Notes under the pieces: generated by a model
Seen by the model: the letters and a program-made list of their open reading frames with translations, nothing else
What the model was told of the DNA's origin: nothing
Databases searched by the model: none
Part shown: piece after piece, positions 1 through 64,000 of the stretch
Numbering within the stretch: position 1 is the first letter of the stretch
Layout: the number at the start of each line of letters is the position of its first letter
Program-made: the position numbers and the translations under genes
Assembly: GCF_004022265.1 (NCBI RefSeq)
Contig: NZ_SAVB01000026.1
Coordinates: 1 to 64,000, forward strand
Reading direction: 5' to 3'
Length of the DNA stretch: 64,000 bases
Source: Paenirhodobacter ferrireducens
Lineage (GTDB): Bacteria; Pseudomonadota; Alphaproteobacteria; Rhodobacterales; Rhodobacteraceae

Positions 1-87
1 CCCCACGCCGCCCATGGCGGAAAGCCGCCCGCCGTGGTCTACTTCAACCAGATCGAAACCGACCAGCAGGCGCAGAGAGTAGCTTAA
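1..87 (+). pseudogene. 3' end of an IS3-like transposase (cut by window start)
   Basis: Reading frame 1 is open from the first base and ends at TAA 85-87. It gives 28 residues ending in YFNQIETDQQAQRVA, a tail typical of IS3-family OrfB proteins. Downstream, bases 88-126 look like the terminal inverted repeat of the element; read on the minus strand the tip starts TGAGCTACTCCC. This IS end cuts the neighbouring TnsB-like gene. The rest of the element lies outside the window, so family placement rests on a short tail only. Confidence 0.6.
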
Positions 88-123
88 ATCATCCCGGAAA
101 CTGTCCAAGGGATCGGGAGTAGC

Positions 124-504
124 TCACAAGGTGCCGATCGAAATCCGGAACTCCTCATCGCCCTCGACAATGGTCCGATGCCGATGGAGCTCGTCGATCG
201 CCCTGCATACCGCGTAGTGGAAGCGGCCATAAATCTGTTGCTCATCGGAGAGTTGGGCCGCGACGCTCAGGCCACCCAACCTCAGCTTGGCACTCCCCTC
301 CGGCAAGAGCTGCGAAGGGGCGATAGTCACGGCGCCGGATTTCATCAATTCGACGAAGGACGAAAACCCAAGGATACTCATCTGGCCGCCGATCGGGTCC
401 GCCAGCTCATAGCCTTTCGAGCCGACCTTGCGGAGCAGGAGGTCGCGCCCCTGGACCACGATTTCGGTTCCGGCTTCGAAGTTGTAGCGAGGCGCGATCG
501 TCAT
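124..504 (-). pseudogene. N-terminal fragment of a TnsB/TniA-like (Mu-type DDE) transposase, truncated by an IS
   Basis: This frame has 126 codons starting MTIAPRYNFEAGTEIVVQGR. The small beta-rich N-terminal module resembles the start of TnsB/TniA/Mu-type transposases, which usually run to about 600-700 residues. Only this N-terminal module remains; the catalytic DDE domain is missing. The start at 504 is chosen because its ATG overlaps the stop of the upstream tnsA-like gene (ATGA), a usual tnsA-tnsB arrangement. The stop codon TGA (124-126) is formed by the tip of the IS whose transposase tail occupies 1-87, so the frame is an insertion-truncated gene and not a natural short protein. It is very unlikely to be functional. 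Confidence 0.6.
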
Positions 505-1253
505 GACGCAACCTCGATGCGCGACCATTCCGCGATCACATGATCGAGGTTCGCACGCAGGGCGCCACGCGCGATCAGGCGGTAGCAGGATTTGAAGACC
601 GTCTTCTGTGGCAAATCGAGCAGCGGAAAAAGATCACGCATCAGCCAGAGCGAGCGATAGTTTCGCGCGGTCCAGAGCACCATGTCGTCAACCTCCGGTT
701 CCGGAGACTGAATGGCTTCATGCAGGCGGAAAAGGTTCTCCCGCCGCTGCCGTGAATAACGGCCGGCGTCGACGATCTTAATATTGTCTGCGGCGCTCGG
801 GGAAGTCGCGGCCTTAATGGCTTCGATGTCGCGCCACGTCCGAGGCTTTTGCAGGCTGTCGGAGTTGCGAACGAAGATAAGCGAGCGCCGCCCATCCATG
901 AAAGTGGCAAGCAGGTCATGGGTATAGCTTGGACCTTTGCGGTCACCAGGACGCAGATAAACCTTCAACGGCTGGAATTGCAGATCATAGAGGAGAGGCG
1001 AGAGCAGCAGCTCGTGGGCGACGGCGGCTTCCGCTGCACTTTCGGCAATGCCGGACTTGGGCTGGAAGTCATTCGCGATGGTCCGATACGTCAGCCACAC
1101 ACGATGAGAACTTGCGCTCCGGAAACCGGGATTGCGGACCCCATCGTAGGGCAAGACGCCGTGAATGCGCCCGAGCGTGATCTTGGACTGCCTGGGCAGC
1201 TTCGCCGGCGAATAGTTCCAGCTGTCATGATCAATAGTCTGATCGGCAGACAT
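501..1253 (-). CDS. TnsA-like endonuclease of a Tn7-like transposon
   Basis: The protein has 250 residues with start ATG 1251-1253 preceded by GGAGAAG. The central part (about residues 70-150) has the layout of the TnsA N-terminal nuclease: a run of helix, then LQFQPLKVYLRPGD, a YTHDLLATF strand and RRSLIFVRN. These match the Q-P...D...(E/Q)xK order of the PD-(D/E)xK fold, although the usual final ExK reads FVR here, so catalysis may be lost or the alignment may shift. The C-terminal part resembles the TnsA C-terminal helical domain. In Tn7, TnsA cuts the 5' strands at the transposon ends while TnsB joins the 3' ends. The stop overlaps the start of the tnsB-like fragment, supporting a tnsAB operon. 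With tnsB truncated, the module cannot transpose by itself. Confidence 0.6.
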   Translation of the reverse strand: MSADQTIDHDSWNYSPAKLPRQSKITLGRIHGVLPYDGVRNPGFRSASSHRVWLTYRTIANDFQPKSGIAESAAEAAVAHELLLSPLLYDLQFQPLKVYLRPGDRKGPSYTHDLLATFMDGRRSLIFVRNSDSLQKPRTWRDIEAIKAATSPSAADNIKIVDAGRYSRQRRENLFRLHEAIQSPEPEVDDMVLWTARNYRSLWLMRDLFPLLDLPQKTVFKSCYRLIARGALRANLDHVIAEWSRIEVAS

Positions 1254-1418
1254 GACTTCTCCGTTCCCGGAACAGCGTTGCGCCGGGTGCATTTTTGTTT
1301 CTTTTCAAGAGGACATGCCACTCTTGCCACGCTCAACCGCTGTCGGTAGCGTGACAGATGTGAAGATGCGGCAGTACCTCTGCTTCTGGTGCCCGTCCTG
1401 GGCGAAATTCCGTCCTAC

Positions 1419-1442
1419 CCCACCCGGCAGTGCTTGGGTGGG
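1419..1442. other. Short hairpin in the intergenic stretch 1254-1565
   Basis: The arms CCCACCC (1419-1425) and GGGTGGG (1436-1442) form a perfect 7-bp stem with a 10-base loop between the tnsA-like gene and the AAA ATPase gene. No T-run follows on either strand, so it is a weak terminator candidate. The rest of 1254-1565 (312 bp) is lower in GC and carries no gene I can support. A transposon left end with TnsB-binding repeats would be expected near here, but I could not identify one. Confidence 0.3.
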
Positions 1443-1565
1443 CTATGCGCTCATTTTCCGCGAAGTCGGCGAAAATCCCAATTAAAAACGCGTCGCCAAG
1501 CCTTCATGAATGTGGAAAACTCAACTAACTATATGATTTTTAATGGATAATCTAGGCCACTCCAG

Positions 1566-2663
1566 TCAATGGAGCATCGGCCGCCCCTGTTGGTCCGAGC
1601 CTAGCTCCAGCATCCGTTTGACGGTCCGGATGTTGATCTGATGGCCTGCCTCGAACGCCCCAGCCAGCGCGGCCGTAATGGCCGCTGAGATAGCGGGCGA
1701 GAGCTGCCGCTTCTCGGCCTCACGCAAGACGAGTTCATTGATTTGTTCCCGGGTGGGAGACGGTACGCTGACGACGCGGATCCGTGACAGGAGCGGTTCC
1801 GGCAGGCCGCGCAGGCTATTGGAGGTGAAGACCCAGTTGATGAACGACATATCGAACTGGTTCTGGAGATATGGGCAGGTCCATCGGCAGGCTGTCATTT
1901 CCTCGAGCAGCGGGAGAAGCGCATTCGGTAGACTGAAAGACCGGCCCTTGTCGGACATGACCGAGCCAGACTTCTCTATCTCGTCGATGATGACGAGCGG
2001 ATTTGCAACCTGCCGCATCAGCATCAGGCTAATGAGCCTGCCGGGGCCGGCATTTGACCAGCCGCGTTGGCTGCCGACAAGCCCGAAGCTGGCATTCTCA
2101 CCTGTGGCGTCTACGATCATATCCGGCGTTCCCAGAAGCTGCGCGAGACGACGTGCCCAGGCGCTTTTGCCGATGCCCGGCGGGCCATCGAGAAGAATTG
2201 GTGCAAATCGGGCGCCGGGCATGCCACCTGCCAGGTTTTGATGAAGGCTGCGCCAAACATGGGTTGTCGCTTCCGCAATCCAGGGAAACTCCGCATGGAG
2301 CGCCGCGGCGATCTCGTCGATATGATGCGCAGAGCGCAGGTCGAATATCTCGGCGCCGTCGCGACAGCCTTCCAGCATGGCACGGTCTTCTCTGGACAAA
2401 CGCGTTGGCTCGACTTCCTTCAAATGGTGGCGGTGGATCTTCTGCGCCCACCGCCTGATCCGGATCTCGAGCGCTTTCGGGAGCTCATTCTGCGGGTAAC
2501 GCCATAACTCATTGTGCGCCGCGCGCTCTTCCAGGGGGATGCCATCGGAAATCTGACGCTTGTCCTGCAATTCGGTATAAAATTCCTTGAGACGCTTGAT
2601 GATCGCGGCCTCTTCTAGCGCGGGATCGGGCTGTTTGCTCAGGATGAAGCGGGTTTTGGGCAT
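1566..2663 (-). CDS. Lon-type AAA+ ATPase without protease domain
   Basis: The protein has 365 residues. The AAA+ module spans about residues 150-330, with Walker A DGPPGIGKSAW, Walker B LVIIDEIEKSG, a sensor-1-like FTSNSLRGLPEPLLSRI and a C-terminal helical lid. The order and wording are closest to the AAA module of Lon (GPPGVGKT, DEIDK, ATANSL..P.PLLDRM). There is no Lon substrate-binding N-domain and no Ser-Lys protease domain, so this is a stand-alone ATPase. It lies on the same strand just upstream of the tnsA-like gene, with 312 bp between them. It is not a clear TnsC, whose motifs differ. It may be cargo or an auxiliary factor of the element; its function is unknown. Confidence 0.7.
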   Translation of the reverse strand: MPKTRFILSKQPDPALEEAAIIKRLKEFYTELQDKRQISDGIPLEERAAHNELWRYPQNELPKALEIRIRRWAQKIHRHHLKEVEPTRLSREDRAMLEGCRDGAEIFDLRSAHHIDEIAAALHAEFPWIAEATTHVWRSLHQNLAGGMPGARFAPILLDGPPGIGKSAWARRLAQLLGTPDMIVDATGENASFGLVGSQRGWSNAGPGRLISLMLMRQVANPLVIIDEIEKSGSVMSDKGRSFSLPNALLPLLEEMTACRWTCPYLQNQFDMSFINWVFTSNSLRGLPEPLLSRIRVVSVPSPTREQINELVLREAEKRQLSPAISAAITAALAGAFEAGHQINIRTVKRMLELGSDQQGRPMLH

Positions 2664-3287
2664 GGATAGGTGCTTTCGTCATTGCACCGCCAGCCGCCAT
2701 GACGGCGGTCATGCGGGCAGAGCGTTGGATTGGAGGGAAGGCTGAATTCGCTGTGCGTCGAACATCTCTCTGAGCCGGAGGCTGGCCGGCCAAGAAGAAT
2801 TCAGTATCAGCTCAGGGTATGAAGCGCAGGTATCATCGGGCACTCGCAGAGGACAGACATGGGAGGGACGCACCATTCCATCGGGAGTGGACGATTATTC
2901 GGCGAGCCCATGCCATAGCGCCCGAACTACCGCAAGTGATTCTAAGTTGCTGATATTATGTAAAAAATTCGGTTCAGTTTTTCGCAAATGCGAGATCGCC
3001 TGACCGGCAGGTGTCCTGGCCGACGTCCGCACATCGCCTCGAGCATGAGCCATGCGACCCATCAACTATAATTCGCCGCCCTGGTGCAGGCTCATCCAAC
3101 GTTCCAAGCGCGGTCCGGTCGTTCATCTCGCGATCGCCCTGACCCGTATGGGCGGGAACCCGACCTTCGCTGCGCCGATCACGAACGGCGGCGATGCGGG
3201 ACGAAGCGGGCATTTGCAGCACATCGCACGAATGTCCGTTTTCAGCAGGTCATACTCTGGAACGACAGCTCGCCGTCGCGCTCTATC
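2664..3287. other. Intergenic stretch left of IS66
   Basis: There are 624 bp with no gene I can support on either strand. The part at 2940-2990 is AT-rich and may hold the promoter of the minus-strand ATPase gene. The sequence continues across the IS66 insertion into 5826-6134, so the ancestral spacer between the ATPase gene and the large operon was about 925 bp. Confidence 0.5.
3280..3287. repeat. Target-site duplication of IS66, left copy
   Basis: The 8-bp sequence GCTCTATC directly precedes the left IS66 end (GTAAGC at 3288) and is repeated exactly at 5818-5825. Eight-bp duplications are usual for IS66-family elements. Confidence 0.95.
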
Positions 3288-3311
3288 GTAAGCATCCGGC
3301 GTAGGCCGCGG

Positions 3312-4937
3312 TCATGCAGCGAGTTTGCGTTCCGTTGGCTGCCAGTTCCACGGTAGAAGGCCCGGCACCCGTGAAGCCGTTGTGTTGGGGAGCCAGGCGA
3401 GGACGTCGGCGAGCCAAGTCTGCGGGTCGATGTCGTTCATCTTGGCGGTGACGATCAGGGAATACATGAAGGCGGCGCGGTCACCGCCGCGCTCGGATCC
3501 GGCGAAGAGCCAGGACTTCCGTCCCAGTGCGACACCGCGCAGCGCCCGCTCCGCTGCGTTATTCGTCAGGCAGACCCTGCCGTCGTTGAGGAACCGGGTG
3601 AAGGCAGGCCAGCGCTCCGCCTTGAACATGTAGTCGATCGCCTTGGCGACCGGGTTGTGCTTCGACAGCCGGTCGCGTTCGGCGCGTAGCCAGCCTTGAA
3701 GATCTTCGAACAGAGGCTGGGACAGATGGTCTCTGGCCGCCTGACGGGCCGCAGCCGTGAGCCCGTTGATGCCGCGCTCGATGTCGAAGATCACGTCGAT
3801 CCGGGCGACGGCCTCCAGCGCGACGGGGGAGATGTCATGGGCGGGTTTGCCCTTCCGGGTATTTCCCTTGATGTCGGCGAGCTCGAAGAACTTCCGGCGG
3901 GCGTGACTCCAGCACAGCGCAGACTCGACTGGCCCCGGACCTCGGTCGGCGCGGTATAGATCGTTGTAGCCGCCATAGGCATCGGCTTGCAGGATGCCCT
4001 GCCACCCCGCGAGATGCCGGTTCGGGTTGACCATTCCTCGGTCACGAGAGAAGTGGAACAGCGCGGCAGGTGGGCTGTCGCCACCGAAGGGGCGATCATC
4101 GCGGACATAGGTCCAGAGCCGCGCGGTTTGGGTGCCGCCCTTCGCCAGCAACGGCACTGTCGTGTCGTCACCGTGCAGCCGCTCGGCATCGAGAACATGG
4201 GCCCTGATCAGCGCATGGATCGGCTCGAGCGCAGCAGCGCAGGCCCCGACCTGGTCGGCCAGCGTCGAGAGGCTGATCTCGATGCCTTCCTTGGCATAAC
4301 GCTCGGCCTGGCGGTTCAAGGGTTGATGCTGTCCGAACTTCTCGAAGAGGATCATCGCCAGCAGGTTCGGACCGGCCCAGCCACGGGGTGTGGGGTGGAA
4401 CGGCGCTGGCGGCTGGCTGATCTTCTCGCACTGCCGGCAGGTGAACTTCTCACGCGCCGTCTGGATCACCTTCCACTGCCGGGGAATGACCTCAAGCGTC
4501 TCGGTGACATCCTCGCCCATCTTCACAATGCGATCCGAACCACAGCAGGAGCAGGTGGTGGGCGCTTCAATGACCACACGCTCGCGCGGCAGATGCTCCG
4601 GGAAGGGCTTGCGCGCCGGGCGGCGGCGCTCGAACCCGGCGACGGTCGTGGTCTTCGCCACCTTCTCGGCAGCGATCTCGTCTTCGGTGGCCGCGGCCTC
4701 CAATTCCTCGAGTTGCAGCTCCATCTGGTCGATCAGGCGGGCGCGACGTTCCGAGCTGTGGCCGTATTGCTCGCGCCGGAGCTTGGCGATCTCGAGCCGG
4801 AGATGTTTGATCATTGCTTCCGAGGTCGAGACGACGGCCCGGGTCTGCGCTAGCTCGCTCTCGGCAGCCTCGGCGCGGGCTTCCGAGGCCGCAAGGGCGG
4901 CGCGCAATCTGGCGATCTCGGAGGCAGTATCTGACAT
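3312..4937 (-). CDS. tnpC: IS66 transposase TnpC
   Basis: The protein has 541 residues, normal for IS66 transposases. It begins with a coiled coil (residues 1-60, ARAEAAESELAQTRAVV and following), then a KLRREQYGHSSER motif and a zinc finger (CSCCGSD...CRQCEK). The catalytic core follows, with HGDDTTVPLL (first Asp), LQADAYGGYNDLY (second Asp) and the C-terminal NNAAERALRG motif with the Glu. It acts with TnpA and TnpB of the same element to move IS66. It starts 60 bp downstream of the end of tnpB and stops 24 bp from the left end of the element. Confidence 0.95.
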   Translation of the reverse strand: MSDTASEIARLRAALAASEARAEAAESELAQTRAVVSTSEAMIKHLRLEIAKLRREQYGHSSERRARLIDQMELQLEELEAAATEDEIAAEKVAKTTTVAGFERRRPARKPFPEHLPRERVVIEAPTTCSCCGSDRIVKMGEDVTETLEVIPRQWKVIQTAREKFTCRQCEKISQPPAPFHPTPRGWAGPNLLAMILFEKFGQHQPLNRQAERYAKEGIEISLSTLADQVGACAAALEPIHALIRAHVLDAERLHGDDTTVPLLAKGGTQTARLWTYVRDDRPFGGDSPPAALFHFSRDRGMVNPNRHLAGWQGILQADAYGGYNDLYRADRGPGPVESALCWSHARRKFFELADIKGNTRKGKPAHDISPVALEAVARIDVIFDIERGINGLTAAARQAARDHLSQPLFEDLQGWLRAERDRLSKHNPVAKAIDYMFKAERWPAFTRFLNDGRVCLTNNAAERALRGVALGRKSWLFAGSERGGDRAAFMYSLIVTAKMNDIDPQTWLADVLAWLPNTTASRVPGLLPWNWQPTERKLAA

Positions 4938-4997
4938 GGACGAGACCTACCACGTGGCCCTCTAAAAGCCCATGCAAATAAGGCAGGTTGCACCGAT

Positions 4998-5348
4998 TTA
5001 CCCGGCCTTTGCAGGACGTTGCGTCCAGCGTGGATTGCGCCAGTCGATCCCCTCCAGGAGATAGCCGAGTTGGGCTGTGGAGATCTGCACCGCCTCGCCG
5101 GCACCACTGGTTGGCCAGATGAACTTCCCGGCCTCCAGCCGCTTGGTATAGAGCGACATGCCGACCCCATCGTGCCAGAGCAATTTTACCAGATCGCCCT
5201 TGCGTCCGCGGAAGCAGAAAATCTCGCCGGCGTGCGGGTCGCGCCCGAGCCCCTGCTGCACCGTCAGCGCCAGGGTGTTCATACCGCGCCGCATATCGGT
5301 GACCCCACCTGCAATCCACACGCGCACCCCCGCCGGGAAGGCGATCAT
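4998..5348 (-). CDS. tnpB: IS66 accessory protein TnpB (Orf2)
   Basis: The protein has 116 residues. MIAFPAGVRVWIAGGVTDMRRGMNTLALTV and FCFRGRKGDLVKLLWHDG (given in parts: GRKGDLVKLLWHDG near residue 50) are the conserved core of the IS66 Orf2 family. It is needed together with TnpC for transposition in studied IS66 elements, but its biochemical role is unclear. Its start overlaps the end of tnpA by 4 bp, consistent with translational coupling. Confidence 0.93.
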   Translation of the reverse strand: MIAFPAGVRVWIAGGVTDMRRGMNTLALTVQQGLGRDPHAGEIFCFRGRKGDLVKLLWHDGVGMSLYTKRLEAGKFIWPTSGAGEAVQISTAQLGYLLEGIDWRNPRWTQRPAKAG

Positions 5349-5758
5349 CGGCCCTCCAGGGCCGGAAGCAGCCGCGCCAACACCTCAGGCTCCACCGACG
5401 AGGGGACGAGGAGCCGCCGCCCATTCCTGAACACGATCTCGAGCTGAACATCCCGGGTGTCGCGCGGCGCCTCCTGTGCCGTCACGGGCACTACCGCAGG
5501 TGCCACGGGCGAAACCGCCAGCGGGATGAAAGCGGGCGGCGCATCGACGCCAAGTTCGCCAGCCCGATACTGTCGACGCCATATCGTCAACAGAGAGCGC
5601 GACACACCATGTCGGCGCGCCGTAGCCGAGACCTGACGATCCCCCAGAAAGCTCTCTTCAACGATCCGGATCTTCTCCGCATCATCCCAATGTCGCCGGC
5701 GCGGCACATCCGCGGCAGATAGGACTTCAATCTCGGGTCTGAACTTATGGTCGGCCAT
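5345..5758 (-). CDS. tnpA: IS66 accessory protein TnpA (Orf1)
   Basis: The protein has 137 residues and a helix-turn-helix near the N-terminus (WDDAEKIRIVEESFLGDRQV then ATARRHGVSRSLLTIWRRQY), as in the IS66 Orf1/Tnp_8 type. It is the first gene of the IS66 operon, starting 59 bp inside the right end. It probably binds DNA at the element ends, by analogy with related Orf1 proteins. Confidence 0.93.
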   Translation of the reverse strand: MADHKFRPEIEVLSAADVPRRRHWDDAEKIRIVEESFLGDRQVSATARRHGVSRSLLTIWRRQYRAGELGVDAPPAFIPLAVSPVAPAVVPVTAQEAPRDTRDVQLEIVFRNGRRLLVPSSVEPEVLARLLPALEGR

Positions 5759-5817
5759 AAGGTCGGACTTAGCACCGCCAGAAAAATTCCGTCAGACGGT
5801 CCTCGCCGGAACGTTAC

Positions 5818-5825
5818 GCTCTATC
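5818..5825. repeat. Target-site duplication of IS66, right copy
   Basis: GCTCTATC directly follows the right IS66 end (…GTTAC at 5817) and is identical to 3280-3287. Confidence 0.95.
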
Positions 5826-6075
5826 GACAGTCGCGGGGTGTCTTAACCCGTCCGTTTCTGTCATCGGCGAAATCGACCGTTATTGCCCTGCCAACCATCT
5901 ACCCCCGACCTTTTGGCCTGAAGACATGCATCGCGCCACCACAGGCGCAGGAGCTGCGGCGAGAGCATGGCGTTGCGGTCCTTGCGGCCCTTGCAAGCCG
6001 ATTACCTGTCCGTCAGAGTGAACCACATTCAACCATGAGCGTAACAGTTGCGGAACACCGCAACTCTTTTCTTGC

Positions 6076-6103
6076 GCGCGAATATCTCTTGTGCGCGAAT
6101 ATC
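6076..6103 (+). promoter_or_regulatory. Tandem 11-bp direct repeat upstream of the three-gene operon
   Basis: GCGCGAATATC occurs at 6076-6086 and again at 6093-6103, a 17-bp period, in an AT-rich stretch just before the chosen start at 6135. Two spaced copies next to a promoter region suggest an operator or activator site. No regulator gene is adjacent, so its partner is unknown. The rest of 5826-6134 shows no gene. Confidence 0.4.
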
Positions 6104-6134
6104 GCTAAACTCGAAAAAACAATACGTTACCAAA

Positions 6135-9100
6135 ATGCACAGTTTTATCAGCAAAAACAATGGTGTACGCGGATGGCTCTCCCGCTTGGGTGCCGATAGT
6201 AATGTGTCGCTTGATCGATTGGCATGGGTCGAAACTGCCTTCAATGCCGCATGGACCGGTCCAACTTCTACTCCGTTTATCACAGACATCCAAACTCGCG
6301 GTGATCTCCTCGACGAGGCGGCACATTTCGCTCATGAGATACCGCTGTGGCGCCTATTCAATTCTGCCCCGACGCTCGCGGTCTGGGCCGTTCTCATCCC
6401 GCTTGCGCGCAACTACGGCATCTCGACCAATGAGGTTTACCGCCATATCAGCCGCTTCGTCGGCGAGAGCTTTGATGAACAGGAGGCCCGCGAGGATCTC
6501 AAGACCCGCTACCGCCGCACCGCCCGGGCTCTCGGCCTGCCGGTATTCGGCAACGAGCCGACAGGCCTCTTTTTCGCACCACTCGGTCCGGCCCATGCCC
6601 ACCACGGTGATCTCGCCCGAGCCTTTGTCGGTGCCGCCCTCCACATTGGCCCGCCAGCAATCGAGGATACGGCTTCCGCACGGCGCTGGCAGAGAAGAGT
6701 TGTGGCTGATCGCTGTGCAGGACTCGCCCGCCTCAAGGCGACCATCGCCTTCGACACCTCCGCCCATGTCGCCCGCCGCTTCGAGGCCTGGCGACAGGGC
6801 GAAAGCCCCGTGGGAGATACCGAAGCCCATCTCTTCGAAGCTTATGATCAGGCGGCACGAAGCCTTGGTCGTTCAAGAGCCGACATCGTCGGCCCGCCGC
6901 GCCTCGTCTGGACCGGAGATCACCTCACCCTCGAAACCGAGACGTCGCGCGAACTACAATCCCTGCGGCTCGGGGCCATCCCGACTCGACTTGCTGGCGG
7001 CAAACGCCTCCAGGTGCCCCCGCCTTGGCGCCCGACCATTCGCTGGACCGCGGGCACCCTCTCCCGGGACATCCCCCTTGCCCCCGCGGAAGGTGAGGTT
7101 CTGGTCTTCGATGCCGACACCGGCGCCATGCTCTCTCGCCTCTCCTCTGAACAGGGGGAAATGGAAATTGCCGCAGAACGGCTCATCGTCCTTTCCGGAG
7201 CCCCTTTCACAAGCCTTTCTTTCGGCGACGCCATCCCCGCAAAGGATGCGTCCTTCAGAATTGCCTGGGTCAATGCGAACGAAACCCTCGCTTTCGAGGG
7301 TCGCTCCGACCTTTCATTCACGCGTCCGGTCGAAGACGCCATTTGGATCGACGCCCCGGTTCTCGGACGCGACGGAAGCAGGGCCCTCTATGCCTGCAAC
7401 GGCGGGCTGCAGGTGCGGATCGACCCGGAGATCGGCGGGCCAACCCGGATCATCCGGACCCGCATCGGCGGACAGGTCCGTTTCCACCAGGTCGATCTCG
7501 GCGCCACCGGCGAACTCCGCATGGCCTTTGCCGACGCCCATCTCGAAGCCCTCGCCGATCCAGCGGAAGTCCTCTTCGAGGTCCTTACGCCCGGGGCGGC
7601 CGGAGACCTCGAAGCGCGGGTCGCCCTGACCACGCGCTGCTGGATATGGCCCGGCATCTCCGCCCCCGACGGTGACCTTGCGGACGTCCCGATCCCTGCC
7701 AATTTTGACCCTGCGCGCAGCGCCGGGCTGCGCGCGATCGATGGGCGCCTTTCGGTCGATCCCGAGGCTGACCAGGAAACCCCGATCCTCGGGCTTTCCG
7801 GTCCTGACAGAGTTCACGAATTTCGCCTTGTCGCCCGTGGCGAGAAGCTCTGGCACTTCCGGGTGGCGCGCGGCGACAGGGTCTACGTCCCGCGCGGGGC
7901 CACGCTGGTCTTCGGTCACGCCAACCGACACGATGCCCTCATCCTGCGCTCGCCGGACCGCGACGCCTCGCTTCTCGTTCTCGGCCGTGAGACCCGGCGT
8001 CCCTTCTATCGACGACAGACCATTGAGATCGGTGCGGCGGATCTCGAAGAGGACACTGAAGACGACCGCATTGCCCTGCGGAGGGCGGACGGGCGCGTCG
8101 ATCTTCTCGCCCGGCTTCGCCGCGCCACCGACCCGGCGGGCCTCGAAATCAGCGAAGCCCCCGACGAGATCCGCCTGCGCTTTACCCCCCGGACAGACTG
8201 CGACGCCCTTCGGGTTCGCATAGAGCCCGTCCGCGGAGCCCTGATCGAGGGGGAATATGCCTTCGGCCGCGCACCCCTCGATCTTCCTTCGCTTCAGGGC
8301 GTTCGCACCACGCGCGATCCCGCGACCAGCCAGGTCGAGGTCATCCTCGATCCTTCGCAGCTGCCTGCGCCGGCGCGCGCCACCTTTCTTCTGCGCGACA
8401 ACGCGGGGGTACTCCTTCCGCTTCGCGATGTCCGCAATGCACCGGTCGCGATCGGGCTTGCCGGAGAGATCAACACGCCGCAGCGAGGCCATCTCCTCGA
8501 TCTTGCCCGCTTTCTCGCCGAACCCCAGCCGGACAGCCTGGGCGGACAAATCGGTCGGGCTCTCTCGCCAGCCTACGAGGCGGCACTGAATCACGTTGGC
8601 AAGTCTCACATGCTCGGATCGATCAAGCCTCTCCTCGCCGTTGTCCGGGAGGATCGGCAGCCACCCCGGCATGACCTCATCGGCGCCGCTCCCTGGATCT
8701 TCGAGGCAAGCCCGATCGCCTTCGGCGACCTCGACACCGACACCGGCCTTGCGCCGATCTCCGACATGGCCGGAGAACCCTCGCCAGTGCCGCCTCCGCG
8801 CGTCGATGGAGATACGCCACTTTCGGACTGGCTCGGGCGCGTCTCGACGGGTGCTGGCATCCCAACCGGGTTCCAGGCCGACAGGCTCCAGCATGCCTTC
8901 CAGGCCCTGCGCTGGCGGCTCAAGGAAACCGATCTCCACGACCTCGTCGGGGAAGAGACGCTTGCGGGAACCGTCAAGCTGATCTGCGGCGCCCATGTTG
9001 AAGGCCTCGAGAAACTTCGCTCCTTCGATCCGGGCGGAGGTGCGGACCCGCTTCCCGCCCGGATCGCCGCGCAGGTCGAGCGCCTTGCCCGCAGTTGCGC

Positions 9101-9269
9101 CGAACGCCGGTCTCACGCCTTCGTCGATGACGTCGTGTTTCGAACCGGCCTACCCCGGCGCGAAGTCGGGCAGGTACTGACCCTCATGCTGAGGGTCGGC
9201 GTCGAGTTCTTCGCCTATTTCCGTGCGCTCTGGGCGCATGCCAGCAAGGATGGATCCCCCTCCGCATGA
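6135..9269 (+). CDS. Large protein of unknown function, first gene of a helicase/ATPase defence-like operon
   Basis: The protein has 1,044 residues from ATG 6135; a TTG at 6048 would add 29 residues coded by AT-rich DNA with a repeat, so I prefer 6135. I do not recognise the family. The N-terminal 260 residues look helical (WLSRLGADSNVSLDRLAWVE, then LAVWAVLIPLARNYG). The middle (about 280-850) looks beta-rich with many short strands, and the last 150 residues look helical again. I see no transmembrane segment, signal peptide, Walker motif or nuclease motif. It overlaps the helicase gene by 4 bp (ATGA), so the two are translationally coupled. Its length and position next to a DUF1998 helicase recall DruH of Druantia III, but I cannot see sequence similarity to it. 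A scaffold or recognition subunit is one guess. Confidence 0.75.
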   Translation: MHSFISKNNGVRGWLSRLGADSNVSLDRLAWVETAFNAAWTGPTSTPFITDIQTRGDLLDEAAHFAHEIPLWRLFNSAPTLAVWAVLIPLARNYGISTNEVYRHISRFVGESFDEQEAREDLKTRYRRTARALGLPVFGNEPTGLFFAPLGPAHAHHGDLARAFVGAALHIGPPAIEDTASARRWQRRVVADRCAGLARLKATIAFDTSAHVARRFEAWRQGESPVGDTEAHLFEAYDQAARSLGRSRADIVGPPRLVWTGDHLTLETETSRELQSLRLGAIPTRLAGGKRLQVPPPWRPTIRWTAGTLSRDIPLAPAEGEVLVFDADTGAMLSRLSSEQGEMEIAAERLIVLSGAPFTSLSFGDAIPAKDASFRIAWVNANETLAFEGRSDLSFTRPVEDAIWIDAPVLGRDGSRALYACNGGLQVRIDPEIGGPTRIIRTRIGGQVRFHQVDLGATGELRMAFADAHLEALADPAEVLFEVLTPGAAGDLEARVALTTRCWIWPGISAPDGDLADVPIPANFDPARSAGLRAIDGRLSVDPEADQETPILGLSGPDRVHEFRLVARGEKLWHFRVARGDRVYVPRGATLVFGHANRHDALILRSPDRDASLLVLGRETRRPFYRRQTIEIGAADLEEDTEDDRIALRRADGRVDLLARLRRATDPAGLEISEAPDEIRLRFTPRTDCDALRVRIEPVRGALIEGEYAFGRAPLDLPSLQGVRTTRDPATSQVEVILDPSQLPAPARATFLLRDNAGVLLPLRDVRNAPVAIGLAGEINTPQRGHLLDLARFLAEPQPDSLGGQIGRALSPAYEAALNHVGKSHMLGSIKPLLAVVREDRQPPRHDLIGAAPWIFEASPIAFGDLDTDTGLAPISDMAGEPSPVPPPRVDGDTPLSDWLGRVSTGAGIPTGFQADRLQHAFQALRWRLKETDLHDLVGEETLAGTVKLICGAHVEGLEKLRSFDPGGGADPLPARIAAQVERLARSCAERRSHAFVDDVVFRTGLPRREVGQVLTLMLRVGVEFFAYFRALWAHASKDGSPSA

Positions 9270-12200
9270 CGACCCTCAATCCCAACGATTTCCGCGAGCA
9301 TCTCAACAACGTCCTTGCGCGCTTTGTCGCGACGTCTTCGCCAATCAACGACATCCGTGCGCCCCGTCTCGCAGAAGAGCTCAGGAACGTCATCGGGCAG
9401 CTCGACTTCGTCAAAGGGCCTTATGTCGAGACCCTTCCCGATTTCGAGAAGGGAAAATCTCTCCGCGGACTCCGGGAAGAAGGCCTTCTCACACCGCATT
9501 GGCAAACCCTCGCCTCGACAGCTCCTGCCGTCTTCGCCCGGCCCCTGCACGCTCACCAGGAAGCGGCAATCCGGCGGCAGGACAACTACCTCGTCGCCAC
9601 CGGAACCGGTTCAGGGAAAACCGAAAGCTTCCTCTACCCCCTGGTCAACGACATCCTGTCCCAGGGGGATCTCGAACGCCCGGGAGTGCGCGCGATCCTC
9701 GTCTACCCCCTGAACGCGCTGGCCAACGACCAACTGGGGCGGATAGCGAAGCTCCTCTTTCACGACCTCGGCGATCCCGGCATCACGCTGGGAAGATACA
9801 CGGGCCAGGTCAAGTCGCGCGCCACGCGGGATGAGGAAATCACGCGCCTTCGATCCTCCCCGAGTTTCATCGAGGCCTTCGGCGAGGATGCCGACGTGCC
9901 CGCGAACTGGCTCCTTTCCCGCGCGGAGATGCGCGAGGCTCCGCCGCACATCCTGATCACCAACTACGCGATGCTCGAGCACATCCTGCTCCTTCCGACC
10001 AATCGGCAACTGCTGGCCGGCGCTGACCTGCGCCGTATCGTGCTCGACGAGATCCACACATATGCCGGCGCCCAGGCGATCGAGGTCTCCTTCCTGCTGC
10101 GCAGGCTCAAGGCCCATCTCGGCATCCCCGACGGGCAGATCCGCTGCACCGGGACCTCGGCCTCGCTCGATCCCCGCCGCAAGTCGGAACTTGCGGATTT
10201 CGCCTCTCGGCTCTTCGGCGAACCCTTCGCCGGAGAGATCTCCGTCATCACCTCGGAACGCAAGATCCATCCCAGCCTGGCCGGCGGCGCCATGCCGAGC
10301 GGCCTCTCTCCCGAACACTGGGCGCGCGCACGAGATCTTGCCGAAGCCGCGCGCGACGCGGTCCAGAACGACACGCCGATGTCGATCGAGGACTGGAATC
10401 TCGAGACCGAATTTCTCGACCTTCCCAGACTGCACCTCGATGACGCCCCCTCTCTCGGCGATGCGCTTATCGAAAGGCTCGCCGGATTCGAGGAAATCCA
10501 CCGCATCGCCCGGCGTCTCGAAGGCGGATCGGTCGCAATCGAAATCCTCGCGCGCGAGGTCTTTCCCGATGCAGGGGAAGCGGCCGTCGCCGCGCTCGTC
10601 GGGCTGATTTCCGTGGGCGTTCTCGCCGTCAGTGCCGACGCAGCGGTCTTTCCGCTTCTTCCTGCCCGCTATCACCTGATCTCGCGGGCGCCGGACCGCA
10701 CCGGGATTTCGCTTGCGGCCGGCGGCGCTGACAATCTCCGCGAAGTCCTGATCGGGGCCGAACGTGACGACGAGGACCGCCCGGTCTACGAGCTCTACGT
10801 CTGCCGCAACTGCGGCGAGCCCTACCTCGAAGCCTGGGACAACGGCATTTCCCTCGACCCGACGCCTGGCGCGGGAGACCGCCATCTCTTGCGGCTTGTG
10901 CCGGGCGGGCTGACGATCGAGGAGGAAGATGACACCGAGATCGCCCTTCCCGGCCAGATGGTCCATCTCGATCCCTCGAACGGGCATCCAATGGAGGAGG
11001 GAACACCCGGCACGGTTGCCCTCGAGGCCGTGCCTCTCGAACAGGATCCCGACGACGGCAAGCGCTACATGCACCGCTGCGTGGCCTGCAATCATCGCTC
11101 CGCGCGATTTAATGAGCCCATCACAACCGTACGTCCCGGCGACGAGGCGATCGCGGCAGTCGCCGCCCAGACCCTCCTCGAATCCATGCCGTCACACGAT
11201 CTCGGCACCACCCCCCCGATGGGCGGACGCAATCTCCTCGTCTTCTCCGATAACCGCCAGGATGCCGCTTTCTTCGCCCCATTCTTCGAGCGCACATCAC
11301 GCGAACAGGCAGTGCGCAGTGCGATTCTTCGGGTCGTCGAGCGCAGCGGGCGCATGGATATCGACAACATCACCGGCGCGATCCTGCGCGAGCTTCAGGC
11401 CGACGGGCTTCGCCTCTACCGTCCCGGCGTCGTTCCCGAGCGCGAGACCGGGGAAAACGAACGTCTCCGCCTCAAGGCTCTCGTCGCCGCCGAGATCACG
11501 GTCTTCGGGCGGGGACGTCTCAGCCTCGAGGGCTTCGGTCTCATCGGGGTGGATTATGACGCCATCGCACGGCCCGTCGAGATGGTCCGGCGCGCTCTTC
11601 CCGACGCCATGAAACCCTACGCCGATACCTACGTCCGCTACCTGCTGAAAATGATCCGCGAGCACCGCGCGATCGCGCAGAAAGAATCCGGCATGATCGA
11701 CCTCGAGGACGAGTCGATCTGGACGCGTATCGCCTCACAACAGAACCGCTGCGTGAGCCGTGAGCGCAATCCCCACACGAACCTTCCGCTCAGCCTCGTG
11801 CCGGCCGCCGGCCGGCAGAACCGCTTCACCGACCTTCTCGAACGCATGGCCCAGGCCTGCGGCACGACGATCGACGAGAATCAGGTCCGCGATGTTCTGA
11901 CCCAATTCTGGAAAGCCATCGAGCACCCGAAATCGATGACCTCGAAACATGGTGTGGGACGCGGCCTGAAACTCGACCGGGGCCTCTTCATTCTTCCCGG
12001 CTCCGAGGTGTCGCTCTACCAATGCCTGTCCTGCGGCACGCGAACCCAGTTCGATACTGCCGGCGTCTGCCAGTCCATGAGGTGCAATGGAAAGCTCCAC
12101 GAGGTTCCACGGGACGAACGCCAGACCCTCGATGCCCGCAACCACTACGTGGCCCGCTACCGCGAGCATCCGCAAATGGGCATTGCGCGCGAACATACCG

Positions 12201-14206
12201 CGGCGATCTCCAGCGAGATCAGGTCCGAGATCGAGGAGAAATTCAAGGCAGGCGAAGTCAACCTCCTGTCCTGCACGACCACCATGGAAATGGGGGTCGA
12301 CCTCGGTGATCTCGAGTCGGTCCTGTGCAAGAACGTCCCGCCCTCGATCGCCAACTACCAGCAACGCGCGGGACGCGCCGGACGCCGCGCCCAGGTCGCG
12401 CCAATCGTACTCACCACCGCGCGTTCCGGGCGCTATGACCGGGCAGTCTTCGAGAAGTTCTCCGAATATCTCGCGGCCCAGCCGATCATCCCCTACCTCA
12501 GCCTCGACAACGCGGGCTTTTTCCGTCGTCACCAGCTCTCAATGCTGCTCGCGCGCTTCCTCGAACACCGCCTCGCGGGATACACCCGGACGGGATCTCC
12601 CCGCATGCGTGACGTCTTCGCCGATGCCCTGACAGAGGAGGCCAGAAAGACGTTCGACACCTCCTTCGCCGACTGGATCGAGCAGGCGGAGCCGGACCTT
12701 GCGGTCGCCGCAGACCTGGCTACCCGCTTGCCTCCTTCCCTTCGATCGATCGCGCTCGACGCGGCAGGTCTGAAGGCCGCCCTGAGCGAGCGGATCTCGC
12801 AATTCGCGGACATGGCCTGGGGTCGTTTCGGACTGATGCAGGAAGCAATCGACGACCTCGAGGCACGCCGAAACGATCTCCAAAAGACGGAAGCCGACAA
12901 GTTCATCAAGATCGACCGGTCGCTGGGCGCCCTGCGCACCCAACAGAAGCTCTACATGAACCAATTCCTGATCGACCAGCTATCGCGGCGAGCGATCATC
13001 CCCACCTACTCGTTTCCGGTTCACTCGGTCTCGCTCGAGGTTCTCAATACGGCCGGTCAGACCGCCGACACCGCCGTGCTCGAACTCGACCGCGACGGCT
13101 CGATCGGAATTTCCGAATACGCGCCGAGCGCCGAGATCGTCGCCGGAGGCCGAGTCTGGGTAAGCGCCGGGATTTCCAAGCGATCGAAATTCACCGGAGA
13201 CGACGCCTTCATCGAACGATCCCAATACCGGGTCTGCGGTGCCTGCCGTTCTCCCCAGATCACCCTCCAGGGCGTGGAGCCAAAGAAGCATTGCCTGCAA
13301 TGCGGCGCCGTGTTCCACAAGACCAATGCGACCCGGGCCTTCATCCGGCCCCATGGTTTCGTCACTTCCGTCGCCGATGGTCAGGGGCGCGACCCGGGCG
13401 CGACCCGGATCCGTCCGACAATCTCCGATGAGGCCCTGCTTCTCACGGAGGCTCCACGCTCCAAATACACCGCGACCGACCTGCCCGGCATCCTGACCTT
13501 CCACGCGCCGGGCTCGAACCGGCCCGAGGATGAACTCGGGCGCATCATCACCGTCAATCGCGGACGCCATGGCGGCGGCTTCGCCTGGTGCCCGAGCTGC
13601 GAGCACGCCGTGCCCGCGCATGGACATGGTCCCGACCTCGCCTGGCAACAGCCGACGCTTCTCGCTCCCCATGTCAACCCACGCAGCGGACAGCCTTGCC
13701 GTTTCGATCCCACCAAACAAGCTTGGCCGATCGATCTCGCCCATGTCTTCGAAACCGATGTCCGCGGTCTTCTCTTCGAGAGCCTCCCCGCAACCCCATC
13801 GGGGGACGCCATCCCCTCTGACAACTCCCTCGAACGCACGCTGCAGGAGGCCTTGCGGCTCGGCGCCGCCGAACTCCTGGAAACCAATCCGCGTGACCTT
13901 CGCGCGCTCGTTCAGAAACTCGACGGCCTCATCGTTGTCGTCATCTACGATTCCGTCTCCGGCGGGGCGGGCTACGCCACGCGGTTGACAAACGAGACCG
14001 GGTATCTCGCGCGAGATCTCCTTCTCTCCGCCCGCAAGATCCTCAACTGTCCCAACCCCGATTGCATCACCAGCTGCACGCGCTGCCTCAACGACTATTC
14101 GAACCAGCGCCACTGGCACATGTTCAATCGCCGCCCAGCCCAGGCATGGATCGAGACGATCCTGCTCGATGCCGGCGTCAAAATTGACCCGCAATGGGAC
14201 ATCTGA
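9266..14206 (+). CDS. YprA/MrfA-type superfamily 2 helicase with zinc clusters and C-terminal DUF1998 domain
   Basis: The protein has 1,646 residues. Helicase motifs: I ATGTGSGKTE (111-120), Ia VYPLNALANDQ (147-157), II DEIH (261-264), III TGTSAS (295-300), V MEMGVDL (1007-1013) and VI QQRAGRAGRR (1032-1041). Between the RecA-like lobes and after them lie several Cys clusters: C513/C516 with C605/C608; C920/C923/C935/C940; C1324/C1327 with C1343/C1346; and C1442/C1445. The C-terminus carries the DUF1998 signature, IYDSVSGGAGYA followed by C1595-x4-C1600-x3-C1604-x2-C1607. This architecture is found in YprA/MrfA repair helicases and in DISARM, Dpd and Druantia proteins. At 1,646 residues it is far longer than YprA (about 750) and in the range of DruE and DpdJ. 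It probably translocates on DNA using ATP. It overlaps both neighbours, so the three genes form one operon. Confidence 0.9.
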   Translation: MTTLNPNDFREHLNNVLARFVATSSPINDIRAPRLAEELRNVIGQLDFVKGPYVETLPDFEKGKSLRGLREEGLLTPHWQTLASTAPAVFARPLHAHQEAAIRRQDNYLVATGTGSGKTESFLYPLVNDILSQGDLERPGVRAILVYPLNALANDQLGRIAKLLFHDLGDPGITLGRYTGQVKSRATRDEEITRLRSSPSFIEAFGEDADVPANWLLSRAEMREAPPHILITNYAMLEHILLLPTNRQLLAGADLRRIVLDEIHTYAGAQAIEVSFLLRRLKAHLGIPDGQIRCTGTSASLDPRRKSELADFASRLFGEPFAGEISVITSERKIHPSLAGGAMPSGLSPEHWARARDLAEAARDAVQNDTPMSIEDWNLETEFLDLPRLHLDDAPSLGDALIERLAGFEEIHRIARRLEGGSVAIEILAREVFPDAGEAAVAALVGLISVGVLAVSADAAVFPLLPARYHLISRAPDRTGISLAAGGADNLREVLIGAERDDEDRPVYELYVCRNCGEPYLEAWDNGISLDPTPGAGDRHLLRLVPGGLTIEEEDDTEIALPGQMVHLDPSNGHPMEEGTPGTVALEAVPLEQDPDDGKRYMHRCVACNHRSARFNEPITTVRPGDEAIAAVAAQTLLESMPSHDLGTTPPMGGRNLLVFSDNRQDAAFFAPFFERTSREQAVRSAILRVVERSGRMDIDNITGAILRELQADGLRLYRPGVVPERETGENERLRLKALVAAEITVFGRGRLSLEGFGLIGVDYDAIARPVEMVRRALPDAMKPYADTYVRYLLKMIREHRAIAQKESGMIDLEDESIWTRIASQQNRCVSRERNPHTNLPLSLVPAAGRQNRFTDLLERMAQACGTTIDENQVRDVLTQFWKAIEHPKSMTSKHGVGRGLKLDRGLFILPGSEVSLYQCLSCGTRTQFDTAGVCQSMRCNGKLHEVPRDERQTLDARNHYVARYREHPQMGIAREHTAAISSEIRSEIEEKFKAGEVNLLSCTTTMEMGVDLGDLESVLCKNVPPSIANYQQRAGRAGRRAQVAPIVLTTARSGRYDRAVFEKFSEYLAAQPIIPYLSLDNAGFFRRHQLSMLLARFLEHRLAGYTRTGSPRMRDVFADALTEEARKTFDTSFADWIEQAEPDLAVAADLATRLPPSLRSIALDAAGLKAALSERISQFADMAWGRFGLMQEAIDDLEARRNDLQKTEADKFIKIDRSLGALRTQQKLYMNQFLIDQLSRRAIIPTYSFPVHSVSLEVLNTAGQTADTAVLELDRDGSIGISEYAPSAEIVAGGRVWVSAGISKRSKFTGDDAFIERSQYRVCGACRSPQITLQGVEPKKHCLQCGAVFHKTNATRAFIRPHGFVTSVADGQGRDPGATRIRPTISDEALLLTEAPRSKYTATDLPGILTFHAPGSNRPEDELGRIITVNRGRHGGGFAWCPSCEHAVPAHGHGPDLAWQQPTLLAPHVNPRSGQPCRFDPTKQAWPIDLAHVFETDVRGLLFESLPATPSGDAIPSDNSLERTLQEALRLGAAELLETNPRDLRALVQKLDGLIVVVIYDSVSGGAGYATRLTNETGYLARDLLLSARKILNCPNPDCITSCTRCLNDYSNQRHWHMFNRRPAQAWIETILLDAGVKIDPQWDI

Positions 14207-17200
14207 AACACATCGAAAGACAGACAGGCGCCTTCATGCTCAAGCACAAACCCCTCGATCCAACTGTCCGTTCGACGATGACGGAGTTCTCCATCTCCAG
14301 GAAGCCCCCTGGAAAGACGGATTTCCCGAAGTCCCATCCCGCTTGCATCGTCATGGCCGGATGGACGACCGAGGACTGGGAAAAGCTCGAAAGCTTCGGT
14401 GACTTTCCCCTTCTGGAAATCTGCCCTGAGGCTCCAGCCTACTTTGCGCAGGCAGGCCATTTCTCGGCGCGCGACCTCCGCAATATCGTCTCGACCTTCG
14501 GCCTCGACGTAGATCATCACGATGCGGAGGCGATCTATCACATCATCCTCGAGCGCGCCGAAGGGGCTCCCTGGGTTCTTCCAATACTCGAGACGATCAT
14601 CGCACCGCAAAGGGTCAAGAACGGCGGTTTCAAGAATAAGAACAAGGTTTCCCAAGTCCTGCAGAAATTTCCTCTTTTGAAACTGCGTCTCAAGGCAAAC
14701 CCACAACTCCATGAGCGGACAGGCGAACTTCTTCTTCCGCCGGTCGCCCCCGATATCGCCGTGGCAGCCTTCTGCGAATACGCGATCGAGGCCTACTACC
14801 AGAAGACCGAAAACAAGAGCCTCTTCGAAGAGCACTACATCGAGGCGAGGAAGATCCTATCGGATATCAGCCCTGCCGACATCATCATGGTCGAGCTTGG
14901 CCAGATCGATGACATCGAGGATTGGGACGAGCACGCATCCCTGATCTCATCCCTCATGTCCGACTACCCTGACGCCGTCTCCGAGCACCTCCATCTCCAC
15001 CTCATCGCCACCCTGAAGCATTTCAGCCAGCACATCACGCAGACGAGCAGCGTCGACGATCTTGAAACCATCATGGTACTCTCCGGGGCCGCGGCAAAAC
15101 AGGCAAAGCTGCTGCAGACCCCGCGCAAGGAAACCGTGATCGAACAGGTCCGGAAACTCGGAATCGAGGTGGATCTCAACCTCGTCACCGACGAAGCGGT
15201 CGCCACGCTTTCTGCCGCGCTGGATGCGGGTCTCGTCATGCGGGTGCGCATCCAAGACCTCGCCATTGCCGACCTCGAGGAAAAGATCGCGGAAACCAAG
15301 GAGGCGATCGCCGCGGCGAATGCCGAGGAAGATTACGCCCTTCTCACCCGCCTCGCGCCGCAGGCGGGGGAGGAGAAGGAGGCCCTGCGCGTCGCGCGCG
15401 AGGTTCAGGAGGCCATTCTTCTCTGCCTTGGCGAGTTGGTCTCTGGCACGGCGGAAGATCAGGATGCTGCGCTGGCCGAGCTGCGCGCCTTCATCGAGAA
15501 GAACGACCCGGACACAGAAGACTACGCCGAGGCCGATGCTTCCCTGGCATCCGAACTCTTCACCCTGCCCGACGCCGAAGAAGACCCCGTCGAAGACCAC
15601 ACCGCCGCGGACGATGTCGACCCCGAAGACGCGGTCGAGGACAACTCGCCCATCGACGCCACGAGCGTCTCCTCCGACCTCGTGAATAGCGATGATCCCG
15701 AAACCGCTGGGCACGATCAGGCGGAGGGGAACACATCTGAGCCGACTGTCACCGATGCATACGAGGAAGACACCGTCGAGGCGCAAAACCCTCACGCAGG
15801 CATCGATGAGAACGAAGGCGCGGCGAAGGAGATCGAACCGCAGGACGTCGATCCCCAGCCTGACGCCGATTCCGTCGCTATCGAGAATCCCCTCGAAGAC
15901 GCACCGATTCAGTCTGCCATTGAGACGGCGGAAGATAGATATTCTGAACCCGAGGCGCTTCCCGATCTCATCCCCCGGATTGAGCCTGAAACCTATGTGG
16001 CCGAGATCGACATCGACACCACCCCGCCGGTCCCAGTCTCGGTGCTGGCAAGCCTGATCCATCGCAATCTCCTCGGGATCGCCGCTGATGCGGCGAAGAG
16101 CTTCGAACACGAAGGCAAGCACTGGCCGATCCGGGCCGTTGTCCTCGAGGCCGCCGCCGGCAGCCGCACGCCCCATCGCAAATACGGGGCTGACACCCAG
16201 CGGTTCCTGGAACTCGCCACCCGTGGGGCGGGTGATGCCGCATCCGATGTCGGATCCATCCTGCTCCTCGGAGCATTGATCCGGCCCGCGCTACTCGAGA
16301 CTTCCCTCTCCAGCCTGCGCAATATTCTCCACGAGCTTTGCCGCGGCAGCCTCGGGCAGCACCTGCAGCAGGCCACCGATGCGATCTCGGAACTCGATTA
16401 CGACTTCCCGCCCGACGCCGACGAGCTGGCGCGCCTCTCCGGTGGCCAACGCACGCCCCAGAAACAGAGGCTTGCGGCCCAGCTCGGGAAATGGGCCGAC
16501 ACGGTGTCGGCCAAGACCTCGCGCTGGCCCTTCGCCACCGCCATCATGCACTACATCGCCTCGCCCGCCGGCCCCATCGGCGCGGCTCTCTCCGCGATCA
16601 GTAACGGCAACAAGAATGCGGCCAGCCTCGCCCGCGAGGCGATCGACGGTCTCTCTTCCGCCTCGAAAATCGAGACGCTGGCCGCGGAATACGCGAGCGA
16701 GGCCGGGCGCAACACGGCCCGCCTGCACCCCAAGGGGATCGAGTATCTCGAGCGCCAGCTCGAGGAGCCCCTCGGCCTTCTCGACAGCTGGATCGACGCA
16801 ACCACGCGCGAGGGCAGCCAGGGGCAGAAATCCGAGGCGCGTCTGCGCACCATCGTCGGCAACCTCATCTCCCGCCTCGAGAAAGCCGAAACCGGGCTGC
16901 GGGCGGAGGCGACAAGCGCCCCCGACACACTTGCTGGAGCAACTGCCCACTGGGTTGCGGATCAGGTCCGCGAAGTCCTGCAGGCACTGCGCGGAGAAGA
17001 TACCGGCGCCTTCGCGACGCTCGATGAAGCGCTCGCCGCGGAACGCGATCTTCTGCCCGCCTCGGTGCGTGACACGCTCGATATCCCCGAGGGCCGCTTC
17101 GACGCCTTCAGCGATCTTCTCAACAAAACCGCAATTCCCGATCCCAAGGGCGCCCTGGCCCAGGCGCGCGAGGAAGGCGCCTTCGATACCGCATCCCGTC

Positions 17201-20200
17201 TCGCCAGCCGTTTCGGCATCGACGTCCAGGACGGCCTGACCCATGACATGAAGGTCTTCGCGAAAACCTGGAGCGCGGAGATCAACACCCGCGTCCGCCG
17301 CCTCAAGACCCTCTCGAAGGTCGACTACAAGCACCAGGAAGAGATCTCCAGGCGCCTTGCACTCTGCGAGATCCTTCTGGGGCGCCTCACGGCGGTCGAC
17401 AACGGATCCGAGGTCCACGACCTTGCCGAACTACCGGCGGCTGCGGCCGAGATCGACGCCACATGCGCCCAGATCGAGGCCAAGATCCGCGCTGACCAGG
17501 TCCAGCGCATCGACCAATACCGCAACGACCGCAACTCGGAAGAAGCCGACACCCTGCTCGGGGCTCTCGACGGCATCACGGTCGAGGCGGCCGAAGACCG
17601 CATCGCGCAACTTCGCGATGGTCGCTCCGCTGCGATCTTCCAGACCGAACTTGGCGGGCTCGTGTCCGACTTCCTGCCCGACTTCCTCGCCTATGCGAGC
17701 TCTGCGCAATGGCCCACGACCAGCGAAGCGCTCGAGCGCACCGTCGCCGCGGCGGGGCCTCTGCATATCGAGGAAGATCGTCGCGGCGCCGGCCTTGATC
17801 TCATCCATCTCTACCGCGCCATCGGCACCTCGATGCAATCGAAGCAGCCCGATCTGCCGAAGGTTAAAGTGCTCTTCGAGGAGATCGGCTACGACAGCGT
17901 GAAGATCCACAACCCCCGGCCGGTCGGCCGTTCCGGACTGTGGCAGGCCCAGCTTGGCGGCCGGATCCAACCCCTCCGCTCCGGCGACTGGTTCCTGCCG
18001 CCGGTCTTCGGCTCGCAGGCCGCAAACGGGGCCGGCGCTGATCTCGTGCTGATCGGACGCGATACCCTTCCCGAGAACCTCGTGAAGACTCTCTCTTCGG
18101 ACATGCCAGCGATCCTTCTTTTCGCCGGCGTCATCGATGCCCAGCGGCGGCGTGAACTCGCCGAACATCTGCGCGACAACGCGATCCCCGCACTCCTCAT
18201 CGACGAGGCCCTCATTACCTTCGCGGCAACCCGCCGTCAGGCCAGGGCCCGGACCATCTTCGAATGCGGATTGCCCTATGGCCGCGTCGAGCCCTACACA
18301 ACGGACGCGGGCCAGCTGCCGCCAGAGATGTTCTTCGGGCGCAGCGAAGAGATCCGCCTCATCATGTCGAAAACGGCTGACGGCTGCCTCGTCTACGGCG
18401 GGCGTCAGCTCGGCAAGTCCGCCCTTCTGGGCCATATCGCCCGTACTGAGCATGCCCCCGAGAAGGACCGGATCGTCGTGACGCGCGAGGTCCGACCGCT
18501 TGGGAAATCCGAGAAGCCTTCGGAGATCTGGTCCCATCTCGCCTCGATGCTTTCACCCGAGATCGTGCGTCCCGCCAGCCGCAACGCCGAGGATGTATCG
18601 CGTGACATCAAGGCCTGGCTCATGCACCATCGACAGGGTCACATCGTCGCCATGTTCGACGAAGCCGACAACTTCATGGATGCTGATACCCGCGACGACT
18701 ACCCCGAGCTCGCCCGCCTCAAGAAACTGATGGAAGAGAGCGGGCGCGCGTTCAAGGTCGTCTTCGCCGGCCTTCACAACGTCCAGCGGATGTCTCACCA
18801 GCCGAACTCTCCGCTCGCCCATCTCGGCCTGCCCATCTGCATCGGTCCGCTGAACCGGACCGAGGACGACAAGCGCGCCGCGCATGATCTCGTCGTCTCG
18901 CCGATGCGCGCAGCGGGCTTCCGTTTCGAGAACCACGAGGCGATCGAGGAAATTCTGGCCTGGGCCAACTACTACCCCTCTCTGATCCAGGAATACATGA
19001 AGGGGCTTCTCTCCACTCTCCACGGCAGCGGTTCGGGCAAGCCCTATCGACTGCCCGAGGGCGATCCCCTCTGGCCGATCTCGAGCGACACCCTCTTTGA
19101 TCACCGCGGCTTTGGCGAGATCGAGAACCGGATCCGCTTCAAGTTCCACCTCACGCTGAATCTCGATCCACGTTACGCGCTCGTGGCCTATACGCTCGGC
19201 CGGCTCAACGTCGAGGGCCAGGAAGACAAAGCCCGGGTCACCGGCTTCGATCCACGCGAGCTTCTCGACGAGGCGAGCACCTTCTGGCCGCGCAGCTCCG
19301 AGATCCCGGCCCTTGCCGCCTTCGAAGCCTTGCTCGAGGAACTCTTCGACCTTGGCGTTCTCGGCCGCGTTCCGATCCCCGGAACCAAGCGCTTCCGCTA
19401 CCTGCTGGGCTCGCGCCAGGTCGCGACCATGCTCGGCTCCGAGGACGACATCTACCATGCGCTCGCCGAAATCGAGGAAAAGGATCCGGAGGTAGCCTAT
19501 GACCGCTCCGTCCATCGGCGGCGCTACAACCTGAACACCTCCGGCAACCAGGGCGAGTTTTCCTACTGCCCGCTCACCGACCTCCAGATCGAGCGCATCG
19601 TCCAGCCCCAGGATGCTACCGGACAGATCGTCTGCGGCCTTGAGGCCCTCGGGCTTTCCAAGGTCGGCTCGTCGCTCAAGCGCATTGCCGAATCCGGCAA
19701 CCTACCCGGAGCCCCCGAGCAGGGGATCAACGTGGAGATCGTGCGCAGCAAGCGCGAATTGCGCGCACCCGTCGAACGCAAGGGCGCCTCGCAAAACCCG
19801 GTGATCCTCGTCTTCACGCCGGAAGATCGCAAGGAGGCGCATGATGCGCTGACCTGGCTCGAGCATCAGCCGCGGGTTCTCAATAAGCAGGTTCGTCCGC
19901 TTCTCCTTCTCGATGCCGCCAACACGGAGATGCGCGACATCGCCACGCGGCGGCCCGAACAGAGCCAGTTTCTCACCGCCTGGGGGGCGGAGATGATCCG
20001 CATCCACCTGAGCCATATCGAAAAGGTGGAGCTCGATACCAAGCCGATGCGGTCCGCCATTCTTGCGGCGGCCGGCGGCATCCCTTCCGAAACCATCAAG
20101 CTGATCTCCGCGATGCGGGTGGCGGAAGACCCGCTGGAAGTCGCTCGGGAATGGAAGGTGTCTTTCCGTATGCCGGCAGGACTTCTCAATGGCCCCCTGG

Positions 20201-20403
20201 GCAAAGCCCTTTCCATTCTCGACATGGGGGATGACGAAGACGCTGACACTTTCAACGAGATCCTGCGCGATCACGCAGGAGCCGATCTCGTCGACATCGG
20301 GCCGGACCTTGTCGCAACCGGTCTTGCGACCTGGTTCAAGAAGAAAGCTGGACGCATCCGCCGCTCCGCACTTGGCGATCTGCTCGCCAGGGAGACGGAG
20401 TGA
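14194..20403 (+). CDS. Giant multidomain protein with ORC/STAND-like P-loop ATPase, third gene of the operon
   Basis: The protein has 2,069 residues and its start overlaps the helicase gene by 13 bp. Residues 1-350 are mostly helical. A short coiled coil (about 350-405) is followed by a very acidic, probably disordered linker (about 450-610). A long helical region (about 620-1350) follows, then an AAA/STAND-type ATPase: FFGRSEEI (1380-1386), Walker A GGRQLGKS (1402-1409) and Walker B MFDEAD with D1489/E1490. After it come winged-helix-like sequence and a C-terminal domain (about 1750-2069). The FGRxxE entry and GGRQxGKS loop are typical of Orc1/Cdc6-like and STAND NTPases that act as sensors or DNA loaders. 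The stop TGA (20401-20403) is the tip of an IS3 element, so the natural C-terminus may be cut short. The family is not recognised. Confidence 0.8.
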   Translation: MGHLKHIERQTGAFMLKHKPLDPTVRSTMTEFSISRKPPGKTDFPKSHPACIVMAGWTTEDWEKLESFGDFPLLEICPEAPAYFAQAGHFSARDLRNIVSTFGLDVDHHDAEAIYHIILERAEGAPWVLPILETIIAPQRVKNGGFKNKNKVSQVLQKFPLLKLRLKANPQLHERTGELLLPPVAPDIAVAAFCEYAIEAYYQKTENKSLFEEHYIEARKILSDISPADIIMVELGQIDDIEDWDEHASLISSLMSDYPDAVSEHLHLHLIATLKHFSQHITQTSSVDDLETIMVLSGAAAKQAKLLQTPRKETVIEQVRKLGIEVDLNLVTDEAVATLSAALDAGLVMRVRIQDLAIADLEEKIAETKEAIAAANAEEDYALLTRLAPQAGEEKEALRVAREVQEAILLCLGELVSGTAEDQDAALAELRAFIEKNDPDTEDYAEADASLASELFTLPDAEEDPVEDHTAADDVDPEDAVEDNSPIDATSVSSDLVNSDDPETAGHDQAEGNTSEPTVTDAYEEDTVEAQNPHAGIDENEGAAKEIEPQDVDPQPDADSVAIENPLEDAPIQSAIETAEDRYSEPEALPDLIPRIEPETYVAEIDIDTTPPVPVSVLASLIHRNLLGIAADAAKSFEHEGKHWPIRAVVLEAAAGSRTPHRKYGADTQRFLELATRGAGDAASDVGSILLLGALIRPALLETSLSSLRNILHELCRGSLGQHLQQATDAISELDYDFPPDADELARLSGGQRTPQKQRLAAQLGKWADTVSAKTSRWPFATAIMHYIASPAGPIGAALSAISNGNKNAASLAREAIDGLSSASKIETLAAEYASEAGRNTARLHPKGIEYLERQLEEPLGLLDSWIDATTREGSQGQKSEARLRTIVGNLISRLEKAETGLRAEATSAPDTLAGATAHWVADQVREVLQALRGEDTGAFATLDEALAAERDLLPASVRDTLDIPEGRFDAFSDLLNKTAIPDPKGALAQAREEGAFDTASRLASRFGIDVQDGLTHDMKVFAKTWSAEINTRVRRLKTLSKVDYKHQEEISRRLALCEILLGRLTAVDNGSEVHDLAELPAAAAEIDATCAQIEAKIRADQVQRIDQYRNDRNSEEADTLLGALDGITVEAAEDRIAQLRDGRSAAIFQTELGGLVSDFLPDFLAYASSAQWPTTSEALERTVAAAGPLHIEEDRRGAGLDLIHLYRAIGTSMQSKQPDLPKVKVLFEEIGYDSVKIHNPRPVGRSGLWQAQLGGRIQPLRSGDWFLPPVFGSQAANGAGADLVLIGRDTLPENLVKTLSSDMPAILLFAGVIDAQRRRELAEHLRDNAIPALLIDEALITFAATRRQARARTIFECGLPYGRVEPYTTDAGQLPPEMFFGRSEEIRLIMSKTADGCLVYGGRQLGKSALLGHIARTEHAPEKDRIVVTREVRPLGKSEKPSEIWSHLASMLSPEIVRPASRNAEDVSRDIKAWLMHHRQGHIVAMFDEADNFMDADTRDDYPELARLKKLMEESGRAFKVVFAGLHNVQRMSHQPNSPLAHLGLPICIGPLNRTEDDKRAAHDLVVSPMRAAGFRFENHEAIEEILAWANYYPSLIQEYMKGLLSTLHGSGSGKPYRLPEGDPLWPISSDTLFDHRGFGEIENRIRFKFHLTLNLDPRYALVAYTLGRLNVEGQEDKARVTGFDPRELLDEASTFWPRSSEIPALAAFEALLEELFDLGVLGRVPIPGTKRFRYLLGSRQVATMLGSEDDIYHALAEIEEKDPEVAYDRSVHRRRYNLNTSGNQGEFSYCPLTDLQIERIVQPQDATGQIVCGLEALGLSKVGSSLKRIAESGNLPGAPEQGINVEIVRSKRELRAPVERKGASQNPVILVFTPEDRKEAHDALTWLEHQPRVLNKQVRPLLLLDAANTEMRDIATRRPEQSQFLTAWGAEMIRIHLSHIEKVELDTKPMRSAILAAAGGIPSETIKLISAMRVAEDPLEVAREWKVSFRMPAGLLNGPLGKALSILDMGDDEDADTFNEILRDHAGADLVDIGPDLVATGLATWFKKKAGRIRRSALGDLLARETE

Positions 20404-20466
20404 CCTGCCCCCCGGAAGTTCCCTCGGCGTGATGTAGAGTCTGCCCAACCTGAAGGAGCAGACGAG

Positions 20467-20744
20467 ATGAGGAAAAGCCGTTTCACCGAGGCGCAGATTA
20501 TCGGGATGATCAAAGAGCAGGGTCAACGCACTGCGTTGACGGTTTGCCGACGGCCGAGCTCTGCCGGAAGCATGGTTTAAGCCCTGCCACGTTTTACAAG
20601 CTGAAGGCCAAGTATGGCGGGATGGACCTTTCAGACGCCAATCGGCTCAAGCAGCTCGAGGCCGAGAACACGAAGCTGAAGCGCCTTGTGGCCGATGTCA
20701 TGCTGGACAATGTCGTGCTGAAGGATCTGCTGGGAAAGCCCTAA
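20467..20744 (+). pseudogene. IS3 OrfA, frameshifted by a 20-bp palindromic insert
   Basis: The frame starts MRKSRFTEAQIIGMIKEQ at 20467 and resumes two bases out of phase as [21 protein letters not shown] at 20544. Removing bases 20521-20540 restores a single 252-bp-plus frame that matches the usual OrfA helix-turn-helix and leucine zipper (residues [14 protein letters not shown]). OrfA binds the IS ends. The gene overlaps no other and lies 8 bp before orfB. The insert is a palindrome described separately. Confidence 0.8.
20522..20540. repeat. 19-bp perfect palindrome inserted in IS3 orfA
   Basis: The arms GTCAACGCA (20522-20530) and TGCGTTGAC (20532-20540) surround a single C. The inserted block is 20 bp, counting one flanking G, and causes the orfA frameshift. 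Confidence 0.75.
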
Positions 20745-20752
20745 CGACGCCG

Positions 20753-21634
20753 ATGCAACGGCGGGACGCGGTGCTGCGGGCGATGAAGGATCATCCGATC
20801 TCTCAGCGTCGGGCCTGCGTCCTGATCGGTGTCGATCCGAAGACGGTGCGGCGAAAGAGGCCGCCCGATAACCCGGAAATCCGTGAGGCGATGCACGAGA
20901 TCGTCGAGAAGCGCCGTCGCTTCGGCTATCGGCGCGTCGGCATCCTGCTCGAACGCAAGGGCATGATCATGAACGAAAAGAAGCTCTACCGGATTTACCG
21001 GGAAGAAGGCCTGTCGGTGCGCCGCAGGCGTGGCCGCAAACGAGCGCGGGGCAGCCGAACACCAATGCCGGTGCCGTTGCGGCCGAACCAGCGGTGGTCG
21101 TTGGACTTTCTGTCAGACACGTTCGGGGCCTGCCGAAAATTCCGCATCCTGGCCGTGAACGACGACTGCTGCCGCGAAAACCTCGCCCTGATTGCTGACA
21201 CCAGCATCTCGGGAGCCCGGGTCGCGCGGGAATTGGACGCCCTGGTCAGGATCTATGGAAAACCCGCCTGCATAGTTTCTGACAATGGCACCGAGTTCAC
21301 CAGCAAGGCGATATTGAAATGGGCCAACGCCAACAAGGTCGAATGGCACTACATCGACCCCGGCAAGCCGCAGCAGAACGGCTTCATCGAGAGCTTCAAC
21401 GGCAGCCTACGCGACGAATGCCTCAACGAGGAGATCTTCGACAGCCTCGCCGATGCCCGCCGCACCCTGGCCCTATGGCGCTACGACTACAACCACATCA
21501 GGCCGCATTCCTCGCTGGGCAATCAAACCCCGGCAGAAGCGCGCCGGGCGCTTGAGCAATCTGAGGGCTCCGCGCCCGGCGCGCTTGCCCAACCCGAAAT
21601 CGACCACTATCAACCCCAAGGACTCTCGTCATGA
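20753..21634 (+). CDS. IS3-family transposase OrfB (DDE)
   Basis: The frame encodes 293 residues. A HTH_21-type N-terminal part ([17 protein letters not shown]) is followed by the rve integrase core with the DDE residues in [17 protein letters not shown] and [11 protein letters not shown]. In IS3 elements OrfB is normally made as an OrfAB fusion by -1 frameshifting. Here orfB lies in the -1 frame relative to the end of orfA, as expected. With orfA broken upstream, a fusion made from this copy would lack a proper N-terminus. Confidence 0.92.
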
Positions 21635-21660
21635 CTGAGGGACCAGCAGGGGGCAGGTCA

Positions 21661-22010
21661 GGCCGCGTCGACCGGGAGTTCCTCCTGAAGTCGGACAACG
21701 GCATTCGCCATCGGGCTCGAACCGATGGCGCCTCGATGGCTCATTCTTCACCAGCCGGCACTTCACCGCCCTCGTGCGCAGCTACGGCCTTCGCCAAGAG
21801 TTCATCACCCCGCACTGCCCGCAGCAGAACGGCATGGTCGAGCGCCTGATCCGCACGCTCAAGGAGCAGTGCGTTCACCGCCACCGCTTCGAAAGCATCC
21901 AGCACGCGACCCGCGTCATCGGTGACTGGATCAGCTTCTACAACAACCGCCGCCCTCATCAGGCCCTTGCCATGCGCACGCCCGCCGAGGCATTCAGATT
22001 AGCGGCTTAA
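21661..22010 (+). pseudogene. 3' fragment of a second IS3-family transposase, interrupted by a hairpin insert
   Basis: The frame from 21661 reads GRVDREFLLKSDNG, i.e. it enters at the second catalytic Asp. After the 49-bp hairpin element the match resumes in another frame as RHFTALVRSYGLRQEFITPH and continues through QQNGMVERLIRTLKEQC to a normal IS3 tail ending AEAFRLAA (TAA 22008-22010). The 5' half of the gene is absent, replaced at 21660 by the right end of the neighbouring IS. It is non-functional on two counts. Confidence 0.85.
21702..21750 (+). repeat. 49-bp hairpin element, copy 1
   Basis: The arms CGCCATCGG (21706-21714) and CCGATGGCG (21722-21730) are perfectly complementary around the 7-base loop 21715-21721. 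A third segment CGATGGC (21734-21740) can alternatively pair with GCCATCG (21707-21713). The element sits inside a transposase codon run just after SDNG and shifts the frame. Copy 2 is at 24004-24052 in a different IS. Confidence 0.8.
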
Positions 22011-22210
22011 CCTGAGCAGATTCCGCTGGGTCGATACAGGCGACCGGTTCGGGCGGGCACACAGCGCTCGAAACCGAGCGCCAGAAGATCGAGCTCCTCG
22101 ACGAAGAGGTCGACGACACGGACCAGGTGATCCTCGCAGATCCAGTCCTCGAGACGATCAGGGAAAAGCGTGACCTGGTCTCGGTCGATGCCGTCGATGA
22201 AACCTGCCAT
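22007..22210 (-). pseudogene. N-terminal fragment of an IS1182-type transposase
   Basis: The start at 22210 gives MAGFIDGIDRDQVTLFPDRL then EDWICEDHLVRVVDLFVEEL, the usual opening of IS1182-family transposases (about 450-500 residues). The match ends after ARTGR near 22040, where unrelated sequence next to the IS3 fragment takes over. Upstream, bases 22211-22275 look like the IS1182 terminal region (GTGTGGAAACGC on the minus strand). About 57 original codons remain. Confidence 0.75.
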
Positions 22211-22289
22211 CCTAGTCTCCCGTTGCCTCGCGGAAGCTTATCACGGGACAGCGTTTCCACACAGCCTCGGTCCTGCCCCTAATAGCCCA

Positions 22290-22790
22290 CTACTCCGAAC
22301 AAGGTCGAAAGACAAATCTAAAGCTATCTGTATCGAGAAGAGCAAAAGAACTCTTCAAATGATCCGTTTCAGTCTGCGCTCTTAGCTGCACTCTCGCATG
22401 AGACATGTCAATATATCCACACCAATCCCAGTCATAGAACTCAACAAACAAAAACGCACGCCCATCGTCGACGGGAAGCAGTTTTATATCGCCCCAGTAC
22501 GTATTTCCATCAGCTTGATTTTTCTCAAAACGTGCTGGAATGTGACGCATTCCCTCCTTGGGCACCATGAGAAGCCAATCAAGCGGCCCAGCTCCAAACT
22601 GGGACGAAAGCTCCATCATTCCAAGTGGTTGCAAAACTATCGCTTCAAAAAAGCCGGCTTCTATTCTCTTGAATACCGGGTACAATTCAAGGCACTCCCC
22701 AAAGTTTTGCCTTGCAAAGTACGTATTCCACGCATGTCTCGCTGCCTCGCGGAAAAGAGATATCCGTCCAGTGACATCAATATCATTCAT
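22290..22790 (-). CDS. Putative immunity protein of a polymorphic toxin
   Basis: The protein has 166 residues (MNDIDVTGRISLFREAARHA start), is rich in aromatic residues, lacks a signal peptide or membrane segment, and is coded by DNA clearly lower in GC than its surroundings. I do not recognise the family. The role is inferred from position: the start follows by one base the restored stop (TAA 22792-22794) of a toxin-like C-terminal domain, the usual layout of polymorphic toxin-immunity pairs. With the toxin broken, it may now serve as an orphan immunity gene. Confidence 0.6.
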   Translation of the reverse strand: MNDIDVTGRISLFREAARHAWNTYFARQNFGECLELYPVFKRIEAGFFEAIVLQPLGMMELSSQFGAGPLDWLLMVPKEGMRHIPARFEKNQADGNTYWGDIKLLPVDDGRAFLFVEFYDWDWCGYIDMSHARVQLRAQTETDHLKSSFALLDTDSFRFVFRPCSE

Positions 22791-22791
22791 C

Positions 22792-23202
22792 TTAGTGCCC
22801 CTTCAGACCGAAACTGGGCCGATCCGGAAAGAACTCACACGTCTCTGGGTTTTGGTGATACCTGATCTCATGCCAATATCCATTATCATGCCCATGCCCC
22901 GGTTTTTTACGTGCCACCTATGTCCCTGCGGGCAAGGATTGCAATTCCCATCGCAATCCCGCCCGGGGTTCACTTTTGGAAAAGTCTCCGGGTCTGAGTT
23001 CCCCCTAGCTTCGGAATAGATCCAGTCGATCGCTACAGCCGCTCCAACAATCGCCGCATACCCTGCCCACTTGGGCAATGCAGCATCAGAAGGATCGGGA
23101 ACCCCAATATCGATTGATATCCACCTTCCGACAACAGAAGTTGCGCTCTCCCCCCTCGGATCGCCCCACCTCCCTGGACTGCTCTGCACATACCCATTGC
23201 TG
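22792..23202 (-). pseudogene. C-terminal toxin domain remnant of an Rhs/polymorphic toxin, IS-truncated and frameshifted
   Basis: From the IS edge at 23202 the frame reads GHSNGYVQSSPGRWGDP, a hydrophobic helix WAGYAAIVGAAVAIDWIYSE, then PGRDCDGNCNPCPQGHRWHV. At the run of C/T at 22897-22908 one base is missing. In the next frame the expected tail continues as GHGHDNGYWHEIRYHQNPET and CEFFPDRPSFGLKGH with TAA at 22792-22794. Such Cys/His-rich tails with PCPxGxRWHV and NPxTCxFFPDRPS are common at the ends of Rhs-type secreted toxins. The large N-terminal carrier is missing because an IS3 lies at 23203. The toxin activity class is unknown. Confidence 0.65.
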
Positions 23203-23443
23203 TGACCCCCGATAGTTCCTCCAGTTGATGCTAGAATCCGACCCAATGAGAGGACCGGACATGAAGCCATCGAAGTTCAACGAAGCCCAGATCATCGGCA
23301 TCCTGAGAGAGGCCGAGGCGGGGGCGAAGACCGCTGATCTCTGCCGTCGGCACGGGATCAGCACCTCGACTTTTTACGCCTGGAAAGCGAAGTTTGGGGC
23401 ATTGAGGTCTCGGACGCGAAGCGGTTGAAGGCGCTCGAGGAGT

Positions 23444-23482
23444 GAGCCCGTGAGCGCCACCGGTTCGAGAGAACGGGCGAAC
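23444..23482. repeat. Insert with terminal inverted repeat in decayed orfA
   Basis: GCCCGT (23446-23451) and ACGGGC (23473-23478) bracket a sequence that has no counterpart in normal IS3 OrfA genes, between codons for KALEE and N(S)KLKRLLADA. The exact borders are uncertain by a few bases. Confidence 0.5.
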
Positions 23483-23623
23483 AACTCGAAGTTGAAGCGC
23501 CTGTTGGCAGATGCCCTGCTCGACCAGGCCGCGTTGAAGGATCTGCTCTCAAAAAAATGGTAACGCCCGCCGCCAGGCGCGAGGCCGTCGCGATCCTCGT
23601 GGAGGTCCACGAGATGAGCGAGG

Positions 23624-23668
23624 TTGGAGCGTGAGGCAAACAGTCCGGGGGACAGTTTGTAGCGAACA
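23624..23668. repeat. Long imperfect palindrome inserted in decayed orfB
   Basis: CAAACAGTCC (23637-23646) and GGACAGTTTG (23650-23659) form a 10-bp stem with one A-A mismatch and a GGG loop. Outer parts (GTTG…CAAC) extend the symmetry. It replaces the codons between MSE and CSVIG of the transposase. AACAGTCC…GGACTGTT palindromes appear to be a common repetitive type in Rhodobacteraceae genomes (from memory, unverified). Confidence 0.6.
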
Positions 23669-24003
23669 ACGGCGTGTTCCGTTATCGGGGCGGACCGGAC
23701 GTCGGTCCGCTACCGCAGTCGCCGACCCGACGACGCCGGGCTGCGCGAGCGCATGCGGGCGCTGGCCGGCGAACGACGTCGGTTCGGCTATCGGCGGCTG
23801 CATGTGCTGCTGAGACGAGAGGGACTGGTGATGAACCGCAAGAAGACCCAGCGGCTCTACCGCGAGGAGGGTTTGTCGGTGCGCAAGCGACGGGGGCGCA
23901 AGAAGGCAACCGGGACACGGGCGCCACTGCTGACCGTCGCGGTGCCGAAGGCGCGGTGGTCGGTCGATTTTGTGCATGATCAGTTTGCCAACGGCCGGCG
24001 TTT

Positions 24004-24052
24004 CATTCGCCATTGGGCTCGGACCAATGGCGCCACAATGGCTCATTCTTCA
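24004..24052 (+). repeat. 49-bp hairpin element, copy 2
   Basis: CGCCATTGG (24008-24016) and CCAATGGCG (24024-24032) are perfectly complementary around a 7-base loop. CAATGGC (24036-24042) can pair alternatively with GCCATTG (24009-24015). It differs from copy 1 at five of 49 bases, and three of these changes keep both pairings intact. It lies in orfB after the codons for ANGRRF and breaks the frame. Confidence 0.8.
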
Positions 24053-24746
24053 ACGTGATCGACGATGTGACCAAGGAATGCCTGGCCGCCGTGGTGGACA
24101 CCTCGATCTCGGGTCGTCGGGGGCGCGGGAGATCTCAGCGGTGATCGCGCGACGTGGCAAGCCGGGCTTGATCGTCAGCGATCACGGCACCGAGTTCACC
24201 TCGAACGCGATGCTGGCCTGGACCGAGGAGGCGGGCGTGTCCAGGCATTTCATCGCGCCCGGCCAGCCGATGCGAGACACGGGATCTGCGAGGCCTTCAA
24301 CTCGAAGATGCGGGACGAGCTCTTGAACGAGACGCTGTTTCACGGGCTTGACCACGCCCGCGCCGTCGTCGCGGACTGGGTGGCGGACGACAACGCCGAC
24401 CGACCGCACTCCGCCCTCGGTTACCAGCCCCCCGCCGCTTTCGCAGCCCAACTCACCGCAATGGGCGACCGGCTCCACGCAACGGAAACGTTCCGCCGCT
24501 CGCCCATTGCTCCCGCGGGGCAACCGCGCCAAACTCAACCGCGGACTCTGGCATCAGCTGGATGAATGTCGGGGGTCACAGCAGCGCCTTCTACGCTTCG
24601 CTGCCCCTTGGGAGCCGTCGCCGACCTGCAGCTATCGCTGATTTTTGCGTCTGCCGTGCTGCGCCTGCAGCGAATGGCGACTTCGCTTCCGATCCCGAAA
24701 CGGCTATGGAACCGCATATCCAAACACATAGGGCGTTTGAGAACAC

Positions 24747-24752
24747 AGGAGG
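24747..24752 (+). promoter_or_regulatory. Ribosome binding site that fixes the tniQ start
   Basis: A perfect AGGAGG lies 5 bases before TTG 24758, in frame with the TniQ motif. The longer open frame starting at 24566 begins inside the neighbouring IS3 (which ends at 24578) and has no such site. Confidence 0.7.
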
Positions 24753-24757
24753 TGTAT

Positions 24758-26632
24758 TTGCTGCGGAGACTTGCCCTTACGGTGGAGCCGGTTGACCGCG
24801 AGACGCTCCCGTCGCTGTTTTCGCGCATGGCAATCCTGAATGGAACCGACGCCGTCAACTTCGCCCTCGATCTCGGTATCACCTTTCGGCGTATCCTGGA
24901 GCAGGACGAAGAGGCCGTCGCGATTTTTGCAGAACGCGCAGGATTGTCGTCCACGCAGCTCACCGAGCTGCTCTCCTGGACAGGTGAACGCATCGGAGAC
25001 GTTCGGATGCGGTTTCGGAAGGAAGTCTTCGTCTCGCGGGCCCTACGAAACCCGATAGTCCGGGGCTGCCCACACTGCATGCGTGAGCAAGCAGCCGATC
25101 AGCCCCATCCGTTGCGGCACATTGCCTTGCGGGGGGACTGGCTCTGCAGAGGTGTTGATATTTGCCACCAGCACCGCCATCCGCTGGTTCCCTTGTGGTC
25201 TAGCTCGCGCCCCATCGAACGGGATAATATAGGAGCGAGATTGGCGGAAATCCTGCCAGACCTGCGAACAGGATCATTCGACTGCGTGCGCATTGATCCT
25301 ACCGACTATGACCTTTGGCTCGATAAGCGTCTATCGCAGGGTATCGCTGCCGACGACACATGGCTGGCCTCACAGCCAGTGTTTCCGGCGATCACACTCT
25401 GTGAGTTCATTGGTGCAGCCTTGCTGCGCAAACAGGGCGAGGTTCCGGACGATCGGCGCGCCAAGGCCACGGGCTTTGCCTTCGTGTCGCAAGGCCCTGA
25501 TGGGATCCGAGCGGCTCTGGACATCCTTATGCGATCACAGGACGGGGGCCACATCGTGACGCAGGGCGAATTGGGTCCGCTCTTTAATCACCTTAATAGC
25601 ATCTACCTTGATGACGATGCCTTTGCGGTATTTCGCGGGATCCTTCGTGATTATTTTCTGGAAATATGGCCTTTGGCCCCAGGTGATGACCTTCTAGGGC
25701 AGGCCGTGACAGAGCGGCGTCTCCACTCTCTTACATCAGCATCCAAGGAAACCGGAATCGGCCCGGCTGTTCTTAATGATTTCTTGACAGAGGCGGGCGC
25801 GTTTGCGCCCAGTGACGCGCGTGCCGATGCTCGCAAGACCTTTGACGCGAAGGCCTGGCAGCACATTCTGGATGAAATCCCGACATTGGTCGGCCCAAGC
25901 GCGCTGCGACGGGCAATCGGCGCAACGCTAGCCGAATTGAAAGGGTTGAAGGCTGACGGTATCCTCGTCCCGAGAACCAACATCGCCACGATCAAATCGC
26001 CCTGGCGGATTGCGGATGGCCAAGCTCTTCTTGAGGAGTTGGAGGCCTATGCGCAGCCGGTTGCCGCAGAGGAGCCAGGGTGGGAGACGATCCAACTCGT
26101 TCACAAGCGGCTGGACCTTCCTGTCGGCGAGATCATTGCGGCCATTCGGACGGGTTCTCTGCACCTTGGTCAGCGTCCTGATGTGTCCGGGTACCACGGG
26201 CTTGTGGTGGAAATCACTGAAGTTGCAGCGTTCAAGGCGAAGTCCGCTCCGCAGCGCAAGCCGTCGACCAACAAGGCAGAGGTGACCGCAGCGGCCTTCG
26301 CCCGGTCGGCGGGGATTCGGGGGAAAGGTCAATTCCTGGCTCTGATCGAAGGTGGTCACACGTCTGCGATGCTGGTTGTGAATCCCACGACCCGGCGTCA
26401 GGAATGGCGCATGAGCCACGACCACATCTCTGCGTTTGAGGCGAGCTATACCACACCGACCCTTCTGTCCGCCGAAACCGGTGCGCATCGCAACACGATC
26501 CGGGCCGTTCTGCAGAGCGAGGGGATCCAACCGTTCCGACCGAACGGCCTGGATGTCGGACCGGTCTATCTTCGGAACGTTGTTGAGCCGGTTGTGACCC
26601 TCTTGAAAACTCAGGGAAAAAATGACCTCTAG
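24758..26632 (+). CDS. tniQ: TniQ/TnsD-family target-selection protein
   Basis: The protein has 624 residues from the TTG start. The opening LLRRLALTVEPVDRETLPSL is the standard TniQ entry motif. The first about 150 residues form the TniQ domain, with a zinc-binding pattern GCPHC…WLCRGVDICHQHRHPL. The remaining about 470 residues contain probable helix-turn-helix repeats (for example ETGAHRNTIRAVLQSEG near the C-terminus), as in TnsD-type proteins that bind a fixed site. TniQ/TnsD links TnsC to the target in Tn7-like transposons. The gene ends 140 bp from the 3' end of a tRNA-Arg gene, which suggests that the tRNA is its target. No tnsABC lies next to it; the tnsA/tnsB remnants are about 23 kb to the left. 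GC content is lower than in the core genes to its right. Confidence 0.8.
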   Translation: MLRRLALTVEPVDRETLPSLFSRMAILNGTDAVNFALDLGITFRRILEQDEEAVAIFAERAGLSSTQLTELLSWTGERIGDVRMRFRKEVFVSRALRNPIVRGCPHCMREQAADQPHPLRHIALRGDWLCRGVDICHQHRHPLVPLWSSSRPIERDNIGARLAEILPDLRTGSFDCVRIDPTDYDLWLDKRLSQGIAADDTWLASQPVFPAITLCEFIGAALLRKQGEVPDDRRAKATGFAFVSQGPDGIRAALDILMRSQDGGHIVTQGELGPLFNHLNSIYLDDDAFAVFRGILRDYFLEIWPLAPGDDLLGQAVTERRLHSLTSASKETGIGPAVLNDFLTEAGAFAPSDARADARKTFDAKAWQHILDEIPTLVGPSALRRAIGATLAELKGLKADGILVPRTNIATIKSPWRIADGQALLEELEAYAQPVAAEEPGWETIQLVHKRLDLPVGEIIAAIRTGSLHLGQRPDVSGYHGLVVEITEVAAFKAKSAPQRKPSTNKAEVTAAAFARSAGIRGKGQFLALIEGGHTSAMLVVNPTTRRQEWRMSHDHISAFEASYTTPTLLSAETGAHRNTIRAVLQSEGIQPFRPNGLDVGPVYLRNVVEPVVTLLKTQGKNDL

Positions 26633-26772
26633 ACAAGGGTCATACTGAAACACCGTTTTATCTCAGTGCGCTGGAAGAAATCTTCAACATCGCATCCCAA
26701 GTCTCTTGACAGGGGTGTGCATGGAAAATCGCCATTTCGTGCAAGCTTATGGTGCATCGGCAGCGGAAAGAT

Positions 26773-26849
26773 TGGCGACCCCACCAGGACTTGAACCCGG
26801 AACCTAGCGCTTAGAAGGCGCTTGCTCTATCCAGTTGAGCTATGGGGCC
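26773..26849 (-). tRNA. tRNA-Arg (anticodon UCU)
   Basis: On the minus strand a 77-nt cloverleaf folds with acceptor stem GGCCCCA/TGGGGTC, discriminator G and encoded CCA. The D arm is AGCTC…GAGC, the anticodon loop CTTCTAA (anticodon TCT), and the T arm contains GGTTCAAGTCC-type sequence. It is the border between accessory DNA (to its 3' side, left) and core chromosome (right). No second copy of its 3' end was seen in the window. Confidence 0.95.
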
Positions 26850-26901
26850 GCACGCCCCCCGTTTTGCGCGAAGCGGCGCGCGCGTGCAAGCCCGCTCGGG
26901 C

Positions 26902-27360
26902 TCAAAGCGCAATCGTCATGTAAACGCTCATCGGATCAAGCCGGTAGCCCTCGAAGGGCGGGCAGGTCTCGAAGCCCGCGGCAAGGTAGAGCCCACGCGC
27001 CGGGGCGAAGCTGTCCTGCGAACCGGTCTCTAGGCTGAGCCGCGAATACCCCGCCGCCCGCGCCTCGGTCACCAGATGGCCGAGCAGCATCCGCGCCAGC
27101 CCCCGCCCGCGCAGCTCATAGAGCACATGCATCGACTTGATCTCGGCATGGGCTGCGTCGATGCGCTTCAGCGCCCCCATGCCGATGGGCCGCCCCTCCT
27201 CGCGCATCACGTAAAACAGGATGCCCGGCGCGGCGAGCGCGTCGGCGGGCAGCATGTGGATCGACCCGGGCGGGGTGTCGGCGTGCATCGCCTCGGTATG
27301 GCGCGCGTGCAGCAGCGCCAGCTCCTCCTGCACCGGGTGTTCCAGCGTGATGGTGATCAT
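26902..27360 (-). CDS. GNAT-family N-acetyltransferase
   Basis: The protein has 152 residues. ATG 27358-27360 is preceded by a strong GGAGGAG site, so the longer upstream frame is discarded. The GNAT acetyl-CoA loop is at about residues 88-105 (YELRGRGLARMLLGHLV), preceded by the strand EIKSMHVL and followed by LSLETGSQ and the C-terminal FAPARGLYLAAGFE motif. The substrate is not predictable; the layout is that of small YpeA/PhnO-type acetyltransferases. It lies alone, transcribed towards the tRNA gene. Confidence 0.88.
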   Translation of the reverse strand: MITITLEHPVQEELALLHARHTEAMHADTPPGSIHMLPADALAAPGILFYVMREEGRPIGMGALKRIDAAHAEIKSMHVLYELRGRGLARMLLGHLVTEARAAGYSRLSLETGSQDSFAPARGLYLAAGFETCPPFEGYRLDPMSVYMTIAL

Positions 27361-27606
27361 GTCTCTCCTCCCCGCGGCGATCCGTCGCCTCTGCCACAGC
27401 CATTCTCGCCGCTTCGGCAGGCGAAGGGAAGACGGGCAATGCGCCGTCGCGTGCCGCGCCATTGCGCACCGGGCGAAGATCCGCGCGGCCGTAGCGTCAC
27501 TCCCGGCCAGCCCCCTTGCCGCGGGCAGCCGACGGCGGCTAGCATCCCTCACCCGATCCCGCGCGGCGCATCGTCATTTCCGCCCCGCGCCCATCCCGGA
27601 GGATTC

Positions 27607-29217
27607 ATGAAGCTTTCTGTCGCCATTTCCGCCCTCGCTCTTCTCGCCGCCGCCCCCGCAGGAATCGCGGCGACCGTCCCCGAGGGGACGAAACTTGCCG
27701 CCAACCAGAGCTATACCTTCTGGCTGCTCGACGCGATCAAGTCGATGGACCCGCAGATCAACACTGATGTCGAGGGGTCGGACATCCTGCGCAACCTCTT
27801 CGAGGGGCTCTACAACGAGGGACCAAAGGGCGAGCTGGTGCCGGGTGTGGCGACGGGGTTCGACCTTTCGGACGACAAGACAGTCTATACCTTCCACCTG
27901 CGCCCCGAGGCGAAATGGTCCGACGGCAAGCCGGTGACAGCGCAGGATTTCGTCTATGCCTGGCGCCGCCTCGCCGATCCGAAGACCGCCTCGGAATACG
28001 CCTGGTACATGGAGCTGATGCAGGTGAAGAACGCCGCGGCGATCACCGCGGGCGAGAAGCCGGTCGAGGAGCTGGGAGTGAAGGCGGTCGATGACCACAC
28101 GCTCGAGGTGACGATCGAGACGCCGCTGCCCTATTTCCCGCAGATGCTGGTGCATGGCTCGACCTTCCCGGTGCGCGAGGATGTGATCGCGAAATACGGC
28201 CAGGACTGGACCAAGCCCGGCAATCTCGTCGGCAACGGCGCCTATGTGCTGAGCCAGCACCTGCTGGGCGAGCGCATCGAGATGGACAAGGCGCCGACCT
28301 ACTGGGATGCCGAGCACACCGTGATGACCCATCTGACCGCGCTGACGATCAACGACAAGAATGCCGCGCTGACGCGCTATCTCGCGGGCGAGCTCGACCG
28401 GGTCGAGATCCCCGCCGGGCAATATCCGCGGCTGAAGAAGGAATATCCCGATCAGGCGATCTCCTCGCCCTATTCGTGCAGCTACACCTATCTGGTGAAC
28501 CTGTCCGACAAGGGGCCCGAGGCGCTGAAGGACGTGCGGGTGCGCAAGGCGCTGTCCTATGCGATCAACCGTGACGTGATCGTCGACAACGTGCTGCAGG
28601 GCGGCCAGAAGCCCGCCTACAACTGGACCCACTGGGCGACCGCGGGCTTCAAGATGCCCGATATCGACTATGCGCACTGGACCCAGAAGGAGCGCACCGA
28701 GAAGGCGAAGGAACTGCTCGCAGAGGCGGGCTATGGCCCTGACCATCCGCTGAAGCTGACGCTGAACTACAACACCTCGGACGACCACAAGAAGATCGCG
28801 ATCGCGGTGCAGCAGTTCTGGAAGCCGCTCGGCGTGGCGCTGACGCTCAACAACATGGAGTGGAAGGTGCACACCGACAAGATGCAGAACCAGGACTTCG
28901 ACCTTGCGCGCTATGCCTGGTGCGGCGACTACAACGAGGCCTCGACCTATCTCGACTTCTTCACCTCCTACTCGGGCCACAACAACGGCAAGTTCCTGAA
29001 CGCCGACTATGACCGGATCCTGAAGGAGTCGAAGACCGCGGCCGATCCGCAGCCGCTCTACACCGAGGCCGAGCAGATCCTGGCGGATCAGATGCCGCTC
29101 CTGCCGATCTATCACTATGCCAAGGTCGACATGGTGAAGGCCGACATCAAGGGCCTGCCGACCGAGAACGTGATGCAGACCTGGTACGGCAAGGACCTGT
29201 ACCGCGTCGCCAAGTAA
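27607..29217 (+). CDS. oppA: Oligopeptide ABC transporter periplasmic binding protein OppA
   Basis: The protein has 536 residues, normal for the family. ATG 27607 follows GGAGGA. A signal peptide (MKLSVAISALALLAAAPAGI, cleavage near AA-T) targets it to the periplasm. The SBP_bac_5 signature is present (LRPEAKWSDGKPVTAQDFVY at about residues 100-119), as are DVRVRKALSYAINRD and a C-terminal QMPLLPIYHYAK typical of OppA/MppA. It binds short peptides and delivers them to the OppBCDF complex encoded directly downstream in the same direction. A 10-bp hairpin between oppA and oppB probably sets a higher level of oppA mRNA. Confidence 0.93.
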   Translation: MKLSVAISALALLAAAPAGIAATVPEGTKLAANQSYTFWLLDAIKSMDPQINTDVEGSDILRNLFEGLYNEGPKGELVPGVATGFDLSDDKTVYTFHLRPEAKWSDGKPVTAQDFVYAWRRLADPKTASEYAWYMELMQVKNAAAITAGEKPVEELGVKAVDDHTLEVTIETPLPYFPQMLVHGSTFPVREDVIAKYGQDWTKPGNLVGNGAYVLSQHLLGERIEMDKAPTYWDAEHTVMTHLTALTINDKNAALTRYLAGELDRVEIPAGQYPRLKKEYPDQAISSPYSCSYTYLVNLSDKGPEALKDVRVRKALSYAINRDVIVDNVLQGGQKPAYNWTHWATAGFKMPDIDYAHWTQKERTEKAKELLAEAGYGPDHPLKLTLNYNTSDDHKKIAIAVQQFWKPLGVALTLNNMEWKVHTDKMQNQDFDLARYAWCGDYNEASTYLDFFTSYSGHNNGKFLNADYDRILKESKTAADPQPLYTEAEQILADQMPLLPIYHYAKVDMVKADIKGLPTENVMQTWYGKDLYRVAK

Positions 29218-29227
29218 ACCGCAGCCC

Positions 29228-29252
29228 GGGTGCGGGGCCCGTCCCCGCACCC
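29228..29252 (+). terminator. Intercistronic hairpin between oppA and oppB
   Basis: GGGTGCGGGG (29228-29237) and CCCCGCACCC (29243-29252) form a perfect 10-bp stem with a 5-base loop. There is no T-run, so it is more likely an mRNA-stabilising or partial-termination element than a full terminator. Confidence 0.6.
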
Positions 29253-29270
29253 AGCCACCGGACTTTCCGC

Positions 29271-30194
29271 ATGATCGTCTACATCCTCAAGCGTCTGGCC
29301 ATCGCGATCCCGACGCTCCTGCTGCTCATCGTCCTGTCCTTCCTGCTGATGCACGCGGCGCCGGGCGGCCCCTTCACCCAGGAGCGCGGCCTGCCGCCCG
29401 AGGTGCTGGCGAACCTGAACGCCAAATACGGGCTCGACCAGCCGCTGTGGCGGCAGATCACCTCCTATGTCTGGGGCATCGTCAGCGCCTTCGATTTCGG
29501 CCCCTCCTTCGTCTACAAGGACCGCTCGGTGAACGACATCATCGCGCAGGGATTCCCGGTGACGCTGACCTATGGTTTCCTGTCCTTCCTCGTCGCGGTT
29601 CTGGTGGGCGTCACGCTCGGCGCCATCGCCGCGGTGCGCCACAACACGGTGATCGACTATTTCGCCGTGGGCCTGTCGATCGGCGCGCAGGTACTGCCGA
29701 ATTTCGTGATGGCGCCGATCCTCGTGCTGGTCTTCACCCTCGCCCTGCACTGGCTGCCGGGCGGCGGCTGGCGCTTCAACGACCCGCATTTCTGGGTGAT
29801 GCCGGTGATCGCCCTCTCGACCTCCTACATGGCCTCGATCGCGCGGATCATGCGCTCGTCGATGCTCGAGGTGCTGACCTCGAACCACATCCGCACGGCG
29901 CGGGCGAAGGGCCTGTCGGGCCTGCGCATCGTGCTGCGCCACGCGCTGAAACCCGCCCTGCTGCCGGTGATCTCCTATCTCGGGCCCGCCTTCGTGGCGA
30001 TGATCACCGGCTCGGTCATCGTCGACATCTATTTCTCGACCGGCGGCATCGGCAAGGCCTTCGTCGACAGCGCGCTGAACCGCGACTATGCGGTGATGAT
30101 GGGGATCACCATCCTCGTCGGCGCCCTCACCATCCTCTTCAACCTCGTCGTCGACATCATCTACGGATGGATCGACCCGAAGATCCGGTATTGA
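29271..30194 (+). CDS. oppB: Oligopeptide ABC transporter permease OppB
   Basis: The protein has 307 residues with about six membrane segments, the first at residues 9-30 (LAIAIPTLLLLIVLSFLLMH). The DppB/OppB N-terminal domain is followed by the binding-protein-dependent permease domain, with the EAA-type loop RTARAKGLSGLRIVLRHALK (about 204-223) that contacts the ATPase. It pairs with OppC to form the inner-membrane channel. It lies 53 bp after oppA and 4 bp before oppC. Confidence 0.93.
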   Translation: MIVYILKRLAIAIPTLLLLIVLSFLLMHAAPGGPFTQERGLPPEVLANLNAKYGLDQPLWRQITSYVWGIVSAFDFGPSFVYKDRSVNDIIAQGFPVTLTYGFLSFLVAVLVGVTLGAIAAVRHNTVIDYFAVGLSIGAQVLPNFVMAPILVLVFTLALHWLPGGGWRFNDPHFWVMPVIALSTSYMASIARIMRSSMLEVLTSNHIRTARAKGLSGLRIVLRHALKPALLPVISYLGPAFVAMITGSVIVDIYFSTGGIGKAFVDSALNRDYAVMMGITILVGALTILFNLVVDIIYGWIDPKIRY

Positions 30195-30198
30195 GCCC

Positions 30199-31125
30199 AT
30201 GGTCATCGACAGCCAGAAAATGCAGTCCCTCGCCGCCGCCACCGCGCGCGAGGACATCGCCGGCCGCTCGCTCTGGGCCGATGCGCGGCGCCGCTTCCTG
30301 CGCAACAAGGCGGCGCTCTTCGGCCTTCTGCTCCTTGTCTTCGTCGTGTTCTTCGCGCTCTTCGGCAACAGCCTCGCGCGCTGGAGCAATGACGAGATCG
30401 ACTTTGCCGTGATGGGACAGGCGGCCGAGCTGGGCGGTCCCTCTCTCGAGACCGGCCATTACTTCGGCACCGACGACCTTGGCCGCGACCTTTTTGCGCG
30501 CACCGTTCAGGGCACGCAGATCAGCCTCGCCGTCGGCATCATCGGCTCGGCGATCGCGGTCGTCGTCGGCACGCTCTGGGGGGCGACCGCAGGCTATTTC
30601 GGCGGCCGCATCGACAACCTGATGATGCGCACCGTCGATATCCTGCTGGCCATCCCCTACATGTTCGTGCTGATCCTGCTGCTGGTGATGTATGGCCGCT
30701 CGATCACCATGCTCTTCGCCGGCGTCGGGCTGATCTCCTGGCTCGAGATGAGCCGGATCGTGCGCGGCCAGACCCTGTCGCTGAAGAACCGCGACTATAT
30801 CGAGGCGGCGCGGGCGATCGGCGTGCCGGCGCGCACCATCATCCGCCGCCACATCCTGCCCAATCTGATCGGCGTCGTCACCGTCTTCGCCACGCTTCTG
30901 GTGCCGAACATGATCCTGACCGAAAGCTTCATCTCCTTCCTCGGCCTTGGCGTGCAGGAACCGATGACCTCGCTCGGCGCGCTGATCTCCGAGGGCTCGG
31001 GCACCATCGCCTATGGCACGCTGTGGCAGCTCGCCTTCCCGCTTCTCTTCTTCGTCACCACCCTCTTCGGCTTCTTCTTCGTCGGCGACGGGCTGCGCGA
31101 CGCGCTCGACCCGAAGGATCGCTGA
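30199..31125 (+). CDS. oppC: Oligopeptide ABC transporter permease OppC
   Basis: The protein has 308 residues. A cytoplasmic N-terminal stretch ([20 protein letters not shown]) leads to the first membrane segment. [15 protein letters not shown] is the conserved OppC/DppC periplasmic motif, and [20 protein letters not shown] the EAA loop facing the ATPases. It starts 4 bp after oppB and ends 1 bp before oppD, so it is part of one operon. Confidence 0.93.
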
Positions 31126-31126
31126 C

Positions 31127-32098
31127 ATGGCGCTGCTCGATGTGAACGCCCTCTCCGTCCGGTTCGACACGCCCGAGGGGACGGTGCATGCGGTCAACGA
31201 GGTCTCCTTCTCGATGGAGCGCGGCGAGACGCTGGGCATCGTCGGCGAATCCGGGTCCGGCAAGAGCCAGCTCAGCTTCGCGATCATGGGGCTTCTGGCG
31301 AAGAACGGCCGCGCCACCGGCTCGGTCCGCTTCGAGGGCGAGGAGATCCTGAACCTGCCCGAGCGCGCGCTGAACAAGCTGCGCGCCGACCGCATCGCGA
31401 TGGTGTTCCAGGACCCGATGACCTCGCTCAACCCCTATATGCGGATCGCCGACCAGATGGCCGAGGTGCTGGAGCTGCACCGTGGCCTCGACCATCGCAC
31501 CGCGGTGGCCGAGGCGGTGCAGATGCTCGACGCGGTGCGCATCCCCGACGCGCGCAACCGGGTGCGGCTCTACCCGCACGAGTTCTCGGGCGGCATGCGG
31601 CAGCGGGTGATGATCGCGATGTCGCTCCTGTGCCATCCCGACCTGCTGATCGCCGACGAGCCGACCACCGCGCTCGACGTCACCGTGCAGGCCCAGATCA
31701 TGGCGCTTCTGGCCGATCTGCAGCGCGATTTCGGCATGGCGACGATCCTCATCACCCATGACCTCGGTGTCGTCGCCGGGTTTTGCGAACGCGCGATCGT
31801 GCTCTATGGCGGGCGGATTATGGAGGAGGCGCCGGTCGATCCGCTGTTCGCCGAACCGACGCATCCCTACAGCCGGGGCCTTCTGGACGCGATCCCGCGG
31901 CTCGATGCGACCGGCGGCGCGCTGCACGCGATCCCCGGCAACCCGCCGAACATGACCGGCGCGCCCGTGGGATGCCCCTTCGCGCCGCGCTGCACGCTGG
32001 CCGACGATCTGTGCCGCACGGCGATGCCGCCGCTCGTCCCCTTCGCCCCCGGCCGCGCCCGTGCCTGCCACCGCCCGATCCTCGAGGTGACCCGATGA
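31127..32098 (+). CDS. oppD: Oligopeptide ABC transporter ATPase OppD
   Basis: The protein has 323 residues. Walker [10 protein letters not shown]-loop [15 protein letters not shown], signature [15 protein letters not shown], Walker [14 protein letters not shown] and H-loop THDLGVV are all present. The C-terminal oligopeptide/dipeptide transporter domain carries the Cys pattern [15 protein letters not shown], which in this family holds an iron-sulfur cluster. It forms the ATPase heterodimer with OppF. Its stop overlaps the oppF start (ATGA). Confidence 0.94.
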
Positions 32099-33099
32099 CC
32101 CGCCCCCTGCTCGAGGCCCGCGACGTCCGGGTCAGCTTCGAGATCCGCCACCCTTCCGATCTGCCCTGGACGCCGCCCGCGCTGCTGCACGCGGTGAACG
32201 GCATCTCCTTCCGCCTCGAGCGCGGCCAGACCCTCGGCATCGTCGGCGAGTCGGGCTGCGGCAAGTCGACCCTCGCGCGCGCGCTGATCCGGATGTTACC
32301 GGCGACCGGCTCGGTGATCTGGGAGGACGGCACCGACCTCTTCACCCTCTCGCCGCGGCAGATGCTGCGCTACCGCGCCGAGATGCAGGTGATCTTCCAG
32401 GACCCGCTCGCCTCGCTTGATCCGCGGATGACGGTGGGCGAGATCATCGCCGAGCCGCTGCGCACCCACCGGCCGCGGATGGGCGCGACCGAGCGGCGCG
32501 AGAAGGTCCGTGCGGTGATGGAGCGGGTGGGCCTTTTGCCCAATCAGATCAACCGCTATCCGCATGAATTCTCGGGCGGGCAGTGCCAGCGCATCGGCAT
32601 CGCCCGCGCGCTGGTGGTCGAGCCGAAGCTGCTGATCTGCGACGAGCCGGTCTCGGCGCTCGACGTCTCGATCCAGGCGCAGGTGATCGGCCTGCTCGAG
32701 GAGCTGCGTCGTGACCTCGGTCTGACGATCCTGTTCATCGCCCATGACCTGAGCGTGGTGAAGCATCTGTCGGACGAGGTGATGGTGCTCTACCTCGGGC
32801 GGATGATGGAAAAGGCGCCGTCTTCGGCGCTCTTCTCCGACCCGCGCCACCCCTACACGCAGGCGTTGCTCTCCGCCGTGCCGATCCCCGACCCGCAGAT
32901 CGAGAGGACGAAACGGGTGATCGCGCTGGACGGCGAACTGCCCAGCCCGATGCACCCGCCCTCGGGCTGCGTCTTCCGCACCCGCTGTCCGCGCGCGACG
33001 GGGCTCTGCGCCAGCCCCCCGCCCGAGGAATGCACCTCCGACGCGCGCCATCACACCCTGTGCCATTTCCCGGGCCCCGCCGCCGAGCTGATCGGCTGA
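32095..33099 (+). CDS. oppF: Oligopeptide ABC transporter ATPase OppF
   Basis: The protein has 334 residues. Walker [10 protein letters not shown]-loop [15 protein letters not shown], signature [15 protein letters not shown], Walker [14 protein letters not shown] and H-loop AHDLSVV are intact. The C-terminal domain has the family Cys motif ([15 protein letters not shown]). It is the last gene of the opp operon and ends 35 bp before the convergent cheD gene. Confidence 0.94.
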
Positions 33100-33134
33100 G
33101 GCCGCGGCCATCGGGGCCGGTCGGGCCACCTGCC

Positions 33135-33662
33135 TCAGTCGGTGAAAAGCTCGACCCCGTTGCCGGCTGCGACCGGCGGCGGGCATTGGATCACCATCGC
33201 TTCGCCCAGAAGTCGCTGCCGCACCCGTCCGGTCATCGGCCAGAACTCGATCCGCCGGGCCTGGGTGCCGCCCAGGCTGCGGCTGACGCAGGCGATGCCC
33301 TCGCGATCGAGGAAATCGAGCACGAAATCGACGTTCTTCTGCCCGATGTCCGAGAGCCCCGCGATCATCCGCGCCCCGCCGAAGACCTTCGCGCGCAGAT
33401 TCGGCCGATGCGCGCCGCGCTTGATCAGCGCGTTGATGAGCAGTTCCATCGCGTTGACGCCGAAGCTTGCGGCCTGGATCGCGTCGCCGCGCCCCTCGGG
33501 CAGCAGGAAGTGGTTCATCCCGCCGATCCGCGCATCCTCGTCGAACAGGCAGGTAGCGATGCAGGAGCCGAGGATGGTCGAGATCGGCCGCTCGTCCGCG
33601 CCGACGACGAACTCGCCTTGCGAGATGTAGATCGGGCGGGCCGGCATTTCCACGGGCGGCAT
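33135..33662 (-). CDS. cheD: Chemoreceptor glutamine deamidase CheD
   Basis: The protein has 175 residues. The catalytic Cys34 and His51 lie in LGSCIATCLFDEDARIGGMN-HFLLP, the conserved CheD pattern. CheD deamidates glutamines in methyl-accepting chemoreceptors and can bind CheC-type phosphatases. The start at 33662 has a GGGAGA site and lies 5 bp after the cheB stop. It is the last gene of an mcp-cheB-cheD run on the minus strand and probably adjusts the receptor encoded next to it. Confidence 0.93.
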   Translation of the reverse strand: MPPVEMPARPIYISQGEFVVGADERPISTILGSCIATCLFDEDARIGGMNHFLLPEGRGDAIQAASFGVNAMELLINALIKRGAHRPNLRAKVFGGARMIAGLSDIGQKNVDFVLDFLDREGIACVSRSLGGTQARRIEFWPMTGRVRQRLLGEAMVIQCPPPVAAGNGVELFTD

Positions 33663-33667
33663 TCTCC

Positions 33668-34705
33668 CTAGGCCAGGCGTCGGTCGGGCGCGCGACACAG
33701 ATCGAGGATCGCAGCCGACATCTCGGGCAATGCCACCGCCCGTTCCGCCGCCCCGATCTCGAGCGCTGCGCGCGGCATGCCGAAGACGACCGAGCTGTCC
33801 TCATCCTGCGCGAGGCAGCGCGCCCCCCCCTGCCGCAACGCCAGCATCCCCGCCGCCCCGTCGCGGCCCATGCCGGTCAGCAGCACCGCGACGGTCCGCT
33901 CGGCGACCGGCACCGCCGAACGAAAGAGCACGTCGACCGAGGGGCGATAGCCGCCGACCTTCTCGCCGCGCCGCAGCCGGCAGCGCGGCGGCAGGCCCGG
34001 CGCAAGTTCGAGATGCGTCTCGCCGCCCGGTGCCAGCGCCACCATGCCCTGCACCAGCGGCTCGCCCTCGCGCGCCAGCGCCATGCGCGGCGCGATCCGC
34101 CCGGCCAGCCGCTTTGCGAAACTCGCCAGGAAACTCTCGGGCATGTGCTGGGTGATGAGCGTCGGCGGACAGTTTTCCGGATAGCCCGCCAGCAGGGTCT
34201 CGAGCGCATCGACGCCGCCGGTCGAGGAGCCGATCAGCACGAGGCGGCCGTTCCAGTCAAACCCCGTCGCCGGGCTCACCTGCCGCCTCGGGCCCGGCTG
34301 GCGCAACCGCGCCCCGGCAGCGGCGACGAGCAGGTCTGCCAGGTCGCCGAAGGCCGCGGCAAAGCGCCCGCTCACCGGCTTGCCGATGCACTCGACCGCG
34401 CCGAGTGCCAGCGCCTCGAGCGCTGCGCGCGACCCCTTCTGCGTCTCGCTCGAGACCATCACCACCGGCAGCGGGCGCAGCCGCATCAGCTTTTCGAGGA
34501 AGGCGAGGCCATCCATCCGCGGCATCTCGACATCAAGCGTGAGCACATCGGGCTGCAGCGCCTTGATCAGCTCGCGGGCCTCATAGGGGTCGGCGGCGTC
34601 GCCCACGACCTCGAGCCGCGGATCGGGCCGCAGCACCGCCCGGATCAGGCCGCGGATCGTGGGCGAGTCGTCCACGATCAGCACCCGTTTCGGCAGCCGG
34701 GCCAT
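33668..34705 (-). CDS. cheB: Chemotaxis response regulator methylesterase CheB
   Basis: The protein has 345 residues. An N-terminal receiver domain with D58 (DVLTLDVEMPRMDG) and VMVSSETQKGS is joined by a linker to the methylesterase domain. The catalytic Ser is in LIGSSTGGVDAL, with His in TQHMPESF and Asp in LLTGMGRDGA. CheB removes methyl groups from chemoreceptors when phosphorylated. The start at 34705 is chosen by alignment to the receiver domain; the longer frame upstream has only basic low-complexity residues. It is 28 bp downstream of the mcp gene. Confidence 0.94.
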   Translation of the reverse strand: MARLPKRVLIVDDSPTIRGLIRAVLRPDPRLEVVGDAADPYEARELIKALQPDVLTLDVEMPRMDGLAFLEKLMRLRPLPVVMVSSETQKGSRAALEALALGAVECIGKPVSGRFAAAFGDLADLLVAAAGARLRQPGPRRQVSPATGFDWNGRLVLIGSSTGGVDALETLLAGYPENCPPTLITQHMPESFLASFAKRLAGRIAPRMALAREGEPLVQGMVALAPGGETHLELAPGLPPRCRLRRGEKVGGYRPSVDVLFRSAVPVAERTVAVLLTGMGRDGAAGMLALRQGGARCLAQDEDSSVVFGMPRAALEIGAAERAVALPEMSAAILDLCRAPDRRLA

Positions 34706-34733
34706 GCCCGGCGCGCCGCGCGTCTGGCGCTGC

Positions 34734-37700
34734 TCAGAAATCTTCCCAGTCCTCCTCCTCGACCGCGACGGCCGCCTGAGCCGTCGCCGCGGCGGCGCGC
34801 GCCACCGAGGCCTTGTGCCGCGCAAGGTCGATCGGTTGCGCCGCAGCGGGGGCGGGCTTTGCCGCGCTGCCCGCGGTGCGGAACTGCGCGGTGGTGACGG
34901 TCAGCGCCTGCGCCCCGCGGGTCAGCGCGTGGCTCGCGGCGGTGGTCTGCTCGAACATCGCGGCATTGTGCTGCGTCACCTGATCGAGCTGGTTCATCGC
35001 GGTGTTGATCTCCGCGAGCCCCGCCGACTGTTCCTGCGCCGAGGCGGCGATCTCGGACACCCGCGCGGCGATGTCATTCACCGAGCCGAGAATCCGCTGC
35101 AAGGCGCTGCCGGTCTCGCCCACCAGATCGACACCGCGCCGGACGTGGTTCGACGAGGCGGTGATCAGCGTGTCGATCTCGCGGGCGGCTTCCGAGGAGC
35201 GCTGCGCCAGCGCCCGCACCTCGGAGGCGACAACCGCAAAGCCGCGCCCCGCCTCGCCCGCCCGCGCCGCCTCGACGCCTGCGTTCAGCGCCAGCAGGTT
35301 GGTCTGGAAGGCGATGTCGTCGATCACCCCGATGATGCGCGAGATCTTGCGCGAGGATTCCTCGATCTCGCCCATCGCCGCCACCGCCTGTTGCACGATC
35401 TGGCCCGAGCTCTCCGCGCTTTCGCGGGCCTGGACGACGACCATGTTCGCCTCGCCCACCCCCGCCGCGGCCGAGCTGACCGAGGAAGTCAGCTGATCGA
35501 GTGCCGCCGCCGTCTCCTCGAGCGTCGCGGCCTGGCGTTCGGTGCGGCTGCTCAGGTCCTCGGCGGCATTGGAGATCTCGCGCGCCTCGCCGTCGATCTC
35601 GGCGGCATTGTCGATCACCACCTGCACCGCCTGCGACAGCGTCGTCACCGCGCGGTTGAAATCCTGCCGCAGCTGCTCGTATTCGGGCGGGAATTCCGCG
35701 TCGAGCAGGCTGCACAGATCACCGGTCGCCAGCCGCTGCAACGCCACACGCAGCCCCTCGACCACCTGCTTCTGCCCGGCCTGCATCGCCTCGTTGCGCT
35801 CGTGCTCAAGCTGCAACTCCGCCTGGGCTTCGGTCACGTCATTCGCGATCAGAACGATCTTCAGCAGCCGGTCGTTGCGGTCAGGCACCGGGGTGACGCT
35901 GCCCTCGGCCAGAAGGCTGCGCCCGCCGGGGGCCGTGAGCCGGAACCGCCCGACGATCGGCTCGTGCTTTTCAAGCCGCGGCCAGAACCCTTCGAGCCCA
36001 TCGACCCCCTCGAGCACCGCCTCGTGCGGCAGACCGAGCAGCGCCTCCGCCTCGACGCCGAGCGCCGTCACAAGGTTCCGGTTGACCCGGCTCAGCTCAC
36101 CGCTCGGCGCGAATTCGAAGATCAGCTGGTAATCGTCGATCGCCGCGAGCAGCGCGCGGTTCATCCGCAGCTCGGTGACATCGCGCCACTCGACGACATA
36201 GCCGATACGCCCCTTTTCGGGCTGCGTGATCTCGGTGATGTCGAGACCGAAGCGCCCTTCGCCGACGACGATCTCGGCACGATAGGGCAGGTTCGCCGAG
36301 TCACTCAGGATGGCGCGGGCATGGGTGGGGTTGCGGTGGAACATGTCCATCGACTTGCCGACCAGCGCCTCGGCGTCGATCTCGGGGGTCACCTGGCGGA
36401 AGTCCTCGATCCGGGAGCGGATCATCTTCACCACCGCCTCATTGACGTAGCGGATGTTGAACTCCGCATCCACCATCATCATCGCCGCCGAAGAGGCGCG
36501 GAAGGCTGTGCCCTGTGCCGCCGCCACGCGCCGTGCGACCTCGGCCTCGGCCAGGTCGTCGCGCAGCGCGGTCAGCGCCCGGGCGATATCGCCGATCTCA
36601 TCACCGCGCTCGCCGTCGCGGACCTCGGCGTCATAGACGCCTTCCGAGATCGTGCCGATCGTGCCGGTGAGCCGGCCGAGCGGTTTCGAGACCGAGCGCG
36701 CCATCCAGGCCGACAGCCCGCCCAGCAGCACCAGCAGCAAGGCACCGTTCAGCGTCAGCCGCCGGGCCAGCGCACGGGCGGGCTCGAACAGCTCCTGCGT
36801 GCTCTGTTCGACCACGGCGGCATAGGCCTTGCCGAAAAGCGTGAAGGGCGCGAAGACCGCCATCACCTCGGCGCCGTCGACGCCGGCCTCGATCACATGC
36901 CCGCTCTCGCCCGCCAGCGCCCGTCGCACCGCCGAGGTCTGCAGATCCGGCGCGCCGGCGGCCGGGGTGCGGCGCAGTGCGCTTTCAAGCGTCTGGCCGG
37001 CGCCGACGACATAGCCCTGCCCGCTCTCCCCCAGGGCGCGCGGATCGGCCATCACCGCCGAGAGCGGATCGGCCGAAGCCTCGAACACCAGAACGCCGAG
37101 CAGCAGCCCCTCGGAACTGCGCAGCGGCCGGGCGAGGAAAACCACCCCCGGCGTGCCGGGATGCCCCGGGTCACGCAGGAATCCGGACGCCACCGGCGCC
37201 TCTCCCGTCGTCTGCTGTGCCGCCTCGACGATCTGCGCCAGCGGACCGCCGCGGGCCGGTCCCTCGCGCAGGTTGGTGGCAAAATCATCTTGCTTGCCCA
37301 GCGAGTAGATCACATTGCCGGTGACACTGACGAGATAGATGTCAACCAGGTGCTTCTGCTCGGCCAGCGCCACGAACCCGGGATGATAGCGCCGGTGCAA
37401 GATCGTGTAATCGTTCACTTCGCCCGGATAGTCGAGCTTGTAGCGCTCGGCCGGCGGGTTCGGGTTCGCGTCGATGAAGGCCTTGCGCAGATCGTCCTGC
37501 GGCGTCTCGCCGAGCCGGTCCCAGGCCGCACTGAACTCGCGCAGCGAGCGAGCGGTGCCGGCATTGCTGGCCGTTGCATGCAGGTCCGACGTCAGCCCGG
37601 CGGCCCAAGCCTCGAGCGTGCCGACCCGCGTGTCAAGGCTCTGCTGCAGCCTGTCGGTGCCTTCGCTGGTCAGGATCTTGCGCGCCACCCCATAGGAGGA

Positions 37701-37790
37701 CACGCCCATGATGGCGAGCGCCACCACCGAGATCGCCACCAGCATCAGCGGCAGCCGAATACCAAGTTTGATGCCCTTCAGAACCTTCAT
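34734..37790 (-). CDS. Methyl-accepting chemotaxis protein with PAS domains
   Basis: The protein has 1,018 residues. A first membrane segment ([20 protein letters not shown]) is followed by a large periplasmic sensor (about 40-330), a second membrane segment ([18 protein letters not shown]) and a HAMP region. Two PAS-like parts follow ([40 protein letters not shown]), then a signalling domain with the hairpin tip [20 protein letters not shown]. The C-terminus EEDWEDF fits the pentapeptide tether for CheR/CheB. The start at 37790 is followed directly by a basic residue run and membrane segment. Together with the adjacent cheB and cheD it forms a receptor-adaptation cluster; the ligand is unknown. 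Confidence 0.93.
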
Positions 37791-37907
37791 GCCTTCGCCT
37801 CCGAGGGCGCGCGCAGCCTTGCACACGCCGATCACCATTTCGCGGACTCCGCGCGAGCGACGATGGAGGGAACTGCTGAAGATTCCTTTAAGCTCGATGC
37901 CTTGGCG

Positions 37908-38681
37908 TCAAATTGTCAGCGCCGCGCACAACAGGCCGAAGCGGCGGGAAAATTCCGAACGGCCAAGCCCGTCCTGCGCCACCCGCCCGGGCGCGCGTGC
38001 CGCCAGGTCGAGCACCGCCGGGGCCTGCCAGCCGGGCAGCATGGCGCGGCGCACCGGTGCGGGGGCGCGGCGCAAATCGGCGCGCGCCGCGGCAAGCTCG
38101 GCCAGCGCCACTCTGGCAAGGCCCGAGATCGCCTCGGGCGCCTCGTCGGGCAGTGGCGCGCGACCGCGGGCAACCAGCTCGGGCACGGCACGGAACCAGG
38201 CCGCAAGCCCCGCCGCCGCGCCGAAACGCGCCAGCGCTGCCTGCGCCGCCGCATCGGCCCCGAGAACCAGCCCCGCCGCACGAAACAGGGTGCCCGAGGT
38301 CTCCGCCAGATAGGTCGAAAGCTCCGCCGCATCGGCAAAGGGCTCGTTCCAGCAATCGCGGCGCCGCGCCTCGGCCAGCGCCAGCAGATGCGGAGCCGCC
38401 GCACGCAGCGGCACCAGCGCCGCGCCGATCTCATGGCGTGGTTCATGGCCCTGCTCGGCCAGCGCCTCGAGCGCATCGACCCACCATTGCAGCCGCATCT
38501 CGGCCACCATCGGCTCGGCCGAGGCCCAGGGCGCGCGGGCGATCTCGAGGTTCGCCGCGTAAAGCGGCCAGAGCCGCGCGCGTTCCTCCGCCGGCACCGC
38601 CATCGTCGCCGCGAACCGGTCGGGATCGCCCGCCTCGACCCGCGCCGCGGCGGCGGCCACGCTTTGCCCGAGATCGCTCAT
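37908..38681 (-). CDS. Squalene/phytoene synthase-family protein
   Basis: The protein has 257 residues. The trans-isoprenyl synthase head-to-head fold is suggested by RLWPLYAANLEIARAPWASA, EMRLQWWVDALEAL and RRRDCWNEPFADAAELSTYL, but the two DxxxD metal-binding motifs of active phytoene synthases are not intact. This places it with the NDUFAF6-like/non-catalytic group common in alphaproteobacteria, linked to respiratory complex I assembly in eukaryotes. Its ATG overlaps the cimA stop (ATGA), so the two are co-translated. A metabolic role is not proven. Confidence 0.75.
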   Translation of the reverse strand: MSDLGQSVAAAAARVEAGDPDRFAATMAVPAEERARLWPLYAANLEIARAPWASAEPMVAEMRLQWWVDALEALAEQGHEPRHEIGAALVPLRAAAPHLLALAEARRRDCWNEPFADAAELSTYLAETSGTLFRAAGLVLGADAAAQAALARFGAAAGLAAWFRAVPELVARGRAPLPDEAPEAISGLARVALAELAAARADLRRAPAPVRRAMLPGWQAPAVLDLAARAPGRVAQDGLGRSEFSRRFGLLCAALTI

Positions 38682-40300
38682 GCCGGCTGCACCCCCTCGC
38701 GCGCAAGCTTCCAGGTGATCGCGTCGAGCAGCGCCTCGAAGGAGGCGTCGACGATGTTCGGGCTGACCCCCACCGTCGACCAGCGCAGCCCCTTGCTGTC
38801 CTCGCTGTCGATGATGACGCGGGTCACCGCCTCGGTGCCGCCATGGGTGATGCGGACCTTGAAGTCGACCAGCTTCATGTCCTCGATATGGCACTGATAG
38901 GGGCCGAGGTCCTTCGCCAGCGCCTTCGAGAGCGCGTTGACCGGGCCGCCGTCGGAGCCGTCGGCGACGATCCCCTCGGACACGCTCAGCCGCCGCTCAC
39001 CGCCGATGTTGACGACGACCACCGCCTCGGACAGGTGCCCCATCCGGCCACGCGCATCGCGCCGGCGCTCGACCGTCACGCGATAGCGCTCAACCGAGAA
39101 GAACTCGGGCAGCAGGCCGAGTTCGCGCCGCGCCAGCAGCTCGAACGAGGCCTGCGCGCCGTCATAGGCATAGCCGCGGTCCTCGCGCTCCTTGATCTCG
39201 TCGAGGATCGCGCCAAGGCGGGCATCCTTCGGATCGACCTCGATCCCCATCGAGGCGAGGCGTGCGCGCAGGTTCGACTGCCCGGCCTGGTTCGACATCG
39301 GGATCAGCCGCGCATTGCCGACGAGTGCCGGGTCGATATGTTCGTAGGTGGTCGGGTCCTTGAGGATCGCCGAGGCATGCAGCCCCGCCTTGTGGGTGAA
39401 GGCCGAGGCGCCGACATAGGGTGCCGAGCGCAGCGGCACCCGGTTCAGGATGTCGTCGAGCTTGCGCGAGAGCTTGGTCAGCCCGGCCAGCGCCGCATCG
39501 GTGATCCCGGTCTCGAGCTGCGAGCGGAACGGCTCCTTCAGCAGCAGCGTCGGAATGAGCGAGGTGAGGTTCGCGTTGCCGCAGCGCTCGCCCAGACCGT
39601 TGAGCGTGCCCTGCACCTGCCGCACGCCTGCGAGCACCGCAGCAAGCGAACCCGCCACCGCCTGCCCGGTGTCGTCGTGGCAATGGATGCCGAGCCGGTC
39701 GCCCGGGATCCCCGCCGCGATCACCGCGGTGACGATCGTGCCGATCTCCTGCGGCAGGGTGCCGCCATTGGTGTCGCACAGCACGATCCAGCGCGCCCCA
39801 GCGTCCTTTGCCGCGCGCAGGCATTCAAGGGCATAGGCCGGGTTCGCCTTATAGCCGTCGAAGAAATGCTCGGCGTCGAACAGCGCCTCCCGCCCCGAGG
39901 CCACCACATGTTCGACCGAGGCGCGGATGTTCGAGATGTTCTCGTCCAGCGCCAGGCCAAGCGCGGTGGTGACGTGATAGTCATGCGTCTTGCCGACCAG
40001 ACAGACGGCGGGCGTCGCCGCATTCATCACCGCCGCCAGCACCTCGTCATTCGCCGCAGACCGGCCCGAACGCTTGGTCATGCCGAAGGCGGTGAAGGTC
40101 GCGCGCGTCTCGGGCCGTTCGGCGAAGAACTCGCTGTCGGTCGGGTTCGCCCCGGGCCAGCCGCCCTCGATATAGTCGATGCCGATCGCGTCGAGCGCCC
40201 GCGCGATGGCGATCTTCTCGGAGACCGCGAACTGCACGCCGGCGGTCTGCTGACCGTCGCGCAAGGTGGTGTCGTAAAGATACAGTCGCTCGCGACCCAT
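38678..40300 (-). CDS. cimA: (R)-citramalate synthase
   Basis: The protein has 540 residues. The HMGL-like TIM barrel starts with YDTTLRDGQQTAGVQF; HCHDDTGQAVAGSLAA and GTLNGLGERCGNANL are the metal and acyl-CoA site motifs. The C-terminal third is the LeuA-type allosteric dimer domain. CimA condenses pyruvate and acetyl-CoA to citramalate for isoleucine synthesis independent of threonine. The sequence matches the CimA/'LeuA-like' group with GWPGANPTDSEFF. The start at 40300 has a GGAGGAG site. It is coupled to the downstream phytoene-synthase-like gene by overlap. Confidence 0.88.
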   Translation of the reverse strand: MGRERLYLYDTTLRDGQQTAGVQFAVSEKIAIARALDAIGIDYIEGGWPGANPTDSEFFAERPETRATFTAFGMTKRSGRSAANDEVLAAVMNAATPAVCLVGKTHDYHVTTALGLALDENISNIRASVEHVVASGREALFDAEHFFDGYKANPAYALECLRAAKDAGARWIVLCDTNGGTLPQEIGTIVTAVIAAGIPGDRLGIHCHDDTGQAVAGSLAAVLAGVRQVQGTLNGLGERCGNANLTSLIPTLLLKEPFRSQLETGITDAALAGLTKLSRKLDDILNRVPLRSAPYVGASAFTHKAGLHASAILKDPTTYEHIDPALVGNARLIPMSNQAGQSNLRARLASMGIEVDPKDARLGAILDEIKEREDRGYAYDGAQASFELLARRELGLLPEFFSVERYRVTVERRRDARGRMGHLSEAVVVVNIGGERRLSVSEGIVADGSDGGPVNALSKALAKDLGPYQCHIEDMKLVDFKVRITHGGTEAVTRVIIDSEDSKGLRWSTVGVSPNIVDASFEALLDAITWKLAREGVQPA

Positions 40301-40346
40301 GGCTGGCTCCTCCCGCCTCTTCAATTCCGCCGATGCCCGCGCCCGC

Positions 40347-41735
40347 TCAGAGCGGCGGCAGCTTCGCTGCGTCGAACCCCGCCCCCGGCAAGAGCTCGAC
40401 CCCTGCCTTCGACATCCGCACCTCGACGCCTGCGGCGACAAGGGCCGCCTTCATCGCGTCGACCGGGGCGAAATCCTTCGAGACCATCGCCGCCGCGCGC
40501 AGATCGGACAGCCGCGCCGTATGGGCAGTGAGATCCACCTGCGGCGCAGCGGCCCAGGCCCCCATGGCGGGCTCGAGCAGACCCATCAGCTGCGCCGAGG
40601 AGAGAAGCCGCGCCGGATCGGAAGCCAGCGCATGCAGCTCGGCAATCGCGCCCGCGGTGTTCAGGTCATCGGCAAGCGCCGCGATCACCTCGGGCGCGGC
40701 GCTCGGCGCGGGCTCGATGCCCGCGGTGAGCGCACGCCACTTGCGCAGCGTCGCCTCGGCCTGTGCCGCCTTCTCGGCGGTCCAGTCCATCGGCTTGGTG
40801 TAATGCGTCTGCAGGAAGACGAAGCGGATCACCTCGCCCGGGATGCCCTTGTCGAGCAGGTCACGCACGGTGAAGAAGTTGCCGAGCGACTTCGACATCT
40901 TCTTGCCCTCGACCTGCAGCATCTCGTTGTGCAACCAGTAGCGGGCGAACTGCCCCTCGGGATGGGCGCAGCAGCTCTGCGCGATCTCGTTCTCGTGGTG
41001 CGGGAATTGCAGGTCGATGCCGCCCGCATGGATGTCGAAGCTCGCGCCCAAGAGTTCATAGGACATCGCCGAGCATTCGATATGCCAGCCCGGCCGGCCA
41101 CGGCCCCAGGGGCTGTCCCAGCCCGGCAGATCGGCGTCCGACGGCTTCCACAGCACGAAGTCCATCGGGTCTTCCTTGAACGGCGCCACCTCGACCCGGG
41201 CGCCGGCGATCATGTCGTCGACCGAGCGACCCGAGAGCGCGCCATAATTGGTATAGCTGCGCACCCGGAACAGCACATGCCCGTCCTTGGCATAGGCGTG
41301 CCCGCTCTCGATCAGCCCGGCGATCATCGCGATCATCGCGCCGATGAAATCGGTCGCGCGCGGCTCGAGCGTCGGACGCAGCGCACCAAGCGCGTCCATG
41401 TCGGCGTGATACCAGGCGATGGTCTCCTCGGTGCGGGCGCGGATCAGCTCCTCGAGCGTGCCCAGGGCCCCCGCTTCCTTGCGCGCGCGCGCCGTCGCGT
41501 TGATCTTGTCATCGACGTCGGTGAAGTTGCGCACGTATGTCACATGCGCCGCGCCATAGACCAGCCGCAGCAGGCGGAACAGCACGTCGAACACGACGAC
41601 CGGCCGGGCATTGCCCAGATGCGCCCGGTCATAGACGGTCGGGCCGCACAGATACATGCGCACGTTCTGCGGATCGAGCGGGACGAAAACCTCCTTGGTG
41701 CGGGTCTTCGTGTTGTGCAGGCGGATCTCGGTCAT
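40347..41735 (-). CDS. cysS: Cysteinyl-tRNA synthetase
   Basis: The protein has 462 residues, normal for class I CysRS. Motifs: [19 protein letters not shown] with the HIGH-type HLGN, the zinc ligands C29 and those in IECSAM / [12 protein letters not shown], and KMSKSLGNF. It charges tRNA-Cys. The start at 41735 is followed by the usual [16 protein letters not shown] and preceded by GAGGA. It lies 46 bp upstream of the cimA start on the same strand, so the two may be co-transcribed. Confidence 0.96.
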
Positions 41736-41974
41736 AAGTCCTCGCAGGCTTTCCCGGCGCGGGCTTAGCAGGTTCATCGATCTGTGGAAATGCGAAGAAC
41801 GGCCCGCGTGACGGATGTCAGCGGCAAATAATGATGCAGATGAGGGGGGCACGGTTCTTCATGCGCCGTTTCTAGCGCGCCGCCGCGCCGCTGTGAAGCC
41901 CCTTCGGGATCTGGACATTGCTCCCGGCCTCGGTCACGCTGCCAGCAACGACCATAACCAGTGCGATCTTTTCG

Positions 41975-42919
41975 ATGACGATCCGTCCCGCCGATGTGCC
42001 CGTCCCCGCCGAGGGGCAAAGCTATGCCCACTGTCTCGAACTGGTCGAGGCGCACAAGGGCTTCCTGCGCGACTATACCCACCACAGCCTCTGCTATCTG
42101 CCGGGCGAAGGCGCAGCGGCGAAGCACCTTGTCGTCACCCTCGGCAACCTCGCCTCCTATCACGAAAAGGGCGAGCGGCTTCCCTGGGCCTACGGGCTGA
42201 TCGCGAAACAAGGCTGGTCGATCCTCGGCGTGATGAACAAGCGCGGCGACTGGTTCCGCGAGCCCGAGATCCTCGCCGTGCTGGCCGAGTTGCGCGACAG
42301 CGGCTTTTACGATGAGTTCACCCGGATCTCGACCTATGGCAGCTCGATGGGCGGCTATGGCGCGCTCGCGCTGGCGCCCTATTTCCCGCGCGCCCATGCC
42401 GTGGCCTTCGCCCCGCAATCCACGCTGAACCGTCGCGCCGCGCCCTTCGACAAGCGCTATCGCTATGGCCGGGGCCTGGGCGACTGGACCGCGCCCGAGG
42501 CCGATGCCGCACGCGGGGCGAAGGCGCTCGAGGGCGGGTATATCTTCTATGACCCCTTCATTCCCGAGGACAAGGCGCATGTCGCCCGCATCCGCGCGCC
42601 GCAGCTGATGAAGATGAAGCTGCGCCACTGCGGCCATGCGATGCCGCCGGTGCTGATGCGGATGGAGCTCCTGAAACCCCTCGCTCTCGCCGCGCTGCGC
42701 CGCGAGCTGACCGAGGAAAGCCTCGCGCAGATGCTGCGGGTGCGGCGCGACTCGGTGCGCTATGTCGACCTGCTGCTCGAGAATGCCCGCGCGCGGGGCC
42801 ACCTCACCCTTGGGCTGCGCGCCGCGAACGAAGCTCTGTCGCGTCTCGACAACTGGAAATTGCGCAAGCAGCGCAAGGCCTTGCTGGACGCCCTTCAGAA
42901 AGGGAATGAAGCCGTCTGA
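41975..42919 (+). CDS. Alpha/beta-hydrolase-like protein of unknown substrate
   Basis: The protein has 314 residues. TYGSSMGGYGALALAPYF gives a nucleophile elbow (G-S-S-M-G), and KMKLRHCGHAMPPVLMRM near residue 215 may supply the His. The rest is not close to a family I can name. The ATG at 41975 has a weak ribosome site; an ORF extension to 41918 adds 19 residues with no support. The stop is 3 bp before the end of the convergent amidotransferase gene. Confidence 0.7.
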   Translation: MTIRPADVPVPAEGQSYAHCLELVEAHKGFLRDYTHHSLCYLPGEGAAAKHLVVTLGNLASYHEKGERLPWAYGLIAKQGWSILGVMNKRGDWFREPEILAVLAELRDSGFYDEFTRISTYGSSMGGYGALALAPYFPRAHAVAFAPQSTLNRRAAPFDKRYRYGRGLGDWTAPEADAARGAKALEGGYIFYDPFIPEDKAHVARIRAPQLMKMKLRHCGHAMPPVLMRMELLKPLALAALRRELTEESLAQMLRVRRDSVRYVDLLLENARARGHLTLGLRAANEALSRLDNWKLRKQRKALLDALQKGNEAV

Positions 42920-42922
42920 GGC

Positions 42923-43717
42923 TCAGGCCGCAGCCTGCCACAGCGCCGGGGCGAAAGGTTCGATCTGCACCGACTTGCCCTCGAAGGTGCAAAACGACCC
43001 GGGCGGGATCTCCTGCCAGTCGCCCTCGTCATCCTCGAGCGGCTCGGAGACCACGGCGCGGCCGCGGCGGGTTTCCGACCAGCGGTGATAGAGCGTCGGC
43101 GCCGCCTCGTCGCTGGCATAGCGCACCGCATAAAGCCGCACCCCATCGGACAGCGCCGCCGTCAGCCGCAGGAAGGGCGCATGGCCGCGCTCGCGCGCAT
43201 GCGCCTCGAACCGCGCGGCCGCCCGTTCGAGCGCGCATTTCGGATCGGCCTCCAGCCCCTCGCCGAGCGCCACCAGAAACAGCGCCTCGCTGTCGGTCGC
43301 GCCCTTGCGCTGCGGATAGAGGGAATCGGGGATCATCATCTCGGCGTCGCGGCGGAAGGCGTCGAAGCCGCCGATCTGGCCGTTGTGCATGAAGCTCCAA
43401 TGGCCGACGACGAAGGGATGGCAGTTGTTGCGCGAGGTCGCGGTGCCGGTGGAGGCGCGGACATGGGCGAGGAACAGCCCGGATTTCACCGTCGCGGTGA
43501 GCGAGCGCAGGTTCGGGTCCGACCAGGCCGGCATCACGTCGCGGTAAAGGCCGGGCTCGGGCTTCTCGCCATACCAGGCGACACCGAATCCGTCGGCGTT
43601 GATCGCCGTGTGGCAGCGCGTCGCGCAATGGCTTTGATGGATCAGCGAATGCCCCGGCCGGCTGACGATGTCCTCAAGGAAGGTCGGCTGTCCGATATAG
43701 GCGGCCCAACGGCACAT
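42923..43717 (-). CDS. Class II glutamine amidotransferase (YafJ/EgtC-like)
   Basis: The protein has 264 residues. Start MCRWAAYIG puts the nucleophile Cys at position 2 after Met removal. The glutamine-site motifs HVRASTG, NCHPFVVGHWSFMHNGQI and DSEALF are present. Such small proteins hydrolyse glutamine or gamma-glutamyl compounds; the partner or substrate is unknown. It lies alone between a convergent hydrolase gene and the DUF1330 gene. Confidence 0.88.
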   Translation of the reverse strand: MCRWAAYIGQPTFLEDIVSRPGHSLIHQSHCATRCHTAINADGFGVAWYGEKPEPGLYRDVMPAWSDPNLRSLTATVKSGLFLAHVRASTGTATSRNNCHPFVVGHWSFMHNGQIGGFDAFRRDAEMMIPDSLYPQRKGATDSEALFLVALGEGLEADPKCALERAAARFEAHARERGHAPFLRLTAALSDGVRLYAVRYASDEAAPTLYHRWSETRRGRAVVSEPLEDDEGDWQEIPPGSFCTFEGKSVQIEPFAPALWQAAA

Positions 43718-43801
43718 TCTGGCTCTCACACGGCGCGAAACGCGCCGCCCTCACTCATGCTGCATTGCGGCAATGTAACACGGCGATGACGGCGCGCAAA
43801 G

Positions 43802-44091
43802 TCACTCGATCGCTTCGACGATCACCAGATCGCGCTCGGCCGCGCCCTTGGCATGGGCAAGCGCCGCCTGATACTCGGGGCCGCGATAGCAGGCCTCGGC
43901 GGCCTCGAGGCTCGGGAACCAGGCGACGACATTGCGCGCCCGCTCCTTGCCCTCGAGCTGCACATAGCGTGCGCCGCGGGCCAGGAACTTGCCGCCCGCC
44001 TTGGCGATCGCCGGCCCCGCGGCCTCGGCATATCTGCCATAGGCCGCGGGGTTGGTGACGGTCACATGCGCGATCCAGTAGGCGCCGGGCA

Positions 44092-44092
<1 letters not shown>
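43802..44092 (-). CDS. DUF1330 family protein
   Basis: The protein has 96 residues. AYWIAHVTVTNPAAYGRYAE, GGKFLARGARYVQLEG and CYRGPEYQAALAHAKGAAER are the DUF1330 dimeric ferredoxin-like pattern. The function is unknown. Its ATG overlaps the alaS stop (ATGA), so it is translated from the alaS mRNA. Confidence 0.88.
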
Positions 44093-46749
<2,657 letters not shown>

Positions 46750-46813
46750 ATCTCTGGCCTTCCGGGGCAATTTGCTCCCCGTTTAGCCTTCGCGCCCGCC
46801 CCTGTCCAGAAAG

Positions 46814-46840
46814 CAAAAGGCCGGGCGACTGCCCGGCCTC
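46814..46840 (-). terminator. Rho-independent terminator of recA
   Basis: Stem GGCCGGGC (46819-46826) with GCCCGGCC (46831-46838), loop of 4 bases. On the minus strand it is followed by CTTTTGC. It lies 24 bp beyond the recA stop. Confidence 0.88.
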
Positions 46841-46863
46841 GTCACAAGGGGCTCGCCCCGCTC

Positions 46864-47931
<1,068 letters not shown>

Positions 47932-47991
47932 CGATCGCATCCTTATCCCACAGTGCGCCGACCGCGGCAATCACGGGGCCGTCCGCCATTC

Positions 47992-48006
47992 GTTCTCAGT
48001 TCGTTC
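47992..48006 (-). promoter_or_regulatory. LexA (SOS) box upstream of recA
   Basis: On the minus strand the sequence is GAAC-N7-GAAC, the direct-repeat operator of alphaproteobacterial LexA (GTTC 47992-47995, spacer 47996-48002, GTTC 48003-48006 on the plus strand). It lies between recA and the divergent sulfotransferase-like gene. Confidence 0.9.
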
Positions 48007-48124
48007 TTATTCTTATGAGCACAATACGAGAACATTGCAACAGGTTATTGCCGGATGCGGACCGCAAAAGATTGCGTCACGCCCCTGTCCCGGGGCAGGA
48101 ACGAGGCAAGACAACGAGGGCAGG

Positions 48125-48718
48125 ATGCTCATCTTCTGGGATCAACGACTGGTCTTTCTGGCAACGCCCAAAGCCGGCTCGAGCGCGGTCGAAGCCGCGC
48201 TGGAACCGCTCGCCTCCGTGGCGATGAAGCGGCCTGATCCGCTCAAGCATATGTCCGCGCAGGATTATCTTTCCAATCTCGCGCCCTATCTCGAGGCCGC
48301 AAGCGGCGAGCGCTTCACCACCGTCGCACTGATGCGCGAGCCGGTGGGCTGGCTGATGTCGTGGTATCGCTTCCGCCAGCGCGATGCTTTCGACGGCGAG
48401 GAGGCCGCGATCCGCCGGCACAGTTTCGAAACCTTCGCCCGCGCCTATGTCGACCCAGCCGATCCGCTGCATGCCGAAATCGGCCGGCAATCCGACGTGC
48501 TGGCCGATGCCGAGGGCAAGCCGCTTGTCGACCGGATCTTCCGCTACGAGGCTATCGACCGCTTCGTGCATTTCCTCGAGGACCGGCTCGACTGCGCGAT
48601 CACCCTGCCCCGGGTCAACGTGCCGCCCGCCGCCGACGTCAAGCTGACGCGCGAGAGCGAGGCGAAGCTGCGCGAGGCGATGGCCGCCGATGTCACCCTT
48701 TACGGCCAGCTCGGCTGA
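48125..48718 (+). CDS. Sulfotransferase-like protein
   Basis: The protein has 197 residues. The N-terminal FLATPKAGSSAVEAAL is a PAPS-binding P-loop (5'-phosphosulfate motif) of the sulfotransferase fold, and MREPVGWLMSWYRFRQRDAF is the 3'-phosphate-binding RxP…S strand-helix. It is at the short end of the family. The acceptor is unknown. It reads away from recA, convergent with cckA, whose stop is only 15 bp away. Confidence 0.78.
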   Translation: MLIFWDQRLVFLATPKAGSSAVEAALEPLASVAMKRPDPLKHMSAQDYLSNLAPYLEAASGERFTTVALMREPVGWLMSWYRFRQRDAFDGEEAAIRRHSFETFARAYVDPADPLHAEIGRQSDVLADAEGKPLVDRIFRYEAIDRFVHFLEDRLDCAITLPRVNVPPAADVKLTRESEAKLREAMAADVTLYGQLG

Positions 48719-48733
48719 GACCGGGCTGGCCGC

Positions 48734-51043
48734 TCAGCGGCGGATCTGGTTCTGCACCGTCGCGGTCAGTTCGCTCAGCGAGAAGGGTTTCGGCAGGAAG
48801 ACCGAATTCGCCACCGGCGGCCGGCCGTCGCGGAACACGTCCTCGGCATAGCCCGAGACGAAGATCACTGCGGTGTCGGGGCGCGCCTTCAGCGCCTCGG
48901 CGACCCAGCTCGGCCCATCCATCCCCGGCATGATGACATCGGTGACGAAGGCGTCGAAGGCGAGGCTCCTGTCCTCGAGGATGCGCAGCGCCTCCTCGGC
49001 GTTCTCGGCCTCGAAGACGGTATAGCCACGCAGCTTCAGCGCCCGCGAGGCGAAGGCGCGCACCGGCGCCTCGTCCTCGACAAGCAGGATCGTCGCACTC
49101 ACCGCCCGCTCGGGGACGGCAGGCTCGGACGCCGCGACCGGCCCGGGCTCGGCCAGCGCCAGCCGCTCGTGCGCCGGCAGATAGAGGGTGAAGCAGCTGC
49201 CGCTGGCCACCACCGAGTCGCAGAAGATATAGCCACCGGTCTGCTTGACGATGCCATAGGCGGTGGAGAGACCCAGCCCCGTGCCCTCGCCCGTGCGCTT
49301 CGTGGTATAGAACGGCTCGAAGATCTTCTGCAGCTTGTCGGCGGCGATGCCGACCCCCTCGTCGATCACCCGCACCACCACCCAGTCCCCCTTCGCGACG
49401 GTGGCGCGGTCGCGCTTCAGGTCCTCGGTCAGGGTGACGTTCTCGGTCTCGATCCGGATCTCGCCACCGCCCGGCATCGCGTCGCGCGCGTTCACCACGA
49501 GGTTCATGATCACCTGCTCGAGCTGGCGCTTGTCGGCGCGGATCGGTTTCAGATCCGGGTCATGGCTCAGCCGCAGCACCACCTTCTCGCCCACCAGCCG
49601 GTTCAGCAGATGCGTGAGGTCCGACAGCGTGTCGCGCAGGTCGATGATGCGCGGATTCATCGTCTGCTTGCGCGAGAAGGCAAGCAGCTGGCCCACCAGC
49701 GAGGCCGCGCGGTTCGCGTTCTGGCTGATCTGGTCAAGGTCGGCATAATCCGGATCGCCCTTGTCGTGGCGCAGCATCAACAGGTCGCAATGCCCGGAAA
49801 TCGCGGTCAGCAGGTTGTTGAAATCATGCGCCACGCCGCCCGCAAGCTGGCCGATCGCCTGCATCTTCTGGCTCTGCACGAATTGCGCCTCGAGCGTCTT
49901 CAGCTGCGTCGCATCCGACAGCACCGCGACAAGGCCGACCTTGCCCTCCTCGACCATCCGGCTGAGCGTGACCTGCAGATAGACCTCGCGGTCGCCGCGA
50001 CGGGCACGCAGCACCTCGGGGCGGCGATCGGCCCGGCCGGCAACGGCATCGGCGACCCAGTCGGTGACCGGCCGGCCCAGCCCCTCGAACAGATCCGACA
50101 GCCGCGCCTCGGGTGCGATCTGACCAAGCAGCGCGCGCGCCGCACGGTTCACGGCCAGCACCCGCCCGTCGGCGCCAAGCCGCATCAGCGCCACCGGCAG
50201 CGCCTCGAAGGAGGCCGGATCATGCGACGCGACGCGCCCTGCCGGCAGCGGCAGCAGATAGATCTCGCTGCGCCCGCCCGGCCCCTCGATCTCGGCAATG
50301 ATGCAGCGCAGCGGGCCGTCCGGTGTGGCGATCTCGTGCTCCTCGCCCGGATGCAGCGGCAGGTCGATGAAGATCCGGTCGAGCGTGCGCGCCCGCTCGC
50401 CGACGATCCGGCGCAGCGACTCATTCATGAACAGGATCGTGCCGCTGCGCGAGGCGGTGAGCATCGGCAGGCTGATCGTCTCGGCGCCGCGCCCGCCCAT
50501 CGGCCGCTCAGCCATGTCTTCAAGCCGCCACAGGAACCCTTCCTCGCCGATCTGGTGCACCGACAGCCGGACGTGGCCGCGCCGGGTCACCAGATCCTCG
50601 CGCGTCGCGCCAAGCGCCGCGGCCTTCTGCTGCATCCGGGCCAGCATCGCCGTCGGATGGGCAAAGACCTCATTCAGCGCATGCGACAGCGTCTGCCCGC
50701 CGCGCGAACCAAAGCGCTCGAGCGCCGCGGCGTTCTGAAAGGTGATCTCACCGTCGGGATCGGTGGTGAAGGAGGGCGCGGCATCTTGCTCGACGAACTG
50801 CGAGATCGCGGCGCGCAGCCCAGCCTGCCGGCGCGCCAGGGCAAAGCCCGCAAGCCGCACCACCCCGGCCAGAACAGCGAGGGTTCCGGCGACCGAGGCA
50901 AGCAGCAGCGTCATCATCCGCTCCGGCACCAGAACGGCCGAGACCGCCGCGACAAGAGCACCGCCCAGAAGATAGATTGCGCCGGGCGCGAGCTTCGCGG
51001 CAGCGCGACCGAAGGGCAGCAGGGGCTGATCGGTGTGCGACAC
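48734..51043 (-). CDS. cckA: Hybrid histidine kinase CckA
   Basis: The protein has 769 residues from GTG 51043 (AAGGA 8 bp upstream). Two N-terminal membrane segments (about 20-70) are followed by PAS-type regions. The HisKA domain has H406 in LAGGVAHDFNNLLTAISGH. The ATPase domain has N, G1 and G2 boxes (NLVVNARDAMPGG, DEGVGI, GTGLGLST). The C-terminal receiver has D702 in FVTDVIMPGMDG. This order and the wording match CckA, which through ChpT phosphorylates CtrA; in Rhodobacteraceae this pathway controls motility and gene-transfer agent production rather than viability. Confidence 0.93.
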   Translation of the reverse strand: MSHTDQPLLPFGRAAAKLAPGAIYLLGGALVAAVSAVLVPERMMTLLLASVAGTLAVLAGVVRLAGFALARRQAGLRAAISQFVEQDAAPSFTTDPDGEITFQNAAALERFGSRGGQTLSHALNEVFAHPTAMLARMQQKAAALGATREDLVTRRGHVRLSVHQIGEEGFLWRLEDMAERPMGGRGAETISLPMLTASRSGTILFMNESLRRIVGERARTLDRIFIDLPLHPGEEHEIATPDGPLRCIIAEIEGPGGRSEIYLLPLPAGRVASHDPASFEALPVALMRLGADGRVLAVNRAARALLGQIAPEARLSDLFEGLGRPVTDWVADAVAGRADRRPEVLRARRGDREVYLQVTLSRMVEEGKVGLVAVLSDATQLKTLEAQFVQSQKMQAIGQLAGGVAHDFNNLLTAISGHCDLLMLRHDKGDPDYADLDQISQNANRAASLVGQLLAFSRKQTMNPRIIDLRDTLSDLTHLLNRLVGEKVVLRLSHDPDLKPIRADKRQLEQVIMNLVVNARDAMPGGGEIRIETENVTLTEDLKRDRATVAKGDWVVVRVIDEGVGIAADKLQKIFEPFYTTKRTGEGTGLGLSTAYGIVKQTGGYIFCDSVVASGSCFTLYLPAHERLALAEPGPVAASEPAVPERAVSATILLVEDEAPVRAFASRALKLRGYTVFEAENAEEALRILEDRSLAFDAFVTDVIMPGMDGPSWVAEALKARPDTAVIFVSGYAEDVFRDGRPPVANSVFLPKPFSLSELTATVQNQIRR

Positions 51044-51137
51044 GTGCCTCGTCCTTTGCAGATTCGTCTTTCCAGCATTCGGGGATAAAAGGCTTAAGGC
51101 CCCCTTAACGCGATGGAAGACACACCCTCCGGGCGTG

Positions 51138-52310
51138 TCAATCTCTGCGTTCGAGCTGCGCCGCGAAAAACCCGTCGCCACCGTCCAGCGGGGTGAAGCG
51201 GCGCTGTTCGGTCACCTGCCAGCCGGTCTCGCGCACGAAGGCCTCGGCCTGCGCCGCGTTCTCGGCATCGAGCAGCGAACAGGTCATGTAAAGCAGCCGC
51301 CCGCCCGGCACGACCCGTGCCGCCGCTGCGCGCAGGATCTGCGCCTGCAGCGTGCAAAGCTCCGCAAGCCGTTCGGGCGTCAGCCGCCATTTCGCCTCGG
51401 GCGTGCGCCGCCAGGTGCCCGAACCCGAACAGGGCGCGTCGACCAGGACCAGGTCATAGTCCCGCCCCAGCCGCCCGGGCGCCACGGTCGAGATCCGCGC
51501 GCCCGCCCGCGCCGCGCGCACCGGAATGTCGCGCATCCGGCCGGGATCGATGTCATGCGCCTCGATCCGCGCCGCCGGCGCGCGCGCGGCCAGCGCCAGC
51601 GCCTTGCCGCCGCCGCCCGCACAATAGTCGAGCACCCGCATCCCGGCCGCGACCGGCACCTGCGCGATCGCCGCCTGCGAGGCCGCGTCCTGCAGCTCGA
51701 CCAGCCCCTCGCGATAGGCCGCCGACGCCTGGATCCGCCGCGCCCCCTCGACGACCTCGAGCGCGGTCTCGGCCAGCGGATGCGGCCGCGTGGCGATGCC
51801 CTCGGCCGCCAGCGCCGCCTGCGCCGCGGCGCGGTCGCCGCGCGCGAGGTTCACCCGCAGGAAGACCGGCGCACGGGCGCGCATCCGCGCGCTCACCGCG
51901 GCATAATCGGCACCCAGATCCGCGCGAAGCTGCTGGCGCAGCCAGTCGGGCCAGTCGAGATCGGCAAGGGCGCCCTCGTCGGGCAGCGGCTGCGCCAGAC
52001 GCGCGGCCTCCTCGTCGGAGAGCGGCGCCGGCGCATGGCCTTCGCCGGTGAACAGCGCGGCAACATCCAGCCCCTGCGCCCGGGCGAGCCCCAGCACCAG
52101 CGCCCGCCCGCTCTCGCCACCGCCAAGCGCGGCGAAACTGCCGCGACAGCGCAAGACGTCGAAGACATGGTCGCGCACCGCCGCTCGGTCGCCCGAGCCG
52201 GCAAACCGACTCGCCCGGCCCCAGTTCGTCAGCGCCCGCTCGGCCGGCGTGCCGTCACGCAGCTGGTCGAGGATCGCGATTGCGGCGGCAAGACGGGCGG
52301 CGGGGGTCAT
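51138..52310 (-). CDS. RsmB/NOP-family 16S rRNA (cytosine-C5)-methyltransferase
   Basis: The protein has 390 residues. The SAM-binding motif VLDYCAGGGGKALALAA and the two catalytic cysteines in DAPCSGSGTWRR and MTCSLLDAENAAQ identify a rRNA m5C methyltransferase. The N-terminus resembles NusB/Fmu-type RNA-binding sequence. The ATG at 52310 follows AAGGA. It is placed between cckA and guaB on the same strand. RsmB proper acts on C967; orthology within the family is not certain. Confidence 0.88.
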   Translation of the reverse strand: MTPAARLAAAIAILDQLRDGTPAERALTNWGRASRFAGSGDRAAVRDHVFDVLRCRGSFAALGGGESGRALVLGLARAQGLDVAALFTGEGHAPAPLSDEEAARLAQPLPDEGALADLDWPDWLRQQLRADLGADYAAVSARMRARAPVFLRVNLARGDRAAAQAALAAEGIATRPHPLAETALEVVEGARRIQASAAYREGLVELQDAASQAAIAQVPVAAGMRVLDYCAGGGGKALALAARAPAARIEAHDIDPGRMRDIPVRAARAGARISTVAPGRLGRDYDLVLVDAPCSGSGTWRRTPEAKWRLTPERLAELCTLQAQILRAAAARVVPGGRLLYMTCSLLDAENAAQAEAFVRETGWQVTEQRRFTPLDGGDGFFAAQLERRD

Positions 52311-52330
52311 CGGGGATCCTTTCGGGACGG

Positions 52331-52395
52331 AAAAAGGGGGCGCTGCCCCCTCGGCCTGCGGCCTCACCCCCCGGAGTATTTTTGCCAAGAAAAAG
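52331..52395 (+). repeat. Intergenic GC-rich repeat, copy A
   Basis: GGGGGC-GCT-GCCCCC hairpin followed by a CCTGCGG stretch, CACCCCC and TATTTTTGCCAAGAAAAAG. It faces copy B (52405-52470) in inverted orientation 9 bp away. A third copy is at 61536-61599. Confidence 0.8.
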
Positions 52396-52404
52396 ACCAA
52401 GGGG

Positions 52405-52470
52405 CTTTCTCCTTGCCGGAAATACCTCGGGGGTGAGCGGCCCTGGCCGCGAGGGGGCAGCGCCCCCTCT
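52405..52470 (-). repeat. Intergenic GC-rich repeat, copy B
   Basis: On the minus strand it matches copy C at 61536-61599 nearly base for base over 64 bp (hairpin GGGGGC/GCCCCC, then GCGGCCAGGGCCGC, CACCCCCGAGGTATTT and GGCAAGGAGAAAG). Inverted relative to copy A. Confidence 0.85.
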
Positions 52471-52579
52471 CTGTGCGGTGCCGCAAGGCCGGCGATGCGG
52501 CCTCGCGGAGGAAAGTGCAGCCTGCCCTGCGCTTGTGCTTCGGGCGTTCGAGATTTGAAACGCTCACCAGAGCATTTCA

Positions 52580-52603
52580 TCGGGGCGCGCCGGCGCGCCC
52601 CGA
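52580..52603 (-). terminator. Palindromic hairpin after guaB
   Basis: TCGGGGCGCGCC and GGCGCGCCCCGA form a perfect 12-bp self-complementary palindrome 8 bp beyond the guaB stop. No clear T-run follows, so terminator strength is uncertain. Confidence 0.5.
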
Positions 52604-52610
52604 CCATCGC

Positions 52611-54077
<1,467 letters not shown>

Positions 54078-54128
54078 CTACGTTTGGCACGCCCCTGTTT
54101 CACGCATCGGCGCCGGATGCAAGCCCCC

Positions 54129-55094
54129 TCAGGCGATGGCGGCGTTGGTTTTGATCGCAAGCGTCCCCTTTGCCCAGAGCTTGGCGACCTGCAGCGCGAT
54201 CGGCACGATGATCACGGTGGCCACCAGCAGCAGCACCGCCCCGGGCAGCGTCCAGGCGCCGCCGAGCGCCAGCCAGAAATTCGCGGTCGCGGCGAGCGGG
54301 AAGGTCAGCGCTCCCCAGAGCGGGCTGAAGCCTCCGGCAAGCAACCAGCGCGCGCGGATCACGAACAGCGCGAGCAGGACCACGCTCAGCGCGGCAAAGA
54401 CGAGCGCCATGCCCTCGGCATTGAACCCGGTCGCCACGCTGCCGAGCAGCGCGGCGGGGGCAAGGTGAATCGCCAGCAGCGGGCGCAGGGGCGCCGGCAC
54501 GCTTTCGCAGGCGAACTGCCGGATCGAGAGGCTCCAGATCGCCAACGCGACGACAAGCGCCCCCCAGAACAGGGCAAGCGCCAGCGTGGCAAGGCCCAGC
54601 CCCTGCGCGGCAAACGCGGCAACGATCCAGCCGGTGAAGGTCAGATGCCAGACCGGGTTCACCCGGCGCTGCTCGGCCGGACCATGGGCAAAGGTCCACA
54701 GCACCGCGGCGGTCAGCGCCAGATGCGCCAAGATGCCGAGGATCAGGATCGGCCGGGCCTGGGCAGGTGAGAGCGGCGCGAAGACGAGCGCCAGCAGATA
54801 GAGGCAGAGTACCGCCGCCGCCAGCCCTGCACGGCCGGGCAGGATCCGCAGATCCTCGAGCCCGACGGCCGGGCGGCGCATCAGCTTCACCACATAGGTC
54901 AGCAGCGCGAACAGCGCGAACAGCGTCACCGCGCCGAGGAACAGATCCGCAAGCCCCGGCGGAAGCGCGAACTGCCCGACGCCGCGGCGCCACCCAAGCG
55001 CGAGGCCCAGCAGGCCGAGCGTCGCCGGGAAGATCGCCGGCGGCGTGCGCCGCCACAGCCCCTTGGGCGTGGGTTTCGGGGGGTGGAAGGCCAT
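54129..55094 (-). CDS. TehA/SLAC1 (TDT) family membrane protein
   Basis: The protein has 321 residues and about ten membrane segments (for example [40 protein letters not shown]). The layout and the central [11 protein letters not shown] / [15 protein letters not shown] motifs match TDT-type channels and tellurite-resistance/C4-dicarboxylate proteins. The ATG at 55094 follows GAGGA and replaces a longer frame of low-quality sequence. Substrate unknown; chloride, tellurite or organic acids are possible. Confidence 0.82.
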
Positions 55095-55625
55095 GCTGTC
55101 CTCGCGCGCTGTCTGTCCCTGCCCGCCGGTCCTGACCTGCGGGCGCGCGGAAGACTGCAATATTTCGCCGCCAAGGGAAAGCCGGGCCGATCGCCGCAGG
55201 CGGACCGCCCGACCTCGCTCGGCACGCCGAGGCCTGTGCTGTTGCCAGGATATCGAAAGTCGTGACGGCTGATCGGCTCCATGGCATCCGTTAAGCGACG
55301 CGTCACCTTATTCAGGCTTGATCGGACACACCACCGCCCCCCCCCGAGTCAGGAGAGACAGGATGACATCCCTTCCCGCGCCTGCCACCACGCCGCCGGC
55401 CAGCCCGGGCCACCGGCGCGCTTTCGCACCTCGCCCCGACCGCTTTCAGCCGCACAACCGGGCGGCATGCCGCGTTTTCACACTTGTCGTGGCGCGGCGG
55501 TCACAAGCTGCAGTGCAGCATCCCCTCGCGACGCGACGTAAGGCCGCAGGCCGAATTGATTCACTTTTGCGTCATGCTACGGTCGGGTGTGGAGAGAGGT
55601 CTCACACTCTAGGGAAGAGGTTCAA
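55095..55625. other. 531-bp intergenic region before the FadL-type porin gene
   Basis: The region separates divergent genes. It contains a run of nine C at 55337-55345 and a moderately AT-rich promoter-like stretch at 55555-55620 upstream of the porin start. A small open frame from 55363 (AGGAG at 10 bp) overlaps the porin start and is not convincing. I see no RNA gene or riboswitch. Confidence 0.5.
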
Positions 55626-56732
55626 ATGAAACACATTCTTATGGGGGCAAGCCTGCTTGCCCTCAGCGCGGGAGCGGTGTCCGCCGGCGGGATCGAACGG
55701 TCCACGCAGTCGGTCGGCGTGCTGTTCGAGAAAGGCAAGAATTACGTCGAGCTGTCCTACGGCCGGATCCGTCCGTCGGTGGACGGCGTGGGGGTCATCA
55801 CCGGTCAGGACACCGGCGGCGTCGCCCGCAACCACTACCTGCCCGGTTTCGCCTACAAGCACGAGTTCAACGACAAGCTGTCGATGGCGCTGATGTACGA
55901 CCATTTCTATGGCGCGAACATCGAATATCCGACCAGCGGCGCCCTTGAATTCGCCGGTACTCACGTGAACGTGCAGTCCGAGGGCTATACCGCGCTGCTG
56001 CGCTACAAGTTCGACGAGAACTGGTCGGTGCATGGCGGCGTGCGCCTGTCCGACGCTTCGGCCGTGATCGGGCTGAACGGGCTCGCCTATGGCCCGGCCT
56101 CGGGATACCTTGCCCATTTCGCGAACGATTGGGCCATGGGGTACTCGCTCGGCGCCGCCTATGAGAAGCCGGAAATCGCGCTGCGCGTCGCCCTGACCTA
56201 CCAGTCGAAGGTGACCCACAAGTTCGACACCACCGAGCAGGGTTTTGGCGAGACAGCCACCGGCACGACCGAGGTCGATACGCCCGAGGCGGTGACGCTC
56301 GACTTCCAGACCGGTGTCGCGCCCGACTGGCTGGTCTTCGGCTCGGTCCGCTGGGTGCATTGGACCCAGTTTCAGATCGACCCGGCCCTGTTCACCGCCG
56401 CCACGGGTGGCGGCCTCGTCAACCTGAACAACTCGACCAGCTACACGCTCGGCGTCGGGCACAAGTTCACCGACGCCTGGTCGGGCTCGGCCTTCCTGAT
56501 GTACGAGGGCGGCGGCGGGGACGACAAGCTCGTCTCGCCGCTGGCGCCGACGCGCGGCTACAAGGGTATCGGCCTGGCCGCGGTCTACACGCACGAGAAC
56601 GTCAAGGTCACCGGCGCGGTGCGCTATCTGTGGCTGGGTGACGCCGATGCGCAGACCGCCGGCGTAGCGCGGGCGAACTTCACCGACAACCACGCTGTTG
56701 CCGCGGGCGTCCGCGTCGGCATCACCTTCTGA
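55626..56732 (+). CDS. FadL/OmpP1-family outer membrane transporter
   Basis: The protein has 368 residues. The signal peptide is MKHILMGASLLALSAGAVSA. The remainder is a 14-strand-type barrel with alternating aromatic strands (LSMALMYDHFYGANIEYP; YTLGVGHKFTDAWSGSAFLM), ending in the outer-membrane terminal Phe (GVRVGITF). FadL-type proteins let fatty acids and other hydrophobic compounds cross the outer membrane. The start follows AGAGG. An intrinsic terminator lies 27 bp after the stop. Confidence 0.88.
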   Translation: MKHILMGASLLALSAGAVSAGGIERSTQSVGVLFEKGKNYVELSYGRIRPSVDGVGVITGQDTGGVARNHYLPGFAYKHEFNDKLSMALMYDHFYGANIEYPTSGALEFAGTHVNVQSEGYTALLRYKFDENWSVHGGVRLSDASAVIGLNGLAYGPASGYLAHFANDWAMGYSLGAAYEKPEIALRVALTYQSKVTHKFDTTEQGFGETATGTTEVDTPEAVTLDFQTGVAPDWLVFGSVRWVHWTQFQIDPALFTAATGGGLVNLNNSTSYTLGVGHKFTDAWSGSAFLMYEGGGGDDKLVSPLAPTRGYKGIGLAAVYTHENVKVTGAVRYLWLGDADAQTAGVARANFTDNHAVAAGVRVGITF

Positions 56733-56758
56733 TCCGCCCGGATCGGCACGACACCGGC

Positions 56759-56782
56759 AAGGCCCTGCTCCGGCGGGGCCTT
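56759..56782 (+). terminator. Terminator after the FadL-type gene
   Basis: AAGGCCC (56759-56765) and GGGCCTT (56776-56782) form a 7-bp stem with a 10-base loop, followed by a short CGCCTTT run. Confidence 0.75.
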
Positions 56783-56851
56783 CGCCTTTGCCCGAAACCC
56801 CGTGACGGCGCCGGCCGCGCGCGCTAAACGGGGCGAAACACGGGGGTTCGG

Positions 56852-57712
56852 ATGATCTATCGCAATCGGGCGGACTGGCTGGCGAGCGCGCGCAAGCGGG
56901 TGCTCCTGTTCGGCATGTCGGGGCTGGGCAAGACCTATCTGGCGTCAATGCTGCGCGGCTCGGGTTCGGGCTGGTTCCACTACTCGGTCGATTACCGCAT
57001 CGGCACGCGCTACATGGGCGAATACATCGCCGACAACTTCAAGCGCGAGGCGATGAAGAACCCCTTCCTCGCCGAGCTGCTGCTGTCGGATTCGGTCTCG
57101 ATCGAGTCGAACATCACCTTCGACAATCTCGCGCCGCTCTCCACCTATCTCGGCAAGCCCGGCTCGGCCGCCCGCGGCGGGCTCGCGCTCGAGGAATACG
57201 AACGGCGCCAGACCCAGCACCGGCTGGCCGAACAGGCGGCGCTGCTCGACACCCCCTATTTCATCCGCCGCGCCGAGGAGATCTACCGGATCCCGAATTT
57301 CGTCTGCGACTCGGGTGGCTCGATCTGCGAGGTGGTGAACCCCGACGACCCGGCCGACCCGATCCTGACGGCGCTCTCGAAGAACCTGCTGATGGTCTGG
57401 ATCGAGGGCTCGGCGGCGCATACCGACGAGCTTGTCCGCCGCTTCGACCGCGCGCCGAAGCCGATGTATTACTCGCCCGATTTCCTCGACCGCAAATGGG
57501 TGCAGTACCGCGTCGAGCGCGGCCTGCGCGAGGACGAGGTCGACCCCGACGATTTCGTGCGCTGGACCTACCGGCAGGCGCTCGAGCATCGCCAGCCGCG
57601 CTATGCGGCGATGGCGCGGAACTGGGGCGTGACGGTCACCGCCGAGCAGGTCGCCCTTGTCCGCGACGAGAAGGATTTTATATCCCTGATCGCCGAAACC
57701 CTTCCCGCCTGA
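56852..57712 (+). CDS. P-loop ATPase/kinase-like protein of unknown function
   Basis: The protein has 286 residues. Walker A is GMSGLGKT (21-28) within [20 protein letters not shown]. Further conserved-looking parts are [20 protein letters not shown] and [20 protein letters not shown] near residues 145-165. The family is not one I can name. It lies 55 bp upstream of the metA-type gene on the same strand and may share its mRNA. Confidence 0.8.
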
Positions 57713-57767
57713 GCCCGGACCGCGCCGAACATCGCATCAAGATCACACCGCAAGTATCGGAAACATC

Positions 57768-58688
57768 ATGCCTATCACCCTTCCCGAAACCCTCCCCGCA
57801 TTCGAGATCCTGTCGCGGGAAGGCGTGATGGTGATGACGCCCGAACGCGCGGCGCGGCAGGAAATCCGACCGCTGCGCATCGGTCTGCTGAACCTGATGC
57901 CGAAGAAGATCCAGACCGAGAACCAGTTCGCCCGGCTGATCGGCGCGACACCGATCCAGATCGACTTCCAGTTGATCCGGATCACCTCGCACCAGACGAA
58001 GAACACCGCGGCCGAGCACATGGAGACCTTCTACCGCCCCTTCGAGGAGGTCGAGGCGACCGGCGAGAAGTTCGACGGGCTGATCATCACCGGCGCCCCG
58101 ATCGAGAAGATCCCCTTCGAGGACGTGACCTACTGGGACGAGATCAGCCGGATCTTCGACTGGACGCAAAGCCATGTCTTCTCGACCTTCGGCGTGTGCT
58201 GGGGCGGCATGGCGATGGCCTATCATTTCCACGGCGTCCAGAAGCACGCCCTTGACCACAAGGCCTTCGGCTGCTTCCGCCACCGCAACCTCGCCCCCAC
58301 CTCGCCCTATCTGCGCGGCTTCTCGGACGATGTGCTGGTGCCCGTCAGCCGCTGGACCGAGATGCATCAGGACGAGATCGACGCGGCCGGGCTGACCACG
58401 CTGATCGCCTCGGACGAGACCGGCCCCTGTCTGGTCGAGGATGCGGCGCATCGCGCGCTCTACATCTTCAACCACTTCGAATACGACAGCGGCACGCTGA
58501 AGGAAGAATACGACCGCGACGTCGAGGCCGGCAAGGCGATCAACGTGCCGAAGAACTACTACCCGGACGACGACCCCTCGCAGGTGCCGCTGAACCGCTG
58601 GCGCAGCCATGCGCATCTGCTCTATGGCAACTGGATCAACCAGATCTATCAGGACACGCCCTACGATCTGGCCGAGATCGGCCGCTGA
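57768..58688 (+). CDS. metA: Homoserine O-acyltransferase of the MetA fold (probably acetyl-specific)
   Basis: The protein has 306 residues. The MetA core has the nucleophile Cys144 in [18 protein letters not shown], the conserved [20 protein letters not shown] and FNHFEYD with the catalytic His/Glu. It activates homoserine in methionine synthesis. In this fold one residue after TGAP sets the acyl donor: Glu selects acetyl-CoA, Gly selects succinyl-CoA (known from B. cereus versus E. coli). Here the stretch reads [13 protein letters not shown], with Glu at 113, so an acetyltransferase is predicted even though annotation often says succinyltransferase. No SAM riboswitch fits in the 55-bp leader. 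Confidence 0.9.
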
Positions 58689-58695
58689 GCCCCCG

Positions 58696-58717
58696 GCCGG
58701 GCGCCCGCGCCCGGCTT
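58696..58717 (+). terminator. Terminator after metA
   Basis: GCCGGGCG (58696-58703) and CGCCCGGC (58708-58715) form a perfect 8-bp stem with a 4-base loop followed by TT, 8 bp beyond the stop. Confidence 0.65.
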
Positions 58718-58775
58718 GCGGCCGCCTGCCCGCGGCCTATAGTGAAGCGCATTCACATCACCGCGGGAGGGCGCC

Positions 58776-59714
58776 ATGGGCAAGGACAAGAAACCCGACG
58801 ACAAGGTGGCGCTGTCCAAGGACCTGGCCGCCGCGGCCAAGGACGAGGGCATCCCATTCGTCGGCGAGATCACCAAATACCTGAAGACCGGGGCGCCCGA
58901 GGCGGTGCGCAAGGCGATCGAGACCGCCGACAAGGACCAGATCCTGTCGAAATCCTACCCCTACCGGGAAGAGATGAAGAAGAAGGATTACGAGGCGCAG
59001 ATGGCGGCGCTTCAGGTCGAGCTGGTGAAGATGCTGTGGGACCTGAAAGCCACCGGGCGGCGTCTGGTCGTCCTCTTCGAGGGGCGCGACGCGGCCGGCA
59101 AGGGCGGCACCATCGACCGGCTGCGCGAGAACCTGAACCCGCGCTCGGCCTATGTCGTCGCCCTGCCGAAGGCCACCGAGCGCGAGGCGACGCAATGGTA
59201 TTTCCAGCGCTATGTCGACTGGCTGCCGGCGGCGGGCGAGATCGCGATCTTCGACCGCTCGTGGTACAACCGCGGCGTGGTCGAGAAGGTCTTCGGCTTC
59301 TGCTCCGACGCACAGCGCGAGCATTTCTTCGCCCAGCTTCCCGACTTCGAGAAGATGCTGGTCGACGAGGGGGTGATCCTCGTCAAGATCTGGCTCTCGG
59401 TCGACCGCGCCGAGCAGCTCAAGCGCTTTCTCGACCGCGAGAAGGACCCGCTCAAGCAGTGGAAGCTGAGCTGGGTCGACGTCGAGGGGCTGAAGAAGTG
59501 GGACGACTACACCGCGGCGATCAAGGAAACGCTTGAACGCTCGCACACCGTCTCGGCGCCCTGGACGGTGATCCGCTCGGACGACAAGATGCGCGCCCGC
59601 ATCGCCGCGGTGCAGACCGTGCTCGGCGCGGTCGAGTTCGCGCGCAAGGACCGCAAGGCGATCGGCGAGATCGACGACAGGATCTGCGGTGGTCTCGACA
59701 TCCTGAATGGCTAA
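58776..59714 (+). CDS. ppk2: Polyphosphate kinase 2 (PPK2)
   Basis: The protein has 312 residues. Walker [12 protein letters not shown], lid [20 protein letters not shown] and Walker [20 protein letters not shown] define the PPK2 family. Enzymes of this type use polyphosphate to phosphorylate NDPs/NMPs, or the reverse. The charged 60-residue N-terminal extension is usual for class I. It overlaps the tetR gene by 8 bp, so the two are coupled. Confidence 0.93.
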
Positions 59715-60324
59715 GCAGGGCTACCATCACGGCAACCTGCGCCAGGCGCTGGTCGAGGCCGCGCTCGAGCTGATCCGGGCGCAGGGGCCGGGCGGATTCA
59801 CGCTGTCCGAGGCGGCGAAGCGCGCCGGCGTGACGCCGGCCGCGGTCTATCGCCATTTCGCCGGGCGCGAGGACCTGATCGCCGAATGCGCGCGGCAGGG
59901 CTATGCGATCTTCGCCGATGTGATGGAGCACGCCTGGAACGGCGGCGCGCCGGCGCCGCTGGCGGCCTTCGGCGCGACCGGGCGGGCCTATCTGGCCTTT
60001 GCCCGCCGCTTCTCGGGCCATTACGTCGCGATGTTCGAGAGCGGCATCGCGCCGAACCGCTCGCCCGAGCTGGCGGCGGGGGCCGAGCGGGCCGAGGCGG
60101 TGATGCTGCGCGCGACCGAGGCACTGCTGTCGTCCCTGCCCGCCGCCCGCCGCCCGCCCGCGAGCATGGTCGCTGCCCATGTGCGCGCGATGAGCCATGG
60201 CGTGGTCGAGCTTTTCGCCCGCGCCGCCCCCGGCACGGCCGGCCCCTGGGCGCCCGAGGACCTGCTCGAAAGCGGGATCGGCATCTATCTGCGGGGGCTG
60301 GGCATCCTGCCCCCCGACACCTGA
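59707..60324 (+). CDS. TetR-family regulator
   Basis: The protein has 205 residues. The N-terminal HTH is [20 protein letters not shown] with [10 protein letters not shown], after the [18 protein letters not shown] helix. The C-terminal ligand domain resembles the WHG-type. Its start overlaps the ppk2 stop; the targets may include this ppk2-tetR-aminotransferase cluster. Confidence 0.9.
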
Positions 60325-60352
60325 AGCCCGACAATTGAAGGAAGACACGACA

Positions 60353-61525
60353 ATGGAACTGGCGGCACGCGTCGCGCATATGCGCGGCACCGGCGGCAAT
60401 GGCTGGGGCATTCTTTATCGCGCGCGGGCGATGATCGCGGCGGGTGAGCAGGTGGTGATGCTGACGATCGGCGAGCCCGACGTGAGGACCGATCCCGCGA
60501 TCCTCGCCGCGATGGCGCAATCGGCGGCGAACGGCCACACCGGCTATACCGACATCCCCGGCATCCCCGCCCTGCGCGCCGAGATCGCCGCCCGCGTCAC
60601 CGCCCGCACGGGCGTCGAGACCCGGGCCGAGAATGTGCTCGTCACCCCGGGCGGTCAGGCCGCACTTTACACCGCGCATCAGGTGCTGCTCGATCCTGGA
60701 CATGCGGGGCTCTACATCTCGCCCTTCTATCCGACCTATCCCGGCACGATCCGCGCGAGCGGCGCGGAGGCGCGCGCGGTCGAGGCGCGGGCCGAGGCCG
60801 GGTTCCAGCCCGCCAAGGCCGACATCCTCGCGGCCAGCGCCGGCGCGCGCACGCTGCTGATCAATTCGCCCAATAACCCGACGGGGGTGATCTATACCCC
60901 CGACACCATCGCCGGCATCGCCGGGGCCTGCACCGAGGCGGACCTGTGGCTGATCTCGGACGAGGTCTACGAGACCCAGGTCTGGGAGGGCCCGGCAATC
61001 AGCCCGCGCAGCCTGCCCGGCATGGCCGAGCGCACGGTGGTGCTGGGCTCGCTGTCGAAAAGCCATGCGATGACCGGCTCGCGGATCGGCTGGATGGTGG
61101 CGCCCGAGGCGGTGATCGACGCTGCCCATGAGCTGGCGATCAACACCACCTATGGCGTGCCGGGCTTCATCCAGGACGCGGCGCTCTTCGCGCTGCGCCG
61201 GGGCGCGGGTTTCGAGGCCGCGGTGGCCGCGCCCTTCGGCCGACGGCGCGACATCGTGCGCGACGTGATGGCCGGCAGCCCCGTCGTCGGGCTGACCCAT
61301 CCGGCGGGCGCGATGTATGCGATGCTCGACATCCGCCGCACCGGGCTTTCGGGCGAGGCCTTCGCCGCGCGGCTTCTCGACGAGGAGAAGATCGCGGTGA
61401 TGCCGGGCGAGAGTTTCGGCGCACCGGCGGCGGGGCATCTGCGGATCGCGCTGACGCTCGAGGATGGCGCGCTCGAGGCGGCACTGCTGCGGCTGCGCGC
61501 CTTTGCCGAGGCGCTGGCGGGCTGA
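60353..61525 (+). CDS. Class I/II pyridoxal-phosphate aminotransferase
   Basis: The protein has 390 residues. PLP motifs: NSPNNPTGVIYTPD, DEVYETQVW and the Schiff-base Lys in GSLSKSHAMTGSRIGW. The substrate-binding Arg is near HLRIALTLEDG. The family fits aspartate-type aminotransferases close to AspC/arginine-pyruvate aminotransferases; the substrate cannot be fixed. It follows the tetR gene by 28 bp and is preceded by AAGGAAG. Confidence 0.92.
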   Translation: MELAARVAHMRGTGGNGWGILYRARAMIAAGEQVVMLTIGEPDVRTDPAILAAMAQSAANGHTGYTDIPGIPALRAEIAARVTARTGVETRAENVLVTPGGQAALYTAHQVLLDPGHAGLYISPFYPTYPGTIRASGAEARAVEARAEAGFQPAKADILAASAGARTLLINSPNNPTGVIYTPDTIAGIAGACTEADLWLISDEVYETQVWEGPAISPRSLPGMAERTVVLGSLSKSHAMTGSRIGWMVAPEAVIDAAHELAINTTYGVPGFIQDAALFALRRGAGFEAAVAAPFGRRRDIVRDVMAGSPVVGLTHPAGAMYAMLDIRRTGLSGEAFAARLLDEEKIAVMPGESFGAPAAGHLRIALTLEDGALEAALLRLRAFAEALAG

Positions 61526-61535
61526 GAGGGCGGTG

Positions 61536-61599
61536 AGGGGGCGCCGCCCCCTCGCGGCCAGGGCCGCTCACCCCCGAGGTATTTTCGGCAAGGAGAAAG
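61536..61599 (+). repeat. Intergenic GC-rich repeat, copy C
   Basis: Nearly identical to the minus-strand copy B at 52405-52470: hairpin GGGGGC/GCCCCC, GCGGCCAGGGCCGC, CACCCCCGAGGTATTTT, GGCAAGGAGAAAG. It sits between the convergent aminotransferase and lysE genes and may act as a bidirectional terminator. Confidence 0.85.
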
Positions 61600-61607
61600 C
61601 GCCGAGG

Positions 61608-62219
61608 TCAGGTCAGCGCGCTGGCGAGGGCCCAAAGACCGAAGCCCGCCATCATCAGGCTGGAGACCCGCGCGGTCCAGGTGGCGAAGGCGGCGGGCAG
61701 GCGATGGTGCAGCGCCGCGACGGTGCCCGAGAGGAAGATCCACCACAGCATCGAGCCCGCGAAGATGCCGCTGACGACGAGGAGTGCGGAAAGCGGCCCC
61801 GCGGCATCGGCCAGGCCGAGGCCCGCGAAGATCGCGGCGAAGCTGAGGATGGTGGCCGGGTTGGTCATCGTCAGCGCCCAGGTGGTGGCCGCGGTGGCCC
61901 AAAGGCCGCGCCCCTCGGCCGCGCGGGCGGGCGCCGCGGTGACGGCGCCGCGCGGCCAGCCCTTCCACGCCAGCCAGAGCAGGAAGGCGCCGCCGATGAG
62001 CCCGAGCGGCAGCGAGATCCGCGCGAGAAAGGCCGAGAAGGCAGCAAAGCCCGCGGCGGCGGCGGCGGCATAGGTGGCATCGGCCGCGGCGGTGCCAAGC
62101 CCGCCTGCCGCCCCCGCCCAGAAGCCGCGCGCGAGCGTGCGCTGGATGCACAGTGCCCCGATCGGACCGAGCGGCGCGGCGATGGCAAGGCCCACGAGCA
62201 GCGATTTCAGGAACAGCAT
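61608..62219 (-). CDS. LysE/RhtB-family amino acid exporter
   Basis: The protein has 203 residues and six membrane segments. The opening SLLVGLAIAAPLGPIGALCI with the GPIG motif and the later WALTMTNPATILSFAAIFAG define the LysE/RhtB fold. The start at 62219 lies 2 bp after the stop of the upstream lrp-type gene, so the regulator and exporter form an operon. The exported amino acid is unknown. Confidence 0.92.
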   Translation of the reverse strand: MLFLKSLLVGLAIAAPLGPIGALCIQRTLARGFWAGAAGGLGTAAADATYAAAAAAGFAAFSAFLARISLPLGLIGGAFLLWLAWKGWPRGAVTAAPARAAEGRGLWATAATTWALTMTNPATILSFAAIFAGLGLADAAGPLSALLVVSGIFAGSMLWWIFLSGTVAALHHRLPAAFATWTARVSSLMMAGFGLWALASALT

Positions 62220-62221
62220 GA

Positions 62222-62668
62222 TCACCCCCGATAGCGGAACGGCGGCTCGACCACGGTCGAGAGCGCCAGCATGGTTTCCGAGCGCGCGATCCAGCCGCCC
62301 GATTTCAGTTCGGAGAGGAAATCCTCGACCGCGTCGAGGCTCGCCGCGCGGATCTGCACGAGATAGGACCACGGCCCGGTGACGTGATGGCAGGCGGTGA
62401 CCCGCGGCAGCTGTGCCATTGCGGCGCGGAAGGCGCCCTCGTCCGCCGCGGGGGCCAGCGCCACCCAGACGAAGCCGGTGACCGGCAGGCCGACCGCCTC
62501 GGGCGCGATGTCGGCGCTCATCCGGCGGATCACGCCGCGCTCGATCAGCCGCCGCAGCCGGTCGTTCACCGCCGAGGTCGAAAGGCCCACCGCCGCGCCA
62601 ATCTGCGCCAGAGAGGCGCGGGCGTCGTCCGAGAGAAGCGCCGCGATCTTGCGATCAATGTCATCCAT
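62222..62668 (-). CDS. Lrp/AsnC-family regulator
   Basis: The protein has 148 residues. The N-terminal HTH is ASLAQIGAAVGLSTSAVNDRL followed by RRLIERGVI. The C-terminal RAM-type domain has ACHHVTGPWSYLVQIRAASL. ATG 62668 is chosen over 62689 because MDDIDRKI is the usual start. It probably controls the downstream lysE-type exporter in response to an amino acid. Confidence 0.92.
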   Translation of the reverse strand: MDDIDRKIAALLSDDARASLAQIGAAVGLSTSAVNDRLRRLIERGVIRRMSADIAPEAVGLPVTGFVWVALAPAADEGAFRAAMAQLPRVTACHHVTGPWSYLVQIRAASLDAVEDFLSELKSGGWIARSETMLALSTVVEPPFRYRG

Positions 62669-62794
62669 GCCAGGCTCCGATGCGGCCATTCAGTGATTTC
62701 ACCGAATGTTTTGCGAAAGGCACCCACCTGCAACGGAAAAAATTCAGAGCTGGAAAATCTGCGGCGCTGCCCCTGCCAAGACAGCCCCATTCCG

Positions 62795-62835
62795 GAAAAT
62801 TTGCGGCCGGGCAAGGCGCCTGCCCTGCCCGGCCG
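62795..62835 (-). terminator. Terminator of the outer-membrane barrel gene
   Basis: CGGCCGGGCA (62804-62813) and TGCCCGGCCG (62826-62835) form a perfect 10-bp stem; on the minus strand it is followed by CAAATTTT. It starts 27 bp beyond the stop at 62862. Confidence 0.88.
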
Positions 62836-62861
62836 TCCAGATCATGCCCGAAGGCGCATTT

Positions 62862-63455
62862 TCAGAAGCGGAAGGACGCGGTCATGCCGACGGTGGTCAG
62901 GTTCAGGTCCTGATTGGAACCGTCGAAGTTGTTGCCCTTGCGGTAGTCGAGTTCGCCGCCGAGCGCCCATTGATCGTTGAGCTGGTATTTCACGCCCACG
63001 AGTGCCATCGGCACAGTGTCCGAATAATCGGTGCCTGCCGATTTGACGGAGACGCGGGAAGCGCCAAGCCCGGCATAGGGCAGCCACTTGCCGGTGGGAA
63101 CGCCGGCGATCAGCTTGAGATCAGCGAAGTCCTTCACCTTCTGCTCGGTTTCCCCCGAGCCCGACTTCATGCTTGCGCCCGAATAGGCGAGCTCGCCGCC
63201 CAGCACGTATTTGCCGAAATCCTTCATGTAGCCGGCGTTCACGCCCGCATAGGCGCCGTCGACATCAAGCGAGCTGTTGGTCTTGCCATAGCCGAGCTGA
63301 CCACCGGCGTAGAAGCCGGTCCAGTCGACATTGCCGGTCACGACGGGCGCCGGCGCGACAACCGGGGCCTCGGTCACGGGCGCGGTATAGCCACCCGCGA
63401 AGGCGGAACCGGCGACCACGGCAAAGGCGCTCGAAGCCATCAGGATGCGTTTCAT
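62862..63455 (-). CDS. Outer membrane beta-barrel protein (OmpW/porin-like)
   Basis: The protein has 197 residues. The signal peptide MKRILMASSAFAVVAGSAFA is followed by a Pro/Val/Ala-rich stretch (to about residue 40) and an eight-strand-type barrel starting DWTGFYAGGQLGYG, ending in SFRF with the C-terminal Phe of outer-membrane proteins. The start at 63455 has a perfect AAGGAGG site. It resembles the Omp25/Hbp-type barrels of alphaproteobacteria. Role unknown. Confidence 0.88.
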   Translation of the reverse strand: MKRILMASSAFAVVAGSAFAGGYTAPVTEAPVVAPAPVVTGNVDWTGFYAGGQLGYGKTNSSLDVDGAYAGVNAGYMKDFGKYVLGGELAYSGASMKSGSGETEQKVKDFADLKLIAGVPTGKWLPYAGLGASRVSVKSAGTDYSDTVPMALVGVKYQLNDQWALGGELDYRKGNNFDGSNQDLNLTTVGMTASFRF

Positions 63456-63639
63456 TTTCGTCCTCCTTTCGGGGCTGTCCCCCGTGGATCTGGTTGCGGT
63501 CTTCTGTCCGCACCACCGAGCTATAAGTCCCTGGAAAACAATCAATCCCTCGCTTCGCTCCGATCGGCCAATCCCGGCCGACGCGTGAGCCGGGGCCAAT
63601 TCCCCCTCCCGCCGCAAGGCCTTGGTGCCTTGTACGGAA

Positions 63640-63675
63640 ACGCCCCCGCGGCGGGTTTCGCGCGCGGGGGCGTTC
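63640..63675 (-). terminator. Terminator between the DUF2059 and barrel genes
   Basis: AACGCCCCCGCG (63640-63651) and CGCGGGGGCGTT (63664-63675) form a perfect 12-bp stem with a 12-base loop, 44 bp beyond the DUF2059 gene stop. Confidence 0.8.
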
Positions 63676-63719
63676 ACCCGGCCGTCACATCGAGTTGAAA
63701 GCGCGTGTGCGCGCCGTGC

Positions 63720-64000
63720 CTAAAGTTCGGCCGCCGTCATCCGCCGCGCAAGTGCCGCCCCGAGCGCGGCAGAGCTTTCCTCGTAGACGAGATCGAATCC
63801 CTCGAATTGCGCGCGCAGCAGCGCCTGTCCCGGCGCCGAGGCGGAAAACCGCACGATGCGCTCGAGGTCGCCGGCCGAAAGCGAGCTATAGGCGAGGAAC
63901 AGATAGCCCTCGATCCAGCTGGTGACATCCGCGCGGATTTCTTCTTCCTGCGAGGCGACATCGGCGAGCATGTCGCTTTCGGTCACCTCATAGGGGAAGG
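63720..64000 (-). CDS. DUF2059-family protein, C-terminal part (cut by window end)
   Basis: The frame is open to the window edge (FPYEVTESDMLADVASQEEE) and ends at TGA 63720-63722. SWIEGYLFLAYSSLSAGDLE and RIVRFSASAPGQALLRAQFE fit the C-terminal DUF2059 domain, usually in exported proteins of about 250 residues. The start, and any signal peptide, lie outside the window. Confidence 0.75.
   Translation of the reverse strand, partial: FPYEVTESDMLADVASQEEEIRADVTSWIEGYLFLAYSSLSAGDLERIVRFSASAPGQALLRAQFEGFDLVYEESSAALGAALARRMTAAEL

Follow-up and report, generated by a model that had tools for sequence, protein, structure and literature searches.

The DNA analysed, here called the window, comprises positions 1-64,000 of contig NZ_SAVB01000026.1 from Paenirhodobacter ferrireducens (assembly GCF_004022265.1). 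ORF calling confirmed that an operon on the + strand at 6135-20403 consists of three overlapping genes of the sizes given in a preliminary description of this DNA, and we refer to their products as P1, P2 and P3. P1 (6135..9269, + strand) is a protein of 1,044 aa, counted from an ATG at 6135, that occupies the position of DruH; an alternative TTG start at 6048 in the same reading frame would extend it to 1,073 aa. P2 (9266..14206, + strand; 1,646 aa) is a DruE-like YprA/MrfA SF2 helicase with an MZB (DUF1998) domain, and P3 (14194..20403, + strand; 2,069 aa) is a giant STAND-type ATPase. The P1 and P2 genes overlap by 4 nt and those of P2 and P3 by 13 nt.

The location that had been proposed for the operon, a Tn7-like, IS-rich island next to a tRNA gene, was recovered feature by feature. 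Just left of the operon lies an IS66-family insertion sequence (3312..5758, - strand; Pfam DDE_Tnp_IS66 at 3e-85 for 3312-4937, accessory ORFs assigned by position), and just right of it an IS3-type (rve) transposase (20753..21634, + strand; Pfam rve_3 at 6e-32). The Tn7-like element contributes a TniQ-family protein encoded by its target-selection gene (24566..26632, + strand; Pfam TniQ at 1e-17), an AAA ATPase (1566..2663, - strand; Pfam AAA at 5e-9) that is probably TnsC-like, a name given by position only, and a 263-aa protein (501..1292, - strand) with no Pfam family, which may resemble TnsA. The right border of the island is a tRNA-Arg (TCT) gene found by ARAGORN (26773..26849, - strand). 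In Rhodovulum visakhapatnamense (locus L032) a 91% identical TniQ protein is encoded directly behind P3, homologues of the AAA ATPase and of the 263-aa protein are 95% and 89% identical, and the IS66 stretch is missing; the homologue of the 263-aa protein there adjoins a 765-aa ORF that is cut by the left edge of the window. Homologues of the operon likewise have Tn7-like, IS, integrase, plasmid and defence genes as neighbours, and not the housekeeping contexts that would have spoken against a defence island. These neighbours were taken from 95 ORFs, some of which may be false since they came from a simple longest-ORF filter, and their families are among those listed (25 of 31 for PADLOC, 25 of 62 for Pfam).

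On sequence comparison P2 is a DruE-type YprA helicase, homologous over most of its length, and the operon therefore does not stand outside the known families as had been suggested. Its best PADLOC scores were to DruE1 (4.2e-164, spanning residues 216-1630 in the best stretch) and DruE3 (1.1e-161), with DrmA and DpdJ far below, and the Pfam families DEAD, Helicase_C and MZB (=DUF1998) each scored above their curated cut-offs, which together bear out the earlier assignment to YprA/DUF1998 helicases. Three helicase motif patterns were present in all 22 relatives of P2 and the MZB cysteine pattern in 16 of them; a search of the source genome returned DruE once, plus one weak helicase match. The alignment of P2 with its relatives stops where an extra C-terminal domain of approximately 330 residues begins in them. 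This domain matched the ZorD model in 10/10 cases and the NsnC model in 3/10, and gave a weak MITD1 PLD-like match (E 0.09); it is ZorD-like and probably a nuclease, the activity being read from the label of the ZorD model. Against the canonical DruE C-terminus, represented by only three sequences, it appeared unrelated (hhalign E 0.39), and its role is thus borrowed by analogy.

P1 had been described as lacking a recognisable domain, and for sequence families this held: neither PADLOC nor NCBIfam gave a match, and Pfam returned one at chance level (E 0.46). In an AlphaFold model (pLDDT 87.6) the protein is predicted to consist of a helical N-terminal domain (residues ~26-243), beta sandwiches (~250-780), at least one of them weakly Ig-like, and a helical C-terminal domain (~784-1040). 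The order of domains in this model equals that described for DruH of Druantia type III, namely helices, beta sandwiches and helices, in an excerpt of PMC13192584. A P1 homologue (profile E <= 1e-3) also precedes DruE in 70 of 75 DruE loci drawn from the best 80 of 97 stretches. Direct homology to DruH was nevertheless not found by sequence: none of 13 P1-family proteins matched the PADLOC DruH models at E up to 1 (up to 0.1 in one run), a true DruH scoring E=0 as positive control, and hhalign detected no relation between seven DruHs and either the P1 family (E 0.37) or its distant relatives (E 0.22). In a fold search against the PDB none of the 983 chains aligned reached a Z of 8 (best Z 6.6); the matches listed were Ig-like and other sandwich folds, and the absence of DruH (9tud) among those listed does not by itself exclude it. 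Matches in BFVD were to fibronectin-type and virion proteins, at low TM-score.

According to its model, P3 is a STAND/ORC-type P-loop protein with Walker A and Walker B motifs. The AlphaFold model covers residues 1100-2069 (pLDDT 84.6), with a STAND ATPase and helical/winged-helix-like region at ~1365-1765 followed by an alpha/beta and helical region; residues before 1100 lie outside it. Structural alignment with VIA-align matched the model to the archaeal ATPase 2qen (Z 18.3, rmsd 4.4 over 319), CED-4 (4m9s_A; Z 14.9, rmsd 5.0 over 303), ORC2 (1w5t_A; Z 14.8, rmsd 5.7 over 346) and Avs3 (8dgc_A; Z 11.3, rmsd 4.8 over 286). With the isolated ATPase region as query, Pfam placed AAA_22 above the cut-off (E 5e-8) and nSTAND1 below it. 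These matches, and an acidic stretch at residues ~440-610 visible in the translation, agree with the earlier view of the third protein as an ORC/STAND-like ATPase with an acidic linker. The Walker A region (18397..18429, + strand; residues 1402-1412, GGRQLGKSALL) was invariant in 22/22 proteins, GGRQLGKS occurring in all 22 full-length P3 proteins including that of the window; D1489/E1490 were also invariant, and the densest run of invariant residues coincided with the ATPase region. The approximately 1,100 N-terminal residues had no Pfam match above the cut-off, five pieces of P3 searched in Pfam at E up to 5 revealed no nuclease or toxin family, PADLOC gave JetC3 at E 0.085 and nothing else, and a P3 profile met only chance-level NFAT matches among PDB sequences. 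In PADLOC, Pfam and NCBIfam, then, the three genes do not all fall into a catalogued system.

Related loci were collected by a scan anchored on DruE alone; of 97 confirmed stretches the best 80 were kept, and these correspond to 75 loci. In 22 of these a P3 gene lies directly behind DruE, overlapping it or starting within 75 nt as in the window; P1 is present in all 22, with an identical gene order P1-P2-P3, and tblastn found none of the DruE C-terminal domain in any of them. No locus among the 75 carries both P3 and that domain. This recurrence of the three genes in one order exceeds chance. Rare co-occurrence, which would have spoken against the earlier proposal, was thus not seen in the DruE scan, although just 3 of 292 genomes in a survey of the order contain the complete operon. 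The same survey found full-length P3 in 3 of the 292, all with P1 and DruE directly upstream, a fourth match being a 148-residue fragment. For a tabulation we took the 53 loci in which DruE belonged clearly to one length class and was followed by 2 kb or more of sequence, leaving out 12 with a fragmentary or odd-length DruE and, with less than 2 kb behind, nine long and one short (L050). Here 22 short DruEs were followed by P3 and 2 were not, against 0 and 29 for the long ones. P3 is thus the next gene in 22 of the 24 short cases, at full length in 21, the remaining copy (L038) stopping near a contig edge. L056 retains P1 and DruE without P3, and L064, which belongs to the domain-bearing clade, encodes a DruE of 1,646 aa with neither the domain nor P3. 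In a quick tree with SH-aLRT support alone and long branches flagged, the P3-bearing DruEs formed one branch nested among domain-bearing DruEs (24 rows, SH-aLRT 100), so that the mutual exclusion of P3 and domain belongs to one clade and its counts are not independent. P3-bearing loci reach DruE identities down to 54%, and the identities of P1, DruE and P3 correlate closely (r 0.976-0.981, 21 loci).

More distant P3-like ATPases were identified in other settings, the HMM comparison of their loci leaving out L108 and L010. At a canonical DruH-DruE locus one of them comes after DruE, and another is encoded upstream of a second such locus. Among the loci searched, DruE accompanied them in 1 of 12 on plasmids and in 0 of 3 in genomes. 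In a Bradyrhizobium protein (L113) the pPIWI-RE MID and RNaseH domains are followed by a P3-like ATPase region; comparable Azospirillum and Microvirga proteins were recognised only from their size, their annotation and a match to the ATPase, and DruE was not found in the pPIWI-RE loci L012 and L113. In other bacteria a P3-like ATPase stands beside an SNF2-PLD helicase. The P3 profile matched 3 of 385 genomes in a survey of the class (the source genome, one strong match without DruE and one weak match) and 6 of 349 in a survey of the phylum (the source genome, a 5.9 kb contig encoding a C-terminal portion and four weak ATPase-only matches), which makes relatives of P3 rare; a viral collection held five contigs with P3-like ATPases, two of them strong.

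Gene content and order, the coupling of P3 to the absence of the domain, the conserved motifs and the mobility of the locus form the observed basis on which we regard the operon as a Druantia III-like variant that is conserved and has spread horizontally, with a putative role in defence. The better of the two earlier readings was a Druantia III-like pair with an added ATPase, as opposed to a separate YprA-helicase array; P1 is not DruH by sequence, however, and more than the addition of an ATPase is involved, because P3 is present where DruE lacks its C-terminal domain. We favour, at roughly 55%, an anti-phage system of Druantia III-like type with a changed division of labour, in which P3 provides the output in place of that domain. 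P1, a predicted beta-sandwich protein in the place of DruH, would sense or dock an infection cue, and the DruE core, as reported for its family, would load on exposed single-stranded phage DNA and translocate. In relatives the C-terminal domain would give the output; in the P3 clade, where the domain is gone, the product of the next gene would supply it. P3 may be held closed, like other STAND proteins, until a complex of P1, DruE and DNA triggers it, upon which ATP-driven oligomerisation on the helicase would lead to a destructive higher-order state and a final block of the phage. This assembly would be the counterpart of the C-terminal domain effect in canonical Druantia III.

The same coupling would arise if P3 hid a nuclease or toxin domain in its N-terminal half or C-terminal alpha/beta region, making it a plain effector replacement encoded in trans with the ATPase merely regulating it. 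P3 closely tracks the absence of the domain, and the N-terminal residues outside the model would leave room for one, but the Pfam search of the five pieces and the concentration of invariant residues in the ATPase region make this unlikely. P3 might otherwise be a self-sufficient Avs-like STAND sensor, co-transcribed with an independent second defence, as its fold, the match to Avs3 and the mostly DruE-less distant relatives would allow; we consider this improbable given the P1 and DruE genes directly upstream in 3/3 genomes of the order, the coincidence of P3 with domain loss and the matched divergence of the three proteins. A Druantia III-like system complete with two genes, with P3 as a hitchhiker beside it, would fit L056 and L064, and also Mycolicibacterium smegmatis, for which the cited part of PMC13316683 describes a functional DruH-DruE pair with a nuclease-less DruE of 1,667 aa and an upstream partner of 1,132 aa, so that domain absence alone requires no substitute; this is highly improbable against P3 standing behind 22 of 24 short DruEs, overlapping or close, across the observed range of DruE identities. 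A role in DNA repair like that of MrfAB is barely credible: the YprA helicase family includes repair enzymes (PMC12458937, in part), but among the PADLOC models P2 is best matched by those of DruE, full-length P3 is confined to 3/292 genomes, and the neighbours are mobile and defence genes.

The mechanism of Druantia is only now emerging, and in a natural clade whose DruE is without the C-terminal domain and has a STAND ATPase as partner, recognition of DNA and output are separated, so each role can be tested by deletion. Such a clade suggests that a cutter built into an immune system can be traded for a partner that is encoded separately and driven by ATP. Should P3 be the output, this would connect Druantia-type helicases to NLR-like switch ATPases, a link of which we know no earlier instance, and the pPIWI-RE fusions and the SNF2-PLD neighbour would suggest that several little-characterised systems have a module in common. 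Tentatively, the giant STAND ATPases may form a family of interchangeable output or assembly modules across unrelated phage-DNA-sensing machines (the DruE clade, canonical DruH-DruE, pPIWI-RE fusions and the SNF2-PLD neighbour), in which DNA recognition by a helicase or PIWI protein feeds an NLR-like ATP switch. The literature searched contained no description of such switch logic for Druantia nor, the supplement of PMC12458937 apart, of a P3-type third gene.

Among known systems, ARMADA, DISARM and Dpd are likewise centred on a YprA-family helicase. They were rejected since the three genes include no PglX-like methyltransferase, BrxHII/RapA helicase, separate DrmB or Dpd partners; the absence of a methyltransferase, PLD nuclease and DpdA noted earlier was upheld in PADLOC, Pfam and NCBIfam, which also showed no deazapurine genes among the three. 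Druantia IV was rejected as well, P1 having no PADLOC match and P3 only JetC3 (E 0.085), so that DruF and DruL, for which the PADLOC library presumably includes models, were not found among the three proteins. In type IV, DruF and DruL accompany DruE (PMC8565338, in part). The pPIWI-RE islands of rhizobia and Azospirillum have the P3-like ATPase in common with the operon and are PIWI-based. With M. smegmatis DruH-DruE, compared by description, the operon shares a nuclease-less DruE, and the cited part of that account describes no third gene. Also similar by description is the Druantia III-like or III-B branch, represented by GIH50614.1, whose YprA helicases mostly lack a nuclease domain (Bell et al. 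2025, PMC12458937, in part); the main text and legends of that source, as far as available, name no giant ATPase partner. We do not class the operon as Druantia III proper: a DruH recognisable by sequence and the C-terminal domain of DruE were both looked for and both missing, and with P3 it has three genes in place of two. In common with Druantia type III, it encodes its DruE-type YprA helicase immediately after a protein of ~1,050-1,150 aa, and it resides, like that system, in mobile islands.

ORF analysis recovered the three genes where the preliminary description had placed them, all on the forward strand: P1 (6135-9269, 1,044 aa), P2 (9266-14206, 1,646 aa) and P3 (14194-20403, 2,069 aa), with overlaps of 4 nt (P1/P2) and 13 nt (P2/P3). 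PADLOC identified P2 as a DruE helicase (DruE1, E 4.2e-164, best stretch 216-1630; DruE3, 1.1e-161) that carries the Pfam families DEAD, Helicase_C and MZB. Searches of PADLOC, Pfam and NCBIfam produced no convincing match for P1 and only weak AAA_16/ATPase_2 matches for full-length P3; the isolated ATPase region of P3 scored above the AAA_22 cut-off (E 5.3e-8). A model of P3 residues 1100-2069 (pLDDT 84.6) bore out the earlier proposal of an ORC/STAND-like ATPase, with structural matches to 2qen (Z 18.3, rmsd 4.4, 319 residues), 2fna_A (Z 16.5), plant resistosomes (Z about 15), CED-4 (Z 14.9) and ORC2 (Z 14.8). All 22 full-length P3 proteins carry the motif GGRQLGKS, and the residue pair D1489/E1490 is invariant.

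Within the Rhodobacterales, P1 was present in 7 of 292 genomes and P3 in 4, one of the latter as a 148-residue fragment. The entire operon, in unchanged order, occurred in three genomes including that of the window, and the two relatives were 57-62% (P1), 78-81% (P2) and 54-62% (P3) identical to it. The remaining four P1 matches (22-26% identity) precede a DruE of about 1,980 aa (43-46% identity), and alignment revealed that the window's DruE ends where long DruEs start an extra C-terminal domain of about 330 residues. The 148-residue fragment stands alone, resembles the P3 C-terminus and belongs to another genome of the family (G161:C1:3666467-3666934).

Scanning genome contigs with a DruE alignment yielded 75 loci, from the best 80 of 97 confirmed stretches. 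By profile search a P1-family gene preceded DruE in 70 of these; in four of the other five the start of DruE coincides with the contig edge, while the fifth (L094) retains only a DruE fragment. P3, whose co-occurrence with its partners had been proposed as a check, lay behind DruE in 22 of the 75 loci, full length in 21 and with a frame stopping near the contig edge in L038. P3 and the extra domain were never found together at a locus by tblastn. Of the 53 loci where DruE could be classed by length and was followed by 2 kb or more of sequence, 22 combined a short DruE with P3 and 29 a long DruE without it; two short DruEs (L056 and L064) were without P3 and no long DruE had it (Fisher P 6e-13, a value overstated because the loci are related and not independent). 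The ORFs behind the L056 DruE are unrelated, one presumably resembling a Tn3 transposase, and those behind the L064 DruE we take to resemble a toxin-antitoxin pair.

A quick tree of the DruE helicase core grouped the window and L056 with the 22 P3 loci in one branch (24 rows, SH-aLRT 100), which adjoins the domain-bearing DruEs; gain of P3 and loss of the domain therefore coincide once in this lineage. The short DruEs of L064 and L050 were placed among the domain-bearing DruEs, so the domain can be absent without a swap for P3 (L064; the L050 contig ends 445 bp behind its DruE). Both end near residue 1,646, with no P3. The P3 and short DruE combination is spread over Rhodobacterales and three Rhizobiaceae, and a Chloroflexi MAG copy (L041) nearly identical to the Salipiger operon is probably binning contamination or a recent transfer. 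The pairwise identities that P1, DruE and P3 show across 21 loci were correlated (r 0.976-0.981, reached in 0 of 2,000 permutations), P1 and P3 (median 46%) being more divergent than DruE (70%).

All ten sampled C-terminal domains matched the ZorD1 model (best E 6.4e-16), the first covering positions 1051-1203 of 1208; the label of this model refers to an Mrr-like nuclease. There is also a weak resemblance to the PLD-like domain of MITD1, and no sequence relation to the canonical DruE C-terminus was detected. The domain may cut DNA.

Giant P3-like ATPases were found on 27 plasmid records, three being Sinorhizobium medicae copies of the operon's P3. Profiles placed a DruE beside the ATPase in one of 12 other plasmid loci (Methylocystis) and in none of three genome loci. 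In Methylocystis true DruH (PADLOC E 0) and DruE lie downstream of the ATPase gene, and a single small gene intervenes. On a 74 kb IMG/VR contig (L133/L144) the ATPase (E 2e-188) lies behind a canonical type III pair (PADLOC DruH3 8.8e-58, DruE3 E 0) and an intervening 185-aa ORF; this DruE frame contains one in-frame TAG stop. Since the operon clade, Methylocystis and the IMG/VR contig all have it, the association of P3 with Druantia III-type genes is found in three separate settings, yet is not the rule for distant relatives. The P3-like ATPase is fused behind pPIWI-RE domains in Bradyrhizobium and precedes an SNF2-PLD helicase in Brasilonema.

In the Bradyrhizobium locus (L113, 5143-16098), and likewise in L012 and L108, the ATPase follows pPIWI-RE MID/RNaseH domains; a pPIWI_RE_Z gene precedes the fusion and an AAA_33 gene comes after it (domains tested in L113 only). 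Such loci are possibly an extended pPIWI-RE system. An uncharacterised family of BLAST-related proteins of about 330-550 aa lies directly behind P3-like ATPases in nine records from several phyla: L133 (12811-13809), L131 (3230-4270), L129 (15977-17587), L011 (12721-13875), L013 (12550-13683), L012 (12568-14145), L111 (14268-15857), L113 (14449-16098) and L134 (12412-13680). A profile from eight retrieved the ninth (E 2.5e-26) and none of 396 ORFs from the 22 P3 loci, L056 and the window, where some contigs end soon behind P3. Of the three Sinorhizobium medicae plasmid copies, the one examined (L010, NZ_CP140890.1, 13953-21795) is decayed: P1 survives in three pieces together with a C-terminal piece of P3, broken up by IS copies. 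None of its ORFs matched DruE, and TIR and SIR2 genes lie nearby. On a Rhodobacter sp. CZR27 plasmid (L116, 1-9881), DUF3883, DUF1156 and DUF499 genes are annotated immediately ahead of a DruH-DruE pair and in the same orientation, possibly as a paired defence array.

Left of the operon, where the window begins at the contig edge, are IS66 (3312-5758) and genes for a 263-aa protein and for an ATPase of the AAA class, which by position and resemblance are called TnsA and TnsC, respectively; on the right side come an IS3-type transposase, then TniQ (24566-26632) and tRNA-Arg (26773-26849). The idea that the operon is Tn7-like cargo gained support from Rhodovulum visakhapatnamense (L032), because there the operon DNA is 98.6% identical over 14.6 kb, P3 is immediately followed by the TniQ homologue and the left-hand genes recur, with no counterpart of the window's IS-bearing stretches 3289-5816 and 20401-24660. 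Location in defence islands had been proposed as a further check, and 95 ORFs around the 22 P3 loci were scanned: the matches listed include one each to SAVED-HNH CBASS, PD-Lambda-5, type II methyltransferase and OLD models, AbiJ and NotI domains, Tn3 and plasmid RepC, two each to TniB and WYL and three to phage integrase. These surroundings are mobile and variable, with defence genes.

P1 is homologous nearly end to end to the more distant upstream proteins (hhalign E 2.7e-82, 1,039 columns), and neither group gave a DruH match. In its model (pLDDT 87.6) helical regions at 26-243 and 784-1040 flank successive beta sandwiches at 250-780, and the top structural matches, to Ig-like sandwiches, are weak (Z 6.6). 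Excerpts of a 2026 preprint describe DruH as a likely phage sensor with helical ends and Ig-like domains at 257-748 (PMC13192584). Because the modelled layout agrees with this description, P1 looks like a DruH counterpart by place and layout, although it has no sequence match to DruH and is only a putative member of that class.

From family and context we infer a defence role for the operon. In the same excerpts 3'-tailed DNA is the loading substrate of DruE and defence requires its active PLD domain, and a section title has the DruE C-terminal domain promoting higher-order assembly (PMC13192584); a nuclease-less DruE and DruH pair still defends, according to excerpts of PMC13316683. We propose that in this clade assembly and output pass to P3, acting as an ATP-driven switch. 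The main rival is a hidden effector within P3, whose pieces outside the ATPase gave no family match above cut-off. Both the helicase branch and the frequent absence of a nuclease from it have been published (PMC12458937); a giant ATPase partner or an either/or relation is mentioned neither in the portions of that paper's text and legends that were covered nor in the excerpts of PMC13192584, PMC13316683 and PMC8565338. Set against these portions of the literature, what appears new is the giant ATPase partner and its either/or relation with the DruE C-terminal domain.
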